A DNA stretch of 64,000 nucleotides. Origin: Asanoa ishikariensis (GTDB taxonomy: Bacteria > Actinomycetota > Actinomycetes > Mycobacteriales > Micromonosporaceae). Positions 1 to 64,000 of the stretch are shown here, piece by piece. A program made the translations under genes and the position numbers. Location of the stretch: NCBI RefSeq assembly GCF_900107455.1, contig NZ_FNQB01000001.1:1674001-1738000 (forward strand), given 5' to 3'. Position 1 is the first letter of the stretch. Each line of letters starts with the position of its first letter. The notes beneath the pieces are model-generated. The model saw nothing but the letters and a program-made list of their open reading frames with translations, was not told the DNA's origin and searched no databases.

Positions 1-1236
1 TGGACCGAGCCGACCATCTCGGTGACCCAGCCCTCGCTGGTCGGCACCCACTGCCAGCTGTTCCGCGGGCAGGACGGCGACCGGATCCTGCTGTTCGGGG
101 CGCCGACTGTCTACAACGAGCTGTTCAAGTGGATCGTCGACGGCACCGGCACGCGGCTGTGCGTGGATCATGACGAGCAGGCCGGGTGCCTACTGCCGGC
201 CACCGGCACCTACCGGGTCATCTCGTATCTCGGCAACACGAGCACGGAAAACCCTGAGGCACCGTACGAGCTGCAGGTGCGCCGACTCAACGACCCGGTC
301 GGCTGCCCGACGGTGAGGCCAGGCGCTTACGGTGCGGCCCCGGCGCTGGCCGGCGTCCGCTGCCGGATCCTCGATGTGCCGACCGCCGGCGCCTATCTGG
401 TCCGGGCAAGGTCCGCGGAAAACTACGACAGCTTCCCCAGCATCCACGACGCCGAGTTCAGGTCAGTGGGGTGCGGCCTCCTCACCTGCCCGTTCCCCGC
501 AGCCGGCCGCTACACGATGATCCTGTCAGCGACTCCGGACTCGATCGTGCAGAACGATTTCGCGTACGCGACGACGTTCCTGCCGGCCGCACCGCCGTCG
601 TGCCCGACCGCTCCGGGGAACGGTGAGCCGATGGCGGGGGAGTTCCGAGCCGTCGGGCAGGTGGACTGTCTCGCGCTGACCGCGCCCGCCGGTGCGAAGG
701 TGGCCAGCGTGCGCCCGGCGGGTGCGACGGGCGCAGGCCGGCCATACGTCGCGCTCGTCGACTCGACCGGCGCCTTCCACTGCGATTCCAACTATCTCGA
801 CCAGTTCTCGTGCGAGCTGCGGGGCGCGGGCCCGTTCTTCGCACTGATCGACAACCTCGAAGTCGGCGCGGCGACCGGCGGCTACCAGTTGGGCCTGCCC
901 ACGGTCTCGCCACCGCCGTCGTGCGCCCTTCTACCGAAGGACACAACGGGCGCGACGGCCACCAGCGGCGCCAACCGGTTCGGGTTCTGCTTCACGATCC
1001 CGGCGGACGCGCACGCGGCCCGCGAGGACCTCCGCTATCAGCGGACGTCGGGTGGCGGCAGCGGGTCGCTCTCGGTCTTCAGCGCGGACGGCATCCGCTA
1101 TTGCTCGAGCCCCGCGCCATCGGCTGACTTCACCCTGCCCTGCACGCTGCCGGAGGGCCCGTTGACGGTCCTGCTGGAAACCGCCGCACAGACGGCAACC
1201 TGGCAGATCACCCGCCTCGACCCTCCAACGACATAA
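1..1236 (+). CDS. Cysteine-patterned hypothetical protein, 5'-truncated
   Basis: The frame is open from base 1 in phase with the internal Met codon at 22, so the true start lies upstream and about 411 residues are visible. The protein consists of repeated modules of about 90-100 residues, each starting with a short Cys-Pro-containing segment and holding a second Cys some 15-40 residues later. Modules begin near bases 300, 595 and 915. The paired Cys, many Gly/Ala/Pro and lack of Lys fit an exported disulfide-bonded beta-rich protein. No catalytic motif is recognisable and I cannot name a family. It is followed by a strong hairpin, so it ends its transcription unit. Confidence 0.7.
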   Translation, partial: WTEPTISVTQPSLVGTHCQLFRGQDGDRILLFGAPTVYNELFKWIVDGTGTRLCVDHDEQAGCLLPATGTYRVISYLGNTSTENPEAPYELQVRRLNDPVGCPTVRPGAYGAAPALAGVRCRILDVPTAGAYLVRARSAENYDSFPSIHDAEFRSVGCGLLTCPFPAAGRYTMILSATPDSIVQNDFAYATTFLPAAPPSCPTAPGNGEPMAGEFRAVGQVDCLALTAPAGAKVASVRPAGATGAGRPYVALVDSTGAFHCDSNYLDQFSCELRGAGPFFALIDNLEVGAATGGYQLGLPTVSPPPSCALLPKDTTGATATSGANRFGFCFTIPADAHAAREDLRYQRTSGGGSGSLSVFSADGIRYCSSPAPSADFTLPCTLPEGPLTVLLETAAQTATWQITRLDPPTT

Positions 1237-1247
1237 CCGATCACTCG

Positions 1248-1288
1248 CGGTCCGGGGCGGCACCCGACCGGGCACCCGCCCCGGACCG
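1248..1288 (+). terminator. Hairpin terminator after the exported protein gene
   Basis: A perfect 13-bp inverted repeat (CGGTCCGGGGCGG with its complement) encloses a 15-nt loop, 11 nt after the stop codon. There is no T tract, which is common for GC-rich actinomycete terminators. Confidence 0.6.
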
Positions 1289-1380
1289 ATAGTCGTACTG
1301 CCCGTCAGGTTTCGCGTTTTTCCCAGCTCACATGCAATGGGCGGAGCCGGCGGGCGTCGAACCCGCGGTCGCGGGTTAAT

Positions 1381-1601
1381 GATCCATCGACCGACGGCCC
1401 CGATGCCGGCTGGCGAGGCAGACCCAACGCGGGCGTTGGGCCTGCCTCGCGCCCACGCGGACCGCGCCCACCAAACCGTGGGTCTCCGGGGGTCGCCCCC
1501 GGAATAGGAATGACAAATCCCCACCCGGACCCTGGCCGCGCAGCGGACAGAGTCTGGGCAGGGATTTGTGGACCAAACGTGGCGGAATCTGATCCGCATT
1601 C
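1381..1601 (-). repeat. Structured dispersed repeat, copy 1
   Basis: About 220 bp shared with the segments at 14635-14857 and 18814-19003, all in the same orientation. Read on the minus strand it folds into a long interrupted hairpin (ACAAATCCC and CCC-rich arms), a perfect CCGGGGG/CCCCCGG hairpin and an AGGCAGACCCAAC/GTTGGG-type hairpin. The arm around 1535-1562 differs from the other copies, yet most changes keep pairing through GU or compensatory pairs. Just beyond its minus-strand 3' end (1343-1366) lies a tRNA-like T arm and acceptor strand: GCGGG-TTCGACG-CCCGC then CGGCTCC, which can pair with GGGGCCG at 1395-1401. Open frames through it look incidental. Confidence 0.8.
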
Positions 1602-1827
1602 GTGGGGTGTAGCGCGATCATGGCGCAGCTTCGAACTGTCGGTGCTGGCTGCCCGCAACTGGACACGCGCGTGGCGGCGCTGATCGTCATCGGGGAATTG
1701 AGCGCCCTCGGCGTCCCGCCATGAGTTTCGTGAGTCGGGAGGGGCGTGAGTGCGTAGTGTGACGCAGGGTGGCTGAGCTGCGGTTTCACGCGGCCAGCCC
1801 GCGTTCGCATTCACGGGGGGAAACCAC

Positions 1828-3081
1828 ATGCGAGCAATGTTCATACGGCGGCGACAGCTTGCCGTTTTGGTTGTCGGGGCGTTGATCGCCCTGCCGACTG
1901 TGTTGGGCACGCCATCGATGGCTGCGCCGACCAGTGGCGGTAGCCACGGTGGTGGGGGTGGCCATGACGGAGGCGGTGGCCACGACCGAGACGGCCAGGC
2001 CGAAGCCTGGGGATCCAACGCCGAGGGCCAGCTCGGCATCGGGACGGTCGGGGCAGCGGAGTTTCGACCGACTGCGGTGACGGTGGCGGGCCCGCACACG
2101 GTGCGCTCGGTCTCCGCGGGTGGCGATCACGGCCTCGCACTGCTGTCCAACGGCACGGTGAAAGCGTGGGGATCCAACGAGTTTGGACAGCTCGGTGACG
2201 GCACCGAGACCTCGCGGCCGGTCCCTGGCAGCGTGGCGGGCTTGGGCAAGGTCACGGCCGTCGCCGCCGGCGGCCACTTCAGCCTTGCCCTCCTTCAGGA
2301 CGGCACGCTCCGCGCGTGGGGTGGGAACTTCTCTGGTGAACTGGGCGACGGCACCACATCGCACCGGAGCCTTCCGGTCCAGGTGGAGGGCCTGCCCGGG
2401 CGCGTGACCGCGATCGCCGCCGGGGAAGGTACTGCCCTGGCGTTGCTGGCCAACGGCAGCGTCATGGCCTGGGGCAGCAACACTCGTGGTCAGCTCGGCC
2501 AGGGCCAGGCCGACAACCAGCCGCACCCCGTTCCGGTTGCGGTGTCCCTGCCGAAGCGGGCGACGAGCATCGGCTCGGGCCTGCTCCACAGCTTGGCGGT
2601 GCTGTCCGACGGCTCGGTCCGCGGTTGGGGTGCGAACTTCACCGGGCAGCTCGGGATCGGCAACTCCGTCAGCCCGCAGCCCAGCCCGGTCGCCGCCGTG
2701 GGCCTCACCGGCGTACGGGTCAAGTCCGTGGATGGCGGGTTCGGCCACACTCTGGCCCTGCTGACCAACGGCGGGGTCAAAGCCTGGGGCAGCAACGCGA
2801 CCGGTCAACTCGGCGACGGCACGAACACGGTGCGACTCGTCCCGGTCGACGTGCTCGGCGTGGCCGGTGCGACAGCCATCGCGGCCGGGTACGACGGCAA
2901 CAGCGCCGACGGACACAGCCTCGCGATCGCCCGCGGCGACGTGCTGGCGTGGGGCGCGAACCAGAGGGGTCAACTCGGGATCGGGGGAACCGAGTCGATC
3001 AACCGGGCTGAGGCGGTAACCACCGGCCTCCACCCGACCCGCTCGATCTCGGGCGGCTCCCAGTTCAGCTTGGCATCCTGA
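1828..3081 (+). CDS. Secreted RCC1-repeat beta-propeller protein A
   Basis: A 417-residue protein with a signal peptide: RRR at residues 7-9, a hydrophobic core to about 27, and cleavage near SMAA. A Gly/His/Asp-rich linker (about 36-56) follows. Then come seven RCC1 units of about 50 residues, each with an AWGSN..GQLG.G core, enough for one seven-bladed propeller. RCC1 propellers generally act as protein-binding scaffolds; a bacterial extracellular ligand cannot be read from sequence. The start is set by GGGGGGAAACCAC just upstream. The next gene is a close tandem duplicate that includes the upstream sequence and signal peptide; the linker is the main difference. It ends in its own terminator. 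Confidence 0.88.
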   Translation: MRAMFIRRRQLAVLVVGALIALPTVLGTPSMAAPTSGGSHGGGGGHDGGGGHDRDGQAEAWGSNAEGQLGIGTVGAAEFRPTAVTVAGPHTVRSVSAGGDHGLALLSNGTVKAWGSNEFGQLGDGTETSRPVPGSVAGLGKVTAVAAGGHFSLALLQDGTLRAWGGNFSGELGDGTTSHRSLPVQVEGLPGRVTAIAAGEGTALALLANGSVMAWGSNTRGQLGQGQADNQPHPVPVAVSLPKRATSIGSGLLHSLAVLSDGSVRGWGANFTGQLGIGNSVSPQPSPVAAVGLTGVRVKSVDGGFGHTLALLTNGGVKAWGSNATGQLGDGTNTVRLVPVDVLGVAGATAIAAGYDGNSADGHSLAIARGDVLAWGANQRGQLGIGGTESINRAEAVTTGLHPTRSISGGSQFSLAS

Positions 3082-3089
3082 CGAAACCG

Positions 3090-3124
3090 AAGAGGGCCTC
3101 GACCGGATCAGGCGGGGCCCTCTT
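3090..3124 (+). terminator. Intrinsic terminator after RCC1 gene A
   Basis: AAGAGGGCC and GGGCCCTCTT arms around a loop, followed by TTTCG. It is a diverged version of the terminator after the duplicated gene at 4525, so the duplication included the terminator. Confidence 0.75.
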
Positions 3125-3304
3125 TCGCAGGCCACGCGTCCGGCGAACCGTGCTGCGGTCGCCGAGCGAGTCGTTGACGCACCACGGCGACAGATCCAGC
3201 GTGCGTTGGATCCAGGATGGCTGGCTCGCCTCCGCCACCCGGAGAGGTTCGCGGCGCAGGAGTGGGCGCGGTCAGCCGGCGTTCGAATTCACGAGGGGAA
3301 CCAG

Positions 3305-4510
3305 ATGCGAGCAATGTTCGTGCGGCGGCGACAGCTCGCCGTCGTGGTTGTCGGGGCGTTGATCACCCTGTCCAGTGTGCTCGGCGCGCCATCCTTGGCA
3401 GCGCCGAGCAGCAGCGGCGGCAGCCAGGCTGAAGCCTGGGGAACCAACGCCGCGGGCCAGCTTGGCATCGGGACGGTCGGGGAAACGGCGACGTGGCCGA
3501 CGGCCGTGACGGTGGCGGGTCCGCATACCGTGCGTTCGGTCTCGGCCGGTTTCAGCCACGGCCTCGCGCTGCTGTCCAACGGCACGGTCAAAGCGTGGGG
3601 ATCCAACGAGTTCGGACAGCTCGGTGACGGCACCGAAACCTCGCGTCCGATCCCCGGCACCGTGGCAGGACTGAGCGAAGTCAAAGCAGTCGCCGCCGGC
3701 GGCAATCTCAGCGTCGCGCTCCTGCACGACGGGACGCTCCGAACGTGGGGCTTCAACTTCTCCGGGCAGTTGGGCGACGGGACCACATCGAACCGGAGCC
3801 TTCCGGTACGGGTGGAAGGGCTGCCCGGCCGCGTGACCGCGATCGCCGCCGGACAGAATTTCGTTCTGGCCCTGCTGGCCAATGGCACCGTCATGGCCTG
3901 GGGCGACAATTTCGATGGACAGCTCGGCCAGGGCCAAGCCGACAGCCAGCCGCACCCTGTCCCGCTCGCGGTGCGCCTGCCGCAGCGGGTGACGAGCATC
4001 GGCGCGGGCTCGTTCCACAGCTTGGCGGTGTTGGCCGACGGCTCTGTCAGCGGTTGGGGTTTGAACGTTTCGGGTCAGTTGGGAATCGGCGACAGGGTCA
4101 GCCCGCAGCCCAGCCCGGTCGCCGTGCTCGGCCTGAGCGGCGTACGCGTCAAGTCCGTATCTGGCGGATTTGGCCACACCCTGGCCCTGCTGACCAACGG
4201 CCGGGTCAAGGCGTGGGGCAGCAACGCGGCTGGCCAGCTTGGCGACGGCACGAACACGCGGCAGTTGACCCCGGTGGACGTGCTCGGTCTGACCGGGGTG
4301 ACAGCCGTCTCCGCGGGTGAAGACGGCTCCGCCAGCAACGGACACAGCCTCGCGATCACCCGTGGCAGCGTGATGGCGTGGGGCGAGAACAACAGGGGTC
4401 AACTCGGCATCGGGGGATCCGGGTCGGTCAACCGGGCTCAGGCGGTGACCACCGGCCTCCAACCGACCCGCTCGATCTCCGCCGGCCTCGCGTTCAGCTT
4501 GGCCTCCTGA
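3305..4510 (+). CDS. Secreted RCC1-repeat beta-propeller protein B
   Basis: A 401-residue paralogue of the preceding gene. I chose the ATG at 3305 because GAGGGGAACCAG precedes it and the peptide then starts MRAMFVRRRQ, matching copy A; an upstream in-frame ATG at 3206 has no such support. After the signal peptide and a short Ser/Gly linker lacking the Gly/His run of copy A come seven RCC1 units. The two proteins are nearly collinear, and substitutions concentrate in residues next to the conserved Trp-Gly turns, which suggests the exposed faces differ. Function is unknown; a secreted binding propeller is the likely role. Confidence 0.88.
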   Translation: MRAMFVRRRQLAVVVVGALITLSSVLGAPSLAAPSSSGGSQAEAWGTNAAGQLGIGTVGETATWPTAVTVAGPHTVRSVSAGFSHGLALLSNGTVKAWGSNEFGQLGDGTETSRPIPGTVAGLSEVKAVAAGGNLSVALLHDGTLRTWGFNFSGQLGDGTTSNRSLPVRVEGLPGRVTAIAAGQNFVLALLANGTVMAWGDNFDGQLGQGQADSQPHPVPLAVRLPQRVTSIGAGSFHSLAVLADGSVSGWGLNVSGQLGIGDRVSPQPSPVAVLGLSGVRVKSVSGGFGHTLALLTNGRVKAWGSNAAGQLGDGTNTRQLTPVDVLGLTGVTAVSAGEDGSASNGHSLAITRGSVMAWGENNRGQLGIGGSGSVNRAQAVTTGLQPTRSISAGLAFSLAS

Positions 4511-4524
4511 CGACTGACGACACC

Positions 4525-4560
4525 AAAGAGGGCCTCGACCGGATCGTCGAGGCCCTCTTT
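4525..4560 (+). terminator. Intrinsic terminator after RCC1 gene B
   Basis: A perfect 15-bp hairpin, AAAGAGGGCCTCGAC / GTCGAGGCCCTCTTT, with a 6-nt loop and terminal T residues. Confidence 0.85.
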
Positions 4561-4617
4561 CGTATGTGGCAGAACCCGAAGCCATTTCAGCAGGCAGGTC
4601 TCGCCTAACCTCGACGG

Positions 4618-4647
4618 CCAGATGAACATCTGGTGCTCAGGTTGACG
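4618..4647 (+). promoter_or_regulatory. Candidate operator and -35 box for the arsR-aqp-arsC operon
   Basis: A perfect 16-bp palindrome, CCAGATGAACATCTGG, occupies 4618-4633. A TTGACG -35-like box follows at 4642-4647, with a weak TGAGAT about 18 nt further on, close to the GTG start at 4678. The position fits autoregulation by the first ArsR. The palindrome differs from the operators proposed at 9486 and 11961. Confidence 0.45.
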
Positions 4648-4677
4648 AGAACGTCGTCGGGGGGCTGAGATCAGGCT

Positions 4678-4983
4678 GTGGTGATATCAGTTGCGGATGA
4701 TGTAATGAAGCTGTTGGCGGATCCGCTCCGCGCGCACATCGTGCGACTGCTCGCCGAGGGCCCGGCTTGCACGTGTCATCTGGTGGCTGACACCGGCGCG
4801 ACGCAGTCGAACGTGTCGAACCATCTTCGGGCGTTGCGGCATGCGGGTGTGGTGGCCGCGGAGCCGTGGGGGCGGTTCACGTACTACCGGCTTCAGGCCG
4901 ACGTGATCGAGGCCGCCGCGGAGCAGTTGGGTGCGTTGGCGGCGCGGGCGCGGGCGACTGTGGACGCGCGGCGGGAGTGCTGA
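4678..4983 (+). CDS. arsR: ArsR/SmtB-family metalloid-responsive repressor (first copy)
   Basis: A 101-residue winged-helix protein. Residues 10-25 form the typical MKLLADPLRAHIVRLL helix, then CTCHLV at 31-36, in the place where ArsR proteins carry the metalloid-binding CVCDL segment, so Cys31 and Cys33 are the likely As(III) ligands. The recognition helix (TQSNVSNHLRAL) and beta-wing (WGRFTYYRL) follow. As(III) binding is expected to release it from DNA. It starts with GTG and its TGA stop overlaps the ATG of the aquaglyceroporin by one base, so it heads a translationally coupled arsR-aqp-arsC unit. Confidence 0.92.
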   Translation: MVISVADDVMKLLADPLRAHIVRLLAEGPACTCHLVADTGATQSNVSNHLRALRHAGVVAAEPWGRFTYYRLQADVIEAAAEQLGALAARARATVDARREC

Positions 4984-5723
4984 TGGCGTTGTGGCGCCGG
5001 GCGGTCGCCGAGCTGGTCGGCACCGCTGCGCTCGTGATCGTGGTGGTGGGCTCAGGGATCATGGCGGCGACCCTGTCACCCGATATCGGCATCGAGTTGC
5101 TCGCCAACTCGATCGCGACGGCGTTCGGGCTGGCCGTGATCATCTTGACCGTGGGGCCGGTGTCCGGAGCTCATCTGAACCCGCTGGTCTCACTCGCCGA
5201 CTGGTGGCTGGGACGGCGCAACGGATCGGGCTTGACTGCTTCGGACGTCGGCGGCTACGCGTTGGCTCAGGTGGCCGGTGCCATCGTGGGTGCGGTGGTC
5301 GCGAACGTGATGTTCGACCTGTCGCCGGTCTCGTGGTCGCAGACCGCGCGCGACGAGCCCCACCTGTGGGTCGGCGAGGTGGTCGCTACGGCGGGCCTGA
5401 TCCTGCTGATCTTCTCGCTGGCGCGCTCAGGTCGAGCGGCCGTGGCGGCGCCGGCGGTGGGTGCCTATATCGGCGCCGCGTACTGGTTCACCTCGTCGAC
5501 GAGCTTCGCGAACCCGGCTGTGGCGGTCGGGCGGGCGTTCACCGACACGTTCGCCGGGATCGCTCCCGCCTCGTTGCCGGGGTTCGTGGTGGCTGAGCTG
5601 GTGGGGTTGGTCGTCGGCGTCGGGTTGCTGGCGCTGTTGTATCCGCGGCCTGGTCAGGGTGCGGAGCAGGTGGTGCTTCCGCGTGAGGAGGAACCGGCGC
5701 CGGCCGGTCGAGGGAACGGATGA
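4983..5723 (+). CDS. aqpS: MIP-family aquaglyceroporin, likely arsenite channel
   Basis: A 246-residue membrane protein with six hydrophobic helices and the two half-helix motifs of aquaporins, NPL at 66-68 in the first and NPA at 177-179 in the second. It sits between arsR and arsC, overlapping both by a few bases. In Sinorhizobium meliloti an aquaglyceroporin (AqpS) in the same position exports arsenite made by ArsC. By analogy this channel would let As(OH)3 leave down its gradient, replacing an ArsB or Acr3 pump. The ATG at 4983 is chosen over upstream frames because translation then begins with a normal first helix. Confidence 0.9.
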   Translation: MALWRRAVAELVGTAALVIVVVGSGIMAATLSPDIGIELLANSIATAFGLAVIILTVGPVSGAHLNPLVSLADWWLGRRNGSGLTASDVGGYALAQVAGAIVGAVVANVMFDLSPVSWSQTARDEPHLWVGEVVATAGLILLIFSLARSGRAAVAAPAVGAYIGAAYWFTSSTSFANPAVAVGRAFTDTFAGIAPASLPGFVVAELVGLVVGVGLLALLYPRPGQGAEQVVLPREEEPAPAGRGNG

Positions 5724-6139
5724 ACGCGATGACCGATAGCAAGCCGAGCGTGTTGTTCGTGTGCGTGCACAACGCCGGCAGGTCGCAGATGGCCGCCGGG
5801 TGGCTGCGGCATCTCGCCGGCGACCAGGTGCTGGTGCGGTCGGCGGGTTCGGCGCCGACTGAGCAGATCAACCCGGTCGCTGTCGAGGCGATGCGGGAGG
5901 TCGGCATCGACATCACCGGCAACATCCCGACCCTGTTGGACCACGACACCGCGTACGCGTCCGACGTGATCGTGACGATGGGCTGCGGTGACGCCTGCCC
6001 GGTCTTCCCCGGGAAGCGTTACGAGGACTGGAAGCTGGACGATCCGGCGGGGCAGGGCATCGAGTCGGTACGCCCGATCCGCGACGAGATCCGCACCCGG
6101 GTGGCGCAACTGGTCGACGAGCTCGCACCAGGCCGATGA
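5720..6139 (+). CDS. arsC: Arsenate reductase, low-MW phosphatase fold (first copy)
   Basis: 139 residues. The phosphatase-type loop CVHNAGRS begins at Cys15 with Arg21 closing it, and a conserved MGCGDACPVFPGKRYEDW segment carries Cys89 and Cys93. DDPAG follows with the catalytic Asp. It reduces arsenate to arsenite. Related actinobacterial enzymes use either thioredoxin or mycothiol/mycoredoxin for electrons, and the sequence alone does not settle which applies. Its ATG overlaps the aqp stop, giving a direct reductase-to-channel pairing. Its own TGA overlaps the ATG of a truncated flavoprotein remnant. Confidence 0.93.
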   Translation: MNAMTDSKPSVLFVCVHNAGRSQMAAGWLRHLAGDQVLVRSAGSAPTEQINPVAVEAMREVGIDITGNIPTLLDHDTAYASDVIVTMGCGDACPVFPGKRYEDWKLDDPAGQGIESVRPIRDEIRTRVAQLVDELAPGR

Positions 6140-6210
6140 CCCGGCTCGTCATCGTCGGTGGCAGCGACGCCGGGATCAGCGCCGGGCCTGGGTTGACATC
6201 ACCAAGATAG
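6136..6210 (+). pseudogene. N-terminal remnant of an FAD-dependent disulfide oxidoreductase
   Basis: Only 24 codons remain, starting MTRLVIVGGSDAGISA. This is the first beta strand and GxGxxG-type dinucleotide-binding turn of pyridine-nucleotide disulfide oxidoreductases, which are often the next gene after arsC. The frame then runs straight into TTGACATCACC and stops. The ATGA overlap with arsC shows it was once the fourth gene of the operon. A deletion or rearrangement joined it to the promoter of the next operon, whose -35 box (6193) now lies inside it. Confidence 0.75.
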
Positions 6211-6233
6211 CTCAGTAATCATTGAGTCAATGA
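6193..6233 (+). promoter_or_regulatory. Leaderless promoter with ArsR-type palindrome over the start codon
   Basis: TTGACA (6193-6198), a 17-bp spacer and TAATCA (6216-6221) form a good sigma-70 promoter. A perfect 15-bp palindrome, TCATTGAGTCAATGA, covers 6219-6233. The ATG of the next gene (6230-6232) is inside the palindrome, about 8 nt after the -10 box, so the transcript should be leaderless. A repressor here would block both RNA polymerase and the +1 site. The ArsR domain of the downstream fusion protein is the natural candidate. Confidence 0.65.
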
Positions 6234-6913
6234 ATGCTGAGCAGATGGATGTTGCTGCGCGGGCCCGGGTGCATGCCGCGCTCGGTGACCCGGCCCGCCT
6301 CGCGATCGTCGACACGCTGGTCCTCGGCGACGCCTCACCCGGTGAGCTCGCCGAGGCCCTCGACATGCCGACCAACCTGGTCGCCCACCACCTCAAGGTG
6401 CTGCGAGACGCGCACCTCGTCGGCCGGTCCCGGTCAGAGGGCGACCGGCGCCGCACCTACCTGCGGCTCGTGCCGGAAACCCTCGCCGCGATCGCGACCC
6501 CGTCCGTGCCGACCGCGCGACGGGTGGTCTTCGTGTGCACCCACAACTCCGCCCGCTCCCAACTCGCGGCAGCGCTGTGGGCCACGGCCAGCGCCGTCCC
6601 GACCGCCTCTGCCGGCACCGAGCCGGCCGAGCGGGTGCACCCGCGGGCCGTCTCGGTCGCCCGGCGTCACGGGTTGAGAATCGATCCCCGCCAGACCGCG
6701 CACGTCTCCGATGTCGTCCAGGACGGCGACCTCGTGGTCTCGGTCTGCGACAACGCCCACGAACACCTGACGCCAGCAGGCGGGCCACGGCTGCACTGGT
6801 CGGTTCCCGACCCCGCGCCGGCCGACACGGACGCGGCGTTCGAGTCAGCCTTCACCGAAATCGCCGACCGCGTCGCGCGGCTGGCACCCATCGTTCCGGG
6901 AGACGACCGATGA
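6230..6913 (+). CDS. ArsR repressor fused to a low-MW phosphatase/arsenate-reductase domain
   Basis: 227 residues in two domains. Residues 1-85 are an ArsR-type winged helix (GDPARLAIVDTL; recognition helix around NLVAHHLKVL) without the usual Cys pair. Residues 97-225 are a phosphatase-like domain with CTHNSARS from Cys103 to Ser110. This domain lacks the GCGDAC segment of the neighbouring ArsC proteins. The fusion could sense arsenate, or act as both reductase and regulator. It is leaderless and its start lies inside a palindrome. It overlaps the next arsC by 4 nt. Similar fusions occur in actinobacteria, but their chemistry is poorly described as far as I know. Confidence 0.88.
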   Translation: MNAEQMDVAARARVHAALGDPARLAIVDTLVLGDASPGELAEALDMPTNLVAHHLKVLRDAHLVGRSRSEGDRRRTYLRLVPETLAAIATPSVPTARRVVFVCTHNSARSQLAAALWATASAVPTASAGTEPAERVHPRAVSVARRHGLRIDPRQTAHVSDVVQDGDLVVSVCDNAHEHLTPAGGPRLHWSVPDPAPADTDAAFESAFTEIADRVARLAPIVPGDDR

Positions 6914-7578
6914 CCGACACGAGCATCTGTCTCCGCGCCAGCATCCCGGTCGACCAACGGCTTGCCCTGCGCACTGCGACCGTCCGCCTCGCCGACGACT
7001 TCGCCGGCGTCTACGGCGCCGAGACCATCGAACGGTTCCTGCACTCCAGCTACGACCAGTTCGCCAGCGCCAGCGCCAGCACCGTGCCGCACTTCCTGCC
7101 ACTGCTCGCCGAGCGGTTCGCCCGGCAGCGCCTGACCGCCCTGGCCCGGGTTGAAGGCCTGCGCACCGACGGCCGGCCCGTCGTGCTGTTCCTGTGCGTC
7201 CACAATGCCGGGCGCAGCCAGATGGCGCTGGGCGTCTTCCAGCACCTCGCCGGCGACCAGGCCGTGGCGTGGTCGGGCGGCTCGGAGCCGGGGTTCGCCG
7301 TCAACCCGGCCGCTATCGCCGCCATGGGCGAGCGTGGCATCGACATCTCGGGCGAATACCCCAAGCCGTGGACCGACGAAGTCGTCCGCGCCGCCGATGT
7401 CGTGGTCAGCATGGGCTGCGGCGACGCCTGCCCGATCTTCCCCGGCAAGCGCTACGAGGACTGGGTCCTCGACGACCCGGCCGGCCTGACCGTCGAGGAC
7501 GTTCGCCCGGTCCGGGACGAGATCGAACGCCGCGTACGAGCGCTCCTCGCCGAGCTGAACGTGCCCGCTCAGCGATAA
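6910..7578 (+). CDS. arsC: Arsenate reductase with N-terminal helical domain (second copy)
   Basis: 222 residues. Residues 1-80 form an all-helical extension (VDQRLALRTATVRLADDF..., YDQFASASAS). A standard ArsC domain follows, with CVHNAGRS from Cys96, Arg102, the MGCGDACPIFPGKRYEDW segment and DDPAG. Corynebacterium glutamicum has an arsenate reductase with a comparable three-helix N-terminal bundle. It is coupled by ATGA to the ArsR fusion, so sensor and reductase are made together. It is distinct from the single-domain ArsC upstream, giving the locus two reductases that could use different electron donors. Confidence 0.9.
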   Translation: MTDTSICLRASIPVDQRLALRTATVRLADDFAGVYGAETIERFLHSSYDQFASASASTVPHFLPLLAERFARQRLTALARVEGLRTDGRPVVLFLCVHNAGRSQMALGVFQHLAGDQAVAWSGGSEPGFAVNPAAIAAMGERGIDISGEYPKPWTDEVVRAADVVVSMGCGDACPIFPGKRYEDWVLDDPAGLTVEDVRPVRDEIERRVRALLAELNVPAQR

Positions 7579-7684
7579 GCGCAAGCCGCAGTCACGGCTG
7601 CAGCGGGCAAAGGCAACGAGCGTCGCGCGAATCGAGAATGCGAGCGACAGGCTGTTGGCGACTCAACAGCGCCGCAGCCAACTC

Positions 7685-9062
7685 TCATTGGTGCCGAGGC
7701 AGCCACCGACCGACATAGGCACGAAGTGCAAGGAGGTCAGCGCCACCGCGGTAGCCGATGTACCCGTCAGGTCGCACCAGGATGGCAGTTGGTCCGCCGA
7801 CCCGAAGCCGAACGAGTGCGGTGGTTGCGGTCGGGTGGTCGAGCCGGTGGACGCGGAGGCGACTGGCCCTGGCGAGTTCGGCGTCGACCGGCCAACCACT
7901 GCCGCATAGGAGCAGGTGCCATCCCGGGCCAGCGGTGAGCTCGTGCAGCGTGCGGGCCGCGCCGTCTGCTGCGAGTGGCGCGTCGGGAAGGCGGTCTCCG
8001 GCGCCAACCCGGCGGGAGGATCCCGCTGGCCCCGTCGCCGACAGCGGGCTGCGGGGGTAGCCGATGTTCAACTGGGAGACCGTTCGGAAGATGGCGCCTC
8101 GCCCGCCGGCGATCTTCGCTGCGACCGGAAGCAGCGTCGGCGCGACGCGGGCGCGCGCGATCCGGACGACGGGGTTGGTCGAGGTCGCGATGGTGAACGC
8201 CCGGTCCGACATCCGCAGAACGGTTCGCCCGATGGGGGCGCGTTCTGCCGCGTATGTGTCCAGGATGGACTCTGGAGAGTCCCCAGTGAGGGTGTGGGCG
8301 AGCTTCCAGGCAAGGTTCACGGCGTCCTGGATGCCGGTGTTCATGCCCTGCGCTCCGGCCGGCGAGTGGATGTGGGCGGCGTCGCCGGCGAGAAAGATCC
8401 GTGCGGCCCGGTATCGAGCGGCGGCGCGGTGGTGGAGGCGGAAGTTCGTCATCCAGACGGGATCCCGAAGGCGGACGACGCCGTTGGTGTAGCGGTCCGC
8501 CAATATCTGGACGTCCGCCAGCGTCACCGAGGCGCCGGGATCGCTGAGCGGTCGCATCGCGAGCACCCGCCAGGCCGCCGGTGAGACGAGAGGGAAGAAG
8601 AACAGCATCCCGTCGGGAGAGACGAAGACGTGGGCTGTGCCGGGGTCGAGGCCGTCGGCGTCGGTGTCGGCCAGGACGAACGTCTGCGGGTACGAGCTTC
8701 CCTCGAACGCGATGCCCGCCAACTCACGGACTGTGCTGCGGCCACCGTCGCAGCCGACGACGTACGGCGCCTGGACATGCTCAACGGGGCCGTCGTGGTG
8801 CCGCAACGTTGCCTTCACGGATGCCGCGTCCTGGCTGAGCTCGGTCAGCTCGACCCCGCGTTCGACCTCGACGCCCCGGGCGTGGAGGTGGTCGGTGAGG
8901 ATCTGCTCCGTGTGGGCCTGGGACAGGAACTCGTGACTCACGTGCCCGGTCCTGGTTGCGGTCGACGATGCGCGGTCGGGCGCCGTGGGCGACCAGTTGG
9001 GCGGCCATCGCCAGCCCGGTGGGTCCGCCACCGACCACCAGGACGTCCGGCGGTGCCGTCAC
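7685..9062 (-). pseudogene. FAD-dependent aromatic-type monooxygenase, deleted and frameshifted
   Basis: The N-terminus (from 9062) reads MTAPPDVLVVGGGPTGLAMA, a GxGxxG FAD site, and proceeds to DRARESR near 8935. The family match then continues only in another frame, from HEFLSQAHTEQILTDHL to the C-terminus. Roughly 60-70 residues that family members have between these points are missing. The rest is intact: GCDGGRS, the FLAGDAAHIHSPAGAQGMNTG FAD motif and a C-terminal thioredoxin-like region ending at 7685. Such enzymes hydroxylate phenolic compounds or antibiotics. The deletion plus shift at about 8935 makes this a recent pseudogene inside the ars island. Confidence 0.82.
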
Positions 9063-9092
9063 CCGCTCATCGTAAAGACGGTTCGCGGCCGG

Positions 9093-9476
9093 TCACACCG
9101 GCTGGACGGCCGCCGCCTCGTCGAACGCGAGCAGCGCGGCGAGCTGGCGCATGATGCCTGGCCGAGCGCGGTAGTAGACCCACGTACCGCGGCGTTCGCC
9201 GTCGATGAGGCCCGCCTCGCGCAGCGTCTTGAGATGGTGCGAGATCGTCGGCCCGGACAGCTCGAACGCCGGCGTCAGGTCACACACGCACGCCTCGCCG
9301 CCGTCGGCCGAGGCGATCATCGACATCAACTGAAGCCGGACCGGATCGCCGAGTGCTTTGAAGGCGGGCGCGAGGACGGCGGCCGTCTCGGCCGGTATCC
9401 GGCTCACAGCCAGGGGTGGGCAGCACGGCGTGTCCGCGTTGAGGTCGATCACCGGCAGCGCCGCTTGCTTAGACAT
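9093..9476 (-). CDS. arsR: ArsR/SmtB repressor with N-terminal CC and CVC motif (second copy)
   Basis: 127 residues: a short N-terminal extension with Cys18-Cys19, then an ArsR winged helix with ACVCDLTPAF (Cys63, Cys65), recognition helix ISHHLKTLREAGL and wing GTWVYYR. A three-Cys site made of an N-terminal CC pair and a helix-3 Cys is known from C. glutamicum-type ArsR, so As(III) sensing is a good inference. It is divergent from the CC-peptide/M28/arsN operon. The shared 170-bp intergenic region carries an operator-like sequence also present before the flavoprotein gene at 11993. Confidence 0.92.
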   Translation of the reverse strand: MSKQAALPVIDLNADTPCCPPLAVSRIPAETAAVLAPAFKALGDPVRLQLMSMIASADGGEACVCDLTPAFELSGPTISHHLKTLREAGLIDGERRGTWVYYRARPGIMRQLAALLAFDEAAAVQPV

Positions 9477-9485
9477 GCCTCTAGG

Positions 9486-9527
9486 TTGACAGATATCGAA
9501 TCAGCGTGCAAGTCTCTGTTTAGAGAC
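9486..9527. promoter_or_regulatory. Operator region between divergent arsR and CC-peptide operon
   Basis: Positions 9486-9503, read on the minus strand, are TGATTCGATATCTGTCAA. This matches 14 of 18 bases of TGATTCGATTAGTTTCAA at 11961-11978. An adjacent perfect inverted repeat, GTCTCT-GTTT-AGAGAC, spans 9512-9527. The 18-mer lies upstream of arsR and within the divergent promoter zone. Confidence 0.6.
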
Positions 9528-9646
9528 CCATCTACTTCGAGAGTATTCAAGACAGCCTGGTGAAGGAGTGAAAGCCGGGCCCACATCGCCGCGGTCATCG
9601 GACCGCGCTGAGACCACCGACCCAAACACCGAGAAGGAGACCGATC

Positions 9647-9883
9647 ATGACCGAGACCAAGAGCGCCGGCGGATTCACTGGCAACCCTGCCGCCGCACTG
9701 TCCGTGGCTGGCACCGGCGGTTGCTGCGGCAACCCGCCCCAGGCGAACCTGTCCCTGCCGGAGCCCGACGGAGCGGCCACTAACTGCTGCGGCAGCGCAA
9801 CCGAAGCGAAGGCGGAGAACGCGTGTTGCGGCAGTGCGGCCAGGGCTGACGCGGTCGCGAGTGGATCAGGTTGCTGCGGATGA
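9647..9883 (+). CDS. Small CC-rich peptide, likely metalloid-binding
   Basis: 78 residues with four Cys-Cys pairs at 26-27, 47-48, 60-61 and 76-77, each followed by Gly. They sit in Gly/Ala/Asn/Pro-rich sequence with no predicted fold, no signal peptide and no aromatic residue except Phe10. AAGGAGACCGATC gives a strong ribosome site. It is the first gene of a run read divergently from arsR, and its TGA overlaps the ATG of the M28 peptidase. Eight thiols and the context suggest it binds As(III) or a related soft metal in the cytoplasm. I do not recognise a named family. The same CC(G/D) signature ends the flavoprotein at 11993. Confidence 0.85.
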   Translation: MTETKSAGGFTGNPAAALSVAGTGGCCGNPPQANLSLPEPDGAATNCCGSATEAKAENACCGSAARADAVASGSGCCG

Positions 9884-11094
9884 CCGCGCTCGACCAACTC
9901 CTGGCCGAGGTGTCAGGCGAACGGATGGGCGCCACGGTCGCGACCCTGGCCGGTGACGCCTTCGCCGGCCGGCGGGTCGGCACCCTGGGCGGTGCCGCCG
10001 CCCGCGCCTGGCTGAGCCGCCACCTGCAGGGCATCGGCGCGACCGTGGCGACCGAGACCTTCTCGGTGCGGGCGGTCCCCGAGATCTACGCCGTGCCGAC
10101 GGCCGAATGGAACGACGGCCCGTTGGCCTTCGGCCGCGACTTCACGCTCCATCTCGCCTCGGCCGACACCGGTCAGTCGAGGCGAGGCTCCCTGGGCGTG
10201 GCCGGCGCCGACGACCCGGCCGGACGATGGCTGCTGGTGCCGGCCGCGATGACCCTTTCCGAGGCCTACCTGCACGCCGACGGCGCGCTCGGGCTGTTGG
10301 TCGGTAGGGCCGTCGACGGGGACGGCTGGCACTTCACGATGCTGGCCGGTCCGAACCCTGGTCCGCTTCCGTTGCTCAGTGTCGCCACCGGGTTGTGGGA
10401 GCGGCTGTTCGACGCGGCCGGTGAGAGCTTCTCGGCGAACACGCCGATCCGCAGGATCGACGTGACCGGCACGAACATCCACGGCCGCCTGCGCACGGCC
10501 GCACCGGGTGGTGCGGACCTGTTGTTGACCGCGCATTACGACGGCGTGGGCGATTACCCGGGTCTACGTCAGAGTGCGGCGGCCGACAACGGCAGCGGCG
10601 TAGCCGTGGTCTGCGAGGCAGCGCGAATTATTGCCGCCGGGCTCCCGGCAGAGGTCGGGCTCTCGGTCGCGCTCGTCGACGGCGAGGAGACCGGCGCCCT
10701 CGGCTCGGCGCATCACGCGGCGCAGCTCAGCACGAGGAACGACCGACCGCTGGTGATCAACGTCGACGGCGCCGGCTGCCTGCACGAGGCCGCCGCCATC
10801 GAGGCGGGCGGCCCGGCACACGGCATCCTCGCCGTGCTCGACCAGGCCGCGAGGCACACCGGGCTGCCGCTGACCGCCGGGCCGGTCGCCTCCGACAACC
10901 GCCGCTATGCCGCCGCCGGGCTGGCCGCAATCGGCATCGGCGCGGGCATGGCCGGCTATCACAGCCCGGCCGACACTGCGGACCGCGTGGAACCCGCGAC
11001 GATGGTCGCGATCTGCCGGCTCGTCGTCGCTACCGGGTGGCTGGCCGGGGCGGATGCGACTAAACTTTCATCGTTGATCGGCGATAGACGATGA
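9880..11094 (+). CDS. M28-family zinc metallopeptidase in the ars operon
   Basis: 404 residues without a signal peptide, so probably cytoplasmic, whereas many M28 enzymes are exported. All five co-catalytic positions are visible: His219 in TAHYDG, Asp236 in AADNGSG, Glu269-Glu270 in VDGEETG, Asp296 in NVDGAG and His361 in YHSPADTADRV, so it should be active. The family includes aminopeptidases and related amide hydrolases. It begins at the ATG overlapping the stop of the CC-rich peptide gene. That position suggests turnover of that peptide or of a thiol conjugate, but this is inference. A protease is an unexpected member of an arsenic operon. Confidence 0.88.
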   Translation: MTALDQLLAEVSGERMGATVATLAGDAFAGRRVGTLGGAAARAWLSRHLQGIGATVATETFSVRAVPEIYAVPTAEWNDGPLAFGRDFTLHLASADTGQSRRGSLGVAGADDPAGRWLLVPAAMTLSEAYLHADGALGLLVGRAVDGDGWHFTMLAGPNPGPLPLLSVATGLWERLFDAAGESFSANTPIRRIDVTGTNIHGRLRTAAPGGADLLLTAHYDGVGDYPGLRQSAAADNGSGVAVVCEAARIIAAGLPAEVGLSVALVDGEETGALGSAHHAAQLSTRNDRPLVINVDGAGCLHEAAAIEAGGPAHGILAVLDQAARHTGLPLTAGPVASDNRRYAAAGLAAIGIGAGMAGYHSPADTADRVEPATMVAICRLVVATGWLAGADATKLSSLIGDRR

Positions 11095-11095
11095 A
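11067..11095. promoter_or_regulatory. Inverted repeat before the third arsR
   Basis: TTCATCGT (11067-11074) and its exact complement ACGATGAA (11088-11095) flank 13 bp at the end of the M28 gene, 12 nt before the GTG of the next ArsR. It is a candidate autoregulatory operator. Confidence 0.45.
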
Positions 11096-11106
11096 GATGG
11101 TGGATC

Positions 11107-11439
11107 GTGGCCGAACTACTCGACCGGGCCGTCGCCACGGAGTACGCCTCGTGGTTCCGCGTCCTGGCGGATCCGACCCGGGTCCAGATCGTGGAGTACC
11201 TGGCGCGCCAAGCGCGCCCGATGCCGGTCGGCGAGATCGTCGAAGCGGTGGGGTTGGCCCAGTCGACGGTGTCGCAGCACCTCAAGGTGCTCACCGAGGT
11301 CGGGTTCGTGCGGGTCGAGCCGGTCGGCAACGCGCGTCACTACCGGATCAACCAGAACTGCGTGGACTGCTTCCCGTCGGCGGCCGACGTCGTCATGGGC
11401 CGGCCCGCCCCGATCCCGACGGGAGGCTGCGAATGCTGA
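11107..11439 (+). CDS. arsR: ArsR-family repressor with C-terminal Cys cluster (third copy)
   Basis: 110 residues, GTG start. Winged helix with LADPTRVQIVEYL, recognition helix QSTVSQHLKVL and wing NARHYR. It lacks the helix-3 Cys pair; instead its cysteines are C-terminal: Cys85 and Cys88 (CVDC) and Cys108 and Cys110 (CEC). This is another sensor-site layout in the same locus, after the CxC type (4678) and CC+CVC type (9093). ArsR sensors have repeatedly evolved Cys sites at different positions, so a metalloid inducer is likely. Its stop overlaps the arsN1 start (ATGCTGA). Confidence 0.88.
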   Translation: MAELLDRAVATEYASWFRVLADPTRVQIVEYLARQARPMPVGEIVEAVGLAQSTVSQHLKVLTEVGFVRVEPVGNARHYRINQNCVDCFPSAADVVMGRPAPIPTGGCEC

Positions 11440-11921
11440 TCCGCTCGATGGACGTCGGCGACGCCGACGCGGTCCTGCGCATCTACCAGGCCGGCCTCGA
11501 CACCGGTCACGCCAGCTTCGAGGTGACCGCGCCGACCTGGGCGACCTTCGACGCCGCACGGCTGCCCGAGCACCGGCACGTCGCCGTCGACGACGAGGGA
11601 ACCGTGGTCGGCTGGATCGCGGTGTCCGCGGTCTCGAGCCGACCGGTCTACAAGGGAGTCGTCGAGCACTCCGTCTACGTCGAGCCCACCGCCGCGGGAC
11701 GAGGTGTCGCACGCTCGCTGCTGTCCGCCCTCATCGCCTCGACCGAAGCCGCCGGCATCTGGACCATCCAGTCCGGGATCTTCCCCGAGAACGCCGCGAG
11801 TCTGGCCCTGCACCGCTCGGCCGGGTTCCGCACCATCGGCACCCGAGAGCGTGTCGGCCGCCACCACGGCCGGTGGCGCGACGTGATCCTGCTCGAACGC
11901 CGCAGCCCCGCCATCAGCTAG
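11433..11921 (+). CDS. arsN1: GNAT N-acetyltransferase, ArsN1-like
   Basis: 162 residues. It shows the PAT/ArsN GNAT pattern: an N-terminal strand-helix (IRSMDVGDADAVLRIYQ), SVYVEP with the acetyl-CoA loop AAGRGVARS (about 88-95), then GIFPENAASLALHRSAGF. ArsN enzymes acetylate arsinothricin or its analogue phosphinothricin, an antibiotic amino acid mimic. The setting between an ArsR and a flavoprotein supports that over a generic GNAT role, though the substrate is not proven. The start is the ATG at 11433, overlapping the arsR stop. Confidence 0.85.
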   Translation: MLIRSMDVGDADAVLRIYQAGLDTGHASFEVTAPTWATFDAARLPEHRHVAVDDEGTVVGWIAVSAVSSRPVYKGVVEHSVYVEPTAAGRGVARSLLSALIASTEAAGIWTIQSGIFPENAASLALHRSAGFRTIGTRERVGRHHGRWRDVILLERRSPAIS

Positions 11922-11960
11922 ACCCCGCGATGCCAAGCCCAGCGCCGAACTCTGACCAGT

Positions 11961-11978
11961 TGATTCGATTAGTTTCAA
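11961..11978 (+). promoter_or_regulatory. Candidate ArsR operator upstream of the flavoprotein gene
   Basis: TGATTCGATTAGTTTCAA, an imperfect TTGA...TCAA-type dyad 14 bp before the GTG at 11993. It shares 14 of 18 bases with the site in front of the divergent arsR at 9476, implying one repressor controls both. It lies in a 70-bp gap, the only substantial break in the downstream half of the run. Confidence 0.6.
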
Positions 11979-11992
11979 GACAAGGAGACATC

Positions 11993-13384
11993 GTGAGTAC
12001 GTCATTCGACGAGCTGCCCGTCGCCGTCATCGGCGGTGGACCGGTCGGACTGGCCGCCGCCGCGCACCTCGCCGAGCGCGAGATCCCGTTCGTCGTCCTG
12101 GAGGCCGGGGACGGTCCGGCCGCGATGGTTCGCCAGTGGGGCCACGTGCGGCTGTTCTCGCCGTGGCGGTACAACGTGGACGCCGCCGCCCGCCGGCTGC
12201 TCGCTGAAGCCGGCTGGGTCGAACCGGACCCGGACGTGCTGCCGATGGGTGCACAGCTCGCCGACGACTATCTGCGTCCGCTGGCGGACGTGCCCACGCT
12301 CAAGCCACACATCCGCTACGACTCCCGAGTGGTCGCCGTGACCCGGCTGGGCATGGACCGTGTCCGGACCGCCGACCGCGCCTCCACCCCGCTGCTGGTC
12401 CGCCTCGCGGACGGCGACGACCTGTTGGCGCGCGCCGTCATCGACGCGTCGGGCACCTGGGCCACCCCCAATGTCCTGGGCGCGTCCGGCATCCCCGCAC
12501 ACGGCGAAACCCAGGCGGCCGCGTACGTGGAGCACGCCCTGCCTGATGTGTTGGGTGCCGACCGTGACCGGTTCGCCGGCAAGCGGACCGTGGTCGTCGG
12601 CGCCGGTCACTCCGCCGCCAACACCCTGCTCGCGCTCGCGGAGCTGGCCGGTCAGGCGCCCGGCACCAGCGTGGTGTGGGCGATCCGGTCGACGAGCGCG
12701 GCCCGCACCTACGGAGGCGAGGCGGCCGACGCCCTGCCGGCCCGCGGCGCGCTCGGGTCGCGGCTGCGCTCCCATGTGGACGACGGCACCATCGAGCTCG
12801 TCACCGGCTTCGCCGTGCAGAGCGTGGAGGCGACCGCCGGCCGGGTGCGGGTGTCCGGAGGCGTTGGGACGATCACCGCGGACCGCATCGTGTCCGCCAC
12901 CGGCTTCCGCCCCGACCACACGTTCGTCTCCGAGCTGCGACTCGACCTGGACCCGATCCTGGGCTCGACCCGGGCCCTCGCGCCGCTGATCGACCCCAAC
13001 GAGCACTCCTGCGGCACCGTCCCGCCGCACGGCGCCGACGAGCTCGCTCACCCCGAGCCCGGCTTCTACGCCATCGGCGTCAAGAGCTACGGACGCGCGC
13101 CTACCTTCCTTCTGGCCACCGGGTACGAACAGGCCCGCTCCGTCGTCGCCGCACTGGCCGGTGACTGGGCCGCCGCCCGCGACGTCCAGCTCGACCTGCC
13201 CGAGACCGGCGTCTGCAACAGCGACCCCGTCCTGGACAGCGACACCATCACCAGCAGCGGAGGATGCTGCGGCACCACCGCTGCGGCAGAGGCCGAACCG
13301 GCCGGCCGGCGCCGCGCGCCGCTGACGCTCATCTCGGTAACCGAGACCGGCGGCTCAGACCAGGCCGGCGGCTGCTGCGACTGA
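11993..13384 (+). CDS. arsO: ArsO-like FAD/NAD(P) flavoprotein with CC-containing C-terminal tail
   Basis: 463 residues. The N-terminal GGGPVGLAAAAHLAE FAD site, a second dinucleotide site VVGAGHSAANTLLAL near 200, and RIVSATGFRPD place it with flavin monooxygenase/thioredoxin-reductase-like enzymes; ArsO proteins of actinobacterial ars clusters have this form. The last 40 residues are a flexible tail with CCG at 425-427 and a terminal CCD, resembling the CC peptide at 9647. The tail may deliver or hold metalloid at the flavin enzyme. The GTG start follows AAGGAGACATC. Exact substrate (arsenite, organoarsenical or thiol) is undetermined. Confidence 0.85.
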   Translation: MSTSFDELPVAVIGGGPVGLAAAAHLAEREIPFVVLEAGDGPAAMVRQWGHVRLFSPWRYNVDAAARRLLAEAGWVEPDPDVLPMGAQLADDYLRPLADVPTLKPHIRYDSRVVAVTRLGMDRVRTADRASTPLLVRLADGDDLLARAVIDASGTWATPNVLGASGIPAHGETQAAAYVEHALPDVLGADRDRFAGKRTVVVGAGHSAANTLLALAELAGQAPGTSVVWAIRSTSAARTYGGEAADALPARGALGSRLRSHVDDGTIELVTGFAVQSVEATAGRVRVSGGVGTITADRIVSATGFRPDHTFVSELRLDLDPILGSTRALAPLIDPNEHSCGTVPPHGADELAHPEPGFYAIGVKSYGRAPTFLLATGYEQARSVVAALAGDWAAARDVQLDLPETGVCNSDPVLDSDTITSSGGCCGTTAAAEAEPAGRRRAPLTLISVTETGGSDQAGGCCD

Positions 13385-13388
13385 ACCG

Positions 13389-14636
13389 ATGGCTACACCA
13401 ACCCGCACGGCCGCCGACCCCACGGTCGGCGGCCCGGGGCTGGCCTTCCACGGCTGGCGGATCGTCGCCGTCTTCGCCATCACCCAGACCATCGGCTACG
13501 GCACCCTCTACTACGCCTTCGCCGTCCTGCTCCACCCGATAGCCGTCGACCTGCACGCGTCACCCGCAGCCGTCACCGGCGCCCTCACCACCGCGATCCT
13601 GGCCTGGGCCGCGGCTGCCGTACCCGTCGGACGATGGCTCGACCGCCACGGCGGCCGCGCCATCATGACCACCGGAGCGGCCGCCGGTGCCCTGCTGCTC
13701 GTCGCCTGGTCCCAGGTCCACAGCGTCACCCAGCTCTACCTCGTGTTCGCAGGCCTAGGTGTCGCGATGGCGATGGCCCTCTACGAGCCGGCGACCGCGG
13801 TCATCGTGTCCTGGTTCGACCCCGCGCGCCGGTCACGCGCCCTGCTAGCCATGATCGTCGTAGCCGGGTTCGCCAGCACGATATTCATGCCCCTGACCGG
13901 ATACCTCGAAAGCCGTCACGGCTGGCGCACCACCCTGCTCATCCTCGCCGCCGTGTACGCGGCCACCGCCATCCCGCTGCACGCCACGGTCGTCCGCCGC
14001 CCACCCCACGCCCGTCCGAGCGCGCGACCCGCAGCCGACAAGGCCCGAGCAGACATCGTCCGAGCCGCCCGCCGCGATCCCCGATTCTGGTTCCTCGCCG
14101 TCGCGTTCATCGCACACAGCGCCGCGATGAGCACCATGACCGTCCACCTCGTCGGCTTCCTCACCGACGCCGGCCACCCCGCCACCTTCGCAGCCACCAT
14201 CGCCGGCCTGCTCGGCGTCCTGTCCGTCACCGGCCGCCTGCTCCTGACCGGCGCCCAGCGCCGGATCTCGCTCACGGCCCTGGTCGCGGCCATCTTCACC
14301 ATCCAGGCCGTCGCCGCGATCACCCTGCCGCTCCTGGCCGGCACCCGCCTGGGCGCAGCCGCCGGCGTGACCGCCTTCGGCATCGGTTTCGGCGTGGCCA
14401 GCCTCGCCGCACCCGCCCTGCTCGCCGACCGCTACGGCACCAGCGCGTACGCCACGATCGCCGGAACCCTCGCCGCCCCCGTAACCCTCGCGAAAGCGGC
14501 AGCGCCCCTCGGCGCCGCCGCCCTGCTCGCCGCAACCGGTGGCTACCCGCCCCTGCTGGCGGCCATCGGCGTCGCGTGCGTCATCGCCGCCGCCGGCATC
14601 CTTGCCCGCGCCCGAACGCCAGCCCCGCGTCGCTGA
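13389..14636 (+). CDS. MFS transporter, probable exporter of an arsenic compound
   Basis: 415 residues with 12 predicted membrane helices, a central basic loop around 195-225 (RRPPHARPSARP) and the helix 2-3 loop motif GRWLDRHGGR. It begins 4 nt after the flavoprotein stop, so the two are co-translated. MFS members in ars clusters export organic or phosphorylated arsenicals (ArsJ, for example). Here an acetylated or oxidised product is plausible but unproven. Its stop codon coincides with the first bases of structured repeat copy 2, so the C-terminus may have been trimmed by whatever placed the repeat. Confidence 0.85.
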   Translation: MATPTRTAADPTVGGPGLAFHGWRIVAVFAITQTIGYGTLYYAFAVLLHPIAVDLHASPAAVTGALTTAILAWAAAAVPVGRWLDRHGGRAIMTTGAAAGALLLVAWSQVHSVTQLYLVFAGLGVAMAMALYEPATAVIVSWFDPARRSRALLAMIVVAGFASTIFMPLTGYLESRHGWRTTLLILAAVYAATAIPLHATVVRRPPHARPSARPAADKARADIVRAARRDPRFWFLAVAFIAHSAAMSTMTVHLVGFLTDAGHPATFAATIAGLLGVLSVTGRLLLTGAQRRISLTALVAAIFTIQAVAAITLPLLAGTRLGAAAGVTAFGIGFGVASLAAPALLADRYGTSAYATIAGTLAAPVTLAKAAAPLGAAALLAATGGYPPLLAAIGVACVIAAAGILARARTPAPRR

Positions 14637-14857
14637 TCCATCGACCGACGGCCCCGATGCCGGCACGCGAGTTAGACCCAACGCGGGCGTTGGGTCTGCC
14701 TCGCGCCCAGGCGGACCGCGCCCACCAAACCGTGGGGCGTCCGGGGGTCGCCCCTGGAACAGGAATGACAAATCCCCACCCAATCCCTGGCCGCGCGGCG
14801 GACAGGGTTTTGGGCAGGGATTTGTGGACCCAATGTGGCGGAATCCGAACCGCATTC
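14635..14857 (-). repeat. Structured dispersed repeat, copy 2
   Basis: Collinear with copy 1 over its whole length, including the outer segment GTGGCGGAATC..GAACCGCATTC that copy 3 lacks. It begins at the stop codon of the MFS gene and has no tRNA-like T arm on that side. The left half of the AGGCAGACCC hairpin has drifted, while the CCGGGGG/CCCCTGG and ACAAATCCC hairpins remain. Confidence 0.8.
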
Positions 14858-15171
14858 CAGCAGCTCACGGCCAGTTCGTGACCGTCGCTCCCGTCCGGAG
14901 CCGGCGCTTTGTAGCCGATCGCGGCGCAAGTACGAACCCTCGGTCGCCCGCCAAGTCTGGGATGGGTTGCCGCAGGCGGTGATCTAGTGGTCGCGGCCGC
15001 GGCATGGCTCACTGGCTTGGTCTGTGACGGTGAGCCGCGACGCTTCATGTCGCTCCGCAGGCCTTAGCCGCAACGCACTCTCATGCCGATGTGGGTGCTC
15101 GCTGGCAAATAACCAAGCAACACCCGCTGAACGCAGCACGTGACCGCAGGCGTCCGGGTTCGATCAGTAAA
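14858..15171. other. Gene-free spacer between repeat copy 2 and the PHP-ATPase gene
   Basis: I see no convincing reading frame, RNA gene or strong hairpin in these 314 bases. Base composition falls toward the right as the ATPase gene is approached. The end of that gene lies at 15172. Confidence 0.5.
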
Positions 15172-18100
15172 CTATGTATCGTCTGCGTGGCCGACGACGT
15201 GATCGTATTTCAGTTCGCGATTATCGAACGCCTCGCGGGTCCCTTCCAACACGTCAATCGTTTGCATGCCGATGCCGTGGTGAGCCAGCGATCCCGACGA
15301 GTATCTGAAGGATCCTTCTGCAAAGGTCGCCGTGATCAACTGATCAGCGTCGCCAACGATGGCCAGGTTTGGGTTGTGCGTAACTGCCACCACTTGCCTG
15401 CGTGCAATCGCACTCCGGAGGGCCGGGATGAGGAGGTGACGCACAGTCTGGTTGTCAAGATTTTCCTCTGGCTGGTCGAGCAGGAGCGGGCGATCCGAGG
15501 CGTCGACCAGCAGGTAGAACATGAGAAGTACAAGACCCCGCTGGCCTGGTGAAAGTTCAGACAGTTCGCGTCCCGAGGACCGGATCACGTACTGGCCGTC
15601 CAGCCAGCGCAGCCCGTAGAGCGCTGAGAGCAGGTCATCGGCCTTGTGCGCAGAGCGCATGATCGACGAAAGCGTTCTCGAGGATCCGTCGTTTGCGCCC
15701 TTCTCAGATGCAAGCCGGGCTTCGATCCTGTGGAGAGCGCTAAAGAGCCCATCGGCAGAACTCAGATCGGCTCCGTCAAGGAGGACGTCGCGATCACCAG
15801 CATCGGCGACCTCAGGGAACTCGCCGAGCCTTTGCCTGTTCACCATTTCGATCCATGAGATCAAGAAGTCGCGAGGTCTAAGCTCAACTCCAAACTCCAA
15901 ACCTACCTGCTGACACAGTTCACTACCGGCAACAAACTCGGTTGCACCGGCATACGCCTCGCGTTGGGCGCCAAAGATCTCCATGAAGGCGTCGTGTACC
16001 TCCTGAAACGAGGCCCGAAGCTGGGCGCGTGCGGCAGCATACTGCTGCGGGATCGTGTCGCGCTGCGCCACGAGAGCTTGTAACCCGAGCATCGAATCGG
16101 CCTTGCTTGCGTCTCCGATCAAGTGCAGCCGCCGTTCGTCTAAGTCAGCCAGCACGGCGAGGTCCGCTTCGGTCCCAGCAGCGTGTTCCCGGAGCTTCTC
16201 GTCAATTTCTGCGATCTCTCGACTCGCCGTTGTGGTTTGCACGATGATCCCGACCGTCGGATCCCCTAGCTCCGACTGCCGTGTTCGACGTTGTTCCTCG
16301 ATATCTCGAACCGACCGGTCGAGCAAATCGTGGCTGATCGTCGACTGGAAGAAAGCTGCAACATCAACGTCAAGGAGAGGCGCCAGACTGTTGGCATGCC
16401 CTTCCGCAACCTTAACAGCGTCCACCAGTCGCCTACGAACATCATTGATACTTCGCAACCGGCTGGTGGACTCGGCGATTAGCTTCGTGAGCTTCTTCTG
16501 TGCAATTTGCAGACCGTCACGCCGACGCACAGACTCGTCACGGCGCTTCGAGAGATCTTCGGTGACTGTTCCAGCGAGTCGATGCCGTTCGTCTAGCGAG
16601 GTCTTCAGGATTCCGATCTGCGCCTCGACGGCAGCTATCTGCTCCTGAACAACGGCTAGTCGACTGTCGAGATCCAGCGCCAGCAGCCGACCCTGGTCGG
16701 TTTCCAAATCGATCACCGTCGTGGCCGCCGCATGCAGACGCCCCCGGGCGGTTGCAAGCTTCTCCCGCGAATACTTTGATTGTCGGTCGACGAAGTCGCG
16801 GAGGGACACTGCATCTCCGCGGTCAGTGGCAGGCACATGCCGAAAGACGACCTGCTCGATCTCGCGCTCGAACTGCCGCTTTTCGACGCTGTCCGGGTCG
16901 GCCGAGCAGACGCGCTCGATGAGAGACTGTGGCAGGTAGTCGACGCGAACTGGCTCGCTCGGAACAAACGCCTGGTCGAGCAGGATCTCGCGTGACGTGC
17001 CATCTTGCCATTCCAGGACGGCCTCGTACTCGCGTGCTTCCCGGCCACGGTTGCGTAGGAACCGTGTGTCCGTCAGGAAGGAAAAGTCGTCGTGCCGATC
17101 GCTGTTGGCTGAGGCAGCTATGACATCTAGCAACGCTGACTTGCCCTGGCCTTTGTTGCCAAGTACGACGGTGAAACCGGGGTTGAGTGGGACTTCGCAG
17201 CCAAACAGCGAATGGCCTTCGGCCCGGTTGCCCCTCTTTCGAATGCTGACTCGATCGATGATCGAGTCAGGCTTAGTGGCTAGGCGGTCGAGGACCGTCG
17301 GCCGCGGAGCGACTGTCACGCGATCGTCGTATTCACGTAGCGCGTGGCGAAGACCCTTGAAGGTTGGGTCGGCGTTGATCCACGTCAGGCAGTTCCCGAG
17401 GCGATCCTTTTCCGAGCTGGCCGTCCATGTGTGAGCGTCGCTGCAATCGATTAGTTTGCTGTTCACACGCTTCTCCGTGAGGGCAAGACGGCTCGCCACA
17501 AATTCATCTCGACTGGCTGCTGCTGTGAAGACGGCGTCCGCCGTGTTCAGGAGTGTCTTTTTGGTGGCGATCGACTGATCATTCCATTTGATGGAAGCCC
17601 ATTCGGTCTTTCCGACGGCGAGAATTACGCGGGATTCAAGCAATGTGTTATGCCTGACCGCATCCACGGCTCGATCGAACGGCACACAGATGCTGTTGAA
17701 CCCTTCCTGCCTATTGCTTCCGAAGCGTGACAATTCCGATTTCGGCACTTGCCCTTTGATCTTTGCGCCGAGGTCCTCCATGGACTCAAGGCTTACCGCT
17801 TGACTCCACTCCTGATACGGGTCGTCGTCGTGGAGCCGGTAGGTCGGCCGCAGCGGCCCAATCAACTGAGTCTTGATCACCTCAACCTGCAGTCCCGGAT
17901 CGCAGATGAAGTGGAGGTTGATCCTTCGAAGTTTTCCCTCGGTGCCACCGAAATTGTCGCACCGAATCTCCAGTACGGGGAAAACCGCCGCCAAATTCGG
18001 CAGGTGGCCTGATTCGAACTCCCGACGAACGCGTTCGTAGCCGTCGAGAAACCAATAGTCGTTGATCCCGATGACGCTGAGATCGGGCGGGAGTGCCGCG

Positions 18101-18213
18101 AGTTCGGTGAGAAATCGATCCCAGGGGTCAGCGCCACTGTAGCGATGATGGAGGGATTCCGGCGTATGCACATGAAGATCCCACATCCGCCACTCGGTCC
18201 CGCGCTCGAACAA
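15172..18213 (-). CDS. PHP-domain/SMC-like ATPase (TrlF type), probable defence protein
   Basis: 1013 residues. The N-terminal PHP metal-hydrolase part has DLHVHTP (His14, His16), INDYW (Asp52) and CSDAH (257-261). An ABC/SMC-type ATPase follows: Walker A GNKGQGKS (352-359), a long coiled-coil middle (about 490-700), signature LSPGQRG (887-893), Walker B LLLDQPEENLDN (to 921) and switch His946. This layout matches proteins annotated as TrlF-family AAA-like ATPases, in the RloC/SMC-like nuclease world. The gene is visibly less GC-rich than its surroundings, stands alone and lies between repeat copies. This suggests recent transfer and an anti-phage or anti-plasmid role; the nuclease target is unknown. 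Confidence 0.85.
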   Translation of the reverse strand: MFERGTEWRMWDLHVHTPESLHHRYSGADPWDRFLTELAALPPDLSVIGINDYWFLDGYERVRREFESGHLPNLAAVFPVLEIRCDNFGGTEGKLRRINLHFICDPGLQVEVIKTQLIGPLRPTYRLHDDDPYQEWSQAVSLESMEDLGAKIKGQVPKSELSRFGSNRQEGFNSICVPFDRAVDAVRHNTLLESRVILAVGKTEWASIKWNDQSIATKKTLLNTADAVFTAAASRDEFVASRLALTEKRVNSKLIDCSDAHTWTASSEKDRLGNCLTWINADPTFKGLRHALREYDDRVTVAPRPTVLDRLATKPDSIIDRVSIRKRGNRAEGHSLFGCEVPLNPGFTVVLGNKGQGKSALLDVIAASANSDRHDDFSFLTDTRFLRNRGREAREYEAVLEWQDGTSREILLDQAFVPSEPVRVDYLPQSLIERVCSADPDSVEKRQFEREIEQVVFRHVPATDRGDAVSLRDFVDRQSKYSREKLATARGRLHAAATTVIDLETDQGRLLALDLDSRLAVVQEQIAAVEAQIGILKTSLDERHRLAGTVTEDLSKRRDESVRRRDGLQIAQKKLTKLIAESTSRLRSINDVRRRLVDAVKVAEGHANSLAPLLDVDVAAFFQSTISHDLLDRSVRDIEEQRRTRQSELGDPTVGIIVQTTTASREIAEIDEKLREHAAGTEADLAVLADLDERRLHLIGDASKADSMLGLQALVAQRDTIPQQYAAARAQLRASFQEVHDAFMEIFGAQREAYAGATEFVAGSELCQQVGLEFGVELRPRDFLISWIEMVNRQRLGEFPEVADAGDRDVLLDGADLSSADGLFSALHRIEARLASEKGANDGSSRTLSSIMRSAHKADDLLSALYGLRWLDGQYVIRSSGRELSELSPGQRGLVLLMFYLLVDASDRPLLLDQPEENLDNQTVRHLLIPALRSAIARRQVVAVTHNPNLAIVGDADQLITATFAEGSFRYSSGSLAHHGIGMQTIDVLEGTREAFDNRELKYDHVVGHADDT

Positions 18214-18775
18214 CGTCTTCGGCCCCTTTGCTTACGTCACATAAAGCGAGATCGGTTCTATCACCTCGGCAACCGCCGCATCCGCCATGTCCATTTTGCG
18301 CTTTATATGCGTGTTGCTCCGAGAATTAGTGAAAGAGACTCGTATAATTACGAGCATCGCTGGTGTTGTCCCTAGAGGTTTCACCACTCTGGTGGCCACG
18401 CAGTTGGTCGAGGGTGGCAAACGCCAGCGTTCGATCGCTCCACGAAAGATCGAGCATTCGGCTGAATTATTAGCCGTTAAGGCGAAAGTCTCTCTGTAAC
18501 GAGACTCTCGTGCCGTCGAGGCCGCTGCTGTCCCGAGCCGGTGAGCGGAGGGCGTTGGTGCGGGCAGCGCCGACTTTGACGGTCCGGCGGCATCCGCTTC
18601 TGCCCGACTTCCACCCGTGCCGTCGGCACAGCGCGGGTCTGACCTCGCGCGGGCCGCGCACGGCGGAGGCGGTGGTGGACCGCACCCCGGTTCGCACACC
18701 GCCACATACGAGCGACGATTTCCTGTCATGCGAACCACGTATCCGCAGGTTAAGAGCGAGATCAAGTCATTGGGT
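18214..18775. other. AT-richer gene-free region upstream of the PHP-ATPase
   Basis: No convincing gene is seen. A perfect 16-bp palindrome, CTCGTATAATTACGAG, lies at 18339-18354, about 125 bp before the start of the ATPase gene. With the AT-rich stretch between them this probably holds its promoter and an operator. The right part (18480-18720) is GC-rich again and belongs to the host background. Confidence 0.45.
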
Positions 18776-18799
18776 GGAGCCAGCGGGGCTCGAACCCGC
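18776..18799 (-). repeat. tRNA-like T arm and acceptor fragment beside repeat copy 3
   Basis: On the minus strand: GCGGG-TTCGAGC-CCCGC followed by TGGCTCC-A, a T arm and 3' acceptor. No anticodon or D arm is present. GGGGCCG inside the adjacent repeat could pair with TGGCTCC with two GU pairs. The same arrangement flanks copy 1 at 1343-1366. Confidence 0.6.
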
Positions 18800-18813
18800 C
18801 TTCGAGGGCTGTT

Positions 18814-19003
18814 GATCTATCGACCGACGGCCCCGATGCCGGCCGGCGAGGCAGACCCAACGCGGGCGTTGGGTCTGCCTCGCGCCCACACGCACCGCGC
18901 CCACCAAACCGTGGGGCGTCCGGGGGTCGCCCCCGGAATAGGAATGACAAATCCCCACCCAAACCCTGGCCGCGCAGCGGACAGGGTTTGGGCAGGGATT
19001 TGT
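18814..19003 (-). repeat. Structured dispersed repeat, copy 3, fused to a tRNA 3' end
   Basis: The cleanest copy. Hairpins: 18849-18880 (perfect AGGCAGACCCAAC arms), 18920-18936 (perfect CCGGGGG/CCCCCGG) and 18947-19003 (arms ACAAATCCC-CA-CCCAAACCCTG and their complement). The last hairpin starts at the discriminator base of the adjacent tRNA, so tRNA and repeat would be one transcript read leftward. It lacks the outer 30 bp of copies 1 and 2, being replaced there by the tRNA. Confidence 0.8.
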
Positions 19004-19077
19004 GGGGTCGGCGGGACTCGAACCCGCACTGAAACGGACCTAAACCGTTTGCCTCCTGCCAATTGGGCTACGACCCC
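19003..19077 (-). tRNA. Class I tRNA with UAG anticodon (Leu-type anticodon, short variable arm)
   Basis: 75 nt. Acceptor GGGGTCG/CGACCCC is perfect; T arm GCGGG-TTCGAGT-CCCGC; anticodon stem AACGG/CCGTT with loop TTTAGGT, hence anticodon TAG; discriminator A; no encoded CCA. The D arm has a 3-bp stem with an enlarged loop carrying AATTGG. The variable region is only 5 nt, whereas bacterial tRNA-Leu is class II with a long variable arm. It reads CUA codons by anticodon, but the charging enzyme is uncertain. Confidence 0.8.
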
Positions 19078-19133
19078 GGGGCGCGCACCAGCGCGTGCGC
19101 CCACGACATTCTGGCGTACGAACGTACGGCTTG

Positions 19134-19604
19134 CTAGTCGAGTCCCAGGTCGCGGCGCAGCTTGGCGACGTGGCCCGTGGCTTTGACGTTGTACAGGGCG
19201 TGCTCGATGCGACCCTTCTCGTCGATCACGAAGGTCGACCGGATCACGCCGGTGATGGTGCGGCCGTAGGACTGCTTCTCGCCCCAGGCCCCGTACGCGG
19301 TCAGCACCTTCTTGTCCTCGTCGGACACCAGCGGGAAGGTGAGCGCGTCGTGTTCGCGGAACTTCGCCAGTTTTGCCGGCTTGTCCGGGGAGATGCCGAC
19401 GACCTCGTAGCCCGCGGCCTGCAGCGACGCCAGCGAGTCACGGAAGTCGCACGCCTGCTTGGTGCAACCGGGTGTCATCGCCGCCGGGTACGCGTAGAGG
19501 ACCACCTTCTTGCCGCGCAGGTCGGCGAGCGTGAGCGTGTCGCCGGTGTCGGTGGGCAGGGCGAAGTTCGGTGCCTCGTCGCCGGGGCTCAGGCGTTCGG
19601 TCAT
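19134..19604 (-). CDS. bcp: Thioredoxin-dependent peroxiredoxin, Bcp/PrxQ type
   Basis: 156 residues. Thioredoxin fold with the peroxidatic/resolving pair in MTPGCTKQACDFRD, the two Cys five residues apart as in Bcp. It reduces hydroperoxides using thioredoxin. The ATG at 19604 overlaps the stop of the upstream membrane protein (ATGA), so it closes the mauE-dsbA-membrane protein-bcp run. Here the context is envelope thiol and oxidative stress. One oddity: the usual FYP segment is replaced by AYPAAMTPGC. Confidence 0.93.
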   Translation of the reverse strand: MTERLSPGDEAPNFALPTDTGDTLTLADLRGKKVVLYAYPAAMTPGCTKQACDFRDSLASLQAAGYEVVGISPDKPAKLAKFREHDALTFPLVSDEDKKVLTAYGAWGEKQSYGRTITGVIRSTFVIDEKGRIEHALYNVKATGHVAKLRRDLGLD

Positions 19605-20764
19605 GCGCCCGACTCTACCGCCGGCGACCCGGAGGTCTCGTCGTGCGCGGGGCGGCGGGCCGCGGGCAGCGGTGGGCGCTCCGCCGACGCCCGCATCCGG
19701 AGCGCGGCCGCGCCGGCCACACCGGCGCCGGCGGCGATGACCACTGCTACCAGGAGCCGGCCGAAGAAGCCCGACCACGGCACGGGTACGACTCCGTTGG
19801 TGAACGCCGCCGCGTTGCTGACCCCGGCGAAGATGGCCACGCACACTCCGGCCAGCGCCAGTGCGAAGTCGGCGGCCGGCCGGCGCGTCAAAGCGAACAC
19901 CGCCGCGGCCACCGCCGCCAGGCCCGTCAGCACCGGCCAGATCTGGCCCGCGAACAGCCCGCCGAGCACCGTGCCGAAACCGGAGTTGCCGGCGTCGACC
20001 TCCCGGCCGACCGAGTAGACCACCGCGGCCACGCCGCCGACGACCGCCACCGATGCCAGCGCAGGGAGCACCCACCGGGCCGGCGCGCCAGGCAAAGGAG
20101 CAGAGCGCACAGTCAGAGAAGAGGCCAACCGGCGCAGCCGACCGATGAGCCCTAGGAAGGCCACCGCCAAGGCGGCCACGACCACCCAGGTCCACCAGAG
20201 CGCGCCCGACGGCGGCGGCACCCAGTCGAGTGTGCCGCGCACCTCGAGCGTGTGGACCCCGTCCACGCGCAGCGGCACCACCCAGTCCCGGACCCGCTGC
20301 GGTCGGGTCGGGGCGGCGGCCACCGACGGCGGCGGGGTCGAGAGCATCCAGTGCGAGCGGTGGTCGTGCCAGCGGACCACCGGCACCGTCGACGCCTGGC
20401 GCCAGGTCGGGGGCAGTGTCGGGTCGGCCATGGGTGGCAGCGTGGCCTCACCGGTCAGCGTGGCGTTGAGGTAGACGGCCGGGGAGTGCACGTTCTCGTA
20501 CACCCCGTCCGGCCGTACCTCCAGGTAAGGCTCGTTCTGGTAGCCGAGCACCTCGACCGTCGTACCCGTGTCGTTGGTGAGCTCCAACCGGGCGCCGGCC
20601 TCGACCGCGCGGACGCGAAGTCCCGTCGCCGCCGGGCTGACCGCCGTCACCACCGTGCGGTAGTCGGTGCCGTCCGGTGCGTCCGCGCCGTGCGCCCAGG
20701 CCGGCGAAGCGGACACCATCACCGCAGCCCCGCCAAGAGCAAGAGCAAAAGCCAGCACCCGCAC
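19601..20764 (-). CDS. Exported/membrane protein of the copper-thiol locus
   Basis: 387 residues. Signal peptide ending around PAWAHGAD; an extracellular domain of about 170 residues with His-rich spots (RWHDHRSHW); then about five membrane helices and a basic Pro-rich tail. It resembles the periplasmic-plus-membrane layout of copper-handling proteins, but I do not recognise a named family. Start is the GTG at 20764. A TAGGGT box 7 nt upstream, formed partly by the stop codon of dsbA, indicates a second, leaderless promoter inside the operon. It is coupled to bcp by ATGA. Confidence 0.8.
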   Translation of the reverse strand: MRVLAFALALGGAAVMVSASPAWAHGADAPDGTDYRTVVTAVSPAATGLRVRAVEAGARLELTNDTGTTVEVLGYQNEPYLEVRPDGVYENVHSPAVYLNATLTGEATLPPMADPTLPPTWRQASTVPVVRWHDHRSHWMLSTPPPSVAAAPTRPQRVRDWVVPLRVDGVHTLEVRGTLDWVPPPSGALWWTWVVVAALAVAFLGLIGRLRRLASSLTVRSAPLPGAPARWVLPALASVAVVGGVAAVVYSVGREVDAGNSGFGTVLGGLFAGQIWPVLTGLAAVAAAVFALTRRPAADFALALAGVCVAIFAGVSNAAAFTNGVVPVPWSGFFGRLLVAVVIAAGAGVAGAAALRMRASAERPPLPAARRPAHDETSGSPAVESGA

Positions 20765-20774
20765 CGTGGAGACC

Positions 20775-21488
20775 CTACGCCGCGTTCACGGCAGCGACGA
20801 TCGCGTCCGGCGTCGGGTTCGGGATCACCTGGTTGTTGACCACGACGGTCGGTGTGCCGGTGACGCCGGCCTTCGCCGCCGCGTCGGTGATCGAGGCGAC
20901 CCATGGCTTGTAGCGGCCCGAGTCGATGCACTGACCGAAGCTGCCCTGGTTGAGGCCCATGCCGGTGCCGATCGAGATCAACTGGCTGTTGGACAGGCCC
21001 GCGCTGCCCTCGGCGGGCTGCTGGGCGTACAGGGCGTCGTGGTACTCCTTGAACTTCCCGCCGTCGGCGGCACACGCGGCGGCCGCGGCCGAACGGGTCG
21101 AGTACTCGGTGGTCGACGCCGGGTCCAGGTACGCCACCGTGTTGTAGGTGACCTTGATCTTGCCGTCGTTGACCAGGTCGGTGATCGCCGAACCGCTGGT
21201 GGCCTCGAAGTCCTTGCAGTGCGGGCAGATGAAGTCCTCGTAGAGCTGGACCTGCACCGGGCCGTTGCCGAGCGTCTCCCCGCTGGTGGTGGTGGCCGAG
21301 GCGGGCGCGACCAGCGGGCCGGCGTCGGAGCGCTGGCTCTGGTAGACCCCCCACCCGATCAGCCCGGCGATCACCAGGATGGCCACCGCCGCGATCGAGA
21401 CCCACAACGTGCGCTTGCGGCGACGTTCGGCCGCGAGCTGTTTGCGGACGACCTTGGCGGCGCTCTTGTCTTGTCGACGTTTGCTCAT
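20775..21488 (-). CDS. Membrane-anchored DsbA-like thiol oxidoreductase
   Basis: 237 residues: a basic N-terminus (MSKRRQDKS...RRRKR), one membrane helix at about 30-50, then an extracytoplasmic DsbA/thioredoxin_4 domain with CPHC in EDFICPHCKDF and cis-Pro in VTGTPTVVV. Two further Cys could form a structural bridge. It would oxidise or isomerise disulfides of exported proteins. Start ATG 21488 overlaps the MauE-like stop by ATGA; that partner probably recycles its electrons. Confidence 0.9.
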   Translation of the reverse strand: MSKRRQDKSAAKVVRKQLAAERRRKRTLWVSIAAVAILVIAGLIGWGVYQSQRSDAGPLVAPASATTTSGETLGNGPVQVQLYEDFICPHCKDFEATSGSAITDLVNDGKIKVTYNTVAYLDPASTTEYSTRSAAAAACAADGGKFKEYHDALYAQQPAEGSAGLSNSQLISIGTGMGLNQGSFGQCIDSGRYKPWVASITDAAAKAGVTGTPTVVVNNQVIPNPTPDAIVAAVNAA

Positions 21489-21979
21489 GTCGTGCCCTCC
21501 AGCCACCTGTCGATGGACAACCGGGTGCGGGGCCAGACGAGAAGGAATGCGGCTAGGACCAGGAAGCCGATGTCGCGCGCGATCTCAGGCGCGTAACTGG
21601 GACTCTGACCCGCGGCGAGTTGGCCCCCCGAGCCGAAGCAGCCGCAGTCGATGGACAGTCCGCGTGCCCACGCGGACGAGATGCCGGCGATGAAGACCAG
21701 GAGCAGCGCGGACGAGATGGCGGCGGCCGCGCGGGTGGCGAGACCGACCACGAGCAGCACGCCGAGGGCGATCTCGACGAACGGCAGGGCGGCCCCGATG
21801 ACCTTGGCAACTTCAAAGGGCATCACCTGGTACGCGTTGACCGCGCGCCCCGAGCCGGCTAGGTCACCCACTTTGGCGGCGCCGGCGAACAGCCAGACGG
21901 CCGCCAGGCCGAGCCGCACGAGAGTGCCTAACCACGGCCGCAGGCCCGGCCAGGTCACGCCACTAGTCAACGTCGTCAC
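21485..21979 (-). CDS. MauE/DoxX-like membrane protein, electron partner of DsbA
   Basis: About 164 residues, four membrane helices, with a CGC motif (SIDCGCFGSGG) between helices 3 and 4. That is the Cys pair of MauE/DoxX proteins, which work with thioredoxin-like partners. I favour the GTG at 21979 because it lies exactly 10 nt from the ECF -10 core, as does the anti-sigma ATG. The in-frame ATG at 21985 would be very close to that -10 core. It leads the mauE-dsbA pair. Confidence 0.87.
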   Translation of the reverse strand: MTTLTSGVTWPGLRPWLGTLVRLGLAAVWLFAGAAKVGDLAGSGRAVNAYQVMPFEVAKVIGAALPFVEIALGVLLVVGLATRAAAAISSALLLVFIAGISSAWARGLSIDCGCFGSGGQLAAGQSPSYAPEIARDIGFLVLAAFLLVWPRTRLSIDRWLEGTT

Positions 21980-21988
21980 GCTCATATA

Positions 21989-22014
21989 GTCGCCCCGTAT
22001 CGTGCAAAGGTTCC
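21989..22014 (-). promoter_or_regulatory. ECF-type promoter of the mauE-dsbA operon
   Basis: On the minus strand GGAAC (22014-22010), 17 nt, then CGACTA starting at 21992. Both boxes and the spacing are identical to the promoter before the anti-sigma gene, and the distance from CGAC to the start codon is also the same. Confidence 0.72.
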
Positions 22015-22052
22015 AATGCTCAGCTTTTTCCCAGTTTTCTGATAGCTGGGAC

Positions 22053-22652
22053 TCAGCTTGTGCCCGCCTCGTCCAGCACAGCTACGAGCTCCGCCCGGGC
22101 ACGCGCGACCCGCGACCGGATCGTGCCGACCGGCACCCCTTCCACCTCTGCCGCCTCGGTGTAGGAGAGGCCGATGAGCTGGGTGAGGATGAACGCGCTC
22201 CGGCGGTCGGCGGGCAGCTTGCGCAGCAGTTCCGTGCTGGCGAAGCGCTGGGCCGGGTCCGGCTCCGCGCTGGCCATCACCGAGCGCTCGGGCTCCGGAT
22301 GCGCCTCCAGTCGCGACCGCAGCCGCCGGCGGCGGACGACCGAGCGCAGGTGGTCGGCGCAGGCCCGGCGGGTGATGCCGAGCAGCCAGGTGCGGACGCT
22401 GGATCGTCCCTCGAAGTCGGGCAGTGCCCGGAACGCCCGCAGATAGGTCTCCTGTGCCAGGTCGTCCGCGGCGTCCGGATCGACCAGAGCCGCGGCGAGC
22501 CGCCAGACCTCGGTCTGCGTCGCGCGGACGAACGCGGCCTGTGCCACCGGGTCACCGCCTCGCGCGGCGAGCGCCCAGCGGGTAGCGGCGTCAAGATCGA
22601 TGCCGACGCTCGCGGAGGGCACGGCCTCGGGCGCGCGCTGGGCGGGTATCAC
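22053..22652 (-). CDS. ECF sigma factor, SigC-like
   Basis: About 199 residues. Region 2 carries DAADDLAQETYLRAFRAL and RTWLLGITRRACADHLR; region 4 carries LPADRRSAFILTQLIGLSYTEAAEVEGVPVGTIRSRVARAR. There is no extra C-terminal domain. The GTG at 22652 is preferred: a TACATT box lies 8 nt upstream, and region 2 starts soon after. It is divergent from a zinc-finger anti-sigma gene and upstream of mauE-dsbA. In Mycobacterium tuberculosis the ECF factor SigC has been linked to copper acquisition; the copper genes here make a comparable role attractive, as inference. Confidence 0.9.
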   Translation of the reverse strand: MIPAQRAPEAVPSASVGIDLDAATRWALAARGGDPVAQAAFVRATQTEVWRLAAALVDPDAADDLAQETYLRAFRALPDFEGRSSVRTWLLGITRRACADHLRSVVRRRRLRSRLEAHPEPERSVMASAEPDPAQRFASTELLRKLPADRRSAFILTQLIGLSYTEAAEVEGVPVGTIRSRVARARAELVAVLDEAGTS

Positions 22653-22738
22653 GGCAACCCAATGTACGCGCCCGACCCCTTCTCGCGGCTGCGCCACGGA
22701 CGCCGTGTCGAGCACCACCCCAACCTGGGAGATTGCCG

Positions 22739-22764
22739 GGAACCAATCACTGCTCGCGAACGAC
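22739..22764 (+). promoter_or_regulatory. ECF-type promoter of anti-sigma-copCD-ycnI
   Basis: GGAAC (22739-22743), 17 nt, CGAC (22761-22764) then TAC. The ATG at 22774 is 10 nt from the last base of CGAC, implying a leaderless or nearly leaderless transcript. The same geometry is seen before mauE. Confidence 0.72.
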
Positions 22765-22773
22765 TACCTGACC

Positions 22774-23400
22774 ATGATGTGCGAGCACGTCCGGGGAGCG
22801 CTGTCAGCGCGCCTCGATGGGGAGGCGGTGTCGATCCCCACCGCGGAGATCGACGCGCATACCGCCACCTGTGCCGGGTGCCGGGCCTGGCTGACCAGCG
22901 CGCAGCGGCTCGACCGCCTGGTCAGCGCCACCCCGGCGACGGCTCCGGACCTGACCGCGAGCGTGCTCGCCGCGGTCGCGGCCGACGAGCGCCGGCGGTC
23001 CGACGAACCCGCCGGTCGCCGCCAGGTGCTGCGGATCGCGGTCGGCGTGCTCGCCCTCGCCCAGCTCGTCTCCGCCGCGCCGGCGCTGTTCGGCGCCGAG
23101 GGCGCGGTCGGCGCACACGCCACCCGGGAGATGGCGTGCTTCGACATCGCGCTCGCCGTCGGCTTCGCGCTCGCCGCGCTGCGCCCCGAGCGGGCCCGCG
23201 CGCTGCTGCCCATCGCCATCGTCCTGGCCCTCTGCCTGGCCGTCACCAGCGCCGTCGACGTGGCGGGTGGGCGCGCCGCCGCCGTCCACGAGATCGGCCA
23301 CCTGGCCGCCGTCGTGCAGGCCGCCGCGCTGTGGGCACTGGGCCGCGGCGCCTACCGGAACACCCCGCTGACCACCGCGGCCGCGGCAGGTCGCGGGTGA
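22774..23400 (+). CDS. Zinc-finger membrane anti-sigma factor
   Basis: About 208 residues starting MMCEHVRGAL. A zf-HC2 (ZAS) domain has His29, Cys33 and Cys36 in HTATCAGC, plus Cys3. A linker follows, then about four membrane helices from residue 85. It should hold the divergent ECF sigma at the membrane until a redox or metal signal opens the zinc site. It is the first gene of the copper operon and its stop overlaps the GTG of copCD (GTGA), so the inhibitor rises with the regulon, a standard negative loop. Confidence 0.88.
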   Translation: MMCEHVRGALSARLDGEAVSIPTAEIDAHTATCAGCRAWLTSAQRLDRLVSATPATAPDLTASVLAAVAADERRRSDEPAGRRQVLRIAVGVLALAQLVSAAPALFGAEGAVGAHATREMACFDIALAVGFALAALRPERARALLPIAIVLALCLAVTSAVDVAGGRAAAVHEIGHLAAVVQAAALWALGRGAYRNTPLTTAAAAGRG

Positions 23401-25046
23401 GCAAGGTCGTCTCGCGGCTCGTCATCGTCGCCGCGCTGGTCGTCGGCTGGGCGGCACTCTTCCTCGCCCCCGCGGCACCGGCCAGCGCGCACGCGGTGCT
23501 GGAGAGCACCAGCCCCGCCGCCAACTCGATCGTCCCGGCCGCTCCGCCCGAGGTCGTGCTGACCTTCAGCGAGGGTGTCCGGCAGGTACCGGACAAGATC
23601 CACGTGGTGGCGCCGGACGGTTCGCGCGCCGACACCGGTGCGCCGGTGTTCGCCGACGCCTCTGTCCGGATCCCGCTGAAGTCGGGCGGCGCCAACGGCA
23701 CCTACCTGGTCAACTACCGGGTGATCTCGGCGGACAGCCACCCGATCGCCGGTGCCTTCACGTACTCGGTCGGCGAGCCGTCGGCCGCGCCGACCGACAG
23801 CAACGCACCCGCGATCGAGGAGAGCACCTTCCTCAAGATCGCGTTCCCGATCGTCAAATACCTCGGGTACGCCGGCCTGGTGCTGCTGGTCGGCCCGGCC
23901 ATGGTGCTCGCACTGCTCTGGCCGCGCCGACTGTCCCGCGCCGCACCGAGCCGGCTCGCCTGGCTCGGACTCGGGCTCGTCGGGCTTTCCACGGTAGGTG
24001 AGCTGTTCCTCCAGGCGCCCTACACGACGGGTGGCAGCTACTTCGACGGCAGCGCGTTGCGGGACGTGCTCGGCAGCACGTACGGCACCGCGCACCTGAT
24101 CCGGCTCGGCGTGCTGGCGGCCGCGGCCTTCCTGCTCCGCCCGCTGCTGTCCGGCCGCAGCGGGGTCGCGGACCGCGCGCTGCTCGTCGTGCTCGGCGTG
24201 ATCGGGCTGGCCACCTGGCCCATCTCCGGCCACCCGGGTGCGTCCCCGGTGCCGGCGGTCTCGGTCGTGGTCGACATGGCCCACCTCGCCGGCATGGCGG
24301 TCTGGCTGGGCGGGCTGGTCATGCTGTTCGCCTTCCTCTTCCGCCAGGCGGCGCCACGCGAGCTCGGCGCGATCCTGCCGGTCTGGTCGCGCTGGGCGAC
24401 GCTCGCGGTGACCGCGCTCTTCCTCGCGGGGGTCGTGCAGGCTTTGGTCGAGGTCTCGACGATCAAGGCGCTGTACTCGACGACGTACGGGCAACTGATC
24501 ATCGCCAAGGTCGTGCTCTTCGCCGTGGTGCTCGGCGTGGCCGCGTTCTCCCGCAACCAGGTCCGCAAGCACGCGGAGCCGGACGACCCGCGCCCGTTGC
24601 GCAAGGCCGTCCTGATCGAGATCGCCGGCATCGCCGTCGTGCTCGCGCTGACCTCGGTGCTGGTGCAGACCACGCCGGCCCGCACCGCGTCGGCCACGGC
24701 CACCGCGGGCGCGGAACAGCCCGGCTACTACTCGGCCATGATCACGACCAGCCCGAAGTTCAACCTCCAGGTCGAGGTCGATCCCGCCAAGCAGGGCAAC
24801 AACGACATCCACCTGTACGCGTACACGAAGGACAACCAGCCGCAGGTGGTCGTCGAGTGGACGGGCACCGCGTCGTTGCCCTCGGCGGGCATCGAGGCCA
24901 TCGACATCCCGTTGCTGGGCCTCGCGCCCACCCACGCCAGCGGTGCGATCCAGCTTCCCCGAACCGGGCAGTGGGAGCTCAAGTTCACCGTCCGGATATC
25001 CGACATCGACCAGGGCACGGTGACCGCCACCGTGCCTGTCACGTAG
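23397..25046 (+). CDS. CopC-CopD fusion copper transport protein
   Basis: 549 residues. Signal peptide to about 30; the mature protein begins AHAVLESTSPA with the N-terminal His used by CopC proteins for Cu(II), and a second His is in SADSHPIAG. The CopC domain (31-125) is followed by eight or so CopD membrane helices (about 150-425). A C-terminal exported domain with YSAMITTSPKFNLQVEVDP closes the chain. CopCD fusions import or buffer copper across the membrane. It overlaps the anti-sigma stop and is followed 12 nt later by ycnI. Confidence 0.92.
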   Translation: MSKVVSRLVIVAALVVGWAALFLAPAAPASAHAVLESTSPAANSIVPAAPPEVVLTFSEGVRQVPDKIHVVAPDGSRADTGAPVFADASVRIPLKSGGANGTYLVNYRVISADSHPIAGAFTYSVGEPSAAPTDSNAPAIEESTFLKIAFPIVKYLGYAGLVLLVGPAMVLALLWPRRLSRAAPSRLAWLGLGLVGLSTVGELFLQAPYTTGGSYFDGSALRDVLGSTYGTAHLIRLGVLAAAAFLLRPLLSGRSGVADRALLVVLGVIGLATWPISGHPGASPVPAVSVVVDMAHLAGMAVWLGGLVMLFAFLFRQAAPRELGAILPVWSRWATLAVTALFLAGVVQALVEVSTIKALYSTTYGQLIIAKVVLFAVVLGVAAFSRNQVRKHAEPDDPRPLRKAVLIEIAGIAVVLALTSVLVQTTPARTASATATAGAEQPGYYSAMITTSPKFNLQVEVDPAKQGNNDIHLYAYTKDNQPQVVVEWTGTASLPSAGIEAIDIPLLGLAPTHASGAIQLPRTGQWELKFTVRISDIDQGTVTATVPVT

Positions 25047-25058
25047 GAAGGCTCACCA

Positions 25059-25775
25059 ATGATTCGCAGCCGGCTGGCCAAGGCCGCCGCCCTCAGCGTC
25101 GGCGCCGTCGTGGTCGCCCTCGGCGTCGCCGGACCCGCGTTCGCGCACGTCACCGTCAACCCGAAGGAAGCCACGCAGGGCGGGTACGGCCGCGTGGCTT
25201 TCCGGGTGCCCAACGAGAGCGACACGGCGTCGACCGTGAAGCTCGAGGTGAACCTGCCCGAGGACGCGCCGGTGGCCTCGGTGTCGACGATGCCGGTTCC
25301 GGGTTGGACGGTGGCCGTCGAGAAGCGCACGCTCGCGACGCCGCTGACGGTGCACGGCAGCCAGGTGACCGAGGTGGTCGGGAAGCTGACCTTCACCGCG
25401 GCGGCCGGTGGCGGGGTCAAGCCGGGTGAGTTCCAGGAGTTCCCGGTCTCGATGGGCCCGCTGCCCGAGAAGGACCAGATGATCTTCAAGGTCCTCCAGA
25501 CGTACTCGGACGGCGAGATCTCCCGCTGGATCGACGAGCCGGTCGAGGGTGGCGAGGAGCCGGAGCACCCGGCGCCGGTGCTGAAGCTGGCTGCTGCGGC
25601 CGACGAGGCCGCTCCGACCACCGGGCCGACCGTTGCCGCCGTCGCCTCGTCGTCCGACGACTCTTCGTCGGGCACGGCGACCGGCCTCGGCATCGCCGGT
25701 CTGGTCGCCGGTGTGCTCGGGCTGGTGCTCGGTGGTCTCGCGTTCATGCGCGCGCGGTCGTCGTCCGCCTCGTAA
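25059..25775 (+). CDS. ycnI: YcnI-like copper-binding exported protein (DUF1775)
   Basis: 238 residues. Signal peptide to FAHVTVNP: the mature N-terminal His is the Cu(II) ligand of YcnI domains, next to the conserved VTVNP. The DUF1775 beta sandwich covers about 30-165 with Trp ligands (PGWTV, SRWIDEP). An Ala/Ser-rich spacer and one C-terminal membrane helix ending in a basic tail anchor it to the outside of the membrane. It is likely a copper chaperone for CopCD. AGGAAGGCTCACC supplies the ribosome site. Confidence 0.93.
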   Translation: MIRSRLAKAAALSVGAVVVALGVAGPAFAHVTVNPKEATQGGYGRVAFRVPNESDTASTVKLEVNLPEDAPVASVSTMPVPGWTVAVEKRTLATPLTVHGSQVTEVVGKLTFTAAAGGGVKPGEFQEFPVSMGPLPEKDQMIFKVLQTYSDGEISRWIDEPVEGGEEPEHPAPVLKLAAAADEAAPTTGPTVAAVASSSDDSSSGTATGLGIAGLVAGVLGLVLGGLAFMRARSSSAS

Positions 25776-25789
25776 CTCGTTTTCCGGCG

Positions 25790-25836
25790 AAACCCGCCGG
25801 TCCTGGGCTTGTCCCCGGACCGGCGGGTTTTTCTTT
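25790..25836 (+). terminator. Intrinsic terminator of the copper operon
   Basis: AAACCCGCCGGTCC / GGACCGGCGGGTTT arms with a 13-nt loop and a T-rich tail (TTTTTCTTT). Confidence 0.92.
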
Positions 25837-25924
25837 GTCCGCGTGCCGCGCCATCTGCGTCGTGTGTTCGGATCGTCACGTTGGGTACAGTTTGTCCGGT
25901 AACGCGATCAAGGGGGAGACGCTG

Positions 25925-28453
25925 ATGCGGGTCGTACGCACGGTCGCCGGTCTGGTGTTGCTGACCATCGGACTGCCGGTGCTGCTGGTCGGCGGTGCAC
26001 TGTGGACACTCATGCAACATCGGGACGCGGGCGGCGCGTTCAGTGGCTCCCTGGAACAGGTATCCACGGCCGGGCGCGCGATCGTCGTGCCCGACGTCGA
26101 CACCCTGCTCCGTGAGGACGCCGCGTTCGTCCGCGCCGGCGACACCCGGATGCGGTTGACCGTCCCGGGGGAGACCTTCCTCGGCCTCGCGCCCGCCGCC
26201 GAGGTGCGCGCGTACCTGGCCGGTGCGGCGTACTCCCGGGTCGACGCGGTCACCGTCGCCCGCGGCGACCTGCCGGTGCGGATCGCGCCGGTCGACGCAC
26301 AGGGGCTGGCCGGCCCCGCCGCGTCCGACGTGGCGCCCGGCAGCCAGTCGTTCTGGACCCGTCAGGGCAGCGGCACGCTCGAATGGACCGCCGACGAGGT
26401 CGACGGGCGCGAGGTCAGCCTGGTCATCATGCGGGTCGACGCGACACCCGGCCTGACCGTCGACGTGCGGGCGTCCGCGACACCCGGTTGGCTCGTACCC
26501 GCCACCTGGACCCTGGTCGCCCTCGGCGCACTGCTGCTCGCCTCCGGGATCGTCGCGCTGGCCTGGCCGGTCCGGTCGCGCGAGGTGGTCTTCGTGGTCG
26601 ACCCGAGCCAGGTCCCGGAAGTCTCCGCCCGGCTCAGTGGGCTCGAGGGCCCGGCCGGTCCGCCGCCGGTCTGGCCGGCGCTGCCCGCGGCCGAGGTGTC
26701 CGAACCGCTCCCGGTGCTGGCCGGCGACGAGCCCCGCCCGGCCGACGGTTCCTGGCCCGAGTGGCCCTCCGACAGCACGCCGGGTCGCCCGGCGACGCTG
26801 GCCGACGCGCTCGCCGGCGCCGGCAAGACCGTGCCGCCGCCGCCCGGCCCCGCGTGGCCGCCGGCCCAGCCCGGCCCGTCGGCCTGGTCTCCGGACGCGG
26901 ACGGCGCCCAGGTCCCCGCGCCACCGAACGCGTGGCGCCGCGCCGAAGCGGCCCGGCTCGCGGGTCTGCCCGCGGTCACCGCCGCGGCGGCGCAACTTTC
27001 GGTCGAGTCGGTGCCGACCTCGGGCGCGCCCGCCGGTGCGGCGACCGCGATCCCGACGACCCGGTCCACGCAGGCCGAAAACGAGTCGGGCCCGCGCACA
27101 CCAGCACCCCGCGCCGAGGCGGACGCCGACCAGGACGGCTCGCCGACTCCGGGCGTGGCCCACCTGCGCTCGGTCAAGACCGACGGCACCGAGCGCCCGG
27201 CCGGCAAGCGTGGGTCGCGGACGGCCACGAAGAAGCGCCCGGTCGTCTTCGTCGACACGGCGGTCGAGCCGACCGGGGAGAGCCCGGACCGCCCGGTCGT
27301 CGCGACCCGCACCCGCACCAAGTCGGCACCACAGCCGCGGGACGCCGCCAGCCCGCAGACCACGACGACGCAGGCGCCCACGCCCGCATCGAACGACACC
27401 GAGCAGCCGGGAATCGCGGACCTGGCCGAGCAGCGGGCAACCATCGCCGAACCGGCGACCGAAGAAGCGAAGGAACCGGCGACGGCGGACGTAGCCGAGC
27501 CGCAGGCGACCATCGCCGAACCGGCCTCCGACGACGCGGAGCGGTCGGCGATGGCGGATATGGTCGAGCGGCGCAGGACCACCGCCAGGTCGGCGACCGA
27601 CGAAGCGGAGCGGTCGGGGATCGCGGACGTGGTCGAGCGGCGGGTGACCACCGCGGGGGCGGCGACCGACACGGAGCGGCCGCGAATGGCTGACGTGGTG
27701 GAGCCGCAAGCGTTCAGCGCCGGTGACGCTCAGGTTTCCGGCGATGTGTTGGCCGGCCTCGAGTTGCCGGCCACCGCGGCCGAGCCCGCGGTGGCCAAGC
27801 CGGCGAAGCGCAAGCCGCGCCGGACGGCGGCGACCGCCGGCACCGCACCGGCCCTGCTGACCGAGGCCGAGGTGGCAGGCGGCGCGACAGCCGCACCGAA
27901 GGCCGCCAAACCGACGAGGGCCAAGAAGCGCGTCGCCGACGCCGGCGCGGAGCCGACCACGGTCGGCACGGAGGTCATCGAGTCGACCGGCTCGGATGCG
28001 GACCAGACGGACGCCGAGCACGGCGCGGCCTCGGCCGGCGCTCCGGTCGGGACCGGCGCCCTTGTCGGCACGACCGGCGACCCGGCACCGGACGCGGCGG
28101 CGGCGGCCAAGCCCGCCCGCCGCACGACCCGCACGAAGAAGGCCGCAGACACGGAAGCCACGGCCCAGCCGGCCAAGGCGACCCGCACGCCGAGCCGGAA
28201 GACGGAGGCCGCGGTCGAGGTGCCCGTCGCCGAGGCCAAGCCTGAACCGGCAGCGACGGGTACTCCTTTCGGGGGAATGATCGGCACCACCGCGCCGGCC
28301 AAGGCGCGGCGGCGGAAGACCGCAGCCGGGTTGCCGGCGCCCGAGACGACCGACGCGGGACCGGCGCACACCGCGGTCGCCGCACTGGCGGCCAAGCGCC
28401 CCACCACGACCCGGCGCCGGCCTAACACTCGCCCGACCGACCAGGCGAGCTAA
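25925..28453 (+). CDS. Large membrane protein with imperfect repeats and a basic histone-like tail
   Basis: 842 residues. Helix at about 7-28, an extracytoplasmic domain of about 165 residues, a second helix at about 195-220, then a long low-complexity cytoplasmic part. From about 495 to 600 run five imperfect 20-24-residue repeats of the form ADVVE-R-TTA-SATDEAERS. The last 230 residues alternate Ala/Glu/Thr stretches with basic clusters (KPAKRKPRR, KPTRAKKR, KPARRTTRTKK, KARRRK, TTRRRP), like Ala/Lys-rich bacterial histone-like tails. AAGGGGGAGACGCTG marks the start. Function unknown; a nucleoid- or polyphosphate-binding tail on the membrane is possible. Confidence 0.8.
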   Translation: MRVVRTVAGLVLLTIGLPVLLVGGALWTLMQHRDAGGAFSGSLEQVSTAGRAIVVPDVDTLLREDAAFVRAGDTRMRLTVPGETFLGLAPAAEVRAYLAGAAYSRVDAVTVARGDLPVRIAPVDAQGLAGPAASDVAPGSQSFWTRQGSGTLEWTADEVDGREVSLVIMRVDATPGLTVDVRASATPGWLVPATWTLVALGALLLASGIVALAWPVRSREVVFVVDPSQVPEVSARLSGLEGPAGPPPVWPALPAAEVSEPLPVLAGDEPRPADGSWPEWPSDSTPGRPATLADALAGAGKTVPPPPGPAWPPAQPGPSAWSPDADGAQVPAPPNAWRRAEAARLAGLPAVTAAAAQLSVESVPTSGAPAGAATAIPTTRSTQAENESGPRTPAPRAEADADQDGSPTPGVAHLRSVKTDGTERPAGKRGSRTATKKRPVVFVDTAVEPTGESPDRPVVATRTRTKSAPQPRDAASPQTTTTQAPTPASNDTEQPGIADLAEQRATIAEPATEEAKEPATADVAEPQATIAEPASDDAERSAMADMVERRRTTARSATDEAERSGIADVVERRVTTAGAATDTERPRMADVVEPQAFSAGDAQVSGDVLAGLELPATAAEPAVAKPAKRKPRRTAATAGTAPALLTEAEVAGGATAAPKAAKPTRAKKRVADAGAEPTTVGTEVIESTGSDADQTDAEHGAASAGAPVGTGALVGTTGDPAPDAAAAAKPARRTTRTKKAADTEATAQPAKATRTPSRKTEAAVEVPVAEAKPEPAATGTPFGGMIGTTAPAKARRRKTAAGLPAPETTDAGPAHTAVAALAAKRPTTTRRRPNTRPTDQAS

Positions 28454-28470
28454 GGAGAACCCGGAAAAAC

Positions 28471-28509
28471 AGAGCGTCCCTTCGCGCTGCCGACGCGAAG
28501 GGACGCTCT
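28471..28509 (+). terminator. Intrinsic terminator
   Basis: Perfect 16-bp hairpin AGAGCGTCCCTTCGCG / CGCGAAGGGACGCTCT with a 7-nt loop. No long T run follows. It may serve both strands, since the next gene is convergent. Confidence 0.85.
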
Positions 28510-28580
28510 CACCGGGGGAACGGTGTAACTGGGAGAACTTGATCTGTTAGTGCCAGTTTAGCCCTTCCGGTGCCAACTAG

Positions 28581-29768
28581 CTAGGTCTGTCCGATTCTGG
28601 GCGTATCTGGTGCTGGGCTGCGCGCCGGCAACAGAGCTACCAGGGCGAGCGCGGCCAGCACGTACAGGTTCCGCAGCAGGAAGTCGCCGACCGAGCGGGT
28701 CGGGACCGGGTCTATGCCCCAGTCGATGAACGTGTTCACGCCGTACAGGGCGACCGCCAGGGTCCCGCCGGCCAGCGCCAGGTCCCGCCGCCGCCCGGAG
28801 TCGACCAGGACGACCAGCGCGGGCACGAACCAGAACACGTGGTGCGGCCAGGTGATCGGGCTGACCAGCGCCCCCACCAGGCCGGTCAGCGTCAGCCCGG
28901 AGAGGTCGTCCCCGGCCCGGAACGCCCGGGCCGCCCGCCACATGCCGAATCCGGTGACCGCCAGGGCCAGCAGCAGCCACCAGATCTTCGCGGGCTCGTC
29001 GGGCGCGACCAACCTGGCCAGCAAACCCTGCAAGGACTGGTTGCCCGTGTAATCCGTGCGGCCGACCCGCTCGGTCGAGAACAGCGACGACGTCCAGAAC
29101 TGCCACGAGTCGTGCGGGGCCACCGCCGCCGCCAGCAGGGTGGCCACGACCGCGGTGCCGGCCGACACGGCCGCTTCCCGCCAGCGGCGGGTGACCAGGA
29201 AATACAGGATGAAGATGCCCGGGAACAGCTTGATCGCCGTGGCGAGGCCGACCCCGGCGCCGGCCCAAAACCACTTCCGGGGCACGGCGTGGCAGAAGTC
29301 GGCCAGGATCAGCAGCACGAGCACCATGTTGATCTGACCGAAGAAGAACGTCTCGCGGCTCGGCTCCACCGCCAGCGCCACGGGGAAGAGCAGGCCGGCG
29401 AGCAGCCAGCGGGGCAGGCCGCGGCGGTCGGCGACCGGCGCGGTCAGCCACCAGGCGGCCACCGCCACGGCGGCGACGGTGAAGACGCAGAAGAACCCGA
29501 TCGTGAACCCGACCGGCACAAGAGCGAACGGTCGGAGCAGCAGCGCGGCGAAGGGCGGATAGGTGAAGTACAGCTCACCCTGGACCCGGTCCGGCTGGGC
29601 GTAGTCGTAGAGCGGGTGGCCGTCGGCCCACCAGTGCATAGCGCTCACGTAGATGCGCAGGTCGAAGAAGTCGCGGCGGGCCGCGTACACCCAGATGAAC
29701 GCCACCGCCGCGGCGGTGAGCGCGATCACCACGGCGATCCGCCGCGCGGTGCTGGGGTTGATCTTCAT
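28581..29768 (-). CDS. GT87-family polyprenol-phosphate-mannose mannosyltransferase
   Basis: About 395 residues with some ten membrane helices. The first extracytoplasmic loop has [23 protein letters not shown] and later [10 protein letters not shown], the conserved Asp- and Pro-rich segments of DUF2029/GT87 enzymes such as PimE. These transfer mannose from polyprenyl-phosphomannose to lipid or glycan acceptors on the outer membrane face. [11 protein letters not shown] and AIKLFPGIF are also typical. I use the ATG at 29768; a GTG at 29789 is possible. It is divergent from orn. Confidence 0.87.
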
Positions 29769-29844
29769 AGGTGGGGCCGCTGCCTGCACGCCCGGCAGCC
29801 TAGTGGAGGCTCACCGGCCCTTGCCTGCGCGTAGGCTGTCGATC

Positions 29845-30435
29845 GTGGCTGATCTTCTGGTCTGGATCGACTGTGAGATGACCGGGCTTGACCTCGGCAA
29901 GGACGCGCTGATCGAGGTCGCGGCGTTGGTGACCGACCCCAACCTGAACGTTTTGGGTGAGGGGGTGGATCTGGTCATCCACGCCTCCGACGCGCAGCTC
30001 GACGGCATGCCCGACGTGGTCCGGGAGATGCACGGCAAGTCCGGGCTGACCGAGGAGGTACGCCGGTCGGCGGTCACCCTCGAACAGGCCGAGGACCAAC
30101 TCCTGTCCTACATCACGACCTACGTGAAGGACCCGCGCACGGCGCCGCTGTGCGGCAACTCGATCGCCACCGACCGCGGCTTCCTCGCCCGCGACATGCC
30201 CCGGCTCGACGCGCACCTGCACTACCGCATGATCGACGTCTCCTCGATCAAGGAGCTGTGCCGGCGCTGGTACCCGCGGGTCTACTTCGGCCAGCCGGCC
30301 AAGGGCCTGGCCCACCGCGCGCTCGCCGACATCCGGGAAAGCATCCGCGAGCTGGAGTACTACCGCCGGACGGTCTTCGTCCCGCTGCCCGGCCCGGACG
30401 TCGAGACCGCGAAGGCGATCGCCGCGGAGCTCTGA
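29845..30435 (+). CDS. orn: Oligoribonuclease
   Basis: 196 residues, DEDDh 3'-5' exonuclease. [10 protein letters not shown] holds the first Asp and Glu, [12 protein letters not shown] the second Asp, and [11 protein letters not shown] the final His and Asp. It degrades 2-5-nt RNAs and linear dinucleotides such as pGpG. The GTG at 29845 has a TAGGCT box ending 7 nt upstream, so the mRNA should be leaderless. The neighbouring tRNA-His is a familiar companion of orn in actinobacteria. Confidence 0.96.
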
Positions 30436-30520
30436 CGGCACCCTGTCGACGTGACCGGGTGGGCTATGGCTATCATTAGTCGGCGCCTGATCCGGCGGAT
30501 TGCCGGAGCGGGTCGACATG

Positions 30521-30593
30521 GTGGCTGTAGCTCAGCTGGTAGAGCACCGGGTTGTGGTCCCGGTGGCCGCGGGTTCGAATCCCGTCAGTCACC
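30521..30593 (+). tRNA. tRNA-His (GTG anticodon)
   Basis: Acceptor GTGGCTG/CAGTCAC, D arm GCTC/GAGC, anticodon stem CCGGG/CCCGG with loop TTGTGGT (anticodon GTG), T arm GCGGG-TTCGAAT-CCCGT. The preceding base is G and the discriminator is C, the G-1:C73 pair that defines histidine tRNA. CCA is not encoded in full. Confidence 0.97.
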
Positions 30594-30704
30594 CCAATTC
30601 GTGCGACGGCCCGACCGGGTTTCCCGGCCGGGCCGTTTCGTTTGTGATCAAGCGGTGATCGCTCCGGGACAGCGCCGATGGGCGGTCCGTCATACCGTTC
30701 GGCG

Positions 30705-31529
30705 GTGACCCAGCCACCCCCACCGCCGGGCACGCCCGCACCCGGCTACGGCCCCCCGCCCGGCTACGGCCCCGTCCCGCCGAAGCAGCCCCCGGTCTGG
30801 CCGTGGCTCGTCGGCGCGGCGGCTGTGTTCGTCGTGGTCCTCTGCCTCGTCGCGGGCGGCCTCGTGCTGGTCTTCCGCGACGGCCGCCCGTCCGCGACGG
30901 CGCCCGCACCGGCGTCCGACCGGTGGGAGTCGGCCGAGCCGATGCCCCGGATGACCCCGGAGCCGAGCCTGCCGGAACCGCCCCGGGTGATCGGGCGTGA
31001 CGTGACGGTCAGTGGGCGGGGCAACAAGACTGTCGAGGTCGCGCTGGAACCCGACGCCGCCTATGTCGCCACGATCACCCACGACGGCACGTCCAACTTC
31101 ATGGTCGAAGGGGTCGACGCGGCCGGCCGCTCGGTCGACCTGATCGTCAACGCGATCGGCGACTACGCCGGTGACCGCCCGGTCGGCCTGGGCGGAGGAC
31201 GCCGGCCCACGGCGGGCTTCAAGGTGCGCGCGACCGGCACCTGGAAGATCGTGCTGCGCGACCTGAGCAAGGCACCGGCGTTCACCGGCGAGGCGTCCGG
31301 GCGCAAGCCCGCCGTGTTCCGCGTCACCGACGCGGAGGCACTCGGGCGGCAGATCACCGCCACCCACTCCGGCCGGGACAACTTCGTCGTCCGCGGCTAC
31401 GGCGACGACGACCGGCCGGGCCTGTTCGTCAACGAGATCGGCCGCTACCGCGGCAAGCAGCCCTTCCCAGCGGACACACAGGTCATCGAGGTCGACGCGC
31501 AGGGCGGCTGGACTCTCCAGGCGGCGTAA
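30705..31529 (+). CDS. Membrane-anchored exported protein with proline-rich N-terminus
   Basis: About 274 residues. The cytoplasmic N-terminus is a Pro/Gly/Tyr tract (PGYGPPPGYGPVPP), then one helix (about 34-58) and an extracytoplasmic domain of about 200 residues with two internal copies of a unit around SGRGNKTVEVALEPDAAY / HSGRDNFVVRGYG and NAIGDYAG / NEIGRYRG. This repeat implies a duplicated beta fold. The GTG at 30705 is preferred because TACCGT lies 6 nt upstream (leaderless). No enzyme motif; function unknown. Confidence 0.78.
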   Translation: MTQPPPPPGTPAPGYGPPPGYGPVPPKQPPVWPWLVGAAAVFVVVLCLVAGGLVLVFRDGRPSATAPAPASDRWESAEPMPRMTPEPSLPEPPRVIGRDVTVSGRGNKTVEVALEPDAAYVATITHDGTSNFMVEGVDAAGRSVDLIVNAIGDYAGDRPVGLGGGRRPTAGFKVRATGTWKIVLRDLSKAPAFTGEASGRKPAVFRVTDAEALGRQITATHSGRDNFVVRGYGDDDRPGLFVNEIGRYRGKQPFPADTQVIEVDAQGGWTLQAA

Positions 31530-31539
31530 CTTCGAAATC

Positions 31540-32547
31540 ATGGACATTCGCGGGATGAACTACGACACCGGGATGGCGCTCGACGACTTCCACACCCGGC
31601 CGGTGTTCGACGAGGACGCGGTGCGCCGGGACATGGCGGCCATCGCCGGCGACCTGCATGCCACGGCGGTGCGGATCTCCGGCGACGACCCGGACCGGAT
31701 CCTCGCCGCCGGCCGGCACGCGGCGGCGGCCGGCCTCGACGTCTGGTTCTCACCGTTCCCGTACGACCTCGGCGCCGACGAGCTCGTCGACTACCTGACC
31801 GGCGCGGCCGAGCGGGCCGAACTGCTGCGCCGCGAGACCGAGCGCGAGGTGGTCCTGGTGCTCGGCTGTGAGATGACGTTGTTCTGCAAGGGTTTCGTGC
31901 CGGGCGAGGGGCTGCCCGGCCGCACGGCGACGATGACCGACCCACGGACCTGGGCGACCGAGGAGGGCCGGGCGCCGCTGCTGGCCGGCTTCCAGCGCGC
32001 CCGCGACACCCAGCGCGAGACGGTCGCCGCCGCCCGGAAGCTGTTCGGTGGCCGGCTCACGTACGCGTCGGGTGCCTGGGAGCAGGTCGACTGGGACCAG
32101 TTCGACATCGTCTCGGTCGACGCCTACCGCGATGAGGGCAACGCCGCGCGGTACGCCGAGGAGCTGCGCGCGTACCACCGCTTCGGGCGTCCGGTGGTGG
32201 TCACCGAGTTCGGCTGCTGCACCTATCGGGGCGCGGCCGACCGCGGCGGTCTGGGTTGGACGATCGTCACCGAGGACCGGACGATCCCCGCGGACTACGA
32301 ACGGCACGAGGCCGAGCAGGTCCTCTACCTGCACGAGCTGGACGCCGTGTTCGAGGCGGAGGGGATGGCCGGCTCGTTCTGGTTCACCTTCGCCGGCTTC
32401 GAGCTGCCGCACCGGCCCGACGACCCCGCGCACGACCTGGACCTGGCGTCGTACGGACTGGTCGCCATGCGCCCGGACGGCGGCTGGGAGCCCAAGCTCG
32501 CCTTCCACGCCGTGGCGGCGCTCTACGGCGGTCAGCCGGCCAGGTAG
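31540..32547 (+). CDS. Glycoside-hydrolase-like TIM-barrel protein
   Basis: 335 residues, no signal peptide. It starts DIRGMNYDTG and carries barrel strand motifs VVLVLGCEMTLF, FDIVSVDAYRD and VVVTEFGCCTY, with Glu residues at the ends of strands 4 and 7 (GCEMT, TEFG) as in clan GH-A glycosidases. Relatives are often annotated as abortive infection proteins without evidence. A cytoplasmic glycosidase-like hydrolase is the better reading; substrate unknown. Its end overlaps the convergent MmcQ/YjbR gene by 16 bases. Confidence 0.8.
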   Translation: MDIRGMNYDTGMALDDFHTRPVFDEDAVRRDMAAIAGDLHATAVRISGDDPDRILAAGRHAAAAGLDVWFSPFPYDLGADELVDYLTGAAERAELLRRETEREVVLVLGCEMTLFCKGFVPGEGLPGRTATMTDPRTWATEEGRAPLLAGFQRARDTQRETVAAARKLFGGRLTYASGAWEQVDWDQFDIVSVDAYRDEGNAARYAEELRAYHRFGRPVVVTEFGCCTYRGAADRGGLGWTIVTEDRTIPADYERHEAEQVLYLHELDAVFEAEGMAGSFWFTFAGFELPHRPDDPAHDLDLASYGLVAMRPDGGWEPKLAFHAVAALYGGQPAR

Positions 32548-32918
32548 GCCTCGGTCAGCCGGCTCGGTGCCTTGGCCAACCAGGCGTCGACCAGCGCCGT
32601 CTCGACCGTGGCCAGGTCGACCTCGGAGAGCTGGATCAGCACCGCCGCGTACCCGTCGAAGTGCGTGATGGTGAAGATGCCGGGCGTGCCCGCGGCGAGC
32701 ACCGCGTCCTTCTCGGCCAGGTCACCCACCGCCGTCGCGACGATCGGGCCCTCGGGCACCGGCTCGTCGCCGTAACGCTTGAGGTCGGCCTTGCTGAACG
32801 GCCGCTCCCAGGCGAACACCTTGCCCGCCACCGACCAGGCGCGGTTGCCCCGCCTGTCGACCACGGTGGTCTCCGGCAGCCGCGCCGCGAGTTGGGCCAC
32901 GTCGTCCAGGGTCACCAT
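32532..32918 (-). CDS. MmcQ/YjbR-family DNA-binding-like protein
   Basis: 128 residues of the double-wing MmcQ/YjbR fold: VAQLAARLPETT, WSVAGKVFAWERPF, ITHFDGYAAVLIQLSEVD and the end LVDAWLAKAPSRLTEAYL. Members resemble DNA-binding CyaY-like domains but their role is unknown. TACCGT lies 6 nt before the ATG, so the transcript is probably leaderless. Confidence 0.87.
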   Translation of the reverse strand: MVTLDDVAQLAARLPETTVVDRRGNRAWSVAGKVFAWERPFSKADLKRYGDEPVPEGPIVATAVGDLAEKDAVLAAGTPGIFTITHFDGYAAVLIQLSEVDLATVETALVDAWLAKAPSRLTEAYLAG

Positions 32919-32957
32919 GCGCGAACGGTACGGCAACCCTGAGCGACAGCGCGCCCC

Positions 32958-33137
32958 TTAGGGCATGGTGTCGCCGCCGCCGGTGCGGCGCTGTGCCTCG
33001 TCGACGCCCTTGTCGGTCTTGTCGCTGTACTTGCCGCCGGTGCGCTCGTCGAGCTTGTCACCGCCCTTGTCCAGGCCCTTGTCAACCTTGTCGTCGTGCT
33101 TGCCCATCATGTCCTTGATGCGGTCCATGAATCCCAT
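32958..33137 (-). CDS. Small charged MT0933/Rv0909-like antitoxin-type protein
   Basis: 59 residues: MGFMDRIKDMMGKHDDKVDKG, then DKLDERTGGKYSDKTDKGVDEAQRR. The TGGKYSDK core and Asp/Lys-rich helices match the small MT0933-type antitoxin family of actinobacteria. No toxin gene adjoins it, so it may be an orphan stress protein. It lies opposite the start of the molybdenum enzyme region. The ATG at 33137 is weakly supported by GGGGAAGACGG. Confidence 0.75.
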   Translation of the reverse strand: MGFMDRIKDMMGKHDDKVDKGLDKGGDKLDERTGGKYSDKTDKGVDEAQRRTGGGDTMP

Positions 33138-33239
33138 GCCGGCCGTCTTCCCCGGCCCGTGCGGGCCAAACCGGCGCCCACCGTGACCTGCGGAAAAATG
33201 CGAGAGATGATGCGACTGGGGCTCACGTAGCATCCGGGC

Positions 33240-35270
33240 ATGGCCCGAACCACCCACCGCGGCGCGTGCCCGCTGGACTGCCCGGACACCTGTGTCTGGC
33301 AGCTCACCGTCGAAGACGGCAAAGCGGTCGAGATCCGCGGCGACGCCGATCACCCGTTCACCAGGGGCGCGCTCTGCGGCAAGGTCAACCGCTACCTCGA
33401 CGCCGTCAACGGACCGGACCGGCTCACCCAGCCGATGGTCCGGGTCGGCCCCAAGGGCGCCGGCCAGATCGCCTTCCGCCCGGCCACCTGGGACGAGGCG
33501 CTCGGCCGGGTCGCGCAGGGCCTGTCCGCCAGCATCGACCGGCACGGGCCGGAGTCGGTCCTGCCGTACTACTTCGCCGGCACGATGGGCGCGGTCCAGG
33601 GCTACACGATGGGCCAGCGGCTGTTCGCCCACCTCGGCGCCAGCCGGCTGCGCACCACGATCTGCACGGCCGCTGCCGGTGCGGCGCTCGACTCGCTCTA
33701 CGGCGGGATGGTCGGCTTCGAGCCCGAGTCCATCGTGGAGGCCAAGCTGATCCTGCTGTGGGGTGCCAACCTGCTCTCCACGCACTTGCACCTGTGGCCG
33801 TTTGTGCAGGAGGCGCAGCGGCGCGGCGCCTATGTGGTGGCCGTCGACCCGCTGCGCACCGACACCGCCGGCCGGTGCGACGCGCATGTCGCGCCGCTGC
33901 CCGGCACCGACGGCGCGTTGGCGCTCGGCTTGATGCGGCACGTGGTCGACGCCGGCGCGGTCGACCACGAGTGGCTCGATGCCCACGTCGACGGCTGGCC
34001 GGCGCTCGCGGAGCGGCTCGCCGACTGGCCGGTGGAGCGGGCCGCCGCCGAGTGCGGGCTGGACCCGGCGGTGCTGCGTGACCTCGGCGACCGGATCGCC
34101 ACCAGCCGGCCGACCGCGATCAAGGTCGGCCTCGGCCTGCAACGGCACGCCGGCGCCGGCCAGGCGATCCGGGCGATCTGCGCGTTGCCGCTGGTCACCG
34201 GCGACTTCCGCTATCCGGGAGGCGGTGCGCTGTGCATGACCTCCGGGCACTTCCCGGACAGCGAGATCGACGTCGCGCGCCCGGCCGACCTGCCACAACC
34301 GTCCGCCCGCGGGATCAACATGAGCCGCCTGGCCGCCGTGCTCACCGGTGAGGCTGACCCGCCGGTGACCTCGCTGGTGGTCTTCGACACCAACCCGGCG
34401 GCGACCGCGCCGGACCAGAACCGGCTGCGCACCGGCCTGCTGCGCGCGGACCTGTTCACCGTCGTGCTGGAGCAGCGCTGGACCGACACCTGCGACTACG
34501 CCGACGTGGTGCTGCCGGCCACGATGCAGCCCGAGCACCTCGACCTGGTCAGCTCGTACGGACACCACTACACGGCACTCAACCTGCCGGCCACGACGGC
34601 GCCGGGCGAGGCACTGCCCAACACCGAGATCTTCCGCCGGATCGCCGCGGCGATGGGCCTGACCCACCCGAGGTTGCGCGAGAGCGACGAGGAAATCGTC
34701 CGTCAGCACCTGGCCGGCGGCCCGGTGACGTTCGAGGAGCTGACCGAGCGCACCTGGGCCCGCACCACCGGGGTTCCGGTCGGCAGCGCGCCGTTCGCCA
34801 AGGGCGGCTTCCCGACCCCGACCGGGCGCGCCCGGCTGCACGACCCGGCGCTGCGCGCCGTCGGCGTCGACCCGCTCGTCGGCTACACCCCGCCGGCCGA
34901 GAAGGACACCGTCGGGCTGGTGTTGATCGCGCCCGCCGGTCGGTTCTTCCTCAACTCCACCTTCGCGTCGCTGCCGTGGCACGAGAAGAAGATGGGCCAG
35001 CCGCGGATCCACCTGCACCCGGCCGACGCGGCCGCCCGTGGGCTCGCCGACGGCGCGGCGGTCAAGGTTCACAACGCCAACGGCTCCTTCGACGCGGCCG
35101 TCGCGGTCGACGAGACTACCCGGCCCGGCGTCGCGTTCACCTTCAAGGCCTATTGGGCCAAGCGCAGCCCCGGCGGGAACACTGTCAACGCGGTCACGGC
35201 CGTGCGGGACGCCGACCTCGGCGGCGCACCGACGTTCCACGACATCCGCGTCGAAGTGACGGCCTGCTGA
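33240..35270 (+). CDS. Molybdopterin-dependent oxidoreductase with [4Fe-4S] site
   Basis: 676 residues. The N-terminal CPLDCPDTC motif and Cys46 in GALCGKVN make a [4Fe-4S] cluster. Then come the molybdopterin guanine dinucleotide domains (YYFAGTMGAVQGY, LLWGANLLSTHLH, VAVDPLRTDTA, GDFRYPGGG) and the C-terminal dinucleotide-binding beta barrel (HPADAAARGLADGAAVKV). It has no Tat signal, so it is cytoplasmic. The DMSO reductase/formate dehydrogenase group covers many substrates; related actinobacterial proteins are unassigned. TAGCAT lies 6 nt before the ATG (leaderless). An SMR gene follows after 9 nt. Confidence 0.9.
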   Translation: MARTTHRGACPLDCPDTCVWQLTVEDGKAVEIRGDADHPFTRGALCGKVNRYLDAVNGPDRLTQPMVRVGPKGAGQIAFRPATWDEALGRVAQGLSASIDRHGPESVLPYYFAGTMGAVQGYTMGQRLFAHLGASRLRTTICTAAAGAALDSLYGGMVGFEPESIVEAKLILLWGANLLSTHLHLWPFVQEAQRRGAYVVAVDPLRTDTAGRCDAHVAPLPGTDGALALGLMRHVVDAGAVDHEWLDAHVDGWPALAERLADWPVERAAAECGLDPAVLRDLGDRIATSRPTAIKVGLGLQRHAGAGQAIRAICALPLVTGDFRYPGGGALCMTSGHFPDSEIDVARPADLPQPSARGINMSRLAAVLTGEADPPVTSLVVFDTNPAATAPDQNRLRTGLLRADLFTVVLEQRWTDTCDYADVVLPATMQPEHLDLVSSYGHHYTALNLPATTAPGEALPNTEIFRRIAAAMGLTHPRLRESDEEIVRQHLAGGPVTFEELTERTWARTTGVPVGSAPFAKGGFPTPTGRARLHDPALRAVGVDPLVGYTPPAEKDTVGLVLIAPAGRFFLNSTFASLPWHEKKMGQPRIHLHPADAAARGLADGAAVKVHNANGSFDAAVAVDETTRPGVAFTFKAYWAKRSPGGNTVNAVTAVRDADLGGAPTFHDIRVEVTAC

Positions 35271-35279
35271 GAGGGGCTT

Positions 35280-35615
35280 GTGCACGTGTGGTTCTGGTTG
35301 GCCGGCGCGATCGTGTCCGAGGTCGTGGCCACGCTGTCGCTGCGCGCTTCGGCCGGGTTCACCCGGCTGGTGCCGACGGCGATCCTGGTGGTCGGCTACG
35401 GCTTCGCCTTCTACGGCCTCTCCCAGGCGCTGAAGCTGGGCATGAACGTCAGCGTCGCGTACGCCGTCTGGTCGGCCGTCGGTGTGGCGCTGATCGCCAT
35501 CATCGGAGTGCTGTTCCTGCACGAGTCGCTTTCGCCGCTGCAGATCGGCGGCCTGCTGCTGATCATCGCCGGCGTGGTCGCCCTGGAGCTCGGCCGTTCG
35601 GGCAACCACGTCTGA
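35280..35615 (+). CDS. SMR-family multidrug/cation exporter
   Basis: 111 residues, four helices. The essential membrane Glu is in AGAIVSEVVATLSL (Glu14), and YAVWSAVG and the loop-helix 4 segment ESLSPLQIGGLLLIIAGV are typical of EmrE/QacE proteins, which swap protons for lipophilic or guanidinium cations. The GTG start follows GAGAGGGGCTTGTGCAC only 9 nt after the molybdoenzyme stop, so the two are probably co-transcribed. Confidence 0.92.
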   Translation: MHVWFWLAGAIVSEVVATLSLRASAGFTRLVPTAILVVGYGFAFYGLSQALKLGMNVSVAYAVWSAVGVALIAIIGVLFLHESLSPLQIGGLLLIIAGVVALELGRSGNHV

Positions 35616-35650
35616 TACCCCGGTGGCGCGCCGGGCATAGGGTTCGGGCC

Positions 35651-36337
35651 ATGACCGAGTACGTGGACACCGGCCGGGTCAAGCTCGCCTGTCGCACGCT
35701 GGCCGGGCCGCCCGGCGCCGTGCCGATGGTGCTGCTGCACGGCGGCGGGGGCGACGGCACCAGCTGGGACCAGTTGGCACCCCGCTTCGCCAAGGACCGC
35801 CCGGTGTACGTGCCCGACCTGCGTGGCATGGGCGCTAGTGAACGCTCCGGCCCGTACGGGCCGACGGTCTTCCGCGACGACCTGCTGGCCATGCTCGACC
35901 GGCTCGGCCTGGATCGGGTCGTGTTGGTTGGTCATTCGCTCGGCGGCATCGTCGCCCTGCTGACCACGCTGGCCGCGCCCGAGCGGGTCGCCGCCCTGGT
36001 CCTGGAGGAGTGCCCGCCGCCCGTGCCGTTGGGCATGCCGGTGCCGACCGACCTGCCGGAGTCCGCGCCCTTCTACGACCGCGAGGTCCGCCCCTCGGTG
36101 TGGGCGACGCTCAACTCCCCGGACCCCGCGTGGTGGCAGGGCCTGGCCGGGATCAACGTGCCGGTGCTGGTCGTCGCCGGAGGCCCCGACAGCTTCCTGC
36201 CGCAGGACAAGATGGCCGAGATGGCGGAGCGGATCCCGGCCGGTGAGTTCACCACCATCCCGGTCGGCCACGTCGTGCACCCGAACGCGCCCAACTCGTT
36301 CGCCGACGCGGTCGAGACGTTCCTGGCCGGCCGATGA
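35651..36337 (+). CDS. Alpha/beta hydrolase
   Basis: 228 residues. VLLHGGGGDGTSW is the oxyanion region, VGHSLGGIVA the nucleophile elbow with Ser, and GHVVHPNAP the catalytic His; the acid is probably in VVAGGPDSFLP. A short cap covers SPDPAWWQGL. The substrate is not apparent. TAGGGT ends 7 nt before the ATG, pointing to a leaderless start. Its stop overlaps the ATG of the M23 peptidase gene. Confidence 0.9.
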   Translation: MTEYVDTGRVKLACRTLAGPPGAVPMVLLHGGGGDGTSWDQLAPRFAKDRPVYVPDLRGMGASERSGPYGPTVFRDDLLAMLDRLGLDRVVLVGHSLGGIVALLTTLAAPERVAALVLEECPPPVPLGMPVPTDLPESAPFYDREVRPSVWATLNSPDPAWWQGLAGINVPVLVVAGGPDSFLPQDKMAEMAERIPAGEFTTIPVGHVVHPNAPNSFADAVETFLAGR

Positions 36338-36936
36338 ACAACACGACGCGCCGGGGCACCGCGATCGGTGCCGGCGTCGCCATCGTTCTGACCACCCTGC
36401 TCGGCATTCTCGTGGTTGATCGGCTCCGCCGCCCCGGCCCGCGCCCGCTGTTCCAGATGCCCGTGGCCTGTGGTGAGACGTGGCGGCTGTCCACCTATCC
36501 GGGCCACGACGACTTCGACGTCGACCTGTTCCCCACCGAGGGCGACTCGTGGGGCCGTCCGGTGCTGGCGTCCGCCGGCGGCACGGTCACGGTGTCGGGC
36601 ATCAACGGCGAGCTCGGCGGGCGCACCAAGAAGAAGCCGAACGGACCCAAGGGTCGCGGCGGCGGCTACTGGGTGAAGATCGACCACGGTGGCCGGTGGG
36701 AGACGCAGTACCTGCACATGCTGGAGCCGCCGCTGGTCAAGGTCGGTGACCAGGTCGCGCCCGGGCAGCAGATCGGCAAGGTCGGCAGCACCGGCAACTC
36801 CGGCGCCCCGCACCTGCACCACGAGCAACGCCGGGCCGGCGAGAAGATGGAGACCTGGTTCGGCGGCGAACCCTCCGGCATCACTACCGACGACGAAGAG
36901 GTCGAGCTCGAGCGGGTCAGCGCCAACTGTCCCTGA
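36334..36936 (+). CDS. M23/LytM-type peptidase, membrane-anchored
   Basis: 200 residues: one N-terminal helix (about 10-30), then an M23 domain. The zinc ligands would be His and Asp around STYPGHDDFDVDLF and the HLHHEQ segment, with YLHM between. The motif resembles LytM endopeptidases that cut cross-bridges in peptidoglycan, although the first ligand (normally HxxxD) is displaced, so activity is not certain. It overlaps the hydrolase gene by ATGA and the convergent dehydrogenase gene by 20 bases. Confidence 0.85.
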   Translation: MNNTTRRGTAIGAGVAIVLTTLLGILVVDRLRRPGPRPLFQMPVACGETWRLSTYPGHDDFDVDLFPTEGDSWGRPVLASAGGTVTVSGINGELGGRTKKKPNGPKGRGGGYWVKIDHGGRWETQYLHMLEPPLVKVGDQVAPGQQIGKVGSTGNSGAPHLHHEQRRAGEKMETWFGGEPSGITTDDEEVELERVSANCP

Positions 36937-37894
36937 ACGCCGCCACGGCGTCGGCTGCCTGGGTCGCGGCGCGTTGGGCGGTCTGGCGGGTCGCGCCCGC
37001 GAGGTGCGGGGTGAGGACGACCCGGGGTGCGGTGCGCAGCCGGGAGTCGGCCGGCAGCGGCTCGGCGTCGAACACGTCGAAGGCCGCGGCGCCGAGGTGC
37101 CCGGACTCCAGCGCGTCGACCACCGCGGCATAGTCGAGCAGCCCGCCGCGGGCGGTGTTGACCAGCACGGCTCCGGCCGGCAGGCGGGCCAGCTCACGCG
37201 CGCCGATCATCCGTGCGGTCTCAGCCGTCAGTCGAGCGTGCAGGCTGACCACGGTGGACCGGTCGAGCAGCTCCGTCAGCTCCACGGAGGCGACGTCCGC
37301 CCAGGGGTCGTGCACCAGCACCTCGGCGTCGAAGGCAGCCAGGATCCGGCCCACCCGCCGACCGATCGCGCCGTAGCCGACCAGCCCGACCGTGCTGCCG
37401 GCCAGCTCGCCGCCGACCTGGTCGAGGGCGTAGAGGTCGCTGCGCCAGGCTCCCGCGCGTACGCCCGCGTCCCGTTCCGGGATCTGTCGCAGCGCGGCCA
37501 GCATCAGCGCGATCGTGTGCTCGGCGGCGGCGACCGCGTTGCGTCCCGGCGTGGTCCGCACCGTGACCCCCGCCGCCTCGGCCGCCTCGAGGTTGACGTT
37601 GACCGGCCCGCCACGACAGACCACCAGCAGTCGCAGCGTGCCGGCGGCGGCGGCGAAGACCCGGGCCGTGAACGGCGCCATCTGCGTGACGGCGACCTCG
37701 ACCCCGGACAGCGCCGCGATCAGCTCGGCCTCGTCGCCGGACGCCTCGTCGACCTCCGCCACCCGGCCGTACGGCGTGAGCGGCCAGGGCAGCAGCAGCG
37801 TTCGCGGGTCGACGTGCGGGCCGACCCGGTCACGCAGCGCGGCAGTGAGCAGGTCGTTGGTGACGAAATGATCTCCGGCGACGAGTACGCGCAT
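36917..37894 (-). CDS. D-isomer-specific 2-hydroxyacid dehydrogenase
   Basis: 325 residues. NAD-binding site VGLVGYGAIGRRVGRIL, signature segments VVSLHARLTAETARMIG and LVNTARGGLLDYAAVVDAL, and catalytic Arg (RGG), Glu (DAEPL) and His (LTPHLAGAT). It reduces 2-keto acids or oxidises D-hydroxyacids, including phosphorylated ones, with NAD(P). It starts 2 nt after the stop of the second FGGY kinase, so it is the last gene of the kinase/phosphatase operon and probably acts on that pathway's acid product. Confidence 0.92.
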   Translation of the reverse strand: MRVLVAGDHFVTNDLLTAALRDRVGPHVDPRTLLLPWPLTPYGRVAEVDEASGDEAELIAALSGVEVAVTQMAPFTARVFAAAAGTLRLLVVCRGGPVNVNLEAAEAAGVTVRTTPGRNAVAAAEHTIALMLAALRQIPERDAGVRAGAWRSDLYALDQVGGELAGSTVGLVGYGAIGRRVGRILAAFDAEVLVHDPWADVASVELTELLDRSTVVSLHARLTAETARMIGARELARLPAGAVLVNTARGGLLDYAAVVDALESGHLGAAAFDVFDAEPLPADSRLRTAPRVVLTPHLAGATRQTAQRAATQAADAVAAFRDSWR

Positions 37895-37896
37895 GC

Positions 37897-39318
37897 TCAG
37901 CTCCAGTTCGGTCGGGCCGCCGCGATGCCCGCCAGATACCGGTCGTAGCCCGCCCGGTAGCGGTCGCCTCCGGCGGGCTCGAAGACCCGGCCTTCCGGCG
38001 TCCACCCCGATGGCTCGGACGCCACCGTGGACAGTGCCGCGAGCGCGGCGCCGCGGGCACCGATCTCCTCACCGGCCAGCACCCGCACCGGCCGGTCCAG
38101 CACGTCGGCGAAGATCTGCGCCCACTCCGAAGAGCCGACCCCACCGCCGCACGCGGTCAGCTCGCCGGTCAGCTCCGCCGCGGTCAGGCAGTGTCGGGCG
38201 CTGTAGGCGATCGCCTCGCAGGTCGCCCGGACCAGGTCGGCGGGCGCGTGGCCCAGGTGCAGCCCGTCGATCCGGGCACGGGCGCGGGGGGCGACGAACG
38301 GCGCCCGCTCGCCGGCCTCGGCGAAGAACGGCAACACCGTGAGCTCCCCGGACCGGCCGGAGGCCAGCAGCGCCGGCAGGTCGGCCACCGTGGCGCCGAC
38401 CAGCCGCAGCACCCAGTCGAGGGCAGCGGTGCCGACCATCGCCGGCAGGGCCCGCAGCCAGCGGTTCGGCTGCCAGGTGCTCAGCGTCAGGCCGGCCGGC
38501 TCGCCACCGGTGTCCACGGTGTCCCGGAGCACCTGGCAGGCCAGCGTGGTCCCGACGGTGAGCAGTCCGTCGCCCGGCGCGCGGACGCCGGCACCCCAGG
38601 CGGAGGCGGGCAGGTCGTAGGGCGCGCCCACGATCGGCAGCCCGACCGGCAGCCCGGTGGCCTCGGCGGCGGCCGCGCTCAGCGGCGCGTGCGGCGCGTC
38701 GTGCACCGGTGCGAGCAGGCCCGCCCGGTGGGTGAGCCCGCAGGCGGCGATCAGCTCCTCGTCGTACCGCCTGGTGCGCGGGTCGAGGAACGGCGCCGAC
38801 GCGTCGGACGGGTCGGTCGCCCGCAGCCCGGTGAGCCGCTGCACCACCATGTCCTTGCAGTAGCCGGCGGTGGCCGCCCGGTCGAGATGGTGCGGCTCGT
38901 GGACGTCGAGCCAGGCCAGCAGCGGCCCGGCGCCGCCGGGGAAGGGGTAGTTGCCGGTCCGCCGGTACGCGAGCGCCGCGATGCCGTCCGCGGTCCAGCG
39001 CTCGAGGATCGGTGTCGAGCGGGCGTCCAACCAGGAGATGGCGTGCCGGACCGGCCGGCCGTCGCCGTCGAGCAGCCACAGCCCGTCGCCCTGTGCGGTG
39101 ACGCCGACCGCCGTGACCGCGCCGGGCAGCAGTTCCCGCAGCTCGCGCAGCACCGCCACCACCGAGCCGAAGACCGCGTCGGCGTCCTGCTCGTAGCGGC
39201 CGTCGCTGACCCGGTCGAGCACCGTCGGTCGCGCCGCGCGAGCCAGCGCCACCCCGTCGGCGTCGAAGGCGACCGCCTTGGTCACCGTCGTTCCGGCGTC
39301 GACACCGATGACGATCAT
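37897..39318 (-). CDS. FGGY-family carbohydrate kinase (second of two)
   Basis: 473 residues. The N-terminal ATPase motif IGVDAGTTVTKAVAFD, AVGVTAQGDGLWLLD, and the C-terminal nucleotide site TACGGGVGSSEWAQIFADVL mark an actin-like FGGY sugar kinase. YRRTGNYPFPGGAGPLLAWL may line the sugar site. Xylulokinase-, gluconate- and erythritol-type kinases all share this fold, so the sugar is open. ATG 39318 overlaps the phosphatase stop by 4 nt. Confidence 0.9.
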   Translation of the reverse strand: MIVIGVDAGTTVTKAVAFDADGVALARAARPTVLDRVSDGRYEQDADAVFGSVVAVLRELRELLPGAVTAVGVTAQGDGLWLLDGDGRPVRHAISWLDARSTPILERWTADGIAALAYRRTGNYPFPGGAGPLLAWLDVHEPHHLDRAATAGYCKDMVVQRLTGLRATDPSDASAPFLDPRTRRYDEELIAACGLTHRAGLLAPVHDAPHAPLSAAAAEATGLPVGLPIVGAPYDLPASAWGAGVRAPGDGLLTVGTTLACQVLRDTVDTGGEPAGLTLSTWQPNRWLRALPAMVGTAALDWVLRLVGATVADLPALLASGRSGELTVLPFFAEAGERAPFVAPRARARIDGLHLGHAPADLVRATCEAIAYSARHCLTAAELTGELTACGGGVGSSEWAQIFADVLDRPVRVLAGEEIGARGAALAALSTVASEPSGWTPEGRVFEPAGGDRYRAGYDRYLAGIAAARPNWS

Positions 39319-39911
39319 CGGGACACGTTGTACGAGAGGAGGCCGACCGGCTCGGGGAAGCGGAGCGTGACCGTCGCGGCCGGGTCCAGCACGGGCAGCC
39401 GGCGCCGGTACTCGGACAGCGGCACGCCGAGCACCGCGCAGACGACCAGCCGGATCAGCGTGCTGTGCGCGACGACCAGGATCCGCTGCCCGCCGTGCGC
39501 CGCGGCCAGCTCGTGCAACGCCGCCAGCCCGCGCTCGGCCGCCTCGCCCGGCGGCTCCCCACCGGGGAAGTGCCCGGCCACCGGGTCCGCCTCGAACCGG
39601 GCCACCATCGCCTCGTCGGTCGCGCGCAGCTCGGCCAGGGTGTGTCCCTCGGCGACGCCGAAGTCGAGCTCCCGCAGCCGAGGGTCGACCAACGCGGTCA
39701 GGCCGTCGACCGCGGCCGCGGTCTGCCGTGCCCGCACGAGGTGCGAGCAGGCAAGCGCGGCGAACCCCTGACCGCCGGCCCACCGGGCCAACTCGGCCGC
39801 CTGCGTCACGCCGACCTCGTCGAGCGGCACGTCGCTGCGGCCGGTGTAGCGGGTCGGCTGGTGCCAGGCCGTGCGCCCGTGGCGGGCCAGCACCACCGTC
39901 GTGGTCGTCAT
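39315..39911 (-). CDS. Histidine phosphatase between the two FGGY kinases
   Basis: 198 residues with LARHGRTAWHQ (phospho-His RHG), an Arg in SHLVRARQTA, ELDFGVAEGHTLAEL and VVAHSTLIRL holding the second catalytic His. It belongs to the phosphoglycerate-mutase-like superfamily as a phosphatase of small phospho-metabolites. It overlaps both flanking kinase genes by 4 nt, so kinase and phosphatase are produced together. This suggests a sugar-phosphate substrate in the same pathway rather than a general role. Confidence 0.9.
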   Translation of the reverse strand: MTTTTVVLARHGRTAWHQPTRYTGRSDVPLDEVGVTQAAELARWAGGQGFAALACSHLVRARQTAAAVDGLTALVDPRLRELDFGVAEGHTLAELRATDEAMVARFEADPVAGHFPGGEPPGEAAERGLAALHELAAAHGGQRILVVAHSTLIRLVVCAVLGVPLSEYRRRLPVLDPAATVTLRFPEPVGLLSYNVSR

Positions 39912-41302
39912 GCCGGCTCCTTGGCGTAGGCGGCGAGGGCGGCGTCGACGTGGCCGCGGTCGGCCAGCGCGTCGACGAAGCGGGCGAACGGCTCGGCGAA
40001 CCGGTCACCTGGTCGCGGTACCACTATGTCGGCGATTCGGACCATCTGCGCCGCGGTCGCGGTCAACCCGCCGTCGCCGGCCGCGGCGACCACGGCCATG
40101 CCGAGCGCCGGTTCCGGGGTCGCGGGGATGAGGGCCGGGCGGCCGAGGACGTCAGCGCGCAACTGCGACCAGTAGCGGCTGCGGGTGGCACCGCCGGTCA
40201 GCGCCAGCGAGCCGGTGGTGTCGGCGCCGAGCCGGCGCAGGTGGGCGTAGCAGAGCCGCTCGACGTAGGCGACGCCCTGCAACAGGCCGGCGTAGTGGTC
40301 GGCAGGGCTAGCGAACTCGCCGAGCGTGAACGCCTCCGCCTCCGGCCGCACGAACGGGAAACGCTCGCCCCGGCCGCGCAGCGGGTAGACCACCGCGCCA
40401 GCGGGCTCGTGCTTGACAGCCTTCAGTTCCAGCGCCGCGCGGTCGGCGCCGGGAAACTGGTCGTCGACGACGGCAGCGCCCACATTGGACGCGCCGCCGG
40501 GCAGCCAGCCGCCGTCGGGGTGCCGGTGCGAGTAGACCGCACCGGACGGGTCGGCGAGCCGGGCCGTGGTGACGCCCTTGACCACCAGCGTCGTGCCCAG
40601 CACGGAGTTCCAGCTTCCGGCGGCGAGCGCACCGGCGGCGACCTGCGCGGCGCAGCCGTCGGTCAGCCCGGCGCGCACCGGCACGCCGACCGGCAGCCCC
40701 GTGTGCGCCGCGCCGGCCGGCCCGACCGTGCCGATCAGGGTGCCCGGGCGGACCACCTCGGGCAGCGCGGCGGCCGGGACCTCGGACGCGGCCCAACCGT
40801 CGTCGTAGCCGGTCTTCAGCGCACTGGTCCAGTCGGTGGCGACCAGCTCGCCGGTCAGCCGGTCCGCGAGGTGGTCGCCGCAGTGCCGCACCACGAGCCG
40901 GCCGGCGGCCAGGCCGCTGCGTACCTCGGCCGGCCCGTGCCGGAGCAGCCACAGCAGCTTCGGCAGGGCCCAGGTCCGCTGCATGCCGGCGTCGGCCGGG
41001 GCGCGGGCGTCGTCGTACATCAGGGCCGGGGTGTGTGGTGTCCCGTCGCGGTCGGCGAGGAGGAACGTGCCGGAGGTGGCGCAGATGGCGAGCGCGGCGA
41101 CCTGGTCCGGCGAGACGTCGCGCAGCACCTGGCGGAACGCCGAGCCCAGCGCCGCCCACCAGTCCGCCGGGTCCTGCTCGTGTCGGTCGCCGGTGCGCCG
41201 GCCGGTCAGCGGCACCCCCGCGCGTGCCACCACGGTGCCGTGTTCGTCGGCGAGCAGCACCCGCAGGCTCTGCGTGCCCACGTCGACCCCGGCGAACAGC
41301 AT
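39908..41302 (-). CDS. FGGY-family carbohydrate kinase (first of two)
   Basis: 464 residues. AGVDVGTQSLRVLLADEHG, AICATSGTFLLAD, YDDARAP, the C-terminal LALTGGATRSRYWSQLRADVLG. Closest in feel to L-ribulokinase/xylulokinase or AI-2 kinase-like members. SNVGAAVVDDQFPG and the WNSVLGTTLVVKG nucleotide loop are intact, so it should be active. It starts 5 nt after the first phosphatase gene. It is not a duplicate of the second kinase: the two are clearly divergent and likely act on different intermediates. Confidence 0.9.
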   Translation of the reverse strand: MLFAGVDVGTQSLRVLLADEHGTVVARAGVPLTGRRTGDRHEQDPADWWAALGSAFRQVLRDVSPDQVAALAICATSGTFLLADRDGTPHTPALMYDDARAPADAGMQRTWALPKLLWLLRHGPAEVRSGLAAGRLVVRHCGDHLADRLTGELVATDWTSALKTGYDDGWAASEVPAAALPEVVRPGTLIGTVGPAGAAHTGLPVGVPVRAGLTDGCAAQVAAGALAAGSWNSVLGTTLVVKGVTTARLADPSGAVYSHRHPDGGWLPGGASNVGAAVVDDQFPGADRAALELKAVKHEPAGAVVYPLRGRGERFPFVRPEAEAFTLGEFASPADHYAGLLQGVAYVERLCYAHLRRLGADTTGSLALTGGATRSRYWSQLRADVLGRPALIPATPEPALGMAVVAAAGDGGLTATAAQMVRIADIVVPRPGDRFAEPFARFVDALADRGHVDAALAAYAKEPA

Positions 41303-41306
41303 CAGG

Positions 41307-41969
41307 TCACTCCACCCGTGTCGATCGGCTGCCGGCCGTCGTCGGTGCGTTGTAGGCGACGAGCAGGTGCGGCCCGTCCGGACCACCGTGGTCGATGACG
41401 GTGTACGAGCAGTTCAGCACGGGTGCGAAGGCACGCTCGCCGGGACCGGGCACACCGAGCGCCTCCGCCGTCGCCACCCGGATCGGCCCGCCGTGCGTGA
41501 ACACGACGACGGTGCCGGTCGCTTCGGCGGCCGCCTCGTCCAGCACCGCCCAGACGCGCTTGCGCAGCTGACGGTAGGTCTCGCCGCCGCCGCGGGCGAT
41601 GTCGACACCGCCGTCGACCGCGGCCAGGTCGTCCGGGTGGGCGGCGGCCACCTCGGCCCGGGTGCGGCCGCCCCAGGTGCCGACGTTGATCTCGCGTAGC
41701 CGGGCGTCCTCGCGTACCGTGCCGCCGATCCGGCGGAGATAGGGCTCGGCGGTGTCGCGGGCCCGGGGCAGGTCGCTGCTCAGCACCAGGCCGGCCGAGC
41801 CGAACCGTCCGGTGAGTACCTCGGCCACGACCTCGGCCTGGGCCACGCCGGCCTCGGTCAGTCCAGAGTCCTCCTGGCCCTGGTAACGGTCCTCGACATT
41901 CCAACGTGACTCGCCGTGCCGCACCAGCACCAGCCGTACCCGTGGATCGGTCATATGTTTGATCTTCAT
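41307..41969 (-). CDS. Histidine phosphatase, first gene of the kinase operon
   Basis: About 220 residues: LVLVRHGESRWNVEDRYQGQEDSGLTE is the classic RHG segment, SSDLPRARDTAEP and REINVGTWGG follow, and VVVFTHGGPIRV has the second His. The start is probably the ATG at 41969, after TTGAGG. It leads the leftward operon and diverges from dhaK over about 180 bp. It is similar in kind, but only distantly similar in sequence, to the phosphatase at 39315, so the operon has two phosphatases for two kinases. Confidence 0.88.
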   Translation of the reverse strand: MKIKHMTDPRVRLVLVRHGESRWNVEDRYQGQEDSGLTEAGVAQAEVVAEVLTGRFGSAGLVLSSDLPRARDTAEPYLRRIGGTVREDARLREINVGTWGGRTRAEVAAAHPDDLAAVDGGVDIARGGGETYRQLRKRVWAVLDEAAAEATGTVVVFTHGGPIRVATAEALGVPGPGERAFAPVLNCSYTVIDHGGPDGPHLLVAYNAPTTAGSRSTRVE

Positions 41970-42148
41970 CGCCACGCCTCAAGTTCTCAAGCTGGAGGAC
42001 TCCCTCCTTAACGACGGCTAGGCTGATATTGGCAGGGGTGGCCTTGACGCGCGCATTGCGCGGCCATGTGCCCGGCGCGACCTTTCGCGGTTTTTCCCCC
42101 TCGCTCGATAAGGGCACCCGCGGCACAGCCGGATAAGGAGTCGGAGTC
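41970..42148. promoter_or_regulatory. Divergent control region of the kinase and Dha operons
   Basis: 179 bp. CTCAAGTTCTCAAG near the left end is a tight direct repeat, and GCGCGCATTGCGCGG is an imperfect dyad in the middle. AAGGAGTCGGAGTC precedes the dhaK GTG. No regulator gene adjoins either operon, so the cognate repressor must be encoded elsewhere. Confidence 0.45.
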
Positions 42149-43135
42149 GTGAAGAAGCTGATCAACGAGCCAGAGGGCGTGCTCAACGACGCACTGGTGG
42201 GATTCGCGGCCGCGAACCCGGACCTCGTCGTCAACCTGGAGGACCGCTACATCAGCCGAGGCCCGACAGCGGGCAAGGTCGCGCTGGTCTCCGGTGGCGG
42301 ATCCGGCCACGAGCCGCTGCACGGCGGATTCGTCGGCTACGGGATGCTCGACGCCGCCTGTCCGGGTGAGGTGTTCACCTCGCCGGTGCCGGACCAGATG
42401 CTGGCCGCGACCAAGGCCGTCGACGGCGGTGCGGGCGTGCTGCACGTGGTCAAGAACTACACCGGTGACGTGCTGAACTTCCAGATGGCGGCCGAGCTGG
42501 CCGGCGACGACGGTCTCCAGGTCGAGTCGGTGCTCGTCAACGACGACGTCGCGGTGGAGAACAGCACCTACACGGCGGGCCGACGGGGCACCGGCGGCAC
42601 GGTCTTCGTCGAGAAGATCGCCGGCGCGGCGGCCGAGCGCGGTGCCGACCTGGCCGCCACCGCGGCGGTGGCCCGCGAGGTCAACGACCGTTCGCGCTCG
42701 TTCGGCATCGCGCTCAGCGCCAACGTCATCCCGGCCACCGGCAAGCCCGGTTTCGAGCTCGGCGACACCGAGATCGAGCTCGGCGTCGGCATCCACGGCG
42801 AGCCCGGCCGGGCGCGCGGGCAGGTCAGCACCGCCCGGGAGCTCGCCGGTGTGGCGCTCGACGCCATCCACTCCGACATGCCGCTCTCCGGCGACGTGCT
42901 GGTGATGGTCAACGGCCTGGGCGGCACACCGCTGATCGAGTTGTACGTGGTCTACGCCGCCGTCTCCGAATGGCTGGAGGGTCACGGCGCCACGATCACC
43001 CGCAACCTGGTCGGCAACTACATCACCAGCCTGGAGATGGCCGGTTGCTCGATCACCGTGGCCAGGATGACCCCCGAGCTCACCGAGCTGTGGGACGCAC
43101 CGGTGCAGACGCCGGCGCTGCGCTGGGGTCGTTGA
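42149..43135 (+). CDS. dhaK: Dihydroxyacetone kinase subunit DhaK
   Basis: 328 residues, GTG start. KVALVSGGGSGHEPLHGGFVGYGML is the sugar-binding loop, and GVGIHGEPGR carries the His that forms the covalent hemiaminal with dihydroxyacetone. NYTGDVLNF is also typical. DhaK binds the triose; DhaL-ADP donates phosphate received from DhaM. Related DhaK-type kinases act on four-carbon ketoses such as erythrulose, so the substrate could be a tetrulose. Its stop overlaps the dhaL start by one base. Confidence 0.95.
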   Translation: MKKLINEPEGVLNDALVGFAAANPDLVVNLEDRYISRGPTAGKVALVSGGGSGHEPLHGGFVGYGMLDAACPGEVFTSPVPDQMLAATKAVDGGAGVLHVVKNYTGDVLNFQMAAELAGDDGLQVESVLVNDDVAVENSTYTAGRRGTGGTVFVEKIAGAAAERGADLAATAAVAREVNDRSRSFGIALSANVIPATGKPGFELGDTEIELGVGIHGEPGRARGQVSTARELAGVALDAIHSDMPLSGDVLVMVNGLGGTPLIELYVVYAAVSEWLEGHGATITRNLVGNYITSLEMAGCSITVARMTPELTELWDAPVQTPALRWGR

Positions 43136-43776
43136 TGGACACCAGCGCTTTCCAGGCGTGGGTGCACGAGGCGTCGCTGCTGATCACCGAACACGCCTCT
43201 CGGCTGACCGACCTCGACGCGGCGATCGGGGATGGCGACCACGGCATCAACCTGCGCCGTGGCTTCCAGGCGGCGGACGAGATGATCGAGAAGTCGGAGT
43301 CCGAGACGGACACGCCCGGCGCGGTGCTCCGCACGGTCGGTCGGGCACTGATCAGCAAGACCGGCGGCGCCTCCGGACCGATCTACGGGACCGGGTTCCG
43401 CCAGGCCGGCAAGGCGCTGGGCGACGTGACCGACGTCGACGCGGTGCTGCTGGGCAGCGCCCTGGAGGCCGCGTTCAACGGGATCCAGCAGCTCGGCGCC
43501 GCCCACCTGGGCGACAAGACGCTGCTGGACGCGCTGGGCCCGGCGGTCACCGCGTACCAGGTGGCGGTCGAGGACGGTGGCGACATCGTCGCCGCCACCC
43601 GGGCCGCCGCGGACGCGGCCGAACGCGGGCTGGCGGAGACCATTCCGATGCTGGCCCGCAAGGGCCGGGCCAGCTACCTCGGTGAGCGCACCATCGGCCA
43701 CGAGGATCCCGGTGCGGCGTCGACCGCGCTGATCATGCGAGCGCTGGCGACCGTGGCCGCCGGCGAGGCATCGTGA
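43135..43776 (+). CDS. dhaL: Dihydroxyacetone kinase subunit DhaL
   Basis: 213 residues, all-helical. LDAAIGDGDHGINLRRGF supplies the Mg-ADP-binding Asp residues; KTGGASGPIYGTGF and LGDKTLLDAL are conserved ADP-site segments. In PTS-type Dha kinases the bound ADP is a cofactor rephosphorylated by DhaM. Its end overlaps the enzyme I GTG by 4 nt. Confidence 0.95.
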   Translation: MDTSAFQAWVHEASLLITEHASRLTDLDAAIGDGDHGINLRRGFQAADEMIEKSESETDTPGAVLRTVGRALISKTGGASGPIYGTGFRQAGKALGDVTDVDAVLLGSALEAAFNGIQQLGAAHLGDKTLLDALGPAVTAYQVAVEDGGDIVAATRAAADAAERGLAETIPMLARKGRASYLGERTIGHEDPGAASTALIMRALATVAAGEAS

Positions 43777-45440
43777 CGGCGGTCGCGCACCGGTGGACCG
43801 GGCAGGGGGTCGCACCGGGCGCGGCTGTCGCCGGCTCCTGGCGGGCGGACCGACCGATCCCGGCCGGCACCGTCCACATCGGTCCGAACGAGGTGGAGGC
43901 GGCGTTCGCAGCCGTCGCGGCTGAGCTCGAACAGGCCGCCGAGCGGCAACGCCAGCAGGGCCGCTCCGCGGCGGCCGACATCGTCGAGGTCGGTGCGCTG
44001 ATCGCCGCGGACCCGGATCTCGTCGACTCGGCCAAGCAGGCGGCCGGCGCCGAGCAGCCGCTGCCGGCCGTGCGCGACGCCGTGGAAAGCTACGCCACCG
44101 TTCTCGACTCGCTGCCCGACGAAGCGCTCAGCCAACGGGCCGCCGACGTGCGCCAGGTCGGCCGACGGGTGCTGGAGCGGCTGGCCTACCCGGACGGTGG
44201 CCGCGACGCACCGGCGGGGGACCGGTTCGTCCTGATCGCCACCGACATCGGACCGGCCGACCTGATCGACCATCTGGGTGGGGGCCTGGTCGGCGCGGTC
44301 GCGGTGCGCGGCGGGGCCAACTCGCACGCCGCCATCGTCGCCCGCTCGGTCGGGCTGCCGCTGGTGACCGGCATCGACCCGGAGGTGCTCGACCTGCCCG
44401 ACGCGACCGACCTGCTCGTCGACGCCGACGCCGGGACCGTCGTCGCCGAGCCGTCCGCGACGGAGGTGGCGCGCACCGAGGCGGCATCGGCGCACGAGCT
44501 CGAGCGCCGGGGCCGACTCGCCGCCGAACGCGGCCTGCCGCACGTCACCGCGGACGGCCAGCCGTTCGGCCTGTACGCCAACGTGGCCTCGGACGTCGAG
44601 GTCCGCCTGGCGCTGGAGAGCGGCGCCATCGGCAGCGGCCTGGTCCGCACCGAGCTCGGGTTCCTCGAGGCCGACCGGTGGCCCGGCGAGGCCGACCACC
44701 GGCGGACGCTGGCGCCGCTGCTGGCCGAGGCGCACGGCCGGCCCGTCACGGTCCGGCTGCTCGACTTCGCCAACGACAAGATCCCCCCGTTCCTCTCCCC
44801 ACCGGCCGGGCTGCCGTCGCTGCTCGCCAACCCCGCGGCACTGACCGCCCAGATCCGCGCGATCGTCGACCTGGGCCGTGGCGTGGGGCTGCGGATCATG
44901 GTGCCGATGGTCACCAGCCCCGACCAGGTGGCGCCGGTGCGGGCCATCGTCAACGCGGCCTCGGTCACCTTCGGTGTGCCGGCGCCGCCGGTCGGCGCGA
45001 TGGTCGAGACGATCGCGGCGGTGCGCGACATCGACGCCCTCTGTCAGGTGGTCGACTTCGTCTCGATCGGCAGCAACGACCTGACCTCCGAGGTGCTCGA
45101 CCTGGACCGGATCGACCCGCGGGCGCGCACCGAGCTCGCCGCACATCCGCGGGTGCTGTCGCTGATCGGTCGGGTGGTCGCGGCGTCCAACGCCGCCGGG
45201 CTGCCACCGCTGACCGTCTGCGGCGACGCCGGCTCGCATCCGACGACACTCCCGTTGCTGCTCGGCGCCGGTGTGCGGTCGGTCAGCGTGGCGGTGGCCC
45301 GGATCGACGAGACCCGGTGGAGGCTGCGCCGGTTGGACGCCGCCGAGTGCCGCACACTGTTCACCGACGCGTTGCGGCTGGGCGGCGCCGGCGAGGTCGC
45401 CGCGTTGGTCGAGGAACGGATTGAGGTGGCCATGCCATGA
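43773..45440 (+). CDS. ptsI: PTS enzyme I (PEP-protein phosphotransferase)
   Basis: 555 residues. GGANSHAAIVARS holds the phosphorylated His; the PEP barrel has LVRTELGFL, RLLDFANDKIPPF, IMVPMVTSP, VGAMVETIAAV, FVSIGSNDLTSEVLDLDR and the active Cys in TVCGDAGSHP. It transfers phosphate from PEP to HPr. A dedicated enzyme I inside a dha operon indicates a closed PTS for this kinase, as the operon also encodes DhaM and HPr. Confidence 0.95.
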   Translation: MTAVAHRWTGQGVAPGAAVAGSWRADRPIPAGTVHIGPNEVEAAFAAVAAELEQAAERQRQQGRSAAADIVEVGALIAADPDLVDSAKQAAGAEQPLPAVRDAVESYATVLDSLPDEALSQRAADVRQVGRRVLERLAYPDGGRDAPAGDRFVLIATDIGPADLIDHLGGGLVGAVAVRGGANSHAAIVARSVGLPLVTGIDPEVLDLPDATDLLVDADAGTVVAEPSATEVARTEAASAHELERRGRLAAERGLPHVTADGQPFGLYANVASDVEVRLALESGAIGSGLVRTELGFLEADRWPGEADHRRTLAPLLAEAHGRPVTVRLLDFANDKIPPFLSPPAGLPSLLANPAALTAQIRAIVDLGRGVGLRIMVPMVTSPDQVAPVRAIVNAASVTFGVPAPPVGAMVETIAAVRDIDALCQVVDFVSIGSNDLTSEVLDLDRIDPRARTELAAHPRVLSLIGRVVAASNAAGLPPLTVCGDAGSHPTTLPLLLGAGVRSVSVAVARIDETRWRLRRLDAAECRTLFTDALRLGGAGEVAALVEERIEVAMP

Positions 45441-45838
45441 CCGAAGGCCTGGGACTCGTGGGGATCGTGCTCGTCTCGCACAGCGCCGCCCTCGCCGAAG
45501 GCGCGGCGGAGCTCGTCCAGCAGATCTCCGGCGGGGCGACGGTGGTGCCGGCCGGCGGCACCGACGACGGCGGTCTGGGCACCAGCACCGCCCGGATCGA
45601 GGCCGCCATCGACGACGCCGAGACCGGATCGGGAGTGCTGATCATCCCCGACCTCGGCAGCGCGGTGCTGAGCGCGCGGGCGGTGCTGGCCGACCTGGCG
45701 GGCGAGACCACCGCGCGGCTCGTGGACGCACCGTTCGTCGAGGGCGCGGTCGCCGCGGCGGTGGCCGCCGGCAGTGGCGCCGACCTGGACGCGGTAGCCG
45801 CGGCCGCCGAGGAGGCGCGCGATGCCACCAAGTTCTGA
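45437..45838 (+). CDS. dhaM: DhaM, EIIA-mannose-like phosphocarrier of Dha kinase
   Basis: 133 residues with GIVLVSHSAALAEGAAEL (phosphorylated His15) and LIIPDLGSAVLSARAVL, the dimer-forming DhaM segment. It is a single domain, unlike E. coli DhaM, which also carries HPr- and EI-like domains; here those functions are separate genes on either side. It overlaps HPr by 17 nt. Confidence 0.93.
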   Translation: MTEGLGLVGIVLVSHSAALAEGAAELVQQISGGATVVPAGGTDDGGLGTSTARIEAAIDDAETGSGVLIIPDLGSAVLSARAVLADLAGETTARLVDAPFVEGAVAAAVAAGSGADLDAVAAAAEEARDATKF

Positions 45839-46109
45839 CGGTGCCGTGGAGCGGGTGGTGGTGCTGCCCAAACCGCTGCACGCCCGGCCGGCCGGCCAAC
45901 TCGCCCGGCTCGCCGGCCGGCACAAGGAGACCACCATCCAGCTCGTCGCGGGTGCGAAGAAGGCCAACGCCCGCGGCGTGCTCGCGGTGATGGCGATGGG
46001 CGCGGTGACCGGCACCGAAGTGACACTGACGGTCACCGGGCCGGACGCGGAGGCGGTGGCCGACGAGGTCGCCGACATCCTCACCGCCGCTGAGGCCGTC
46101 GACGGCTAG
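45822..46109 (+). CDS. ptsH: HPr phosphocarrier, lacking the regulatory Ser46
   Basis: 95 residues. PKPLHARPAGQLARLA carries the phosphorylated His20. At the position of the regulatory Ser46 (KSIMGVMSLG in Bacillus) this protein reads ARGVLAVMAMG, so Gly replaces Ser. It cannot be controlled by HPr kinase in the usual way and is probably dedicated to the Dha kinase. It starts inside dhaM and ends the operon. Confidence 0.93.
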   Translation: MPPSSDGAVERVVVLPKPLHARPAGQLARLAGRHKETTIQLVAGAKKANARGVLAVMAMGAVTGTEVTLTVTGPDAEAVADEVADILTAAEAVDG

Positions 46110-46215
46110 CCCGTACCCCGGGACGCTGGCACCTGGGGTGAAGGGCGTTCGCGTGTGCCCGAGTACCTTCGACTCGACGGCGGCCCGGTCGCCGCCTGAG
46201 TGAAGGAGAAGCGGC

Positions 46216-47067
46216 ATGCGACTGATGCGGATCGGGCCAGCCGGCGCCGAGCGTCCCGTTTTGCTCGACGGGTCTGGTCAGTATTTCGACCTCGGCGGGG
46301 TCACCTCCGACATCGACCCGGCGTTCTTCGCCGGCGACGGCATCGAGCGGGTCCGCGCGGCGCACGCCGCCGGTTCGCTGCCGGTGTTCGACGCGGCCGG
46401 CCAGCGGATCGGTGCGCCGATCGCCCGGCCCAGCGTGGTGCTCTGCATCGGGATGAACTACGCGGCGCACGCCGTCGAGTCGGGCGCCCAGCCGCCGGAG
46501 CAGCCGGTGATGTTCTACAAGGCCCCGAACACGGTGGTCGGTCCGGACGACGATGTGCTGATCCCGCGCGGCTCGAAGGAGACCGACTGGGAGGTCGAGC
46601 TCGCGGTGGTGGTCGGCCGCCGTGTCCGCTACCTCTCGTCGCCCGACGAGGCGCTCTCCTACGTGGCCGGCTATGTGATCGCCAACGACGTGTCGGAGCG
46701 GGAGTTCCAGCTCCGGCAGAGCGGCGGCCAGTGGTCGAAGGGCAAGAGCAGCGAGACCTTCAACCCGCTCGGCCCGTGGCTGGTCACCGCCGACGAGGTG
46801 GCCGACCCGCAGGCACTTCGGCTGCGCTCCTGGGTCAACGGCGAGCCGCGCCAGGACTCGTCGACCGCCGACATGGTCTTCAACGTGGCCACGCTGATCT
46901 ACCAGCTCAGCCAGGTCACCGTGCTGGAGCCCGGTGACCTGATCAACACCGGCACTCCCGAGGGCGTCGCGCTCTCGGGCCGCTTCCCCTATCTGACCGC
47001 GGGCGACGTGGTCGAGCTGGAGATCGACGGTCTCGGCCGGCAGCGCCAGCTCTTCCAGCAGGCCTGA
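46216..47067 (+). CDS. Fumarylacetoacetate-hydrolase family enzyme
   Basis: 283 residues. The C-terminal FAH domain (about 72-280) has CIGMNYAAHA, the metal ligands in DWEVELAVVVG (two Glu) and a downstream Asp (ANDVSERE), then FNPLGPWLVT and GDLINTGTPEGVALS. Members hydrolyse or decarboxylate 2,4-diketo acids (2,4-diketo-3-deoxyfuconate, oxaloacetate-like or ureidoglycolate-type compounds). It stands alone after the dha operon. AAGGAGAAGCGGC is a clear ribosome site. Confidence 0.92.
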   Translation: MRLMRIGPAGAERPVLLDGSGQYFDLGGVTSDIDPAFFAGDGIERVRAAHAAGSLPVFDAAGQRIGAPIARPSVVLCIGMNYAAHAVESGAQPPEQPVMFYKAPNTVVGPDDDVLIPRGSKETDWEVELAVVVGRRVRYLSSPDEALSYVAGYVIANDVSEREFQLRQSGGQWSKGKSSETFNPLGPWLVTADEVADPQALRLRSWVNGEPRQDSSTADMVFNVATLIYQLSQVTVLEPGDLINTGTPEGVALSGRFPYLTAGDVVELEIDGLGRQRQLFQQA

Positions 47068-47072
47068 TCCGC

Positions 47073-47957
47073 TTACTGGATGACGCCCTCGGCCCGGAGC
47101 TCCAATTGCGCTTGGCCGAGGGCGACGGCGGCGAACTCGGCCACCTCGGGATCCAGGTCGCGTCGGCTCACCGCCCAGCCGGCCGTGGCGCTCAGACCTG
47201 GCCGCAGGGACTCCCGGGACAGGAACATGCGGAGTTCCTTGCCGACCTCGTCGCGGCGGCGTAACGAGATCATCCCCGCGCGTTCCGCCACGGCGGGAAA
47301 GCTCCGGGGTACGACGATCAGCGCGTCGTCGTCCGGGAACACGACGTTGTCGAAGTCCATGCCGTCGAACTCGGCGTAGCGGAAGTCGCTGGACGCGAAG
47401 GTCACGTTCCGCAGGAGCATCGGTGCTGGCTGGCCGCGGCCCAGGAACCGCACGTCCGACAGCCGGCCGGTGAACCGGCAGCCGACGAAGGAACACGCCG
47501 TGAACTCGACGCGGCGCAGGGCCGGGAACGTCGTACCCGTGAAGGTCGTGCGCTCGGCGCTGAGGTGGTTCGACTTGATCCCGGCCAGGTCGACCGATGA
47601 CCAGATGCCGCCGGCGACTATCGCCTCCCGGAGGTCGGCCCGCCGCATGGTGGACTCCGCGACGGCCCCACCGCTGAACACCGTGGCGGACAGGTTGGCG
47701 TCGTCGAATCGGCACCGTCGCCACCGGACGCCGGTGAGGTGCGCCCCGGACAACCAGGCATGGCTGAGGTCCGCGCCGGTGATCTCACCTCCCTGCGCGT
47801 CCACACCACCGGCCGGCAACCCGCGCAGGTCGACCAGGCCGTCCACGGTGGGCAGTCCTTCCAGCGAGGTTCCGTTCGCGAGCCGCTCCAGAACCTCGCG
47901 GGCGCGGGCGACCCCGTCCCCGGTGCTCCAACGCTTGACCAGCTCGCCAGGCGGCAC
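47073..47957 (-). CDS. Pentapeptide-repeat protein
   Basis: About 294 residues. Residues 50-200 show stretches of the A(D/N)LXX-type right-handed beta helix (GADLSHAWLSGAHLTGV, DDANLSATVFSGG, RRADLREAIV). The repeats are irregular and Cys/Phe-rich after 150 (TACSFVGCRF). I chose the GTG at 47957 because AAGGAGG lies 5 nt upstream; a TTG 30 nt earlier is weaker. Some pentapeptide proteins mimic DNA and protect gyrase; nothing here decides that. Confidence 0.82.
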   Translation of the reverse strand: MPPGELVKRWSTGDGVARAREVLERLANGTSLEGLPTVDGLVDLRGLPAGGVDAQGGEITGADLSHAWLSGAHLTGVRWRRCRFDDANLSATVFSGGAVAESTMRRADLREAIVAGGIWSSVDLAGIKSNHLSAERTTFTGTTFPALRRVEFTACSFVGCRFTGRLSDVRFLGRGQPAPMLLRNVTFASSDFRYAEFDGMDFDNVVFPDDDALIVVPRSFPAVAERAGMISLRRRDEVGKELRMFLSRESLRPGLSATAGWAVSRRDLDPEVAEFAAVALGQAQLELRAEGVIQ

Positions 47958-48046
47958 GTCGACCTCCTTGGACGGGAAAGGCGTCAATGTACCGGGATTC
48001 CGGCTGGCATTTCGTACCCGAAAAGCGGTGATGGCCGGATTACCAT

Positions 48047-49282
48047 GTGTCCACTATGCGCAGATTATTCAGTGCGGTCGGCATCTTCCTTTCCGCTGGG
48101 CTGCTGGCCGCCCCGGGCGCCGCGGTCGCAGCGCCGCCGGGCTACGACGGCTCCGTCGTCACGATCACGACCGCGGCCATCGGGGCACCGAACAACCCGG
48201 CCGTCGCCGTCGTACCCTTCACCGACGCCGTCTACCGCACGTGCGCCGACGCGCCGGTGTCCTCGCGCGGCTGCCTCATGGTCGGCCGCGTCGGATACCC
48301 GTACCAGATCGGTCGACTCGAGGTCACCGTCAAGCAGTGGGTGGCGTTCCTCAACACCGCCGACGCGGACGGGCGTGACCCGCACAACCTCTACGACCTC
48401 ACCGAGAGCGCGACGGCCTGGCCCCGGTACGGGCAGATCGACTTCGCGCCGCGCGCGGGGCGGGGACACCACTACTCGGTGGCCTATCCACAGTGGGCGG
48501 ACAAGCCCTACGGCTTCGCGACGTTCCTGCGGGCGGCCCGCTTCGTCAACTCGCTGCACAACGGTCGGGTGATCGGGACGAAGACCCGGGACGCCGGTGC
48601 CTTCCGCTACACCAGCTACGAGATCCGGCTCTCACCCCGCACCGAGACCGGCATGTACGACATGGCGCGCCGCGTGCCGACGCGTACCAGTGCCGCCGGG
48701 TTCGTGGTCCCGAGCCAGAACGAGTGGATCAAGGCGGCCTACTACGAGCCGCGGAACCGCACCTATTGGAAGTACCCGACGAACCCGGGCGTCTTCGGAG
48801 ACGGCGACGACACGGCGCCCAAGCAGACCGTGCTCAACCCGTCGACGGGCGACGTCACCAACGGGGCGACCCAGCCGCTGGCCTCCTTCCACGCCAGCGG
48901 GACGCCGGCGCCGGCCTGGTGCCCGGGACAGGTGCCGGACGAGCTCTGCACCACGGTCAACCCGATGGGGCTCGATCCGCAGACGTACGCCTCGGTCTAC
49001 CAGGGCAGCCTTTCGACGGTCGGGCAGGCGCGCACGCTCTCACCGTGGGGCACCCTCGACCAGGGCGGCAACGCGGTCGAATGGACCGACACCGTCACCC
49101 CACCGCCGGCGGGGCAGAGCGGCGAGCGGGTCTGGCGACGGCTGCACGGCGGCATCTCCAACGCGCCGGCCTTCCAGATGTGGCCGTCGGCGGTCGGGCT
49201 CCAGCCACAGGACAACTCGTTCTTCGAGCACACGTACCCGTGGCTCGGCATCCGGATCGGAATTGTCGGAGGGCTCCGCTAG
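48047..49282 (+). CDS. Exported formylglycine-generating-enzyme-fold (SUMF1-like) protein
   Basis: 411 residues. A signal peptide (RRLFSAVGIFLSAGLLAAPGAAVA) precedes a SUMF1-type C-type-lectin-like domain: YQIGRLEVTVKQWVAFLN at the start, VPSQNEWIKAAYY, WGTLDQGGNAVEWTDT and WPSAVGLQPQDNSFFEHTYPWLGIRI at the end. This is the PEP-CTERM-like subgroup rather than a true sulfatase activator, since the catalytic Cys pair is not seen in its usual place. Start may be the GTG at 48047 or the ATG at 48056. Confidence 0.85.
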   Translation: MSTMRRLFSAVGIFLSAGLLAAPGAAVAAPPGYDGSVVTITTAAIGAPNNPAVAVVPFTDAVYRTCADAPVSSRGCLMVGRVGYPYQIGRLEVTVKQWVAFLNTADADGRDPHNLYDLTESATAWPRYGQIDFAPRAGRGHHYSVAYPQWADKPYGFATFLRAARFVNSLHNGRVIGTKTRDAGAFRYTSYEIRLSPRTETGMYDMARRVPTRTSAAGFVVPSQNEWIKAAYYEPRNRTYWKYPTNPGVFGDGDDTAPKQTVLNPSTGDVTNGATQPLASFHASGTPAPAWCPGQVPDELCTTVNPMGLDPQTYASVYQGSLSTVGQARTLSPWGTLDQGGNAVEWTDTVTPPPAGQSGERVWRRLHGGISNAPAFQMWPSAVGLQPQDNSFFEHTYPWLGIRIGIVGGLR

Positions 49283-49292
49283 CGTCCCGGTC

Positions 49293-49964
49293 ATGGGTGA
49301 GTTCCTTGCGGTGTCGGCGTTCCGGACCGAGCACGCCGACCAGGTGATGGGCAGCGTCGAGCGATATGTGCGCACGCACGGCTGGCGCACCGAGGAGGTC
49401 GTCGGCGGCTCTGCCTACGACTACAAGAACCACGTGCTCCAATACGCGCCCGTCGACGGCTGGACCGTGTTGCTGTGGCCGACCTACTTCACCGACGTGC
49501 CGGCGGCGGCGTTCGTGTCCGGGGAGCTGGGTGTGTTGGCGAGCACGGCACACATCCACGACGGCGACTACTGGGCACACACGCTGCTGCGTGACGGCAC
49601 GATTCTCGACCGGTTCGCGTCCATGGTGGACTACTTCACCGACGACCCCGCCGTGGTCGCCGACCTCAAGCGCGGGTGGTCGGGCGACCCGGCGGTGGTC
49701 GCCTCGGCGATCGGCCGACCGGTCGACGACCTACGCCCCTATCTGGTCCACATCGCGCTGGGCGACGACGAAGAAGAAGACCCGGTGGAGGTCAAGGCGT
49801 TCCCCGACGACCGGTTCACGCTGGAGGACGCGTGGGTCTTCGTCGACTTCTGGCGCCGGCTGGGCATCACCTACCCGGCCGACGTCGACGCCTTCGCGGG
49901 CCGGCTGGGCCTGGCCGAGGGCTGGTTCGGCAAGCTACCGGAAGGCGCCGAGGGAGACCTCTAG
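49293..49964 (+). CDS. Hypothetical cytoplasmic protein
   Basis: 223 residues, acidic, without membrane segment or signal. It starts GEFLAVSAFRTEHADQVMGSV and has a predicted alpha/beta fold with an aromatic-rich middle (YAPVDGWTVLLWPTYFTD). I do not recognise a family. TAGCGT ends 7 nt before the ATG, which supports this start as leaderless. It converges on the DUF72 gene with a 4-nt overlap. Confidence 0.78.
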   Translation: MGEFLAVSAFRTEHADQVMGSVERYVRTHGWRTEEVVGGSAYDYKNHVLQYAPVDGWTVLLWPTYFTDVPAAAFVSGELGVLASTAHIHDGDYWAHTLLRDGTILDRFASMVDYFTDDPAVVADLKRGWSGDPAVVASAIGRPVDDLRPYLVHIALGDDEEEDPVEVKAFPDDRFTLEDAWVFVDFWRRLGITYPADVDAFAGRLGLAEGWFGKLPEGAEGDL

Positions 49965-50800
49965 AAGAGTGTCAACGGCTCGACGGGCTCGGGTTCGGGC
50001 AGCGGCCGCAGGCCGGGCACCTTGGCTCGCACCTCGTCGTGGAAGCGGCGGGCCAGGGCCGGTGCGTCGGCGTTGTCCGGGGTGTGCACGAAGACGGTGG
50101 GGGAGCGGCCCTCGCGCAGCCAGCCGGCGGTGACCTCGACCCAGCGCTGCCAGCCCTCGACCGTCGCGTCGGTGGCGTCGCGGCCGAGATAGCGGACGAT
50201 CGGAAACTCGGTCAACGCCCGCGTACGCAGCGGCATGCGCGGCTTCTTCGTCCACGCCTCGCGCTCGGCGGCACTGGTCGGCGGGCGCCGGAAGAACGCG
50301 GTGGTGTCGAACGGCACCCACTCCGCGCCGTCCAGCACCCGCTCCAGTGCCTCGGCCGCCCGCCGGTCGGTGAAGAACGCCGGGTCGCGGACCTCGACGG
50401 CGCACCGGTAGGCGGGCGGCAGACGGCGCAGGAGGACCCGCAGCGCGCCCAGGTCGGCGGGCGTGAACGAGCCCGGAAGCTGGATCCACAGGGCATGCGC
50501 CCGCGCGCCGAGCGGCTCGATCGCGTGCAGGAACGCGCGCAGCGGCTCGTCGGCATCGACGAGCCGCCGCTCGTGCGTGATCACCTTCGGCAGCTTGACC
50601 ACGAGACGGAAGTCCGGATCCGTCTGCGCTGCCCACGACTCGACCGTCGCGCGGGCCGGCGTCGCGTAGAAGGTGGTGTTGCCCTCCACCGCGTCGCACC
50701 AGCCGGCGTAGTGGCGCAGGCGCTCCGCCGACTGCTGAGGCAGGAAGCGCCCTTGCCACGACTTGAGCGACCACATCGCGCAACCGACCGCCAGACGCAT
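49961..50800 (-). CDS. DUF72 (YecE-like) TIM-barrel protein
   Basis: 279 residues. VGCAMWSLKSWQGRFLP, the Glu-rich EGNTTFYATPARATVESW, FRLVVKLPKVITH and LWIQLPGSF are signature segments of DUF72. The family is a TIM barrel of unknown chemistry, found near Fe-S and UV-response genes in some species. TACGGT lies 7 nt before the ATG, giving a leaderless start. Confidence 0.92.
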   Translation of the reverse strand: MRLAVGCAMWSLKSWQGRFLPQQSAERLRHYAGWCDAVEGNTTFYATPARATVESWAAQTDPDFRLVVKLPKVITHERRLVDADEPLRAFLHAIEPLGARAHALWIQLPGSFTPADLGALRVLLRRLPPAYRCAVEVRDPAFFTDRRAAEALERVLDGAEWVPFDTTAFFRRPPTSAAEREAWTKKPRMPLRTRALTEFPIVRYLGRDATDATVEGWQRWVEVTAGWLREGRSPTVFVHTPDNADAPALARRFHDEVRAKVPGLRPLPEPEPVEPLTLF

Positions 50801-50815
50801 GGGCTCTACCGTAGG

Positions 50816-52225
<1,410 letters not shown>

Positions 52226-52357
52226 GTGACCGAGTCTTGGTCGGGGCGCGGTGCCTAACCAGGGACAACTGATCCGTGGAACAGCTCCGGCATTTTGGTT
52301 GTTCTTGCTGCTGGCAGGGTCCCTTCTCCCGGGGTGATCCGTGTCACGGGAGGAAAC
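52226..52357. promoter_or_regulatory. Divergent promoter region of aldehyde dehydrogenase and its regulator
   Basis: 132 bp with two direct copies of TGATCCGTG (52270-52278 and 52335-52343), each followed by a short AC-containing extension. They are candidate binding sites for the divergent HTH regulator. Confidence 0.45.
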
Positions 52358-53173
52358 ATGGACCGCACCGGACTCGCCGAGTTCCTACGGACCCGGCGGG
52401 CGGCAGTGCAGCCGGAGGACGTGGGGCTGCCCCGCGGCCGGCGCCGCCGCACCGGCGGTCTGCGCCGCGAGGAGATCGCGGCGCTGAGCGGCATGTCGAC
52501 CGACTACTACAGCCGGATCGAGCAGCGGCGCGGCCCGCATCCGTCGCGGCAGGTGCTCGGCGCGATCGCCGGCGGGCTGCGGCTCTCCGGCGAGGAGCGG
52601 GACCACCTGTTTCAGCTCGGTGGTTATCCGTCACCCGCCCGGCCGGCCACCGACGACCAGGTCAACCCCGGGATGCTGGAGGTCTTCGCGGGCCTCGCGG
52701 GCGGGGCCGCGCAGGTGGTCAGCGAGCTCGGCGAGACACTGACGCAGACCCCGTTGGCCGCGGCCCTGTTCGGCGACCAGACTGAGCACAAGGGACTGTC
52801 GCGCAGCCTGCACTACCGCTGGTTCACCGATCCGGCCGCGCGGAAGCTCTACCCGGCCGCGACGCACGCGCGACACGGGCGCCTGCTCGCGGCGGACCTG
52901 CGTCGCACGTACACCCGATCAGGTCCGGACTCCCGAGTCGGTGCTGTTGTCCGCGCCCTGCTGGCGCGCAGCCCGGAGTTCGCCGACATCTGGCGGGAGC
53001 ACCCGATCGCGGTCGCGAACTGCGGCACCAAGCGCATCGAGCATCCCGCGCTCGGCCCGCTGGACCTGCACTGCCAGATCCTCCTGGACCCCGACCACTC
53101 CCAGGCCCTCCAGGTCTTCACCCCGGTCCCCGGCACCGGCACGGCCGAGAAACTCCAGCTCCTAGCGGCATAA
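52358..53173 (+). CDS. XRE-family regulator with MmyB-like ligand domain
   Basis: 271 residues. N-terminal HTH: LAEFLRTRRAAVQPEDVGLP, RRTGGLRREEIAALSGMSTDYYSRIEQRRG. The C-terminal MmyB/MLTR domain (about 105-265) has the typical FRWFTDP-like LHYRWFTDPAARKLYP and DLHCQILLDPD. This domain binds fatty acids or similar small ligands in structures of relatives. The ATG at 52358 follows GGGAGGAAAC. It is divergent from the aldehyde dehydrogenase and is its probable local regulator. Confidence 0.92.
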   Translation: MDRTGLAEFLRTRRAAVQPEDVGLPRGRRRRTGGLRREEIAALSGMSTDYYSRIEQRRGPHPSRQVLGAIAGGLRLSGEERDHLFQLGGYPSPARPATDDQVNPGMLEVFAGLAGGAAQVVSELGETLTQTPLAAALFGDQTEHKGLSRSLHYRWFTDPAARKLYPAATHARHGRLLAADLRRTYTRSGPDSRVGAVVRALLARSPEFADIWREHPIAVANCGTKRIEHPALGPLDLHCQILLDPDHSQALQVFTPVPGTGTAEKLQLLAA

Positions 53174-53203
53174 ACCACAGGATTTCGGTACTAGCCTGGC
53201 CGT

Positions 53204-55246
53204 GTGCCGATGCCACGCCCGCACCGGGCCACCGCTGCCCTTCTCGCCCTGCTCGCCGTGGTCCTGTTGGCCGGTCCGGCCCGGGCCGACGACCCGCTGC
53301 GGCTCAACTCGCAGCTCACCGACCGGTCCGATGTGCTCGGCTCACGCGCGGGCACGGCGGCCGCCGCGTTGCAGGGGCTGCGTGCCAACACCGGTCTCCA
53401 GCTCTTCGTGGTCTTCGTGCACACCTTCTCCGGCGTACCGGCCCAGCGGTGGACCGACGAGACGGCCGTGCGCAGCGGCCTGGGCGATCGCGACGGACTG
53501 CTCGCGGTGGCCACCCACGACCGGGAGTTCGCGTACTCGTTCCCACAGAACTTCCCGCTGAGCGACGCGACGCTGGCCGCCGTGGCCGCGACCGCCATCG
53601 AGCCGGCGCTGGCCCAGAACGACTGGGCGGGCGCGGTCGTCGGCGCGTCGAACGGCTACGCGGCCGCGCTGGCCGGCCAACCGATCCCGGCTCCGGTGAT
53701 CCAGCCCGGCCCGCCCGACAACGTCTCCAGTAGCGGCGGCCGGGGCGCCCTGATCGGCGGGCTGGTGGTGGCCGGGGTCGTGGTCGTGCTCATCGGTGCC
53801 TACCTCGTCTACCGGCGCCGCCGCCGTGCTCCGGCCCTTTCCTCGCCGCCGTCCGCGGGCGAGCCGATCGCCAAGCTCCAGGACCGGGCCAACACCCTGC
53901 TGATCGAGCTGGACAACGAGCTGCGGTCGAGCGAGCAGGAGCTCGCGATCGCCACGGGCCAGTACGGTGCGTCGGCGACCGCAGAGTTCACCGCAGCGCT
54001 GGAGAGTGCGCGGACCGAGGTCGCTGAGGCCTTCCGGCTGCGCATGACGCTCGACGAACAGCCAGGGGACGAGGCCGCGACCCGCGCCGTCCTCACCGAG
54101 ATCATCCAGCGGTGCGCGGCCGCCGACGAGCGCCTGGACGCCACGGCCGAGGACTTCGACCGACTCCGCGAGATCGAACCGCGGGTCGAAGAACTGTCGG
54201 CCGCGCTGGGCGAACGCTCGAGTGCACTCTCGGCCCGGCTACCGGCTGTTTCGGCGGCGGCGGCGTCGCTCGGCAGCAGCTACACAGGGCCGGCGGTGTC
54301 GACGGTCCTCGCGAACCCGGAGCAGGCCCGCGAACGGCTCGGCTTCGTGACTACCGCGCTGTCCCGCGCGTCGTCGGCGGTCGCCGCCGGCCGGCGCCCC
54401 GAGGCCGCGTTGGCGGTGCGGGCGGCGGAGGAGGCGCTGCGTCAGGCCGAGACGTTGCTGGACGGCGTGGACAAGGCCGGCACCGATCTCGCCGCGGCCC
54501 GGGCAGCGGCCGACGGATTGCTGGTCGAGATAGACGGGGAGGTCGCCGCCGCGCGGGCCGCCCGTTCCGACGGTGAGTTGGCCGCGGCGGCCGAGGCCGG
54601 CGAGGCGGTGACGGCGTCGGTGCGCTCGGGGCTGACCGGAGCGCCGACGGACCCCATGACCGACCTGCGACGGTTGCAGGAGGCGGATGCGCGGCTCGAC
54701 CGGGCGCTGGCCGCGTCGCGGGACGAGGCGGAGCGGGTGGCACGGGCACGCGGGCTGTTGAGCCAGGCGCTGCCGGTCGCCCGAAGCGAGGTAGCGGCCG
54801 CAGACCAATACCTGATGACCCGCCGGGCCGCGGTGGGCACGCAGCCCCGAACGCTACTGGCGGAAGCCAGCCGGCAACTGGCCCGCGCGGAGGCGCTGGC
54901 GGCCGACGACCCGGTGGCGGCACTGACGGCGGCCCAGGAGGCCGGGCGCTTGGCGGGTGCGGCCAGCCAGGCCGCGTACTCGGACGTCGACGCCTGGCAA
55001 TCAGGCGGCTGGGGCCAACCCGGCTACGGACGCGGCGGCGTCGGCGGCGAGGCGCTGCTGGGTGCCATGCTCGGCGGAATCCTCGCGGGCGGTGGCGGCT
55101 CGCGCTACCGACGCTCGCGCGGCGGATGGGGCGGCGGCTTCGGTGGCGGCTTCGGTGGCGGTTTCGGCGGCAGCACGAGCCGAGGCCGCCGATCGGGCGG
55201 CGGCGGCTTCGGCGGCGGCCGCCGAGGCGGAGGCGGCCGCTTCTGA
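53204..55246 (+). CDS. TPM-domain membrane protein with coiled coil and Gly-rich end
   Basis: 680 residues. Signal peptide to about 28; TPM domain (about 33-160: VLGSRAGTAAAALQGLRANTGLQLFVVFV); one helix (about 182-204); a cytoplasmic Ala/Glu/Arg coiled coil (215-580); and a Gly/Arg/Phe-rich end with repeated GGGFGGG. TPM domains occur in Psb32-type and membrane repair proteins. GTG 53204 has TAGCCT 6 nt upstream (leaderless). The last codons and stop lie within the first unit of a 70-bp tandem array, so the Gly-rich end and the array may share an origin. Confidence 0.88.
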   Translation: MPMPRPHRATAALLALLAVVLLAGPARADDPLRLNSQLTDRSDVLGSRAGTAAAALQGLRANTGLQLFVVFVHTFSGVPAQRWTDETAVRSGLGDRDGLLAVATHDREFAYSFPQNFPLSDATLAAVAATAIEPALAQNDWAGAVVGASNGYAAALAGQPIPAPVIQPGPPDNVSSSGGRGALIGGLVVAGVVVVLIGAYLVYRRRRRAPALSSPPSAGEPIAKLQDRANTLLIELDNELRSSEQELAIATGQYGASATAEFTAALESARTEVAEAFRLRMTLDEQPGDEAATRAVLTEIIQRCAAADERLDATAEDFDRLREIEPRVEELSAALGERSSALSARLPAVSAAAASLGSSYTGPAVSTVLANPEQARERLGFVTTALSRASSAVAAGRRPEAALAVRAAEEALRQAETLLDGVDKAGTDLAAARAAADGLLVEIDGEVAAARAARSDGELAAAAEAGEAVTASVRSGLTGAPTDPMTDLRRLQEADARLDRALAASRDEAERVARARGLLSQALPVARSEVAAADQYLMTRRAAVGTQPRTLLAEASRQLARAEALAADDPVAALTAAQEAGRLAGAASQAAYSDVDAWQSGGWGQPGYGRGGVGGEALLGAMLGGILAGGGGSRYRRSRGGWGGGFGGGFGGGFGGSTSRGRRSGGGGFGGGRRGGGGRF

Positions 55247-55700
55247 AGCGGTCGAGCAGCGCCGCCCAGCGGACGCGGCGGTGGCGGGCCGCTGTGGCGG
55301 CAGCCGTTTCTGAGGCGGTGAGGCGGCCGCCGCGCAGCGGACACGGCGGTGGTGGCCGCTGAGGCGGAGGTGGCTGTTTCTGAAGCGGTGGAGCGGCCGC
55401 CGCGCAGCGGAGACGGTCTTGGCGGCCGCTGAGGCGGAGGTGGCTGTTTCTGAAGCGGTGGAGCGGCCGCCGCGCAGCGGAGACGGTCTTGGCGGCCGCT
55501 GAGGCGGAGGCGGCCGTTTCTGAAGCGGTCGGGCGGCCGCCGCGCAGCGGAGACGGTCTTGGCGGCCGCTGAGGCGGAGGCGGCCGTTTCTGAAGCGGTC
55601 GGGCGGCCGCCGCGCAGCGGACACGGCGGTGGTGGCCGCTGAGGCGGAGGTGGCTGTTTCTGAGGCGGTGGGGCGGCCGCCGTCGCAGCGGGAAAAGGCC
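55237..55700. repeat. Tandem array of about seven 70-bp units
   Basis: TTTCTGA marks recur at 55307, 55377, 55447, 55517, 55587 and 55657, exactly 70 bp apart. A first version, CTTCTGA, at 55240 includes the stop codon of the TPM gene. In that unit CCGCTTCTGAAGCGG is a perfect palindrome. Units alternate between two internal variants (ACACGGCGGTGGTGG or AGACGGTCTTGGCGG). 70 is not divisible by 3, so the array does not encode a periodic peptide. It is not CRISPR: there are no unique spacers. Confidence 0.9.
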
Positions 55701-56204
55701 GTGGCTGCGGCCGACCTCGGGACGGGGCCTGGTGTTACCGCGCGGCCTACGTGTTCCGGCATGTGCGCACGTGCCAGAACACGTACGGGCGCGGAATCGC
55801 CACCTCCATCCGCGGCGATCCGCACTGGCGTCACCGGACCCGCGTCGTGGCGACCGAATTCGACAGTCGGGTCATCCGTCATGGCGCGAATCCGACGCCA
55901 CCGACGCGGGTTAGCTGCGGCACCGGCGCCGACCAGCGCGCTGGTCCATGATCCTGTGCGGCTAATCGACAAACCGACACCATCGAGCCACGATCATGTG
56001 TGGCTGGTCGAGTTCTCCCACGGCGTGTCGACCAGACCCGGCACACACGATCACGCGGAATCCCCCCGCCATACGGACTCACCACGCATGATCACGCCCG
56101 CCCGCTGAACGCTTAGCCAACAAGCCTCACCCGATCTTGCTCAGGCAGGGCGTAACTGGCCAGCCCGGCGCAGCGCGGCCCTGATCAACAAGGAACCCCC
56201 TAGG
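55701..56204. other. Gene-free region between two tandem arrays
   Basis: No convincing gene. A 38-bp inverted repeat lies at 55748-55785 (separate entry). From 55945 to 56095 there are several diverged short copies of an ATGATCNTGTGYGGC-like sequence (around 55949, 55994, 56047 and 56088), which may be relics of repeats or binding sites. Confidence 0.45.
55748..55785. repeat. 38-bp inverted repeat
   Basis: TACGTGTTCCGGCA and TGCCAGAACACGTA flank a 10-bp centre, pairing except for one position. No T tract follows, so it may be a protein-binding dyad or a transposon end relic as easily as a terminator. Confidence 0.7.
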
Positions 56205-56546
56205 GTCCGTCTCGTGGATCAGGCGGCACTCCGCCGGGCCTGGACGAAGACCGGCCGCACGCGAAGAGCGGCCGCATGCGACGCCGGTACCCGACCGCTC
56301 TCCGCGCACGCCCGGGTGAGACACCCGGGCCTGGACGACGACCGACCCCACGCGAAGAGCGGCCGGATGCGACGCGGGCATCCGACGGCTCTCCGCGCAC
56401 GCCCGAGTGCGACACCCGGGCCTGGACGACGACCGACCCCACGCGAAGAGCGGCCGGATGCGACGCCGGTATCTGATCGCTCTCCGCGCCCGCCCGGACG
56501 CCGCCTCGACCTCGCCGCAGCACCACGTTGATTCACGAGACAGACC
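56204..56546. repeat. 91-bp tandem repeats framed by 18-bp inverted repeats
   Basis: CCGGGCCTGGACGA recurs with ggg at 56236, 56327 and 56418, exactly 91 bp apart, with a partial fourth unit. The block is flanked by GTCTCGTGGATCA (56209-56221) and TGATTCACGAGAC (56529-56541), which extend to about 18 bp with 16 matches. This gives a roughly 340-bp element with terminal inverted repeats and internal tandem repeats. No transposase frame is visible. Confidence 0.8.
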
Positions 56547-56606
56547 TCACCGGGATGAGGCCGCCCTGCACCGGCACCGACTTCGTGGGAGCGACAACGG
56601 TCTTTG

Positions 56607-56873
56607 CTAGCCGGATCCTTGTGGGTCTGAAGCTCCCGCTGCTGGAAGGTTGCGGGGATCGGCGCTGACGTAGACCGCCCGGCCCTGTTGGCCGACGATC
56701 AGGCCCTGGGTTCGTAGGACGATCATGGCGCTGCCGATGGTCTGGCGGCTGACCTGGTAGCTCTGGCACATCTCGCGACAGGTCGGGAGGGTGGCGCCGG
56801 GGGCTAGGTCGCCGTTGGTGATCTGTCGGCGGATGTCGTCGACGATGTCCAGGTAGCTCGGCTGGTGGCCCAT
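56607..56873 (-). CDS. Small GntR-family HTH regulator without effector domain
   Basis: About 88 residues. YLDIVDDIRRQITNGDLAPGATLPTCREMCQSYQVSRQTIGSAMIVLRTQGLIVGQQGRAVYV is a complete GntR winged helix. There is no C-terminal sensing domain, only a short Pro/Gly-rich tail. Such short GntR proteins are common in actinobacteria and on conjugative plasmids (KorSA-like). ATG 56873 follows GGGAGG. Confidence 0.87.
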   Translation of the reverse strand: MGHQPSYLDIVDDIRRQITNGDLAPGATLPTCREMCQSYQVSRQTIGSAMIVLRTQGLIVGQQGRAVYVSADPRNLPAAGASDPQGSG

Positions 56874-57098
56874 CACGCCCTCCCGTCACTGGTTACAATG
56901 GCTACTATTGCTGCGACGGTCCCCGGCGTCAAGGCCAACTTTTTCCGTGCAGCGGGACCCCGCCGCGACCCGGCGCACCTGCGGAGAAGGCCGCCGCCGC
57001 AGGTCAGTAGGCTGTTCATCGCTCGTCGGGGAGCCCGGCCGGGCATCAGCCTGGACGGCCTACATAGGACCGTCCCTCTCCGACGTCAGGCGTGCCAC

Positions 57099-57821
57099 AT
57101 GAGTCTGCGATTCGAAGAACTGGCCTGGCGTGAGACGCCGATGGGCGAGATCAGCCTGCGGCGGCGTTTCGACGCGACGGTCAACGAGGACGTGTACGAG
57201 GTCAAGCTCGGCGACGAGTTCCTCATGTCCAGCCTCTTCACCGTCGCCGAGATTGAGTTGGCTCGGCTTGGGCTCGCTGAGTTGGCGGGCGAGGAGCTCG
57301 ACGTGGTGGTCGGTGGGCTTGGCCTCGGCTACACCGCCCGCACCGTGCTCGAGGACTCACGCGTGCGCTCGATGGTCGTCGTCGACGCGCTGGACGAGGT
57401 CATCGCCTGGCATCAGGGTGGTCTGCTGCCTTTCGCCTCGGCTGTCGTCGCCGACCCGCGCAGCCGGCTGCAGCACGGCGACTTCTTCGCGATGACCGCC
57501 GACCCAGCCGGCTTCGACCCGCAGCAGCCAGGCCGTCAGTTCCATGCCGTGCTGCTCGACGTCGACCACAGCCCGAGCCACCTGCTGCACCCCAGCCACG
57601 CGGCCTTCTACACCGCGGACGGGTTGCGGCGACTGGCCGGCCACCTGCACCCGGGTGGCGTATTCGGCCTGTGGTCCAACGACCCGCCCGACGACGCCTT
57701 CAGCGCGGTCATGGCCGACGCCTTCGATGACGTCCGCGCGGAGGTGGTCACGTTCGCCAACCCACTCCAGCGGCGCACGTCCACCAACACGGTCTATCTC
57801 GGCCGGCGGCCCTCACTCTAA
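57099..57821 (+). CDS. Spermidine-synthase-fold (class I SAM-like) protein
   Basis: 240 residues. LDVVVGGLGLGYTARTVL is the nucleotide-type glycine loop, VVVDALDEVIAWH the acidic strand 2 end, and HAVLLDVDHSPSHLLH the catalytic region. The fold is that of spermidine synthases, but the paired catalytic Asp pattern is altered (LLDVDHSP), so it may be an orphan aminopropyl- or methyltransferase. The start at 57099 leaves a 225-bp upstream region without a gene. Confidence 0.85.
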   Translation: MSLRFEELAWRETPMGEISLRRRFDATVNEDVYEVKLGDEFLMSSLFTVAEIELARLGLAELAGEELDVVVGGLGLGYTARTVLEDSRVRSMVVVDALDEVIAWHQGGLLPFASAVVADPRSRLQHGDFFAMTADPAGFDPQQPGRQFHAVLLDVDHSPSHLLHPSHAAFYTADGLRRLAGHLHPGGVFGLWSNDPPDDAFSAVMADAFDDVRAEVVTFANPLQRRTSTNTVYLGRRPSL

Positions 57822-57822
57822 A

Positions 57823-57851
57823 GCGGCGGGGACCGCACGGGCCCCCGCCGC
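57823..57851. terminator. Bidirectional hairpin terminator
   Basis: GCGGCGGGG / CCCCGCCGC arms between the ends of the convergent spermidine-synthase-like and esterase genes. Confidence 0.7.
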
Positions 57852-57860
57852 ACACGAGGA

Positions 57861-59129
57861 TCAGAGCGCGGTGCAGCTCAGGCTCGGCACCGGGTTCGGC
57901 GCCGCACCGTTGGCCTGGAAGCCGAACTCGGTGGCCGCGCCCGCTGTCAGCCGGCCGTTGTAGGACACATTGGACACCTGCGTCGCGCTGCCCGACCCGC
58001 TGAACTGGCCGCTCCACGAGTTGACGACGGTGGTGCCGGACGGCAGCGGGAGCCCGACCCGCCAGCCGTTGACACCTGCGCTGCCGGCGGTGACCCGCAC
58101 CGACGCCACGTACCCGGCCTGCCAAGAGCTTGTCACCCGGAACACCGCGGTGCAGCCACCATTCCCGGGAGGCGGAGTGGTCGGCGGGTTGCTCGTCGGC
58201 GGGTTCGTCGGCCCGCTGCTGTTCAGGCCGAAGAACGCGATCGCCGCCGACGCCTGCACGGGCAGGTTGTGTGACGTGTTGGCCATGCTGACCGCTTCCA
58301 CCTGCACCTGGCCGCCGCTGTTGGCGTAGCGGGTGCGGGTCCAGCCCGACTGCGGGCTGTCCGTCGACGTGGGGGTCTGGCTCAGCCCGTGCACGTTGGT
58401 CCACTGCTTGATGGCTTCGCCGAAGTTCACGTACGACAGCGTCTCGTCGTTGGTCCCGTGCCATAGCTGCATGCGCGGTCGCGCGCCGGTGTATCCGGGA
58501 TAGGCGTTGCGGACCAGGTCGCCCCACTGTTGTGGGGTGCGGGTGAGCTGACCCTGCGCGCACTGGCTGTTCCACTTGCCCGACCCGGCGAAGCAGCCGA
58601 ACGGCACGCCGGCGAACGCGGCGCCGGCGCGGAACACGTCCGGGTACGCGCCCAGCAACACGTTGGTCATCATCGCCCCGGACGAGACACCGGTCACGAA
58701 CGTACGCGAGGGATCGGCGTTGTAGGTCTGCTGCGCGTACCGCGTCATCGAGACGATGCTCAGCGAGTCGCTGCCGCCGTTGTGGGTCAACGTGGCGGTC
58801 GAGGCGACGTCGAAGCAGCCGTCACTGGCGGTGACCGAGGGATAGACCACGACGTAGCCGTACTGGTCGGCCAGGCGGGCGAACTCGGTGCCGTTGTAGA
58901 AGGCGGGTCCGTTGCCGGTGCAGTAGTGCACCGCCACCAGGAGGCCGGGCCGGGCGGCGACGCGGTCCGGGACGTACACGTACATCCGTAGGTTGCCGGG
59001 GTTGGCGCCGAAGTTCGTGACCTCGGTCAGCGTGGCGGCCTTGGCCGGCGACGCCACGAGCAAGGTCGCCGCCACGACGGCGGTGGCCAGCACGATCCAG
59101 AGGGCATGCAATGCCTTGGGAAGCCTCAT
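57861..59129 (-). CDS. Secreted CE1/PHB-depolymerase-type esterase with CBM2
   Basis: 422 residues. Signal peptide to about SPAKAA; alpha/beta esterase domain (about 35-300) with HYCTGNGPAF oxyanion region, nucleophile GVSSGAM, and LWHGTNDETLSY and NTSHNLP for Asp and His; a Pro/Thr/Ser linker; and a CBM2 cellulose-binding module with its terminal Cys pair (GGCTAVF ... SLSCTAL) and Trp residues. This is the layout of acetylxylan or feruloyl esterases that act on plant cell walls. ATG 59129 follows GAGGAG. Confidence 0.94.
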   Translation of the reverse strand: MRLPKALHALWIVLATAVVAATLLVASPAKAATLTEVTNFGANPGNLRMYVYVPDRVAARPGLLVAVHYCTGNGPAFYNGTEFARLADQYGYVVVYPSVTASDGCFDVASTATLTHNGGSDSLSIVSMTRYAQQTYNADPSRTFVTGVSSGAMMTNVLLGAYPDVFRAGAAFAGVPFGCFAGSGKWNSQCAQGQLTRTPQQWGDLVRNAYPGYTGARPRMQLWHGTNDETLSYVNFGEAIKQWTNVHGLSQTPTSTDSPQSGWTRTRYANSGGQVQVEAVSMANTSHNLPVQASAAIAFFGLNSSGPTNPPTSNPPTTPPPGNGGCTAVFRVTSSWQAGYVASVRVTAGSAGVNGWRVGLPLPSGTTVVNSWSGQFSGSGSATQVSNVSYNGRLTAGAATEFGFQANGAAPNPVPSLSCTAL

Positions 59130-59501
59130 CTCGCTCCTCACGCGGGATGCGCGCGGGATCGGCCCGCGCTCGAGCCCTGCCGTTGCCCCCGGCAGATGGC
59201 GAATGGCCGCACACCACCGCGGCCCATATCGGCTCCCGTGCGCAGCTTAGGCCCGGGTCGGCCGACGAGCACGAGTTTTCGAAACGACTGCGGCGAGTCC
59301 GCGGCGCTCGGCGGATAACAGAACTTTCCGGATTCGAGCCGAAGCAGTGGCCGATCGAACCGATCGTGTTGATGCTTCTCACCACTCGCCCCGAAGTTGT
59401 CGCCAGCGTGTTGACCTGCGGCTTCTCTGCGGGCGAAGCTGGCCGTTGCTGAGACGATCTTTGTCCGGCGACGAACCAGCGCGGCAACAGACTGAGGATG
59501 A
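59130..59501. other. Intergenic region with divergent promoters
   Basis: 372 bp between the divergent esterase and ferric-reductase-like genes. I see no gene, RNA or strong hairpin. The middle (59310-59340) is slightly AT-richer and probably carries promoters. Confidence 0.4.
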
Positions 59502-60407
59502 ATGGTCCGGACGAGGCAGATCGAGCAGCGGTTGCCCGCCGCCATCGCCGTCGCCGCGGTGCTGGTGCTGTGTTGGGTGCTTTCCCTGTTCACCCCCATC
59601 GGCGGGTGGGTTTCGGCCCACACGTTCGGTCTGGTCGAGTACGCCGCCGGCGTGCTCACCCTCGTCCTGCTCACGCTGGCCGTCATGGCCGGCGTGCTGG
59701 CGACCGACCGCACGGTGTTGCAGGTTCGGCACCGAGTGTTGCTTCAGCCCGTACACAGCGCCTTGAGCGTGCTTGCCGTCGGTGCGGTGGTGCTGCACGT
59801 CGTGAGCATGATCGCCAAGGGGTACGCGTCGACGCTCGATGTGCTGCTGCCGTTCCTCGGCGGGCGGAGCTTCGAGGTCGGGATGGGCACCCTGGCGACG
59901 TACCTGATGGTGAGCGTGTTCTGGACCGGCCTGATCCGGGCCCGGTTCGCGGGTTCCGGCCGGCCGTGGCTCTGGCGGGTCCTGCACAGCGGGGCGTACC
60001 TGGCCTGGCTGGTCGCCCTCTTCCACGGTCTCGAGGCGGGCCGCACGGCCGCTGCCTGGGTGAAGCTCGGCTACCTCGCCTGCGCCCTGGCCGTCGTAGC
60101 CACGCTGCTCGCCCGGCTCGCCGGCCTGCTCGCGCGCAAACGAAATGGCCGGACCACCGGGTACGTGCGGATGCTCGACGAACCCGCGCAGGGCCGACTC
60201 GGCCTCCGCTCCGCCGTGTCGCCACCCGCCGAGCCGCCCGCCGCACACCGTCCGGCACGGGCCGGGTCCCGCTCCCGTCGGCGCGCCAGTGCTCCGGCCA
60301 TGCGACACGGCCGTGGCCCGACCGCTCGCACGCCGGACAGCCCGGTCGTGGACGAGGTCTCCGACGAAGGCGAGTACTGGGCCCAGTTGCGAGGCACGGC
60401 ACCGTGA
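59502..60407 (+). CDS. Ferric-reductase-like transmembrane cytochrome
   Basis: 301 residues: about six membrane helices with His pairs placed for heme (QPVHSALSVLAVGAVVLHVV and RVLHSGAYLAWLVALFHGLEAG). Then comes a long basic Pro/Arg/Ala cytoplasmic tail ending DEGEYWAQLRG. It resembles the transmembrane domain of ferric reductases/NADPH oxidases but lacks flavin and NAD domains; the next gene supplies these. The stop overlaps the GTG of that gene, so the two form one electron-transfer unit. Confidence 0.88.
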   Translation: MVRTRQIEQRLPAAIAVAAVLVLCWVLSLFTPIGGWVSAHTFGLVEYAAGVLTLVLLTLAVMAGVLATDRTVLQVRHRVLLQPVHSALSVLAVGAVVLHVVSMIAKGYASTLDVLLPFLGGRSFEVGMGTLATYLMVSVFWTGLIRARFAGSGRPWLWRVLHSGAYLAWLVALFHGLEAGRTAAAWVKLGYLACALAVVATLLARLAGLLARKRNGRTTGYVRMLDEPAQGRLGLRSAVSPPAEPPAAHRPARAGSRSRRRASAPAMRHGRGPTARTPDSPVVDEVSDEGEYWAQLRGTAP

Positions 60408-61873
60408 CTCTTCCCCCAGTGACCCACCTCGCGACACCACGGTTGACCGCCGGGCTGGACGAGCACGGCCGATTGGACGCGGCGACCCATCGCCGCGTGC
60501 ACGGCCCGCTGCGGCCGCTGCCCACCGAGGTCCTGGTCCAGCTCGTCGAGGACATCCAGCTCACGGGCCGGGGTGGCGCGGGCTTTCCGTTCGCACGCAA
60601 GGTGCGGGCCGTCCTGGAGTCGGCCCGGCGCCAGCAGCGGCCACCCGTGGTCACGGTCAACGCGGCGGAAAGCGAGCCACTGTCCTTCAAGGACAAGGTG
60701 CTGCTCGCCCGTGCGCCCCATCTGGTCCTCGATGGTGCCGCCCTGGTGGCCGACGCCATCGGCGCCGCGGAGATCGTGGTCGCGGTGGCTGACGACGGGG
60801 TGGCCGAGCGGTCGCTGCGTGCCGCGCTGGCGGAACGGCAGATGCCGGTGCCGACAAGCGTGTTCAACGTTCCACACAGGATTGTCTCCGGTCAGAGCGG
60901 CGCGCTGGTCAACGGCATCAACGGAAAGAAGCACCTTCCGCCGACGACCGACCAGCGGACCAGCGACGCGGGTGTCAAGTCGCTGCCAACGCTGCTGTCC
61001 AACGCGGAGACCTACGCGCAACTGGCCATCGCCGCAAGGCGCGGGCCGTACGGGTACACCTCGCTCGGCACGGTCGACGAGCCGGGCACGGTGCTGCTCA
61101 CGGTGACCGGCGCGGCGGTCCGGCCGGCGGTGGTGGAATGCCCGACCGGAACACCGCTGTGGCGAGTGCTGGAGCTGTGCGAGGCACCGGTCAACGCCCC
61201 CACGCTCACCGGCGGCTACGAGGGCACCTGGATCGACCCTGAATCGGCGCGCCGAGCGACGATCTCCCGGGCAGGGTTCGCCGCGGTCGGCGGCACGTTG
61301 GGCCCCGGCGTCATCGCCCCGATCGGCCCGGACACGTGCCCGCTCGGCGAGGTGGCCCAGGTGGTGCACTTCCTGGCGGCCGGGTCCAGCGGCCAGTGCG
61401 GCCCCTGCCGCCTCGGCCTGCCGGATCTCGCTCGCACCGTGGACCTCATCGTGGCCGGGACCGCGTCGACCACGCTGGTCGATGCCGCGGTCGACGCGGT
61501 GCGCGGTCGAGGCGCGTGCGCCCACCCGGACGCGACCGCCCGCATGTCCGCGTCGGCCATGACGGTGTTCGCCGAGGACATCGCCACCCACGGCACCAGG
61601 CACGGGTGCGGCCGGCCCACCAAGGGTCAGCTCCTCGTGCCGCCCGGACCGGCCGACACGAGCACCAAGCTGAGCGTGGACTGGTCCCGGTGCGACGGGC
61701 ACGGGCTCTGCGCCCACGTCCTGCCGGAGCTCGTCCGCCTGGACGGCAACGGGTTTCCGGCGCTCCCGCAGTCGCCGGTGCCGGTGTGGCTGCAAGGCCA
61801 GGCCCGCCGGGCGGTACGGATGTGCCCGGCGCTCGCGTTGCGGCTGACCACGGAAGGTCATCATGCCGCCTGA
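60404..61873 (+). CDS. NuoF-like NADH:flavin/Fe-S protein fused to a ferredoxin
   Basis: 489 residues. The N-terminal FMN/NADH domain has GRGGAGFPFARK and NAAESEPLSFKDKVL (NuoF-like). A SLBB segment follows, then the [4Fe-4S] motif SSGQCGPCRLGLPDL...GACAHPD. The last 75 residues are a [3Fe-4S]-type ferredoxin (SRCDGHGLC ... RMCPALAL). It would take electrons from NAD(P)H and pass them through Fe-S centres to the partner cytochrome. GTG 60404 overlaps the upstream stop. It overlaps the next gene by 11 nt. Confidence 0.9.
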   Translation: MTLPPVTHLATPRLTAGLDEHGRLDAATHRRVHGPLRPLPTEVLVQLVEDIQLTGRGGAGFPFARKVRAVLESARRQQRPPVVTVNAAESEPLSFKDKVLLARAPHLVLDGAALVADAIGAAEIVVAVADDGVAERSLRAALAERQMPVPTSVFNVPHRIVSGQSGALVNGINGKKHLPPTTDQRTSDAGVKSLPTLLSNAETYAQLAIAARRGPYGYTSLGTVDEPGTVLLTVTGAAVRPAVVECPTGTPLWRVLELCEAPVNAPTLTGGYEGTWIDPESARRATISRAGFAAVGGTLGPGVIAPIGPDTCPLGEVAQVVHFLAAGSSGQCGPCRLGLPDLARTVDLIVAGTASTTLVDAAVDAVRGRGACAHPDATARMSASAMTVFAEDIATHGTRHGCGRPTKGQLLVPPGPADTSTKLSVDWSRCDGHGLCAHVLPELVRLDGNGFPALPQSPVPVWLQGQARRAVRMCPALALRLTTEGHHAA

Positions 61874-62456
61874 GAAGGGACGTGGTTATCGGCTGGCCGG
61901 CGTCGCCGCCGCCCTGGTCGTGACGGCCCTGGTGATCGCCGGAGTGCAGTTGGCCGGCCGGGGGTCGAACAGCACCGCCTCGGCGCAGCCCGCCCCGACC
62001 GCGCCCGCGTCCATCGTTCTCAACGCCACCGATGACGCCTTCCTCCAGCTCATGATCCCGATCGACGAGAGCGCCCTGGTCTTCCTGAAGGAGGCTCAGG
62101 GCATCGCCCAGTCTCCGGCCCTGCGCGCCCTGACCGCTCAGTTGGCCGACTCGCACCAGACGGAGCTGAAAGAGCTGCGGGCCTTGCTGGCCGCGGGCGG
62201 GACGGCTGAGCAGAACCTCCACGAGGGCCACCGGATGCCCGGCATGATCTTCGACGACCAGGTGGCCGAGCTACGCAGCGCGCCCGAAGCCGCCCGCGAC
62301 GCCCAGGCGATAACGCTGCTTCGGGGACATCTGGAGCAGTGCGAGGTGCTCGCCACCGGTGAGCAGACGGCTGGCGGAAGCGATGAGACGAGGGCCTTCG
62401 CCGTGCGCCTCAAGCGACTCCGCACCGAACAGCTCAACCAACTGGCCGCGATCTAG
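61863..62456 (+). CDS. Membrane-anchored DUF4142/DUF305-like four-helix protein
   Basis: 197 residues. One N-terminal helix, then an exported helical bundle with DDAFLQLMIPIDESALVFLKEAQ and TEQNLHEGHRMPGM. The layout recalls DUF4142/DUF305 ferritin-like bundles, though the usual HH of DUF305 is missing. Starting inside the NuoF gene, it belongs to the redox operon and may act as an extracytoplasmic partner for it. Its end overlaps the convergent MFS gene by 23 bases. Confidence 0.78.
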   Translation: MPPEKGRGYRLAGVAAALVVTALVIAGVQLAGRGSNSTASAQPAPTAPASIVLNATDDAFLQLMIPIDESALVFLKEAQGIAQSPALRALTAQLADSHQTELKELRALLAAGGTAEQNLHEGHRMPGMIFDDQVAELRSAPEAARDAQAITLLRGHLEQCEVLATGEQTAGGSDETRAFAVRLKRLRTEQLNQLAAI

Positions 62457-63666
62457 CCCTCAGCGGGCGGCGCAGGAGCTCCGATCCGCACCACAGTGCG
62501 AAGCCGATGACCGACAGGGCGATGCCCAGGACGCTGACTCCGGACCAGCCCAGGTGGTCGTACAACAGCCCCGACAGGGCCGATCCGATCGCGCCGCCGA
62601 AGAAGACGCTGCCGATGAAGACCGTGTTGATTCGCGATCGGGCGTCCGGTCTGAGCTGGTAGATCTCCTGTTGGCTGAGGACCAGGTTGCCCTGGACCGC
62701 GAGGTCGAGCAGGACAGCGGCGACGGCCAGGCCGACGAGGTGGTGCGAGCCGATCCCGCCAACCGCCATGGCGACCGCGGCCAACGCGAACACCACACCC
62801 GTGGCCGGGCGGCCGAGACCCCGGTCGCCGAGGCGCCCCGCGACCGGGGCGGCGGCCGCGCCGGCGGCGCCCACCAGCGCGAAGATCGCGATCTCGGTCT
62901 GGGAAAGATGGTGGACCTTGATCAGCTCGTACGCGATGGAGGTCCAGAAGGCGGAGAACGTCGCGAACATCAGGGCCTGGAGCGCGGCGCGTCGACGCAA
63001 CGCCGGCTCGGTCCTGATCAGCCGCCCGATCGAGAGCATCAGGCTGCGGTAGCCGTCGGTGTGGTCCGGCCTGCGGCTGGGCAGCGTCGTCGCCAGCACC
63101 ACCGCCATGATCAGCATCAGGCCGGCCGAGACGATGTAGACGGATCGCCAGCCCCAGAGGTCGGCCAGCAGGCTGGAGACGGTGCGGGCCAGCATGATTC
63201 CCAGCAGCAGGCCGCTCATGACCTGTCCGACGAACCGCCCGCGTGCGGCCTCCGGCGCCAGGTGCGCCGCGAACGGGACCACGATCTGCGCGACGACCGC
63301 GGTGAAACCGAGCAGCACCGAGCAGACAAGGAAGATCGGCAGGTTCGGGGCGACCGCCGCCAGCCCGGCCGCGATCGCGGTCACGACCAGGACTCGCGAC
63401 GCCAGGGCGCGGTTCTCGATGAGGTCCCCGAGGGGCATCAGCACGATGATCCCGGCCGCGTAGCCGAGTTGGGTCACGGTCACCACGATCGCGGCCGAGC
63501 TCTCGGTGGTGTGGAACGCCTGCGCGATCAGGTCAAGGAGCGGCTGGGAGTAGAAGATGTTGGCCACGGAGAGGCCGGAAGCGGTGGCGAGGATGAAGGT
63601 GAGCGCCCGAAGACGGCGCGGGCTGATGCCCGTCCCGGTCGGGACGGGGTGGCTCGAGGAGCTCAA
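62434..63666 (-). CDS. MFS transporter, YgaY/DHA1-like
   Basis: 410 residues, 12 helices. GLSVANIFYSQPLLDLIAQ, the motif LMPLGDLIENR in loop 2-3, and FVGQVMSGLLLGIMLARTVSSLLADLWGWRSVY are typical of the drug:H+ DHA1 group. The only start upstream of the first helix is a TTG at 63666, 4 nt after the stop of kgd; a weak start, but coupling to kgd could help it. The substrate is unknown. Confidence 0.85.
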   Translation of the reverse strand: MSSSSHPVPTGTGISPRRLRALTFILATASGLSVANIFYSQPLLDLIAQAFHTTESSAAIVVTVTQLGYAAGIIVLMPLGDLIENRALASRVLVVTAIAAGLAAVAPNLPIFLVCSVLLGFTAVVAQIVVPFAAHLAPEAARGRFVGQVMSGLLLGIMLARTVSSLLADLWGWRSVYIVSAGLMLIMAVVLATTLPSRRPDHTDGYRSLMLSIGRLIRTEPALRRRAALQALMFATFSAFWTSIAYELIKVHHLSQTEIAIFALVGAAGAAAAPVAGRLGDRGLGRPATGVVFALAAVAMAVGGIGSHHLVGLAVAAVLLDLAVQGNLVLSQQEIYQLRPDARSRINTVFIGSVFFGGAIGSALSGLLYDHLGWSGVSVLGIALSVIGFALWCGSELLRRPLRARSRPVG

Positions 63667-63670
63667 GTTT

Positions 63671-64000
63671 CTACCGATCGATGCGGAGGGTGTGGTCGAC
63701 CAGGGCCCGCTGCTCGCGCGCGTGTCGCGATGTCGAGCCTGTCGCCGGGGCAGCCGACGCGGGCCGGGACATCAGCCGGAGCGGCCGGGGGAGGCTCGGC
63801 GCGAGTTCGGAGAGCAGGAAGGTCCAGGCGCCCTGGTTCTTCGGCTCTTCCTGCGCCCAGACGAGCTCAGCGTTCGGGTACGCCGCCAGGCGCTGGTTGA
63901 GCTCGTCGACGGGAAGCGGGTAGAGCTGCTCGATGCGCACGATCGCGATACCGGGATCAGGCTGCTTCGCAAGCTCGGCCATGAGGTCGTAGTAGAGCTT
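63671..64000 (-). CDS. kgd: 3' end of kgd (multifunctional 2-oxoglutarate dehydrogenase), cut by the window
   Basis: About 109 C-terminal residues, reading KLYYDLMAELAKQ, then IAIVRIEQLYPLP, NAELVWAQEEPKNQGAW and SRPASAAPATGS. These are hallmark segments of the E1 C-terminal domain of SucA/Kgd. The start lies beyond the right edge. Actinobacterial Kgd fuses E1o with an E2-type domain and works in the TCA cycle. Confidence 0.95.
   Translation of the reverse strand, partial: KLYYDLMAELAKQPDPGIAIVRIEQLYPLPVDELNQRLAAYPNAELVWAQEEPKNQGAWTFLLSELAPSLPRPLRLMSRPASAAPATGSTSRHAREQRALVDHTLRIDR

Follow-up and report, generated by a model that had tools for sequence, protein, structure and literature searches.

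A structured trailer of stable-RNA genes in Micromonosporaceae and its probable displacement at a tRNA-Leu(UAG) gene of Asanoa ishikariensis

Introduction

Three copies of a structured repeat, one of them flush against a tRNA-Leu(UAG) gene, lie in the stretch of Asanoa ishikariensis DNA analysed here (64,000 nucleotides, contig NZ_FNQB01000001.1, positions 1,674,001 to 1,738,000; hereafter the window). What is this repeat, and how did its other two copies come to lie apart from the tRNA gene? A sequence-only reading of the window had taken it for an RNA element or a tRNA-derived mobile repeat, not coding sequence. Our comparison of the window with related genomes makes it probable that the repeat contains a structured trailer of stable-RNA genes, and that its three copies there are traces of insertions at the tRNA-Leu(UAG) gene.

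Results

A four-hairpin repeat at the end of a tRNA-Leu gene

The three copies that the sequence-only reading had placed at 1381-1601 (copy 1), 14635-14857 (copy 2) and 18814-19003 (copy 3) are present there, with pairwise identities of 173/190, 177/193 and 176/194 aligned columns (about 91% over the shared ~190 nt). The order and orientation of the hairpins are fixed, as had been proposed, but there are four of them and not three: read on the minus strand, hp1 is followed by a linker, hp2, hp3, hp4 and, in copies 1 and 3, a tRNA-like tail. Stems are kept despite base changes in copy 3 and only partly in copy 1, where the stem quoted in the earlier reading has 9/11 Watson-Crick pairs, one wobble and one mismatch, whichever strand is read. 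A T arm and an acceptor strand able to pair with GGGGCCG do end two copies, namely 1 (1342-1401) and 3 (18775-18834); copy 2, which is cut short at the stop codon of an MFS gene, has no such tail. Copy 3 starts, again as described, at the discriminator base of the tRNA-Leu gene (minus strand; 19002-19077 in ARAGORN, 19003-19077 in Rfam). We define module E as hp1, counted from the tRNA discriminator base, the linker and the two near-invariant hairpins hp2 and hp3. The features are as follows.

19002..19077, minus strand: tRNA-Leu(UAG), with copy 3 as its trailer (ARAGORN; Rfam RF00005, 55.4 bits)
18948..19002, minus strand: copy 3 hp1, a long hairpin from the discriminator base (covariation, folds, alignment of copies)
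18937..18947, minus strand: copy 3 linker TCATTCCTATT, pyrimidine-rich (alignment)
18920..18936, minus strand: copy 3 hp2 CCGGGGGCGACCCCCGG, near-invariant across 22 copies
18900..18916, minus strand: copy 3 hp3 CCCCACGGTTTGGTGGG, near-invariant
18848..18881, minus strand: copy 3 hp4, found in many Asanoa copies, outside the modelled core
18775..18834, minus strand: copy 3 tail, tRNA-like, with acceptor strand and T arm and no anticodon arm
14825..14867, minus strand: conserved junction motif ending GGGTCCA, immediately before copy 2
14769..14824, minus strand: copy 2 hp1 (candidate displaced trailer)
14635..14768, minus strand: remainder of copy 2, with hp2, hp3 (14721-14737) and hp4
1569..1601, minus strand: copy 1, degenerate tRNA-3'-end-like stretch ahead of hp1
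1514..1568, minus strand: copy 1 hp1 (candidate displaced trailer)
1402..1513, minus strand: copy 1 hp2 (1486-1502), hp3 and hp4
1342..1401, minus strand: copy 1 tail, a tRNA-like stretch with no anticodon arm

The RNA fold of copy 3 has an energy of -130.8 kcal/mol (z -8.26), and 0/200 shuffles were equally stable. When copy 3 is folded together with the tRNA, the predicted structure retains the cloverleaf, places hp1 flush against the acceptor stem and takes the discriminator base into hp1. Degenerate stretches resembling a tRNA 3' end also precede hp1 in copies 1 (1569-1601) and 2 (14825-14867). Searched against Rfam at a loose threshold, the tail of copy 3 has tmRNA as its best non-tRNA match (RF00023, 26 bits, below the cut-off of 47); its other matches are weaker. 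The T-arm-like stretches resemble partial 3' ends of tRNAs, real or mimicked, where insertions joined; the tails of copies 1 and 3 may be of the same nature, possibly as a second type of tRNA-end mimic. Tails of this kind also stand behind E at three other loci (L002, L146 and, in decayed form, L164).

Module E behind tRNA and tmRNA genes

Searching related genomes, a check proposed with the earlier reading, returned further copies in five congeners and in other Micromonosporaceae. At the DNA level there were 14 matches in the genome of A. ishikariensis itself and 8-11 in each of the five congeners, partial matches and opposite-strand echoes included. Among 22 Asanoa loci that were read out, the module starts at a tRNA gene (Leu, Val, Met or Ala) in 17. 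An exact pattern of the core occurs in 31 stretches among 84,980 species genomes, a collection that may leave out the A. ishikariensis genome, and all 31 belong to genera of Micromonosporaceae. A similar pattern was found in 13/200 genomes of the family, its reversed form in none, and model R2 gave matches in 9/39; such counts are lower bounds, given exact patterns and filters. Weaker matches to part of the core occur in other families of the order, for example behind tRNA-Glu at L011, so the limit to one family belongs to the exact pattern only. A class-wide covariance scan (1/197 genomes) was uninformative, with just 19 candidates scored per genome. Phage and plasmid collections contained nothing matching copy 2 together with its junction, and the leading results among open-access papers described no such trailer or junction site.

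The genomic context was tallied for all 63 counted model matches in three genomes: 13 in A. ishikariensis (16 R1 matches, less five opposite-strand hp1 echoes, plus two found by R2 only), 27/27 in Actinoplanes sp. KI2 (G409) and 23/23 in Actinoplanes sp. TBRC 11911 (G410); a fourth genome (G411, 18 matches) and the remaining genomes searched with the models were left out of the tally. E stands directly behind an intact gene in 34/63 cases, of which 32 are tRNA and two tmRNA genes. Partial or degenerate tRNA or tmRNA 3' ends precede 13 matches (sorted by eye), protein genes or unclear sequence precede nine, six are tandem copies and one is an array member with no readable junction; the last 29 of the 63 assignments were made by eye. 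A loose regular-expression sort of the fetched loci admitted random matches, and no count rests on it. The tRNA isotypes before E comprise Ala, Arg, Asn, Glu, Gly, Ile, Leu, Lys, Met, Ser, Thr and Val. Since only about 7/77 tRNA genes of A. ishikariensis carry E (six by model and one more by eye), tRNAs have no general need of it; the E behind tRNA-Arg(ccg), seen by eye, lies below the model threshold and was kept out of the tally.

Some tRNA-Met genes have the core and no hp1 (L181, L184, L193). Competition between hp1 and the acceptor stem is conceivable at some tRNA-Gly and tRNA-Arg genes (L148, L149, L150, L159, L127), where the final bases of the tRNA acceptor strand are complementary to the 3' arm of hp1 as well. 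In genome G023, a tandem array behind tRNA-Phe (L009, L019) has units that open with the final ~9 nt of the tRNA; a hairpin and a part resembling hp2 and hp3 recur in them.

Covariation in hp1 and the character of the RNA

In an alignment of 22 copies (A2), 97.3% of the cells at paired positions are paired and 13/25 pairs have changed on both sides, all 13 of them in hp1. The covariation score of 0.243 compares with 0.102 for shuffled alignments (0/500 reach it) and at most 0.058 for slid ones; the shuffles ignore relatedness among the copies, and the slid control takes it into account. A second alignment (A3), made from 31 copies of several genera, gave the same picture, with 9/12 hp1 pairs changed on both sides, 0/500 shuffles reaching the score and the slid controls far below it. 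Covariation, which had been named as a check on the element, thus supports hp1. The pairs of hp2 and hp3 are almost invariant in both alignments, and because they hardly vary, their pairing is without proof from this source. On the tRNA strand, G.U cells exceed A.C cells (33 vs 10 and 29 vs 6, the cells not being independent). Rfam returned no family match to E, only the tRNA scoring above its cut-off.

Position, strand, hp1 covariation and the excess of G.U cells point to a transcribed trailer, as far as sequence comparison can tell. The claim of an RNA element and not a coding sequence is supported by the covariation of hp1, by the further copies in relatives and by a constant position and strand downstream of tRNA and tmRNA genes.

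It is quite possible, if short of probable, that E is an ordinary terminator family of tRNA genes, whose likeness needs no explanation beyond common descent and gene conversion. Inspected by eye, some other tRNA genes of A. ishikariensis have plain terminator-like hairpins in the position that E would occupy, and hairpin clusters are reported as termination units in PMC8355165. However, no GC-rich hairpin followed by a T-run was found at any of the three window copies, and hp2, hp3 and the linker are kept across genera beyond what a terminator would appear to need. It seems improbable that the tRNA precursor releases a regulatory RNA whose conserved active part is hp2 and hp3: such an RNA would fit near-invariant hairpins next to an hp1 that is free in sequence, but hp2 has a G run of variable length (4 to 6), which suits a structure more than a fixed seed.

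Displacement of the trailer at tRNA-Gly

At the tRNA-Gly(tcc) locus of A. ishikariensis, E has been displaced from its gene. The tRNA itself carries no E; an integrase-bearing stretch of ~17 kb, with the integrase gene beside the tRNA, separates it from a 44-nt exact duplicate of its own 3' part, and E follows that duplicate. In A. hainanensis (G003), E is directly joined to tRNA-Gly. The locus thus combines a partial tRNA repeat, an integrase and a relative in which tRNA and trailer are joined, as in a genomic island, and its simplest reading is that an insertion pushed E away from the tRNA. The common backbone lies 0.8 kb behind E in A. ishikariensis and 2.7 kb behind it in A. hainanensis, so the region behind this E has changed too.

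Similar arrangements occur in other genera. In Catenuloplanes japonicus, tRNA-Gly, E and an integrase stand at one end of an integrase-bearing stretch, and a 45-nt exact copy of the tRNA with a second E stands at the other end, ~17 kb away; with E at both ends, islands may bring their own copy. Paractinoplanes aksuensis has an intact tRNA-Gly and, ~15.6 kb from it, a partial one that carries E; an integrase lies in the interval.

Probable insertions at the tRNA-Leu locus

Backbone sequence lies ~36 kb beyond tRNA-Leu in A. ishikariensis and ~4 kb behind it in genome G002. In four congeners, the 20 kb behind tRNA-Leu contain nothing that matches positions 1.6-18.8 kb of the window at the DNA level, the E copies excepted. 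The junctions in the window are degenerate, with no long identity to the tRNA, and no PF00589 match was found in or near the window. With one mismatch, the junction motif stands directly before copy 2; the junction of copy 1 falls short of the motif even at three mismatches. The segment between copies 3 and 2 (segment A) holds two open reading frames.

18232..18765, minus strand: segment A, 177-aa ORF, no family
15172..18213, minus strand: segment A, 1013-aa ORF, AAA_21/SMC-like ATPase (Pfam)

The 1013-aa ATPase also has a partial Ppl/mad3-like match (PADLOC Ppl, E=2.2e-18). Between copies 2 and 1, positions 4866-14636 contain aquaporin-like, ArsR-type, LMW-phosphatase-type and MFS genes. This gene block (segment B) has the look of arsenic resistance, and related genes stand in congener G001 between tRNA genes carrying E (L214).

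No E adjoins the tRNA-Leu gene of A. hainanensis, which is followed instead by GGCAGTGCGCGAACCGC. Two half-sites flank the stretch beyond it, AACGTGGCAGTGCGCGAACCGC behind tRNA-Leu and the junction motif TGAGCTGCTGGAATGCGGTTCGGATTCTGCCACGTTTGGTCCA before an E 43 kb away; joined, they form a near-palindrome with 22/27 complementary positions around the centre, a value reached by 0/2000 simple shuffles in a test made after the symmetry had been noticed. The matching half-site GGCAGNNNNCGAACCGC has 12 matches in the window at up to two mismatches, which is no evidence of a site there, as shuffles give 8.6 on average. In the 43-kb stretch itself (G003:C28:636500-679200), Pfam found no recombinase domain in 29 listed ORFs (at least 120 aa, chosen by codon-position GC and non-overlap). 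It did match DUF4007, a PAPS reductase domain, a helicase, a DNA methylase, HATPase, a class-V aminotransferase, a giant ORF that is weakly NACHT-like, HSP70, GGDEF and a T4SS pilin, several of which we take to have a defence-like look.

Copies 1 and 2 of the window are probably displaced trailers, and we infer that the segments between them and the tRNA-Leu gene entered by the same route.

Junction motif and arrays in other genomes

The junction motif occurs in 45/354 genomes of the family and 8/44 genera, and the reversed pattern in none. Several contigs carry it as a series whose members all point the same way at spacings of a few kb. One such series, in G384, begins behind a tRNA-Gly/Cys/Val cluster and has E after its last member, and in G337 a stretch between two motifs contains a Ppl-like ATPase and a PifA-like NTPase. 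Thirty motif loci were looked at and 28 re-found; TCCA lies within 14 nt of the motif at 25/28 and an E-like hp2 within 150 nt at just 4/28, so the motif is not tied to E. The PF00589 gene nearest to a motif series lies ~42 kb away (G337; some contigs are short), and a tyrosine integrase fragment scoring below the cut-off adjoins one motif in G007 (C481).

A different array follows ssrA in Actinoplanes sp. KI2, where seven E copies within 13.7 kb are separated by unrelated genes: YceI; an acyltransferase; SDR and TetR; an F420 oxidoreductase and a methionyl-tRNA synthetase; and two without a family. The synthetase and the F420-dependent oxidoreductase genes lie together between two E copies (L278). 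Of the six copies not on ssrA itself, five have the junction TTCRAGTAAGC-N6-CAYCTCCACGG.

By analogy with the attC hairpin of integrons, E itself could be the DNA-level recombination site of mobile cassettes, as the KI2 array, on a contig with no PF00589 integrase, and the integrase-bearing Catenuloplanes insertion with E at both ends might suggest. We give this a low probability, as more than half of the 63 matches stand directly on an intact tRNA or tmRNA, the motif mostly occurs without E and the G.U excess favours an RNA on the tRNA strand. The tRNA-derived mobile repeat of SINE or MITE type that the sequence-only reading had suggested is very improbable despite the several copies and the tRNA-like stretches that flank copy 1, as the module is not made from tRNA, its copies stand flush on intact tRNAs of at least 12 isotypes and at least one stray copy is explained by DNA inserted between a tRNA and its trailer.

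Discussion

Our comparison favours E as a structured 3' trailer of stable-RNA genes, which in Micromonosporaceae would stand behind many tRNA genes and the tmRNA gene. Its hp1 would begin at the discriminator base and be transcribed together with the tRNA, to be followed by two short hairpins of fixed sequence. To judge from the sequence, the plainest function of such a module would be to terminate the transcript or to define the 3' end of the tRNA, and most likely E does both, acting as a U-poor multi-hairpin terminator or as a processing block. Given the lack of a T-run, the invariance of hp2 and hp3 and the discriminator base inside hp1, a role in processing or regulation is also conceivable. 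At the tRNA-Leu locus, copy 3 would be the trailer now attached to the gene, and foreign DNA that recombined into the gene end would have pushed copies 1 and 2 away.

Parts of this arrangement recall known systems. Integron cassette arrays consist of small unrelated genes in series, with direct repeats and a single anchor. The arrays described here share these traits; in contrast, no PF00589 gene, such as an IntI-type tyrosine integrase, was found nearby, and the sites are tRNA-end junctions. The rtT repeats behind tyrT of Escherichia coli likewise follow a tRNA gene and include the tRNA 3' end, and the Phe locus of G023 (L009) looks alike, whereas the only Rfam match above cut-off at E is the tRNA. 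Intrinsic terminators and hairpin clusters (PMC8355165) also place hairpins directly behind a gene; E differs in its missing T-run, its conserved hp2, hp3 and linker, and an hp1 that includes the discriminator in the predicted fold. Tycheposons, as described in PMC10872708, carry cargo at tRNA genes and use a tyrosine recombinase. Cargo at tRNA genes is common to both; no PF00589 match lies in the arrays examined here, whereas the tRNA-Gly islands have one.

A close parallel lies in the ssrA-specific islands of Dehalococcoides. As described in PMC3146451, they stand in tandem behind a stable-RNA gene with short repeats of its 3' end and a conserved motif just before each repeat, 15/31 have no integration module, and a serine recombinase has been identified. 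Tandem islands, 3'-end repeats, a motif before the repeat and an often absent integration module are thus shared, and tandem ssrA islands of which half lack such a module are already known. Compared with these islands, the loci described here differ in the range of their anchors, which include tRNA genes of several isotypes besides ssrA, and in a displaced part that includes a structured trailer. Moreover, the Leu-type junction shares few bases with the tRNA, and no recombinase was found here where Dehalococcoides has a serine recombinase.

A wider scheme is tentative, and we regard it as rather unlikely in its entirety. Micromonosporaceae might possess a tRNA-end cassette system, in which small integrase-free cassettes, some of them defence-like, recombine in trans into tRNA and tmRNA gene ends through a near-palindromic site of ~54 bp, whose centre mimics a tRNA 3' end. 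They would stack there as direct-repeat arrays, and the structured trailer would keep the tRNA 3' end working after each insertion.

Overall, E would be a structured tRNA-trailer RNA that has no Rfam entry and is common to one bacterial family. It may serve as an island marker, as a trailer found apart from any intact tRNA would point to a probable old insertion, and it makes testable how insertions into tRNA genes avoid damage. Soil actinomycetes would furthermore have a recombinase that mobilises such cargo, which is defence-like in part.
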